Virus record (IMG/VR): IMGVR_UViG_3300024517_000130
Coordinates: 1-21,211 of that record
Strand: one strand, 5' to 3'
Source: a virus
DNA length: 21,211 bases
How positions within the stretch are numbered: the stretch's first letter is position 1; the number at the start of each line of letters is the position of its first letter. Shown piece after piece: positions 1 to 21,211 of this stretch. A program made the translations under genes and the position numbers. Under the pieces are notes generated by a model. The model had not been told where the DNA came from, ran no database searches, and worked only from the letters and a program-made list of their open reading frames with translations.

Positions 1-3000
1 TGCCATCGTTCCTTGGGCCATGGGCGCTGACCCTTGGGCCAAGAGCGGTGGTTCGACAAGGTTGACCTGACTGAGCGCGGACGCCGCCAGTGGCGCAGGC
101 ATGTCGGACGCAGCCCGTTGCGGCGGGCTTGCAACAGGTTGCGCGGAAGACCGGGGACCTACTCTACCTCTTTGGTACAGGTTTGTTTCAGGGTCATATT
201 CAATTCCCTGCTGACCACCTTCGCGTTCAACTCTGTCTAACTCTTTTTGTTGCTCGACGGATTCTCGGATCACTTGCGTGGGAGGCCCGGCCATAAACTG
301 GTAGGGCCGCAAAGCTTGGGTTAGTCTCTTGTCGAATATAAGCTTACCCTTCTTACTAAGACGTGCTGTTTCAGTAAGAAGAAGTTTAGCCATTGAAGGG
401 TCCACGAGGGCGTCGGAGACTAACGACAATACGGCACTTTCTCCACCAGATTCAAATATTCGACCCGCTAACCTTCCGCCTGTTCCTGCCATTACGAGTG
501 CCGGTCCCCCTGTAATCGTTGCCAATTTGACGCCAGCTATGCGGCCAAGATTTCTGACAAACTCACCACCCCGGAAAGGTTTCTCCAAATGGTGGGGGGA
601 TGCTCCTGCGATTTTTCCTGCTCGTTCTGCCATGCCCAAAGACATCTCGTCGTTGAATATCTTCAACATGTCATAACTGGTCATGTTTGAATCCCAAGGT
701 CCTACACGGTCCGGGAAAATCTGTCTCAAAGCCGTTTCGTTTTGCGTCAACAACTGGTTTATCTGGGAGGGGTCTAGGACAGCTTCCCCAGGCATCCTCC
801 CAGCGGTTGAAGGATCAGATAGAGTTTGTCTTAGCAACTCGTCGAAAAAAGCCCTCTGAAAACCAGCCCTTGCGGCTCCTGTTTCATCGGCGTCGAGTAT
901 TTTGAGCGTTGCCGCAACGGTTGTTTCAAAGTTTGCCGGATCGGCAAAAAGCGTTGCTGCTACGACCTCTGGGTCTTTGTCTAAGAAAATGGAGGCGCTG
1001 GATCTGTCAGCTTGGATTTTTCGTACAATGTCCCCAGCATCTAGAACAGACGCCAGATCATCCAGATTCTGCGTAGCAAGTGCCTCATCTATAGTTCTCC
1101 TAGAAGGGTTGTGCAGAGCTTTATGACGTTTCGCTAATTCGTCGCCAGAGGTAGCCAACGTTTCTATTTCTTTCCCGAAACCCGGGTAAGATTCTTCAAC
1201 CTTTGAAATTGGAAGAGCCCAAGAACGGATGGCGTTTTGTACTTTTTTAGGGTTTAAAGCACCGGTTGAGTCGAACGCTATTAACGCAAGCTGATTCAAC
1301 ACCTCTTCTCTTAAAAGTTGGCTGGACAACTTTTCTGAACCGGGCCCCCCTGTTCGTATACTTTCCCAGGTAAGACCCTCTAGACCGGGCGTCAACTTCG
1401 CATCTGGATCTACAACGAAAGCCCCATCTTCGCGCTTTAAGAAAGGGGCTTTCACCTCTATTAGAGCCGCATCGAACTCATCAAGGCTACCCGTAGGAAC
1501 TCTTCCCGGAGCGGTTTTGTTGTCATTAATTATTTTTGCCAGAATTTGATTGTGATCGACCTTGGTCCCTCGGTCAGCGGCAGTGGCTAAATAGTCCGCC
1601 ACATAGCCTCTTGTGAATCTAGTATTTAAATCGGCACTAAATTTTCTCGCAGCGTCGTAGGCTGCTGTCGTTCCTGCGTCCCCGAATATCTCCGGGTTTT
1701 GCAACCAGTCCTCAATGATATAAGTCTGTGCGTCATTGGCTATCCTGGCGGAGTTATTACCACCGGTTCTGGAAGCGGCTCTTGCTGCTTCGTTCAATAA
1801 CGCAGTTCGTGTTGCAAGAACTTCGTCCAAAGTATCAACGTTATCTAAAATCCCATTCGGGCCCATTTCTATTCTTTCATCCCCTGCGGTCGTTGTGGGG
1901 ACGATATCTTCTTCAAGGGATCTCAACTTAGCCCGCTGGGCCGTGATGTCGTCGTTGAGCTTAATAAGTCTGGGGTCAACGGTATCCCCGGACAAATCAG
2001 AAATTTGTTGTTTTTGACCGGCTATTTGTGTTTCTTTGGTGTCTATCCTTGCTTCCGAAGTATTAAACCCCATTTCGTTCAATTCAGCTTCTAGCTGGGA
2101 TAGTTTACGCTGGGCCTTTGCGAGAGCAGGGCTCTGGTATGGTCGGGATTCCATCTCGGCCTGTCGAGCTTCTAACTCAGCTATTCTTGCACGGGCATTG
2201 CGGATTGCGGCGGGAGTTTCTGGAACGGCCCCGGCGGCTTTCGCCATGGAATCCAACGCTTCGTCAGAAAGAAGACGGTTTTTACCGGCTACTTGATATA
2301 AAATAGAGGGTATTTGATTTCTCTGGGCGACAGGTGTGGACAGAATAATCTCGGCTGCTTTGTCCCCAATCAAAGCCATGTTTTGAGGAGATATTTCTAT
2401 CTGGTTTGCACCAATGTTTGTCCACAAAGCTGTTTCGATTTCCCGCGTTTCTCTAAATGCGTTTTGAACACCTTCAATCGCTCGGTCAGCGTTTGCAATC
2501 TGTCCGCGAGAGAGAGCCTCCGGGTTATCGATCATCGCCTTCAATTGATTGTAAAGAAGAGCGTCGGTTGCATGAGTGGCTAATGCATCATCAGCAAGCT
2601 CCGTCAGTCGTTTTACGGATCTTTCTACATGCGCGGAGGCGGCGCCAGGATCTCCATCAAATCCTCTAGACAAATCCCTAAAAACTTGTTCGGCAACTTT
2701 TAAACGTTCACCCGCAGCCCTTAGAACTTCGTTTTTGATTGGCGAACCCGTTTGAAGCCAAGACATTGCGCCGTACATATTATCCGAAATCACTTTGAGT
2801 GCAGTTCCGGTTTCTTTTAGAGACTCAACAGAGGGGGGTCGGTTTCCGAAAACGGGAACCTCGCCATTTATATACTTCCCATACACCGCGTTCTGTGAAA
2901 GTTGCGCGATAGCATCAATGTCCGAAACACCTTGGCTACGAAGGGCGCTCCAAGCTTGTGCGGCCTGTCCCATTTCATCTGAAACAGTGCTGAAATACAT

Positions 3001-4506
3001 GGGAGTGCTAACAAGGGTATCTTGTCCGGGTTTTGTCGGAACGTTTTCCATATCCGTTAAAAGTTTTACTACAAGGGGCTCGTTCCCCTTGATGCCGGGT
3101 ATGGACGCAAGGTAACGTGCAGCCAATCTTTGCTGACCGGGCCCAGTAAACGGTTCTATAAGGCCCCTGAACATGGGAACGCCCTGCCCTTTGGTGGCAG
3201 CGGTCACCGCCCCCATTGCTTTTGACAGGGCAAAAGGTGCGGTTAGACCGATCATCAGTTTTCCAGTGGGACCCCATTCTTCAGGGGTAATGTGAATGGC
3301 CCCTCCAGAAATGGCTGACAGCCCCAGGTCTTTCGCAATAAAAAGAGGAGTCCCCGGTATAGTAAACCGTCGCCGCGTTTTTTTACCCACCGCAAAGTCG
3401 GCACCGGGAGAGTTTGCAACAGAGTACAGGAACCGGTTCAGAGTCGTTGCATCCTGCAAATCCTCTACTTTCAGTCCTTTGGTAACGGCCTTTGCGCCCA
3501 ACCGGGAGGCCCCTGAAACCGTCAAGCTCCCGCCAAAAATGCCGCCAAAAAATGCGGCGTTCCTCTGTGCTTCTGAATCCTGTTGCGGAGTCAAAAGACC
3601 GGGTTGGCCCATGTTGACCAAAACTTCATCTAGCAGTTTTCCGGTTGCGCCGTGAAAAGGCATAAGTTCTCGGTTAGGATCAATGACAACAGCCCCTTGA
3701 TAAAGAGCATTCGGGTACTCAGTAGAGTACAAACCAAGGGCTTGACCAATTCGTGGCTTGTCTTCCAAATAAGGGCTACGTGGTTTAGGTCGTTCAAAAC
3801 CAAACAAAGACCCCACATCCCGGGCAAGGGTGTTAGTGCCAACTGGACTAAACACGTAGTCCAGCCCCCGAGCTATAAGTCCCGGCATGTCCAACATGGA
3901 TGGCAATCCAAGAAGTCCCTCGCGCGCAAAAGCCTTTGCTGCCGTCTCCGGGACAGATTCGTATTCTTTAGCCGCTTGGTATTCGTCGGGCAATACTTTT
4001 CGGACAACTTTTAACATGTTGTCCCAATCGTCTTGGGTTATTTGGTCTACCCCCTGACCCGGACGGAGGTTAAAAGTAAAAGAACGGGAACCCGGTCTTG
4101 GTGGACCTGGGAGAAACGCCCCTTCCGCCGTCATTTCCCCGTTAACCAAAGAACCAATGTTGACAGTGAAACGCTGCCTTTGGGAAGCCTCCAAAGCGGG
4201 GCTGTAACTTAGAGTACCTTGGGGATCAACCGTCTCTCCCGGGAGCAGACCCCCTGCGGGAGCTTGGGAAGGGACAAATCTTGGGTCCTCTTCTGTAATT
4301 GGTCTAATCGTTTGACCGGCGAATGTCGAAGGAGATCTCACAAAAGTTTTTATAAAAGAATTTACGACATCGTTCTTTATCAAGTCTCCTACGCTTGGGT
4401 CGGACAACATCTCATAATATGTACGATCCGATTTAGGAACATTACGGTCCCTAGCCCGGGGGTCGTTTAAGACCTGTTCATACGTTTGTTGTTGTAAAGT
4501 AGCCAT
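1..4506 (-). CDS. Giant phage virion protein, probable internal/ejection-type protein (3' end outside window)
   Basis: An uninterrupted minus-strand frame begins at the ATG at 4504-4506 and runs off the left edge after 1502 codons, so the protein is at least 1502 residues. It starts MATLQQQTYEQVLNDPRARD. It is mostly helical and charged. Moderately hydrophobic Gly-rich stretches lie near residues 315-345 and 385-435, and another near 1315-1350 (contains ITGGPALVMAGTGG). A coiled-coil-like Glu/Arg/Gln-rich part spans about 755-865 (ARARIAELEARQAEMES). After about residue 1450 the sequence becomes Pro/Ala/Gln-rich, ending PMAQGTMA at the edge. It lies 13 bases after the previous stop with no clear ribosome binding site, so it is probably translationally coupled. 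Size, helical content and position beside another giant resemble internal virion (ejection) proteins of podoviruses; that role is inferred. I see no lysozyme or transglycosylase motif. The frame being a gene is near certain; the function is not. Confidence 0.9.
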   Translation of the reverse strand, partial: MATLQQQTYEQVLNDPRARDRNVPKSDRTYYEMLSDPSVGDLIKNDVVNSFIKTFVRSPSTFAGQTIRPITEEDPRFVPSQAPAGGLLPGETVDPQGTLSYSPALEASQRQRFTVNIGSLVNGEMTAEGAFLPGPPRPGSRSFTFNLRPGQGVDQITQDDWDNMLKVVRKVLPDEYQAAKEYESVPETAAKAFAREGLLGLPSMLDMPGLIARGLDYVFSPVGTNTLARDVGSLFGFERPKPRSPYLEDKPRIGQALGLYSTEYPNALYQGAVVIDPNRELMPFHGATGKLLDEVLVNMGQPGLLTPQQDSEAQRNAAFFGGIFGGSLTVSGASRLGAKAVTKGLKVEDLQDATTLNRFLYSVANSPGADFAVGKKTRRRFTIPGTPLFIAKDLGLSAISGGAIHITPEEWGPTGKLMIGLTAPFALSKAMGAVTAATKGQGVPMFRGLIEPFTGPGQQRLAARYLASIPGIKGNEPLVVKLLTDMENVPTKPGQDTLVSTPMYFSTVSDEMGQAAQAWSALRSQGVSDIDAIAQLSQNAVYGKYINGEVPVFGNRPPSVESLKETGTALKVISDNMYGAMSWLQTGSPIKNEVLRAAGERLKVAEQVFRDLSRGFDGDPGAASAHVERSVKRLTELADDALATHATDALLYNQLKAMIDNPEALSRGQIANADRAIEGVQNAFRETREIETALWTNIGANQIEISPQNMALIGDKAAEIILSTPVAQRNQIPSILYQVAGKNRLLSDEALDSMAKAAGAVPETPAAIRNARARIAELEARQAEMESRPYQSPALAKAQRKLSQLEAELNEMGFNTSEARIDTKETQIAGQKQQISDLSGDTVDPRLIKLNDDITAQRAKLRSLEEDIVPTTTAGDERIEMGPNGILDNVDTLDEVLATRTALLNEAARAASRTGGNNSARIANDAQTYIIEDWLQNPEIFGDAGTTAAYDAARKFSADLNTRFTRGYVADYLATAADRGTKVDHNQILAKIINDNKTAPGRVPTGSLDEFDAALIEVKAPFLKREDGAFVVDPDAKLTPGLEGLTWESIRTGGPGSEKLSSQLLREEVLNQLALIAFDSTGALNPKKVQNAIRSWALPISKVEESYPGFGKEIETLATSGDELAKRHKALHNPSRRTIDEALATQNLDDLASVLDAGDIVRKIQADRSSASIFLDKDPEVVAATLFADPANFETTVAATLKILDADETGAARAGFQRAFFDELLRQTLSDPSTAGRMPGEAVLDPSQINQLLTQNETALRQIFPDRVGPWDSNMTSYDMLKIFNDEMSLGMAERAGKIAGASPHHLEKPFRGGEFVRNLGRIAGVKLATITGGPALVMAGTGGRLAGRIFESGGESAVLSLVSDALVDPSMAKLLLTETARLSKKGKLIFDKRLTQALRPYQFMAGPPTQVIRESVEQQKELDRVEREGGQQGIEYDPETNLYQRGRVGPRSSAQPVASPPQRAASDMPAPLAASALSQVNLVEPPLLAQGSAPMAQGTMA

Positions 4507-4519
4507 GTTTTCTAACCAG

Positions 4520-7500
4520 TTATTGTAGCGTGTACGATCCGTCGGATTCTAAAACTACCGGTGGAGTTATGTTTCTTCGAGCCCCGAACACTCCCAAGAA
4601 CCCTTTAAGATGCTGTCCTTGCCTTACAAATTCCTCGACGGCATCTTGGTCAGATTTGTTTGGGTACGCCTCCCGGGCCGAAGAAAGAACGCGCCTGTAA
4701 AGATTTGCGGTAGACTCTTCATCGACGTTGCCCGACATTGGAGAAATAGCTCCCCCACGGCTTCCCGGAATAATTCTTCCAGAGGCCGACTCTGCCGCTC
4801 TTTGGATAGTATCAGAGCTTCTCCGGAACAATGCAGCGGATTCCCGTGCGCGCCTTCCTTGTCTAGGATCTACGTCGCGAACCGAAGACCTTTGCAGAGC
4901 GCGAGACGTATGATCCAAATCTGTTAAGAACACCGGATCAAACACGGCGTTTAAAGAAATACCCTGATTGATTCTTCTGTTAAGTCCGTTGACATGGCGG
5001 TTTTGCAGTTCGTGCAATTTTGCAAAAGTCGTCGTATCAGAGTCTCTGTTTCCCACAAAAGCAGCCAGCAAGATCTCAATGTCCTTGTCCGAGGGCCGTG
5101 AGTCCTGAATCATGTTGAACGCACGAATCTTGTACCTGCTTAACGCACCAAGATACTCTGCGGCTCTTTCAAATTCGGTAAGACCTATACGCTGCCCCTT
5201 CTGTTTTTGGGCAGCAGATTTTTCTTTTAAAAATTTAAACACTCGTTTTTTGAGATCTAGGTCGGCGGCGTTCAACTGGTTGTCGGGCTTTGCTATGTCC
5301 GCCCATTTGTTGCTGGGCATTGCCGCGTATGTTTCTTTACCAGCGGTTCCATCATTACCGGTCCACGATTCAACAAGTTCACCCAGACCTGAACCGCGCA
5401 ACTCTGCAAGCCAAGTACCGTCAGAGAACCACGCACCGCCCTGATCCTTAAAACGTAACATTATCATACCATCCCGGAGAGCATCCGTGTCGTCCTCCAA
5501 AGCGGTCTGAAGGTTTTTAGCCTGTGCTCCTTTGCCAATATTTAACGCTGCGGCGGGTTTAAACACTTTAGCCGCTTCGTTGTATTTAGCCGTTGCTTTT
5601 TCAAAAGTTGTTCGGAATTTATTGTCATCTAATGTTATTGCGCCCTGTCCTTCGGCTACCCCAGGAAGATTCTTCCACAGACCGCTAAAGAGAAGTATTT
5701 TTTCTTCCGCATCCCCAAGGTTTCGCGTTCCTCCGTATACCTGCTCAAAAGCTTCCTTTATAGCCGAAAAATTCCTTCGTGAGTTCAAGACATCCCCGGA
5801 AGAAACAGCTTGGGTAAAACCGGGATGGCTACCGGTGCCAAGCTGTATGTTTTTGCCGCCCCTTGTCCACGGTTGAAATATGCGTGGATTAACAACCGAA
5901 CGGGTAGAACGGGCGGACCCTTCCGGAACTGTAACCATGGAATTGACGCGGGGATCTAATTGAAGAACGTCGCTCGGCACGGAAGTCACTTCTTCAGGAT
6001 TTCGTCCCATGAGTTTTCGTGCGCGGGCGTTGATTATGCTGTTAAGAGCGTCTGTACGCTCGTCTGGTTGTAAGGGAGTCAGTCTTTTAAGATCTGTCTG
6101 CGTTAAAACTTGTTCCTGGATCTTCTTCCTAACTTCTGGTTCAAGGTCAGTTCTCAGACCCACCGCAGACTTATATGCGTCGTCTAATACAGGGCGCAAG
6201 CTCTGGTACAACTTGTCGTCGGATAGAGTTTCCCAAGCCTGTTTTTGGTATTTATTTTCCAAAAACTTTCCGTCTTCTCCGATTTCTTTCCACCGGAACA
6301 CACCCGGAGACGTCTGCATCAGAACAGCTTGGATAGTCTTCTGCTTGTTGTCCTTAGTAGTTACCGTGAGTTCTTTTGCGGTCGTCCCAAAAGGCTTGCC
6401 CCCTGCGGGGAAAGGTTCTTCAATGTCCGGTTTATTTACTGTTAGTAACTCATCGGCGTCCGCTTGAGTTATGTTAACAGTTCTTCCTTTGACATCGAAC
6501 ATCGACAAACTTCGTGTCGGGTCAAGTTCGTGGACAAGACTATGCTGGTTAACGCCTTCTCCCATTTCTATGTTTTTACCAAGTATGCTTTTCGCTTTTA
6601 TAACCTGCTTTTGAGTTAAATCATTTCTGACATACAACCTTTGCGTCTTAGGTTCTTTATAGTTAGCAACATCGGTTGGAAAATAATGTGTTCCCGATAT
6701 TGGATTTACATATTTGCCGTTTTGTATAGCAACAAAACGTTGGTCACTACCTTTCCAGTACAGTTGTGGAGAGTACTGGGTCTGAGGACCCGTTTTTGTA
6801 TCTGGTATCAGTTGAACGGCTTGCATAACATCTCGTTTTACAAGTCTAGACCCACCTTCCCCGTCTGATTCAGGAACCAAAATTACTCTCGGCTCTCGTG
6901 TTGCCCCGGTGGCTTTAATTGCGGTTGCGGGCTTGCGGTACTCGCTCAACTGTTCACTAGGAACTTCTTCCAGCGTACCGTCGTTTTTAATTGAAACATA
7001 TTTTGGAAGATTTGTTAGTTTATCAACTGTAATAAAACCTAAGAAAGCACTGGTTTTACCGTCTACCGTGCGCTGTAGGTCTTTGGTTGGGGTGTAATCC
7101 CTTTGTACCAAAGACCTAGCCAGCGCGAAGCGTTTGTCTCTTGCCGCGTCTTCCTGGCCCAGACGTTGCTGAGTCATGGTTAATGCAGCTTGCGACAACC
7201 GGGCTTCGTCCGCCCTTTTAGCGGTTTTCGCTGCTCTTCGCTGCTCCATTAACCTAGTAGCAATAGGGGAAAGGTCCCCCGCAATAGGGGCCATAAGCTC
7301 TCTGGACACCGTGCTCACAGGAGATTCGCCGCGTCTTGGGGCCGCTCCCGCTGACGCGAATCCACGTTGGGCCACAGCTAAAGCCGCCTGAAACTTGGCT
7401 AGATTTGTGGCGTCCTGAAACTGCTTGTCGTAATCGACAGGACCTAATCCGGGCAAACTGGAAACCATTTGCCGTTGTTTAAGAACGCCTTCTTGCGTAA

Positions 7501-7744
7501 GTTCCGTGGGAGAAAAAACTCCCTTTTTCTTTAGTAGATCGGCTATTCCTTGGGTTTTGGCGAACGGGTCAGGCGAAGCGGTGGCGTTTAAAGTTCGGAT
7601 AAAACGATTCCGGGCATCTGCGCCGGGAGGTATTGTTAACCCAACCAGGTTACCATCTGAATCATGGATTCTACGTGTCTTATACTCCTTGAGTATCTTT
7701 GGATCAATCTGTAGGACACCGTTGCGTTGTGAAGACACTGCCAT
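4520..7744 (-). CDS. Large phage structural/internal protein, 1074 residues, function unassigned
   Basis: The chosen start is the ATG at 7742-7744 (MAVSSQRNGVLQIDPKILKE), because GGAGG lies five bases upstream; the frame stays open back to a TTG at 7823-7825, but that has no such site. Residues about 110-220 are Ala/Gln/Arg-rich helix (MEQRRAAKTAKRADEARLSQ). The middle, about 220-500, is more beta-like, with phrases such as YVNPISGTHYFPTDVANY. The C-terminal third is helical again (LSRYKIRAFNMIQDSRPSD), then Arg/Ser-rich (RRARESAALFRRSSDTIQRA). No signal peptide, membrane segment or catalytic motif is visible. It sits between a Met-rich small protein and the 1502-residue giant in a structural operon, so a tail or internal virion protein is the simplest reading. 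It could also be a tape-measure-like or scaffold component. The gene call is firm; the role is inferred from context. Confidence 0.9.
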   Translation of the reverse strand: MAVSSQRNGVLQIDPKILKEYKTRRIHDSDGNLVGLTIPPGADARNRFIRTLNATASPDPFAKTQGIADLLKKKGVFSPTELTQEGVLKQRQMVSSLPGLGPVDYDKQFQDATNLAKFQAALAVAQRGFASAGAAPRRGESPVSTVSRELMAPIAGDLSPIATRLMEQRRAAKTAKRADEARLSQAALTMTQQRLGQEDAARDKRFALARSLVQRDYTPTKDLQRTVDGKTSAFLGFITVDKLTNLPKYVSIKNDGTLEEVPSEQLSEYRKPATAIKATGATREPRVILVPESDGEGGSRLVKRDVMQAVQLIPDTKTGPQTQYSPQLYWKGSDQRFVAIQNGKYVNPISGTHYFPTDVANYKEPKTQRLYVRNDLTQKQVIKAKSILGKNIEMGEGVNQHSLVHELDPTRSLSMFDVKGRTVNITQADADELLTVNKPDIEEPFPAGGKPFGTTAKELTVTTKDNKQKTIQAVLMQTSPGVFRWKEIGEDGKFLENKYQKQAWETLSDDKLYQSLRPVLDDAYKSAVGLRTDLEPEVRKKIQEQVLTQTDLKRLTPLQPDERTDALNSIINARARKLMGRNPEEVTSVPSDVLQLDPRVNSMVTVPEGSARSTRSVVNPRIFQPWTRGGKNIQLGTGSHPGFTQAVSSGDVLNSRRNFSAIKEAFEQVYGGTRNLGDAEEKILLFSGLWKNLPGVAEGQGAITLDDNKFRTTFEKATAKYNEAAKVFKPAAALNIGKGAQAKNLQTALEDDTDALRDGMIMLRFKDQGGAWFSDGTWLAELRGSGLGELVESWTGNDGTAGKETYAAMPSNKWADIAKPDNQLNAADLDLKKRVFKFLKEKSAAQKQKGQRIGLTEFERAAEYLGALSRYKIRAFNMIQDSRPSDKDIEILLAAFVGNRDSDTTTFAKLHELQNRHVNGLNRRINQGISLNAVFDPVFLTDLDHTSRALQRSSVRDVDPRQGRRARESAALFRRSSDTIQRAAESASGRIIPGSRGGAISPMSGNVDEESTANLYRRVLSSAREAYPNKSDQDAVEEFVRQGQHLKGFLGVFGARRNITPPVVLESDGSYTLQ

Positions 7745-7749
7745 GGATA

Positions 7750-7754
7750 CCTCC
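7750..7754 (-). promoter_or_regulatory. Strong Shine-Dalgarno (GGAGG) fixing the start of the 1074-residue gene
   Basis: On the minus strand the sequence reads GGAGGTATCCATG, a consensus Shine-Dalgarno five bases before ATG. It is the best ribosome binding site in the window and decides the start at 7744 over the longer TTG-initiated frame. It is also the only gene in the window separated from its upstream neighbour by a real gap, which fits independent rather than coupled initiation. Confidence 0.75.
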
Positions 7755-7785
7755 GGTGAAGGGGCGCGCTTTTCGGGTTTATCAG

Positions 7786-7830
7786 CAATTGGGTCGAAAA
7801 TCAAACTGATCCAATTGGGAAGCAATTGGG
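7786..7830. repeat. Three direct copies of CAATTGGG (CCCAATTG on the coding strand)
   Basis: Identical octamers lie at 7786-7793, 7812-7819 and 7823-7830, spaced 26 and 11 bases start to start. Each contains the palindrome CAATTG. They fall in the only intergenic gap of the window, upstream of the 1074-residue gene. They could be protein-binding sites or a small phage-specific regulatory element, or chance. The repeats are directly visible; any role is inference. Confidence 0.55.
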
Positions 7831-7869
7831 ACAGGGGGTTCTATCGGAGAGGCAGCGGACGGTCCCATA

Positions 7870-8568
7870 TTAGGCCATGCCTTGGCCCATGGGCCCTACA
7901 CCTTGCATCATGGCTTCTAGAACCATTGGATCAACGCCCGTGGCTTCCGGCGCAACGCCCATGATCCCCTGACCACGGGACATCCCACTCACCGCATTTA
8001 CAAGGGCCCCTGTTTCAGCGGCCATGCCATCCGCCACAACCCCTTGTGAACCAATAGAGGCTACTCCTCCCATGTCTTGGACTTCTTGCAACTCTTCTTG
8101 CATAAGAGAACCTACGCCTTGATCTATCTCTGCAAGTTGGAGGGTGGGCTGAACAAGAGCCAGAACAGAATCCGGTGTCCTGTTTGCGTCTTCTTCACCT
8201 ACAACTTGTGCCAATTTTGCACGGTACGTGCCAATGTCTGCGTCTTCTTCCCAGACAACGTTCATCAAGTCCTTGAAATCGCCCGCCATGTCCATACTGG
8301 AAATCGACCGACCGACCTCTTCGTTGACGGCATTTGCAATGCCCTCATCACGAAGTTCCCCGGAAACGGCCTGTAACTCCTGATCGGCTGCTTGCAAGAC
8401 TTCAGGGGGAAGGTTTTGTGCCTCCTGATAGATCTGTGCCTCTTCTTCGGGCATCATAAAGGGCATGTCCTCGACCTCCATGGGAGGCATCATGCCGCCG
8501 TCTTCCATGGGAGGCATCATGCCGCCGTTAGCCATCCGAAACATCTTTCTGTCGTATATACCGGCCAT
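7870..8568 (-). CDS. Acidic, Met-rich phage protein, 232 residues (marine phage structural-cluster family)
   Basis: The start is the ATG at 8566-8568 (MAGIYDRKMFRMANGG), seven bases after AAGGA and downstream of the previous gene's stop; an in-frame start further upstream at 8643 would overlap that gene by about 60 bases. The N-terminus carries two GGMMPPME copies (about residues 15-30) and then an acidic stretch. The centre is helical and acidic, including the phrase YRAKLAQVVGEEDANRTPDS (about 115-134) and LALVQPTLQLAEID, which I associate with a widespread family in marine phage structural clusters. The C-terminus is Gly/Met-rich, ending GVGPMGQGMA. No membrane segment or enzyme motif is seen. 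It lies between the Gln/Ala-rich 334-residue protein and the giants. It may be a scaffold-like or minor virion protein; the function is unknown. Confidence 0.88.
   Translation of the reverse strand: MAGIYDRKMFRMANGGMMPPMEDGGMMPPMEVEDMPFMMPEEEAQIYQEAQNLPPEVLQAADQELQAVSGELRDEGIANAVNEEVGRSISSMDMAGDFKDLMNVVWEEDADIGTYRAKLAQVVGEEDANRTPDSVLALVQPTLQLAEIDQGVGSLMQEELQEVQDMGGVASIGSQGVVADGMAAETGALVNAVSGMSRGQGIMGVAPEATGVDPMVLEAMMQGVGPMGQGMA
8477..8528. repeat. 25-bp direct repeat encoding GGMMPPME twice
   Basis: A 25-base unit at 8477-8501 recurs at 8504-8528, offset by 27 bases. It encodes the duplicated Gly-Gly-Met-Met-Pro-Pro-Met-Glu segment near the N-terminus of the 232-residue protein. The near-perfect DNA identity suggests a recent in-frame slippage duplication. 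Confidence 0.8.
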
Positions 8569-8575
8569 AGGTCTT

Positions 8576-8580
8576 TCCTT
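8576..8580 (-). promoter_or_regulatory. Shine-Dalgarno (AAGGA) deciding the start of the 232-residue gene
   Basis: The minus strand reads AAGGAAAGACCTATG, putting AAGGA seven bases before the ATG at 8568. This supports the shorter start and avoids overlap with the stop of the preceding gene at 8582. Confidence 0.7.
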
Positions 8581-8581
8581 G

Positions 8582-9586
8582 CTAAAATAAGCCGCCCAGT
8601 TGTTTGGCAGCGGCTGCTGTCCCGAGAAGTCCCGTACCAACACCCGCTACCTGTTGGAAAGCAGAGGGGGTTGGAGTACTGGGGGATACCTGAGATCCAA
8701 GAACGGTTTGCGTGGAGGGTGCTCCCTTGTATATGTCGGAAAGGAAGGAAACCCGGCTGTAGGGAGCGAACAACTGGCGCTGTATGTTCCCTCTTTCTGC
8801 ATCTAGTTCGGCCTGTTGCTGGCGCTGCTGTTCCTGACCCAATTGCTGCTGAGTGGCAAGGTCTCGGACAGCGGCACTCTGGGTAAGTTGCCCCAGACCC
8901 AATTGCTGACCGGCAATTGCTGCCTGCTGACCTCCAAGGCTTCCGTACAGACCGGCGATGCCGCCAAACAACTGGGACTGGGCCTGTTGTCTGCGCTGCT
9001 GATTTTCAAAAGATGATTGTGCCGAACCTAAAGCCTGCGTGAAATTCTGTGAATTCAATTGTGCAAGGGCCCGCGCCCGGGAATCCGCTAGGTTGCGATC
9101 CAGTTCTGCCCCCTGAATTCCAAACCTGCTTCCCCCAAATGCGCCCGCCCCAACGCCCTGTGCGGCAAGCTGGTTCCGGGCTATGTCACCCTGCCTGTTT
9201 ATTTCGGCAAGAGTGGTGTCAATTACTTGCTGCTGAAAAGGGTTGGAGTAAGCCGACAGGTTTGTGGGCGAAAACAACTGTCCGCTTCCGGCAATTGCCT
9301 GCTGGGCGGAGGATATGGGGGCCTGCGCCTGACCAAGAGTAGCAAGACCCGTCCCTAAAGTTTCGCTTCCGGTTTGCAGGAAGGGCTGATAGCCTCCTAT
9401 ACCTCCGGGTCTTTGTGCTTCCGTCGCCGCTTGTTGTTGCAGACCGGAAAGACCGGCAATTTTTTGTTCGGGTAAAGTATAGGGGGCGTCACTTAAATCC
9501 TTAGCGGACCTAATAAGTCCGAGCTTCAGGGCTTCTATTTCCGGGGCTTCCCGGACAATTTGCTCCTGTATCGTTCTTTCAGGCAT
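8582..9586 (-). CDS. Gln/Ala-rich phage virion protein, 334 residues
   Basis: The gene begins at the ATG at 9584-9586, seven bases after GAGGG, and two bases past the stop of the 602-residue gene. Residues about 114-165 contain SNPFQQQVIDTTLAEINRQG, DIARNQLAAQGVGAGAFGGS, then RFGIQGAELDRNLADSR. I recognise this as a motif run of a common marine-phage structural family. The centre (about 165-270) is extremely Gln/Ala-rich and probably a long helix or coiled coil (QQQLGQEQQRQQQAELDAE). The C-terminal 40 residues are Ser/Pro then Gly/Ala-rich hydrophobic, ending AAAAKQLGGLF. There are no catalytic features. Length and composition recall small ejection or internal proteins of podoviruses, which is an analogy and not a homology claim. 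Position between the 602-residue and Met-rich proteins supports a virion role. Confidence 0.92.
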   Translation of the reverse strand: MPERTIQEQIVREAPEIEALKLGLIRSAKDLSDAPYTLPEQKIAGLSGLQQQAATEAQRPGGIGGYQPFLQTGSETLGTGLATLGQAQAPISSAQQAIAGSGQLFSPTNLSAYSNPFQQQVIDTTLAEINRQGDIARNQLAAQGVGAGAFGGSRFGIQGAELDRNLADSRARALAQLNSQNFTQALGSAQSSFENQQRRQQAQSQLFGGIAGLYGSLGGQQAAIAGQQLGLGQLTQSAAVRDLATQQQLGQEQQRQQQAELDAERGNIQRQLFAPYSRVSFLSDIYKGAPSTQTVLGSQVSPSTPTPSAFQQVAGVGTGLLGTAAAAKQLGGLF

Positions 9587-9588
9587 GT

Positions 9589-11397
9589 CTAAGCCCTCAT
9601 CTCAAAGTTCCGCATCATATTGTACAGATTTTGTGCCCCAGCATAACGGTTGCCTTGTCCCGTGGGGTCTGCGCCTTTGACAGCCCGAGAATTTATTACA
9701 AACTCACCGTCTGAAAGCATGGCCGGGATATCATCAGAGGTCTCGGTCCCCGGCCCTTCAACTAGCATTTTCCTGCGCGGAAATTCGACCATGCCGCCGT
9801 GGGCCCCGGTCAACAATGACCCAGTACTTGGCACCAGGTCATACGCTGTCCCAACCCGAGGGGAGGCTGGACTTACGGATTGGCCGGTCAGATTTGCTAC
9901 GAGGTACTTGTTCGGGTCTAACTCGAATCTAGTTTCCCCGGTTTCTGTTGGAACAGCCCCTAGCAAGTCTTCCTGGGTGGGATTATCTTCTTCAGTTTGG
10001 TCGAATGCGCCACCAAGGTACGCCGCCCCACCAGCTAGGGCTAAACTAGGACCGTACTGTTTAATAATCCCGGGCGAAAGGTTTTCTTTCGCGGCGGCAA
10101 AAGCCAGTTTTCGGCCCTCCTCGCCCCCGTAAACCGTGGGATTATTTTGCATTAACTCCGCCGCCTTGACGCCAATGGCTTCTGGGGTCGGGTCCGGAGG
10201 AAAGAGATAATCGGCTGCCGTGTCGTACGCTTTCCCTGCCGTGTCGTACGCTTTCCCTGCCGTGTCGGACAAGTCCGTGTACCACGGTTTAACGGATGCT
10301 TTGGGTACGTTTTCAAGATTCAAGCCCGTCTGGGGTACATATGATTGCCCAGTATAGCCCGCCGCAACAGGAACCCTCGCTACCGGTGCTACAGAAGCAC
10401 TGCCTGGTAAACCCTGTGCGATATTTACAAAAGGTGCATTTGAGCCCAGACTGCCCGCGCTTGTCCCTTCTACAAAAGTCGCGGATGGATCAAACGCCGC
10501 TGGTGCTATTGCCTGTGTTGCCGGTACAACGCCCGCTGTATTGGGTACAAAGCCCGCTGTATTGGCCCCCACGTCTCCGAATCCGAGTGCTCCTTTGGCT
10601 ACGGATTGGAGGTCACCGCCACCAACGCTGGAAAATAGGGCATCCCCCGCACTCCCGCTGGCGGCAGCGACGTCGGCACCATACACGGCACTCGTAAGAG
10701 GGTTGTTCGCACCCCATGACGCGGCATATTGTGTTCCGCCGGGTACGGTTGTGCCACCGGTAAAGGTGCCGCTCAGTGCGTCTCCAATATTAGCGCCTCG
10801 GAATGCGGCACTCGCCCCGGACATAAGCAGGGTTGTTCCGCCAGACATTAACCCGGCTTTTAGGGCGTCACCAAGGCTCCCGCCCCCCACTAAAGTCCCT
10901 ATGCCGCTGCCAAGAAAGCTGGCACCAAAAGTACCCGCACCAAAAGCCGGTCCCAAGAAGGGTACACCAAACATAGCAGCCGCAATTGGGATAATAATCG
11001 GGGCTGCTTTTTTGATGACCTTGAAGACCTTCTTGACAGCCTTTTTGACGGATCGGAAAATGCTTTTAAAGAAAAATTCGGGAAAACCAGTAACCGGGTT
11101 TATGCTGTTGAGAGTGTCCCCCACCACGAATTCCTGTGGATCAAGTCCCATTTCACGCATCTGACCGAAAAGAAGTTCTTTTACCTTCGGATTGGCGTCC
11201 AAGACCTCCATGGGAACAACTGTTTCCCCTTCGGCGGCGTGAACCACATAAATGTCGCCATTGCGACCAAAATCAGCCAGTTTCTGAGCCTGTCCGTGGA
11301 AAGAACCAAGACCTACTGGCGCTAATTCATAATCAGGCGAAGATTCCTGAAAGGATCCTATTCCATTATCTAGTGTGTAATGAGTTTGTTGTAGCAT
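9589..11397 (-). CDS. Phage structural protein with basic amphipathic/hydrophobic segment, 602 residues
   Basis: ATG at 11395-11397 overlaps the previous TAA by one base, and GGAG lies a few bases upstream. Residues about 55-108 form a conserved-looking unit: EGETVVPMEVLDANP, then GLDPQEFVVGD and NPVTGFPEFF. This is followed by a Lys/Phe-rich amphipathic helix (about 108-131, SVKKAVKKVFKVIKK) and a hydrophobic Gly-rich stretch (about 132-172). The centre (about 175-370) is low-complexity Gly/Ala/Ser/Thr. A short DTAGKAY tandem sits near 378-392. The last 75 residues contain HGGMVEFPRRKM, then SDDIPAMLSDGEFVINSRAV and an Arg/Asn-rich helix. IPAMLSDGEFV-like endings recur in marine phage structural proteins I know of. 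The membrane-active-looking segment makes an ejection or tail-tip role attractive, but that is inferred. The gene call is firm. Confidence 0.92.
   Translation of the reverse strand: MLQQTHYTLDNGIGSFQESSPDYELAPVGLGSFHGQAQKLADFGRNGDIYVVHAAEGETVVPMEVLDANPKVKELLFGQMREMGLDPQEFVVGDTLNSINPVTGFPEFFFKSIFRSVKKAVKKVFKVIKKAAPIIIPIAAAMFGVPFLGPAFGAGTFGASFLGSGIGTLVGGGSLGDALKAGLMSGGTTLLMSGASAAFRGANIGDALSGTFTGGTTVPGGTQYAASWGANNPLTSAVYGADVAAASGSAGDALFSSVGGGDLQSVAKGALGFGDVGANTAGFVPNTAGVVPATQAIAPAAFDPSATFVEGTSAGSLGSNAPFVNIAQGLPGSASVAPVARVPVAAGYTGQSYVPQTGLNLENVPKASVKPWYTDLSDTAGKAYDTAGKAYDTAADYLFPPDPTPEAIGVKAAELMQNNPTVYGGEEGRKLAFAAAKENLSPGIIKQYGPSLALAGGAAYLGGAFDQTEEDNPTQEDLLGAVPTETGETRFELDPNKYLVANLTGQSVSPASPRVGTAYDLVPSTGSLLTGAHGGMVEFPRRKMLVEGPGTETSDDIPAMLSDGEFVINSRAVKGADPTGQGNRYAGAQNLYNMMRNFEMRA
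10217..10269. repeat. 21-bp tandem repeat (about 2.5 copies) encoding DTAGKAY
   Basis: Two exact 21-base copies at 10217-10237 and 10238-10258 are followed by a partial third copy. They encode consecutive Asp-Thr-Ala-Gly-Lys-Ala-Tyr units in the 602-residue protein (about residues 378-392). This is an in-frame slippage-type expansion in a linker region. Confidence 0.85.
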
Positions 11398-11717
11398 TAC
11401 GAAAGCTCCAAAACACTGGCAAAGACATAGATCTTCGACGCTGTATCACAGTTTAAAATGAGCGTGTCGCTGGCCTCTAAAACAAAAGGGCCCGCTAAGG
11501 ACACGTCTGCGAGAGTTCCTATACTGTTCTTTTCCAACGTAACCGTTACAGAAGCGGAACTATCGTTGATCTTCGGGTACACTACTATAGTCCCGGAATG
11601 GCTGTTATAAAGGTTTATGTTCTTTACCACAGCCTGTGTCGCTGCGGGGCAGGTATAAAGGGTAACATCTCCTGTCGAGCCTACCAAACTAGCAATGTTT
11701 TTATACGCCGAAGCCAT
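11397..11717 (-). CDS. Small beta-rich phage structural protein, 106 residues
   Basis: The preferred start is ATG 11715-11717 (MASAYKNIASLVGSTGDVTL), which overlaps the stop of the 55-residue gene as TAATG; the frame is also open to an ATG at 11732, five codons earlier, but that would overlap the upstream gene further. The protein is short, lacks a signal peptide and alternates hydrophobic and polar residues in a pattern typical of a beta sandwich (VVKNINLYNSHSGTIVVYPK, then SVTVTLEKNSIGTL). It ends with the stop overlapping the start of the 602-residue gene. Proteins of this size and style occur beside tail or head-tail genes in marine phages and may be decoration or minor tail proteins. That role is inferred from context and fold-like pattern. 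Confidence 0.88.
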   Translation of the reverse strand: MASAYKNIASLVGSTGDVTLYTCPAATQAVVKNINLYNSHSGTIVVYPKINDSSASVTVTLEKNSIGTLADVSLAGPFVLEASDTLILNCDTASKIYVFASVLELS

Positions 11718-11884
11718 TATTCCATGAACCACGCTACGCCATTAGTGTCATCCTCTCCGCTTATCACAGAAGGGAAGTCCATTTTCGTCAAGGCCATTTC
11801 TAGATCTCTTAGGATTCTCACAAAAGTATCTACATCGTATTGATCCGGAGCCATAGGCATAGCGTGATCCAGTAACTTCGCCAT
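11717..11884 (-). CDS. Small phage protein, 55 residues, function unknown
   Basis: A short frame starts at ATG 11882-11884, with GGGAG six bases upstream, and ends with TAA at 11717-11719. It encodes MAKLLDHAMPMAPDQYDVDT, then FVRILRDLEMALTKMDFPSV and an acidic tail ending AWFME. It exactly fills the space between two larger genes, sharing a TAATG overlap with each neighbour, which together with the ribosome binding site strongly supports that it is real despite its length. It is acidic, probably helical in the middle, with no membrane segment. It could be a small chaperone or a minor virion protein; I do not recognise the family. Confidence 0.8.
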   Translation of the reverse strand: MAKLLDHAMPMAPDQYDVDTFVRILRDLEMALTKMDFPSVISGEDDTNGVAWFME

Positions 11885-14169
11885 TACCGTCTCCCGTCAG
11901 GTCTTAGACCAAGTCTGAGATCCCCCAAAGTCCATGTTATATCCGTTGTATCGCTTTCAATTCTGAGTGCAGCCTGTCTCGACCGGCTCCGTAGAAAAGC
12001 CTGCTGAGTGGAAGCTTTAACGGCATTGGTGGAGTTCGTGGCTAGACTGTCCCCAGGGTAGTTCCTTGTTTTCAGGATATAATTTACATAAGCCTCTGAA
12101 TCACTGCTCGTTATGTCTATATCGGGTATCAAACGATCCATGAACATGAACTGCTCACCATCCCCAAGATCGAAATCAGCGGACTCGATGAACGCCGTCA
12201 TAGCGGAACCATCGTCATCCTCGCCGTTTTCATGCACATAGATATAGTTTGTATCACTTTCTTGTCCGGAACCTCTTGGGTTGTTGTGAATTCCGTAGTC
12301 CACCCAAGCAGTTCGTGAAAGAGTGCCTAGATCCCATGTGTTCTCTGTATAGTTAAATTTAACGTAGCGGTCTATTTCGGACGCATCGGCGCTTGGATAG
12401 AACCAAAACACTTCGTCAAACATCCTGTTGGATGCGGCGAAGCATTTGAAATTTTGTTCCAGGTTGATATCATCAAAAACGTAACGTAGAAGAGTGCATG
12501 GAATAACCTGAACACGGCCCGTGTAGACAAAGAAGTTTTCGCGGTCCATCCAGAACACTTTGTCTCCCACAGTCGTGACGGCATTCGGTCCTACTATGGA
12601 CACATTGTTTGCCAGCATACTGATACCAAAAGTAAACGGCGGTCCTACAAAACGCATGGCATGAAGAGACGAATCCGTCCAGACAAGCATCTCTTGACGT
12701 GTTTTTTGGGCAGCAATTATCTCTGAACCAGAGGAAATTCTCTGGGAGCCCGCCGTATTAGTAGCCGTAGGAGTCCAGTCAAACGGACTTTCCTGATCGG
12801 ACCAGCGAATCATTAACAGGTCTTGGGCTGTATTTCCTATAGGATTGCATCCGAAACAGACTATATGGCGATCTGCACCAGACACCATCGTCCTTCGTGT
12901 AACGGTCGGGGAATCGGAAGCCCCTGTTTGAGAAGCGAAAGTTGTGGCCCTGTTTCCCAGGCCGAGTGTCTTATCCCAATAGTAAAGTGCGCCGTCATAA
13001 ACATTAAACGCAAGATCCTCGCCCCAGTTGTCTTGAGCCCATAGCCTAATATTTGCTCCGGATGATACAGTAGTGTCCGAGGCTCCTCCGAAGCCTATGA
13101 AATCATTAGCTTCTTTAACCCCCACACCATCATCGTGTGCCGCTGCCGTAGTCCCCCGGACTCCTCTTACAACTCCTGCATTAATTGTGTCGGATGATTT
13201 GCCCGTGTACTGAAGCAATTCATCGTCAATCATTACAAGCCCAACAAAAGTTATGGTGGCACCACTGGAAGAACTCGCCGCCGTAGTACCATCATCTCCT
13301 CGTGTTAGATCACCGAATACATTATCTACGTTGGTTCCATAGCGAATATTTTCGCTTCCTATCTTAATAGTACCCTTACTGGGGAAACCAGTCGTACTGG
13401 CCCCGGCAATAGTTGTACTGGAATCGGTGAGATTTGCTCCCGTTGTAGTAGCCGCTGTCTCAAAGTCCGTGGCACTCGTCAGGATGAAAGTTGTATCAGA
13501 ATCGCTTATTCCGCCACTATCGTTCAAAGTAGTCTGTGAATAACCTGTACTTAAACCTCCCCAAAGACCTGCTCCAAACCCATTACCCGCTACAACCGTG
13601 TCAATACCCGTATTTATTTGATAGGTGGCAACAACAGAAGAACCCCCGCCAGCAGTTGACCCGGAAGAAGCGGAACCCCCGGTCGATATTGTGTAACTGT
13701 TTGAGTCTACAAGGGTGATCTTATGCTCCGTGTTTAACTGGGCCACCGTAATTCCATCCGTGGCCGTCGCGCCGCTCAACGTGACAAAATCGCCGTTCAC
13801 GGCTCCGTGACTAGGTGCAGTAACCGTTACAATACCACTAGATGCAGATCCCGTTGTAATGGGGTTTGTCCCTAAGGTAGTCGTAGCTCTAATGGGAGTA
13901 ACATCGTTGTATCCCCCACCCTCTTCTATATAGAATTTGCTTTCTGTTCCGAGGCCCATGTACTTGGAGCCGTCCAACGCGGACCACACATGAAGAGACC
14001 GGCCCGTTCCTTGTATGGCATTGCCACTAAGACGGGTCCAGCCACCCATTTTCTCAGGGCGACCTTTGCGAAAACGAACTAGGTCAGAATTAAACCAACC
14101 ATTTTCATCTCCGTAGGATGTAGTTTCCCGGTTAACTCCTGGACGAAACTGTATCTTTGATAAGGGCAT
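11884..14169 (-). CDS. Phage virion structural protein (tail/stabilisation type), 761 residues
   Basis: The start MPLSKIQFRPGVNRETTSYG at 14167-14169 lies one base after the previous stop. The N-terminal 95 residues (GWFNSDLVRFRKGRPEKMGG, then a Trp/Gly-containing sensor-like strand pattern) are typical of a marine phage structural family often placed next to tail genes. A beta-domain insert at about 105-185 has HGAVNGDFVTLSGA and ITLVDSNSYTI. Two related loops follow: IKIGSENIRYG...LTRGDDGTTAA (about 266-297) and VMIDDELLQYTG...VVRGVRGTTAA (about 312-343). The C-terminal half contains regular Trp/Asp strand motifs (NWGEDLAFNVYDGALYYWDK and later VLVWTDSSLHAMRF-like segments), suggesting a beta-propeller-like fold. 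Phage DNA-stabilisation/tail hub proteins such as P22 gp10 play a comparable role, but homology to gp10 is not something I can show. It is coupled by TAATG to the next gene. Confidence 0.9.
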   Translation of the reverse strand: MPLSKIQFRPGVNRETTSYGDENGWFNSDLVRFRKGRPEKMGGWTRLSGNAIQGTGRSLHVWSALDGSKYMGLGTESKFYIEEGGGYNDVTPIRATTTLGTNPITTGSASSGIVTVTAPSHGAVNGDFVTLSGATATDGITVAQLNTEHKITLVDSNSYTISTGGSASSGSTAGGGSSVVATYQINTGIDTVVAGNGFGAGLWGGLSTGYSQTTLNDSGGISDSDTTFILTSATDFETAATTTGANLTDSSTTIAGASTTGFPSKGTIKIGSENIRYGTNVDNVFGDLTRGDDGTTAASSSSGATITFVGLVMIDDELLQYTGKSSDTINAGVVRGVRGTTAAAHDDGVGVKEANDFIGFGGASDTTVSSGANIRLWAQDNWGEDLAFNVYDGALYYWDKTLGLGNRATTFASQTGASDSPTVTRRTMVSGADRHIVCFGCNPIGNTAQDLLMIRWSDQESPFDWTPTATNTAGSQRISSGSEIIAAQKTRQEMLVWTDSSLHAMRFVGPPFTFGISMLANNVSIVGPNAVTTVGDKVFWMDRENFFVYTGRVQVIPCTLLRYVFDDINLEQNFKCFAASNRMFDEVFWFYPSADASEIDRYVKFNYTENTWDLGTLSRTAWVDYGIHNNPRGSGQESDTNYIYVHENGEDDDGSAMTAFIESADFDLGDGEQFMFMDRLIPDIDITSSDSEAYVNYILKTRNYPGDSLATNSTNAVKASTQQAFLRSRSRQAALRIESDTTDITWTLGDLRLGLRPDGRR
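11891..11895 (-). promoter_or_regulatory. Shine-Dalgarno (GGGAG) for the 55-residue gene
   Basis: On the minus strand GGGAGACGGTAATG places GGGAG six bases before the ATG at 11884, inside the last codons of the 761-residue gene. It supports independent initiation of a gene too short for most length filters. Confidence 0.65.
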
Positions 14170-14170
14170 C

Positions 14171-14335
14171 TTATATTTTCCAAAGCATTCCAGCGAGTAA
14201 AAAAATAACTGCTCCAGCGGAAGTAATCATAATCAATTCTAAACGCTTTATTCGCTCAATGGTTTCTTTCCACCGCTCCGCACAAACAGCTTCATGAGTA
14301 TCTAATTTTCCCTGTACTTCTTTGACGGTGGTCAT
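14171..14335 (-). CDS. Small holin/XhlA-like membrane protein, 54 residues
   Basis: The frame starts at ATG 14333-14335, four bases after the stop of the 170-residue gene, and ends one base before the 761-residue gene. It begins MTTVKEVQGKLDTHEAVCAE, a soluble, charged helical part (residues 1-33), followed by one hydrophobic segment (about 34-51, ending AGAVIFLLAGML) and a short WKI tail. This charged helix plus single C-terminal membrane helix matches the layout of XhlA-type haemolysin/holin-accessory proteins of phages, which assist lysis at the cytoplasmic membrane. No endolysin is nearby, so the lysis role is an inference. The start has a weak AGGA close upstream. Alternatives are a small tail-associated membrane protein or an immunity protein. 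Confidence 0.82.
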   Translation of the reverse strand: MTTVKEVQGKLDTHEAVCAERWKETIERIKRLELIMITSAGAVIFLLAGMLWKI

Positions 14336-14339
14336 TGTC

Positions 14340-14852
14340 CTATGGCCGTCTTTCTTCAGACTCTAGTTCGGGCCAATCGCCCAGATCGTCACTGTCAAGT
14401 AATGTTGCCATCGCTGCTGTATCGGCAGCACTGTCTATTGCCGCCTCCATCGCAGTAGCTTTAGTTCGTATTGCGTCTCTCCAAGTTTGCACATTAGCAG
14501 GTATAGCCGTGCTGTTATCTGCTTTGCGTATAACCATCCAATCTGTTTGACTCAATAATGCGCCTTGTTGGTGCTTAACGGCCTGCTTGAGTTCAAACCT
14601 AACGCCTCTCACCACATTATCGCCGGACCCTGAATCTGCGAGAGGTTTATCGGTACTATTTATTGTACCATCAGGATTTTGCGTCCAAATATATAATCGA
14701 TCATCCGGTGGAGATTGCGGAATAACCTCAAGCAGTCCAGCGGCTTTTTTATCCTCTGGAGACCACAGGTTCCATTGAGGCGACTGGTTAATGCCATTGT
14801 CATCGATCCAAGAGTGGCCTTCTCTTACAACCCTGCTTCCATATTTAAACAT
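14340..14852 (-). CDS. Phage protein of tail-fibre-assembly type, 170 residues
   Basis: The start at 14850-14852 follows AAGGTAGGG on the coding strand and lies 27 bases after the LamG protein's stop. The N-terminal half is rich in Trp and Pro (SWIDDNGINQSPQWNLWSPE, then LYIWTQNPDGT). The C-terminal part reads LLSQTDWMVIRKADNSTAIP, then a helical run WRDAIRTKATAMEAAIDSA and an acidic tail. The TDWMVIR-adjacent helix arrangement resembles the C-terminal region of phage tail-fibre assembly chaperone-like and DUF4376-style proteins, which are commonly encoded next to fibre genes; I cannot verify the family here. Its place directly after two adhesin-like genes supports that. It may alternatively be a small fibre-associated structural protein. 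Confidence 0.85.
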   Translation of the reverse strand: MFKYGSRVVREGHSWIDDNGINQSPQWNLWSPEDKKAAGLLEVIPQSPPDDRLYIWTQNPDGTINSTDKPLADSGSGDNVVRGVRFELKQAVKHQQGALLSQTDWMVIRKADNSTAIPANVQTWRDAIRTKATAMEAAIDSAADTAAMATLLDSDDLGDWPELESEERRP

Positions 14853-14879
14853 ATTAAACCCTACCTTGCTTTGGATGCC

Positions 14880-17132
14880 TTATTGTCTCGCATTGGATGT
14901 TTTAAAGGGAAATGTAGCAAAAGCCGCATAAAGATAAATGTACCCAGATGTATTTTTATCCGCGTCAGATGTTCTAACCTTAAAACCGTTCGATAGAAAA
15001 TCAATGGCTCTACCCGAACTGTCAAATTCGGCTGCGGCAGCGTTCGCATCTATCTGAGTATTCACTACGTTATAAGGACTTCTTGTTACATCCTCTATCC
15101 CCCAATAACCGCTGCTTCCAGTACTATCTTTTATCATCACCCAAGCAGGTGACATGCCCGGAGTATGCACCATGGGGCCGTCTGCTGTACCGCTTCCCGT
15201 ATAATATCCAAACGAACTAAATCCCCAGACCTCCGCAAAAAGGTAGGCTATATAGTCTTCAGTATTGGTGTTGACTTCCACCCCTGTGCCAAGGCTGAAC
15301 ACACTACTTGTGGGGGCGGTGTCATTCCAGCGATCAGCGGAATCAACCGCTGCTGCTGTAGTATTTAGAACCATATAATCCGTTTGTGGGTCACCTGTCT
15401 GACCGGATAAACCTGCATGATAAACCTGCCACGCATCAGCCTGATCCCGGTTCTTCACGATAATCATCTTGGGAACGGCGGATAACGAATGTGAAATCGT
15501 TCTTGCTGACCCGTTACCTGTATAACTAACTATATCAAAACCTGGGGCTGCTCCCTCCAACCATTGCCAAGCAACAAAATTTCCTGTGTTGGTATTGACC
15601 TTGGAATCGGCTCCCAGACTAAAACCATCGCTGTCAAAACCCGTTAGGGTGTCTGCATCTGTTGTTTCTGCTGTCGTGGCATCAGAACTTAAAACCTTTG
15701 TGGCCCCTCTCACACTATCCGTAAGAACATGTGAGGACGATGCATTGCGATACTTGATCCAGACAAGATCCGGTTCAAAGGTCTTATTTCCGCTTTGATC
15801 TATTGATTGTGTGCTACCGTTTCCGGTATATGTTGTTGTTTGAAAGGAAGAACTACTGTTGACAACAGCACTGTCATCAAGATTGGCTGCACACGAAGCA
15901 AGAAATCCACTGGGGGGCGCATAGTAAAAATCTCCCTGATCGTTACCGTCAGCATTATTTTGTGCCGTCTTCTCCCCGGCAAAGCTGGAATCCTGTCCAA
16001 AGTTTGCCGTGTAGTTCTCGGCGACCGGTGGGCACATTCCAAACACATATTCCCCCGCCGTTATATTATAGGTTGGATCAGTACCATTGGCGGGATCCCC
16101 GGCGGAACCACCAGATGGTGTGTGCCAAGTATTATTCTTCCCTACCCACAGTTTGTTGTTATCTATATCGATGGCTAGTTGATAAATATCTCCGGTAGCA
16201 CCGTCGCCAAAGGACGTTACTGTTTGCGTTCCATTGGTATATACTCCATTCCCAGAATATAACCCATAACCCAAGCCATACCCTGAGGTCGTATATCCAA
16301 TGTAATACCCCCAATTTACCGCTGTTAAATCATTGATACGATGGACAGCAATTGGAAAACCGTTCGAACCGGTATGATTAACTTCCAAGGACTCTGCATA
16401 CCACTTGCCACTAGTCATTGGAAATGTTGCAAGCGCAGTGTACCAATAGCTTGAAGTTCCTACGCCTTTCAGATTTCCTTCCTGTAAGATCTGACTTGCT
16501 TGCTTGTCCGTGAAACTTAACGTGCAGTAATTATTGGTAGGTGTATCGATAAGCTGATCGGTGGCAGCAATGTTTGTTGCCGTCCAATCGGAACCGCTGC
16601 CGCTGTTTTCCCCCATGGCAGAACTGTTCGAGAACGTCAGGTACATTTCTCCGCCAGACTTCTCTTTCGGAATCCATTGACCCGTCGTACCGCTTGTTTC
16701 CCCGAAGTCTGTAACAGCCGTAGTGCCTGTTCTCAGGTGAACATCTGCAGCGTACCCGTCAAAATCATCAAATAGTTTTGCGTTGCTAAGATCAGTAGTT
16801 GTACAGGAACCAACGCTCACGCCATTCACGTAAATTCCATTATTGGATGCGTATACGTGATACCAGCCACCGGAGTCTCTATAGAGCGCTGTCGTACTTG
16901 TTCCCTCGACCTCCAAGGTATCATCAGAGTTGAAATGAATTTCACCACCGGATGCGCCTAAGATTAAACTTTCCGCACTGAGCTTGGACCGTTTTATCCA
17001 GGCACTGAATGTCCAGGGTTCAGACAAGGTGTAGGTCAAGGATAGTTCTGCGCTGACACCAAACCGACAGGATTGGTCTATCTCAAAGACCCCGCCACCA
17101 GAACCAAACTGTGTCGTACCAAATACAGGCAT
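14880..17132 (-). CDS. LamG-containing phage adhesin/tail protein, 750 residues
   Basis: The ATG at 17130-17132 overlaps the previous TAA (TAATG), with GAAGG about ten bases upstream. Residues about 20-155 look like a laminin-G/concanavalin-A jellyroll (SEPWTFSAWIKRSKLSAESL, then DSGGWYHVYASNNGIYVNGV). A linker ends IAATDQLIDTPTNNYC (about 188-203). Residues about 225-385 resemble a SPRY-like domain (SGKWYAESLEVNHTG, GDIYQLAIDIDNNKLWVGKN). From about 434 to 745 there are three related units (TYTGNGST..., SYTGNGSA..., GYYTGSGT...) that each end in a GF/FSLG/V.T-type strand; I associate these with the DUF7483-type phage domain. Such proteins are usually receptor- or glycan-binding tail components on the virion surface. 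Domain assignment is by eye from motif pattern, and binding targets are unknown. Confidence 0.9.
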   Translation of the reverse strand: MPVFGTTQFGSGGGVFEIDQSCRFGVSAELSLTYTLSEPWTFSAWIKRSKLSAESLILGASGGEIHFNSDDTLEVEGTSTTALYRDSGGWYHVYASNNGIYVNGVSVGSCTTTDLSNAKLFDDFDGYAADVHLRTGTTAVTDFGETSGTTGQWIPKEKSGGEMYLTFSNSSAMGENSGSGSDWTATNIAATDQLIDTPTNNYCTLSFTDKQASQILQEGNLKGVGTSSYWYTALATFPMTSGKWYAESLEVNHTGSNGFPIAVHRINDLTAVNWGYYIGYTTSGYGLGYGLYSGNGVYTNGTQTVTSFGDGATGDIYQLAIDIDNNKLWVGKNNTWHTPSGGSAGDPANGTDPTYNITAGEYVFGMCPPVAENYTANFGQDSSFAGEKTAQNNADGNDQGDFYYAPPSGFLASCAANLDDSAVVNSSSSFQTTTYTGNGSTQSIDQSGNKTFEPDLVWIKYRNASSSHVLTDSVRGATKVLSSDATTAETTDADTLTGFDSDGFSLGADSKVNTNTGNFVAWQWLEGAAPGFDIVSYTGNGSARTISHSLSAVPKMIIVKNRDQADAWQVYHAGLSGQTGDPQTDYMVLNTTAAAVDSADRWNDTAPTSSVFSLGTGVEVNTNTEDYIAYLFAEVWGFSSFGYYTGSGTADGPMVHTPGMSPAWVMIKDSTGSSGYWGIEDVTRSPYNVVNTQIDANAAAAEFDSSGRAIDFLSNGFKVRTSDADKNTSGYIYLYAAFATFPFKTSNARQ

Positions 17133-18532
17133 TAGCTAAAAGCCTTCTGTACTGCACCAAGTTGAATAGACGCCGAAGCCTTTACAAAATACGGGATAAT
17201 ATCAACAGCACTTGCTGCGGTACTCAATGTAATGCCAGAACCTCCCGCAGTCTCGTAATCGGTACCAAGACTTAACGTTCTAGAACCCGTACCGTCCTGG
17301 ATACAAACGATAACACCGGATTGGCCTACCTGCTCAGTCGAAGGGTTGACGAGCGTTACATTCCCCGTAAAGGTCAATACAAAATTTTGGTTGGCTCCGA
17401 AATCTAGGGTTACATCACCTGTGTTCGAAGTGTCCGTATCCGTAGTGGCTATGAGCGTACCGGTGACCGTAGTGCCAACAGAAGTCGTAGCAACCTTCAC
17501 CCCGTTATTAAAATAAAGGGAAACAGCGCCATCATCGACAAAGGTAGCAAGGGTCTCTGACGTACCCAGAATGTCTACCTGATTACCACTCCCAATCTTT
17601 AGATTCCCCGTTCCATTGTCCGTAATGTAGGAATTAGATGCGTCATGATACAATTGGAGATCGCCACCGGCCCCAAGCTCAATCTTGGCATCATCGGGGA
17701 AACGAAGATCGTCAGTCCCGGTAGGAACTCCGCAAACTTCAGCATCGGCATCATTTTTTATGGTGATATCGTTGGTTGATCCTTGTCCTGTTAGGATAAG
17801 ACCTTCTACCGAGGTATACCCCATCGTCGCATTATCCCCGGCGGACGTATCGCCATCGGCATTAACCGTAGCTGCCGTAACATCTCCAACGATATCTACA
17901 TTAGTCGCACCTGTTGCTATTGTAATTACGTCTGCATCAGCGTCATTTTTTATGGTGACATCGTTAGTGGACCCCTGACCCGTCAGGATAAGCCCTTCCG
18001 CCGCCGTGTACCCAACTGCGGCTTTATCCCCGGAAGCAGTATCTCCTGAAGGGTTAAAAGTTCCAAGAGCCAGATTTGATACAGCATCAAAAACTGCCGC
18101 GCCAGAACCCGCACCATCCATATAGACGATTGCAGAGTTACCGTTCTCCACCGTTATATTGGCACCACTTCCCTGAGTCAGGATAACAGAATACGGACCA
18201 CTGGATCCTGAATCCGTCGTGGCGTTAATAATTATGAAAAATACTTTTGCTGTATTCGGGGCGACAGTAACCGTACAGTTTGAATCCAAAGCCCCTGTGA
18301 ATTTAATCACACGGTACATTCCGTTCTGAAGGTTCTCGGTTCCTGATCCAGGGGAGGCTTCCCTGACAGTAAGGGTAGCCGTATCTGCATTTGTTGTTAT
18401 GGCAACAGAAGTATATGCCGCAATACGATCTATAATATCCCAGTTGTGGTTACTCGTTGTACCCCACGCACCGGACTGTTCCCCGGTAGCTATTTTTTCA
18501 ATTCCGAGACTTGTCGAATATGTTGAAGCCAT
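17132..18532 (-). CDS. Phage tail-fibre-like protein, 466 residues
   Basis: The start MASTYSTSLGIEKIATGEQS (18530-18532) lies 10 bases after the repeat protein's stop, with AGGAA about seven bases upstream. The first 150 residues include GAWGTTSNHNWDIIDRI, a typical marine-phage fibre N-terminus that probably attaches to the tail. The middle holds two near-identical modules, GYTAAEGLILTGQGSTNDVT (about 174-193) and GYTSVEGLILTGQGSTNDIT (about 238-257). These are followed by DLQLYHDASNSYITDNGTGN (about 291-310) and ETLATFVDDGAVSLYFNNG. I recognise this series as the common beta-rich fibre modules of marine phages. The C-terminus has a TGNVTLVNPSTEQVGQSGVI terminal module. It probably forms a trimeric fibre with its C-terminal end exposed to the host. 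It overlaps the LamG gene by one base. Confidence 0.92.
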   Translation of the reverse strand: MASTYSTSLGIEKIATGEQSGAWGTTSNHNWDIIDRIAAYTSVAITTNADTATLTVREASPGSGTENLQNGMYRVIKFTGALDSNCTVTVAPNTAKVFFIIINATTDSGSSGPYSVILTQGSGANITVENGNSAIVYMDGAGSGAAVFDAVSNLALGTFNPSGDTASGDKAAVGYTAAEGLILTGQGSTNDVTIKNDADADVITIATGATNVDIVGDVTAATVNADGDTSAGDNATMGYTSVEGLILTGQGSTNDITIKNDADAEVCGVPTGTDDLRFPDDAKIELGAGGDLQLYHDASNSYITDNGTGNLKIGSGNQVDILGTSETLATFVDDGAVSLYFNNGVKVATTSVGTTVTGTLIATTDTDTSNTGDVTLDFGANQNFVLTFTGNVTLVNPSTEQVGQSGVIVCIQDGTGSRTLSLGTDYETAGGSGITLSTAASAVDIIPYFVKASASIQLGAVQKAFS

Positions 18533-18542
18533 AATCCTATTC

Positions 18543-21211
18543 CTATGCCGCTATTTTTAACCAATCGGGCGTCTGGGAGGTGCCCATCTCTGACCAATCG
18601 GCTGTCTGTGATGCATCAACCGTTGACCAATTTGCTGTCTGCGATGCATCAACCAATGACCAATCTGGCGTCTGCGATGCATCAACCAATGACCAATCTG
18701 GCGTCTGTGAGGCATCAATTATACCCCATACATTAACATTGGATATAGCGCCCGTGGCGGATACGCCTGTAGCATCAACGGATACACCACCCGTAACAGT
18801 CGCCGTGCCAACCGCGCCCGTCCCGGAAACGCCCGTAACGGTAACATCAACTCCTTCACCGACCGAAACGGTGCCAATCGCGCCCGTGCCGGAAACGCCC
18901 GTAACGGTGACACCAATCCCTTCGCCAATCGTAACGGTGCCAACCGCACCCGTGCCCGAAACACCCGTAACGGCGACAATACTTTCACCGCCAACTGTAA
19001 CGGTGCCAACCGCACCCGTGCCCGAAACACCCGTAACGGTGACATCAACTCCCTGTGTAACCGAAACGGAGACGGTGCCAATCGAACCCGTCCCGGCAAC
19101 ACCCGAAACGGTGACACCAATCCCTTCGCCAATCGTAACGGTGCCAACCGCACCCGTGCCCGAAACACCCGTAATGGTGACAATACTTTCACCGGAAACC
19201 GTGACGGTGCCAATCGAGCCCGTGCCCGAAACACCCGAAACGGTGACAATACTTTCACCGGCAACCGTGACGGTGCCAATCGCGCCCGTACCGGCAACGC
19301 CCGTAACGGTGACACCAATCCCTTCGCCAACTGTAACGATGCCAATCGAGCCGGTACCGGCAACACCCGAAACGGTGACACCAATCCCTTCGCCAACTGT
19401 AACGATGCCAATCGAGCCGGTACCGGCAACACCCGAAACGGTAACATCAACTCCCTGTGTAACCGAAACGGTAACGGTGCCAATCGCGCCCGTGCCCGAA
19501 ACGCCCGAAACGGTGACGTTAACATCCTGACTAACCGAAACGGTAACGGTACCAATCGAGCCCGTACCGGCAACACCCGAAACGGTAACACCAACTCCTT
19601 CCCCGACCGAAACGGTGCCAATCGAGCCCGTTCCGGCAACACCTGAGAGAGTAACAATACTTTCACCGGCAACCGTGACAGTGCCAATCGAGCCCGTACC
19701 CGCGACTCCCGTAACGGTGACATCAACCCCTTCGCCAACCGTGACGGTGCCAATCGAACCCGTGCCCGCAACACCCGTAACGGTAACACCAACCCCTTCA
19801 CCGACCGTAACGGTACCAATTGCACCCGTTCCGGCGACTCCCGTAACGGTGACAATACTTTCACCGGAAACTGTAACGGTGCCAATCGAGCCCGTGCCCG
19901 CAACACCCGTAACGGTGACATCGACTCCTTCACCGACCGTAACGGTAACGGTACCAATCGCGCCCGTCCCAGCAACGCCCGTGACGGTGACACCAACTCC
20001 TTCACCGACCGTGACGGTGCCAATTGCGCCCGTTCCGGCGACTCCCGTGACGGTGACACCAACTCCTTCGCCAACTGTAACGGTGCCAACCGCACCCGTT
20101 CCGGCGACTCCCGTGACGGTGACACCAACTCCCTCACCAACCGTGACGGTGCCAACCGCTCCCGTCCCGGCGACTCCCGTAACGGTAACCGATATATTTC
20201 CTTCTGTACTAACCGTGACGGTGCCAACCGCTCCCGTCCCGGCAACACCCGTGACGGTGACACCAACTCCTTCACCAACCGTAACGGTGCCAACCGCGCC
20301 CGTTCCGGCGACTCCCGAAACGGTGACAATGCTTCCACCGGAAACTGAAACAGTACCAACCGCTCCCGTCCCAGCAACGCCCGTGACGACAACAACAATG
20401 CTTCCTGCTGTACTAACCGTGACGGTGCCAATTGCGCCCGTCCCGGCAACACCGGATAGTGTGACAATACTTTCACCGGCAACCGAAACAGTGCCAATTG
20501 CGCCCGTCCCGGTGACACCGGATAGTGTGACAATACTTTCACCGGCAACCGAAACAGTGCCAACAGCACCCGTTCCGGCGACTCCCGTGACGGTAACACC
20601 GACCCCTTCGCCAACCGAAACAGTACCGACCGCGCCCGTGCCCGAAACACCCGTGACGGTAACCGATATATTTCCTTCTGTACTAACCGTGACGGTGCCA
20701 ACAGCACCCGTCCCGGTGACACCCGTAACGGTGACACCGACCCCTTCACCGACCGTAACGGTGCCAATAGATCCCGTCCCAGCAACGCCCGTAACGGTGA
20801 CAATACTTTCACCGGCAACTGTAACAGTGCCAACAGCACCCGTCCCGGTGACACCCGTAACGGTGACACCAACACCTTCGCCAACCGTGACGGTGCCAAT
20901 AGATCCCGTCCCAGCAACGCCCGTAACGGTGACAATACTTTCACCGGCAACTGTAACAGTGCCAACAGCACCCGTCCCGGAAACGCCCGTAACGGTAACC
21001 CCAACTCCCTCTCCAACCGTGACGGTGCCAATAGCACCCGTCCCGGAAACGCCCGAGACAGTAACAGTAACACCTTCGCCAACAGTGACGGTGCCCGCAG
21101 CACCCGTCCCGGAAACGCCCGTGACGGTAACCCCAACTCCCTCTCCAACCGTGACGGTGCCAATAGCACCCGTCCCGGAAACGCCCGTAACGGTAACCCC
21201 AACTCCATCTC
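18543..21211 (-). CDS. Giant Gly/Val/Thr repeat protein with SQTPDW C-terminal repeats (5' end outside window)
   Basis: This frame is open from the right edge (889 codons including the TAG at 18543-18545) with no internal stop in my codon-by-codon reading. It has no Met codon except one near the C-terminus. Most of it is 37 copies of a unit such as VTVTGVSGTGAIGTVTV with linkers GEGVG, AGESI, STEGNIS and similar, about 22 residues each. It ends with five 11-residue repeats of the form DASQTPDWSLV, then LKIAA. Synonymous third-position variation between copies is high in this frame. The stop lies 10 bases before the fibre gene, matching the tight operon packing. The protein is likely a long beta-rich fibre or surface protein of the virion; its N-terminal end is unseen. 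Similar valine/threonine-glycine repeats with W/SQTP tails occur in marine phages I know of, but the role is inferred. Confidence 0.85.
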   Translation of the reverse strand, partial: DGVGVTVTGVSGTGAIGTVTVGEGVGVTVTGVSGTGAAGTVTVGEGVTVTVSGVSGTGAIGTVTVGEGVGVTVTGVSGTGAVGTVTVAGESIVTVTGVAGTGSIGTVTVGEGVGVTVTGVTGTGAVGTVTVAGESIVTVTGVAGTGSIGTVTVGEGVGVTVTGVTGTGAVGTVTVSTEGNISVTVTGVSGTGAVGTVSVGEGVGVTVTGVAGTGAVGTVSVAGESIVTLSGVTGTGAIGTVSVAGESIVTLSGVAGTGAIGTVTVSTAGSIVVVVTGVAGTGAVGTVSVSGGSIVTVSGVAGTGAVGTVTVGEGVGVTVTGVAGTGAVGTVTVSTEGNISVTVTGVAGTGAVGTVTVGEGVGVTVTGVAGTGAVGTVTVGEGVGVTVTGVAGTGAIGTVTVGEGVGVTVTGVAGTGAIGTVTVTVGEGVDVTVTGVAGTGSIGTVTVSGESIVTVTGVAGTGAIGTVTVGEGVGVTVTGVAGTGSIGTVTVGEGVDVTVTGVAGTGSIGTVTVAGESIVTLSGVAGTGSIGTVSVGEGVGVTVSGVAGTGSIGTVTVSVSQDVNVTVSGVSGTGAIGTVTVSVTQGVDVTVSGVAGTGSIGIVTVGEGIGVTVSGVAGTGSIGIVTVGEGIGVTVTGVAGTGAIGTVTVAGESIVTVSGVSGTGSIGTVTVSGESIVTITGVSGTGAVGTVTIGEGIGVTVSGVAGTGSIGTVSVSVTQGVDVTVTGVSGTGAVGTVTVGGESIVAVTGVSGTGAVGTVTIGEGIGVTVTGVSGTGAIGTVSVGEGVDVTVTGVSGTGAVGTATVTGGVSVDATGVSATGAISNVNVWGIIDASQTPDWSLVDASQTPDWSLVDASQTANWSTVDASQTADWSEMGTSQTPDWLKIAA
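18552..18716. repeat. 33-bp repeats encoding five DASQTPDWSLV units
   Basis: Five consecutive 11-residue units (consensus D-A-S-Q-T-P-D-W-S-x-V) cover this stretch. Two adjacent 33-base copies (18641-18673 and 18674-18706) are identical. The last unit begins G-T-S rather than D-A-S and is followed by a short basic end. The pattern of one Trp and one Gln-Thr per 11 residues suggests a regular structural spacing. Confidence 0.9.
18738..21211. repeat. 37 tandem copies of a roughly 66-bp (22-residue) Gly/Val/Thr unit, continuing past the edge
   Basis: I counted 37 occurrences of the core that encodes G-V-x-G-T-G-x-x-G-T-V, with a period usually of 66 bases and sometimes 72. The repeats differ mostly at third codon positions, and the short linkers between cores fall into a few classes (GEGVG/GEGIG, AGESI/SGESI, SVTQGVD, STEGNIS, STAGSI). 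The array is cut by the right edge. It is a protein-coding tandem repeat, not a CRISPR array. Confidence 0.9.
19311..19442. repeat. Exact 66-bp tandem duplication inside the repeat gene
   Basis: Bases 19311-19376 and 19377-19442 are identical by my reading. The rest of the array is diverged, so this marks a recent unit duplication. A second case is a 91-base identity between 20758-20848 and 20890-20980, offset by two repeat units. Confidence 0.8.

Follow-up and report, generated by a model that had tools for sequence, protein, structure and literature searches.

A beta-repeat gene cut off at the edge of a viral record is the longest sampled member of a phage protein family and may encode a solenoid spacer rod

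The window analysed here (21,211 nucleotides, the entire IMG/VR record IMGVR_UViG_3300024517_000130) ends at its right edge inside a gene for a repetitive protein. Judging from the sequences compared, repeat expansion has gone furthest in this gene among the sampled members of a large, unnamed protein family of the virion module. It starts with an ATG, and its product most likely forms a solenoid spacer rod of the tail-fibre module, a reading held with reasonable confidence.

The 3′ part of the gene occupies positions 18543..21209 on the minus strand as an open frame of 888 codons that runs off the right edge. A recount agreed with the preliminary description on every sequence detail it gave of this frame. 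Glycine, valine, threonine, serine, alanine, isoleucine and glutamate make up 841 of the 888 residues (95%). The frame is nearly free of methionine, with a single in-frame ATG at codon 875. None of its 220 valine codons is GTG, CTG does not occur and TTG is found twice, at codons 841 and 852 within the C-terminal part. The repeat array (18768..21209) has 37 unit starts, comprising 36 full units of 22 or 24 residues and a last degenerate one, with a partial unit at the edge; the consensus is GV(S/A)GTGA(I/V)GTVTVGEGVGVTVT. The C-terminal 60-odd residues (18543..18735, NVWGIIDASQTPDWSLV...) are a repeat of a different type, with five 11-residue QTxxW units of the DASQTPDWSLV kind and a final AA, an ending that is kept in relatives. 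The ATG of the next gene (18532) lies 10 bases past the stop codon.

The frame had been considered start-less and likely to be dropped by gene finders. Instead, it is the 3′ 83% of an ATG-started gene, and its start is missing from the window because the record ends inside the gene. The extension past position 21211, which had been suggested as a check, was provided by L002, an overlapping record of the same virus (overlap 6450 nt). As anticipated, the protein is longer than the record shows: L002 has an ordinary ATG at position 8312, 182 codons upstream of the window frame, and encodes 1070 aa with 43 unit starts. Over the repeat gene and the next gene, L002 and the window are the same save for one base, located 5 nt from the record's edge, and L008 backs the same 5′ end with 99.98% identity across 8777 nt. 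There is no stop or frameshift across the 1070 codons and a start lies within reach, so neither of the findings named beforehand as damaging to the gene occurred. The number of 43 units is an assembly estimate, since short-read assemblies break at repeat arrays; three records (the window, L003 and L008) stop within this one. Past the window's right edge, the start region carries a 13-bp direct duplication (L002:8299-8325) containing ATGGCGTTTACTG twice. The first ATG overlaps the stop codon of the previous gene and gives an out-of-frame peptide of 8 codons, and the second (L002:8312), as read from the sequence, opens the long frame.

The array is also open in the +1 frame (829 codons) and in two antisense frames (316 and 532 aa), so that openness alone is weak evidence that the claimed frame is coding. 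Long open frames over the array in the window are located at 18580-19530 (plus), 19615-21210 (plus) and 18719-21208 (minus). Pairwise differences among the 34 complete 22-residue units of L002 were therefore sorted by codon position and effect. Differences at third positions numbered 9.4, versus 3.9 and 2.8 at the other two, and 55% of inter-unit differences were synonymous in the claimed frame, whereas the two remaining sense frames gave 6% and 4%. The antisense frame sharing the same third positions reached 52%, as expected from geometry; the sense frame is preferred to it because of homology, gene order and both termini. Homologues down to 39-46% identity retain the frame, its ends and the gene order, and the relative L004 keeps no long +1 frame. 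Among 465 codons aligned between the window and L003, 130 differ synonymously and 59 non-synonymously. On this evidence the claimed frame is coding, and the substitution pattern indicates that the repeat gene is under purifying selection. The +1 frame was rejected as a gene, since unit variation read in either alternative sense frame is 94-96% non-synonymous and L004 lacks a long +1 frame. Rather than being genes, the long antisense and +1 frames are side effects of codon bias and of a repeated unit without stops.

The neighbours of the repeat gene are structural genes, in line with the earlier placement of a repeat-rich beta protein in a phage tail or fibre operon. Those given here with window coordinates are all on the minus strand. 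The next gene (17132..18532, 466 aa) encodes a fibre-like protein with the N-terminus GIEKxATGEQSGxWG (phrog_31104), and is followed by genes for a tail fibre or virion protein with a DUF7483 domain (14880..17132) and for a tail fibre assembly protein recognised by a weak match (phrog_4912, 14340..14852). A virion structural protein of the P22 gp10-like packaged-DNA stabilization type (11884..14169), whose relatives are annotated as stabilization proteins, and a DNA ejection protein (phrog_4287, 8582..9586) are encoded further on. A major head protein (phrog_371), a tail protein (phrog_2941/10775) and phrog_644 also belong to the operon neighbours. This set of neighbours, with the DNA ejection protein in support, points to a short-tailed member of Caudoviricetes. 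Annotated relatives of the stabilization protein include those of Pelagibacter phage HTVC023P, Roseobacter phage CRP-902 and the lake phage DSL-LC04.

The family was gathered from IMG/VR with the window, then L004 and then an alignment as queries. At least 562 relatives were found among the 600 matched stretches listed. The loci fetched contain 86 distinct complete members of 231-1070 aa (median 302), and the gene described here, complete in L002, is the longest of them; a relative of 955 aa exists in another phage. The dominant unit spacing is 22, and the family unit pattern, G-[hydrophobic]-x-[GA]-T-G-x-V-G-[ST]-V-x-V..., fits the window gene. The usual plan consists of a Trp-Gly N-terminal motif, the 22-residue repeats and C-terminal QTPxW 11-mers. 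Most members start with a GWGRGxWGxGxW-like or MFGFFPFSxAPFSxLG-like sequence and end with QTPxW-type 11-mers and (I/V)AA; the window gene has the same type of 11-mers and an AA end. The WG motif GWGRGTWGEGAWGE is internal in L002, at about residue 57, behind a different leader that is peculiar to the window lineage. L004 and L010 have no WG motif, which is usual and not universal.

The gene order is conserved as well. Downstream neighbours of 86 members fall into one homologous cluster (GTWG N-terminus, phrog_31104), and the window gene, as nearly all members, stands directly upstream of such a fibre gene. Upstream neighbours fall into the phrog_644 cluster in 74 cases, a placement that is usual without defining the family; in L002 the phrog_644 gene (5776-6231) is two genes up, with a gene for 614 aa in between. 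The same order recurs in contigs binned into bacterial or archaeal MAGs, and these contigs look like phage. Several relatives carry inserted beta domains on the presumed rod. The insert of the member at L007:9959-11170 is cupredoxin-like (HPFFLQT...YYVCQYHSNMGN) and has a related domain in cyanophage tail-fibre-like proteins. Other long members (L058, L061, L105 and L115, 545-828 aa) have extra non-repeat segments, which in L058 and L061 show weak MAM-like and cupin-like matches.

No Pfam, PHROGs or NCBIfam model matches the repeat, and a sub-threshold Pfam match of the QTPxW tail to Spt5-CTD was not accepted. A tblastn search of INPHARED with the repeat part gave no match, and the low-complexity filter probably masks the repeat; with P0004, the best 40 of 337 records all fall on the inserted domain. 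Sequence searches of the PDB returned only internalins at chance level (E 0.05-0.2), and a literature search revealed nothing relevant on this repeat or on curli-like phage fibres. The family thus stands beside fibre genes in hundreds of viral contigs without a Pfam, PHROG or NCBIfam model, and a name for it would supply the annotation of a dark gene that recurs in aquatic phages.

The AlphaFold modelling that had been proposed as a check was conducted with AF2 on the last 329 aa of the window protein (residues 560-888). It predicted regular strand pairs, two per unit, with pLDDT mostly 80-92 over the repeats until the last units; the QTPxW tail is unstructured in the model (pLDDT about 30). 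The model of a 297-aa relative is similar and less confident. Foldseek found nothing below E 1 in the PDB and one significant viral model, that of an uncharacterised phage protein. In VIA-align comparisons, the top match of the window model was the curli protein CsgA (8c50; Z 24.1, 268 residues aligned, with a high rmsd of 8.4 Å). The same structure was the top match of the relative (Z 22.5, 253 aligned, rmsd 8.5 Å), and it outranks other solenoids for both models. AF2 is known to give confident but unrealistic beta-solenoids for near-perfect repeats, the mark of which is stacked internal charges, whereas diverged repeat families, including Pfam PF07012, are modelled consistently by all methods (PMC11795689). 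Across 820 distinct units of the family, positions 2, 8, 11, 13, 19 and 21 are occupied by V, I, L, M or F in 77-97% of cases and by charged residues in at most 1%. The near charge-free core argues against an AF2 artefact without excluding one, and the repeats probably fold as a beta-solenoid with two strands per unit. At a rise of 4.8 Å per repeat (PMC10192328), 43 units folded as modelled would measure about 21 nm, and the approximately 10 units of most relatives about 5 nm. Modelling thus agrees with a beta fold and does not support the giant length, or very long fibre, that had been suggested; the family probably forms a short, stiff rod of adjustable length and not a giant fibre.

The likeness to CsgA (R15.5 of Pontibacter korlensis, 8c50) lies in strand-turn-strand units stacked into a two-sheeted beta-solenoid, which for the phage protein is a model. 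The phage family differs from CsgA in having a core of Val/Ile and Gly, in being encoded in a phage structural operon without curli genes and in that evidence of polymerisation pertains to CsgA and not to the phage protein. The curlin Pfam signature gave no match for the window protein at E up to 1 or for relatives at 0.1, and the context of a csg secretion operon is absent, the neighbours being phage structural genes. Closer counterparts are found among phages. The 376-aa 'hypothetical protein' WJZ48131.1 of the metagenome-assembled lake phage DSL-LC04 (PMC10611076) has WG motifs, 22-residue repeats and QxxxW repeats ending in IAA, as the family does, but only about 8 units versus 43 and different downstream fibre genes. 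The sole isolate member found, gp53 of Roseobacter phage CRP-902 (L040:5964-6890), combines 22-residue repeats with a WG motif in a structural operon, upstream of phrog_644 and phrog_31104; unlike the window gene, it has only about 5 units, fused behind an N-terminal phrog_28581 domain. The viral model found with Foldseek is A0A6J5P871 (BFVD, uncultured Caudovirales phage, 324 aa, uncharacterised), with E 2.3e-8, TM 0.66 and 31% identity over the model. Right-handed beta-helix tailspikes (Sf6, 2vbe) are likewise elongated beta-solenoid virion proteins, and 2vbe reached a VIA Z of 14.6 with the model of the relative. Tailspikes of phages, however, are trimeric, with enzymatic clefts and some three strands to a rung, whereas this family is modelled with two strands in each 22-residue unit, and no catalytic domain was seen in it.

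In the favoured reading, each 22-residue unit would form two short beta-strands with Val/Ile pointing inwards, Thr/Ser outwards and Gly-rich turns, and the units, stacked rung upon rung, would build a thin beta-solenoid rod with two sheets. Docking would likely fall to the two ends: the N-terminal segment, which has Trp-Gly motifs in most members and its own leader in the window lineage, and the QTPxW 11-mers at the C-terminus. Alongside the fibre from the next gene, the rod would then most likely serve the tail-fibre apparatus as a spacer or adaptor, and unit number would set its length, from about 7 units in the shortest members to 43 here. We infer the presence of the protein in the virion, as well as the spacer and docking roles, from these features. 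Should the solenoid model prove right, the virion module would contain a curli-like rod whose length is tuned by repeat number, an evolvable spacer.

Several other explanations were considered. The protein could itself be a thin tail fibre, with a homotrimeric shaft of the beta-spiral or intertwined beta-helix kind known from phage needles and adenovirus-type fibres. Gly/Val-rich repeats of short period are typical of trimeric shafts too, and the gene adjoins fibre genes; we nevertheless regard this as unlikely, as the model shows the monomer, at fair to high confidence, as a two-sheet solenoid complete in itself and the dominant period is 22 with two strands per unit. Rather unlikelier still is a decoration of the head or neck, acting as a surface display rod or adhesive outside the tail-fibre apparatus. 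Head genes in the same operon, neighbours that are PHROG head-and-packaging proteins and inserts resembling display domains in several members would suit it, but the tightly spaced downstream neighbour is fibre-like in nearly all members and the L007 insert is shared with the cyanophage proteins mentioned above.

The solenoid itself might be an AF2 artefact and the protein a largely unstructured, low-complexity linker, as the strong composition bias and the AF2 bias towards repeats (PMC11795689) would allow. The alternation of hydrophobic and polar residues is, however, kept in the 820 distinct units, the core is nearly charge-free, unlike in artefacts, and diverged repeat families are those modelled consistently by all methods (PMC11795689), so we give this explanation little credence. 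An assembly or sequencing artefact, with no intact gene in existence, is highly improbable. The ends of three records within the array would fit it; against it, the separate records L002 and L008 agree, the 1070 codons are uninterrupted, divergence is biased to synonymous changes and the 955-aa relative comes from another phage. The solenoid spacer rod accordingly remains the preferred reading.

The absence of GTG noted in the preliminary description is true of the window frame and reflects a codon-specific depletion throughout the family. In the window lineage, GTG accounts for 0 of 260 Val codons versus 18% in the other genes of the window. Codon counts in 72 non-redundant family genes and their neighbouring genes gave a GTG share of 8.9% of Val, compared with 18.2% in the next gene, 24.4% in the previous one and 16.7-24.9% further off. 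GTG was rarer than in neighbours at 63 of 67 loci (Wilcoxon p ~1e-11, with units and loci not fully independent). TTG made up 10.7% of Leu versus 17.7-25.7% (Fisher p ~2e-7 against downstream genes), so that both in-frame codons are about halved family-wide. A regex-based 'fibre' control, which had only 105 Val codons and low GTG, was replaced by the fuller next-gene control. CTG is not depleted in the family, Val third bases are otherwise well mixed, out-of-frame GTG (GGT before G) is not avoided and the depletion is independent of unit position. A general avoidance of G-ending codons was rejected, as Thr, Ser, Gly and Pro codons ending in G are unchanged and those of Ala slightly lower. Upstream SD-like motifs (no difference), the next base (effect in all four contexts) and beta-strand context (20.9% GTG for neighbour Val in alternating context) were also rejected as causes. 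Avoidance of internal initiation is the simplest reading: in-frame GTG and TTG, with Met near absent, may have been actively purged because ribosomes starting inside the array would make shortened rods of wrong length. This proposal is tentative and loses weight in that the depletion does not depend on SD-like motifs. If true, the start-less look would be a selected feature of length-critical repeat genes, extreme in this lineage. The specific depletion of in-frame GTG and TTG would offer a simple case in which to test for selection against translation starting within a gene.

Two very large proteins (1502+ and 1101 aa) are encoded at 1-4506 and 4520-7825 of the window, on the minus strand. 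They occupy the position of internal virion or DNA transfer proteins and have no significant Pfam or PHROG match. In the DUF7483 fibre gene, a 252-base block (16144-16395, minus strand) holds 61 of the 64 differences between the window and L002; apart from this block, the two match exactly over 4.8 kb save at the edge. The differences in the block show no adenine bias, and the block reads as a local allele exchange in a fibre domain of one virus population.
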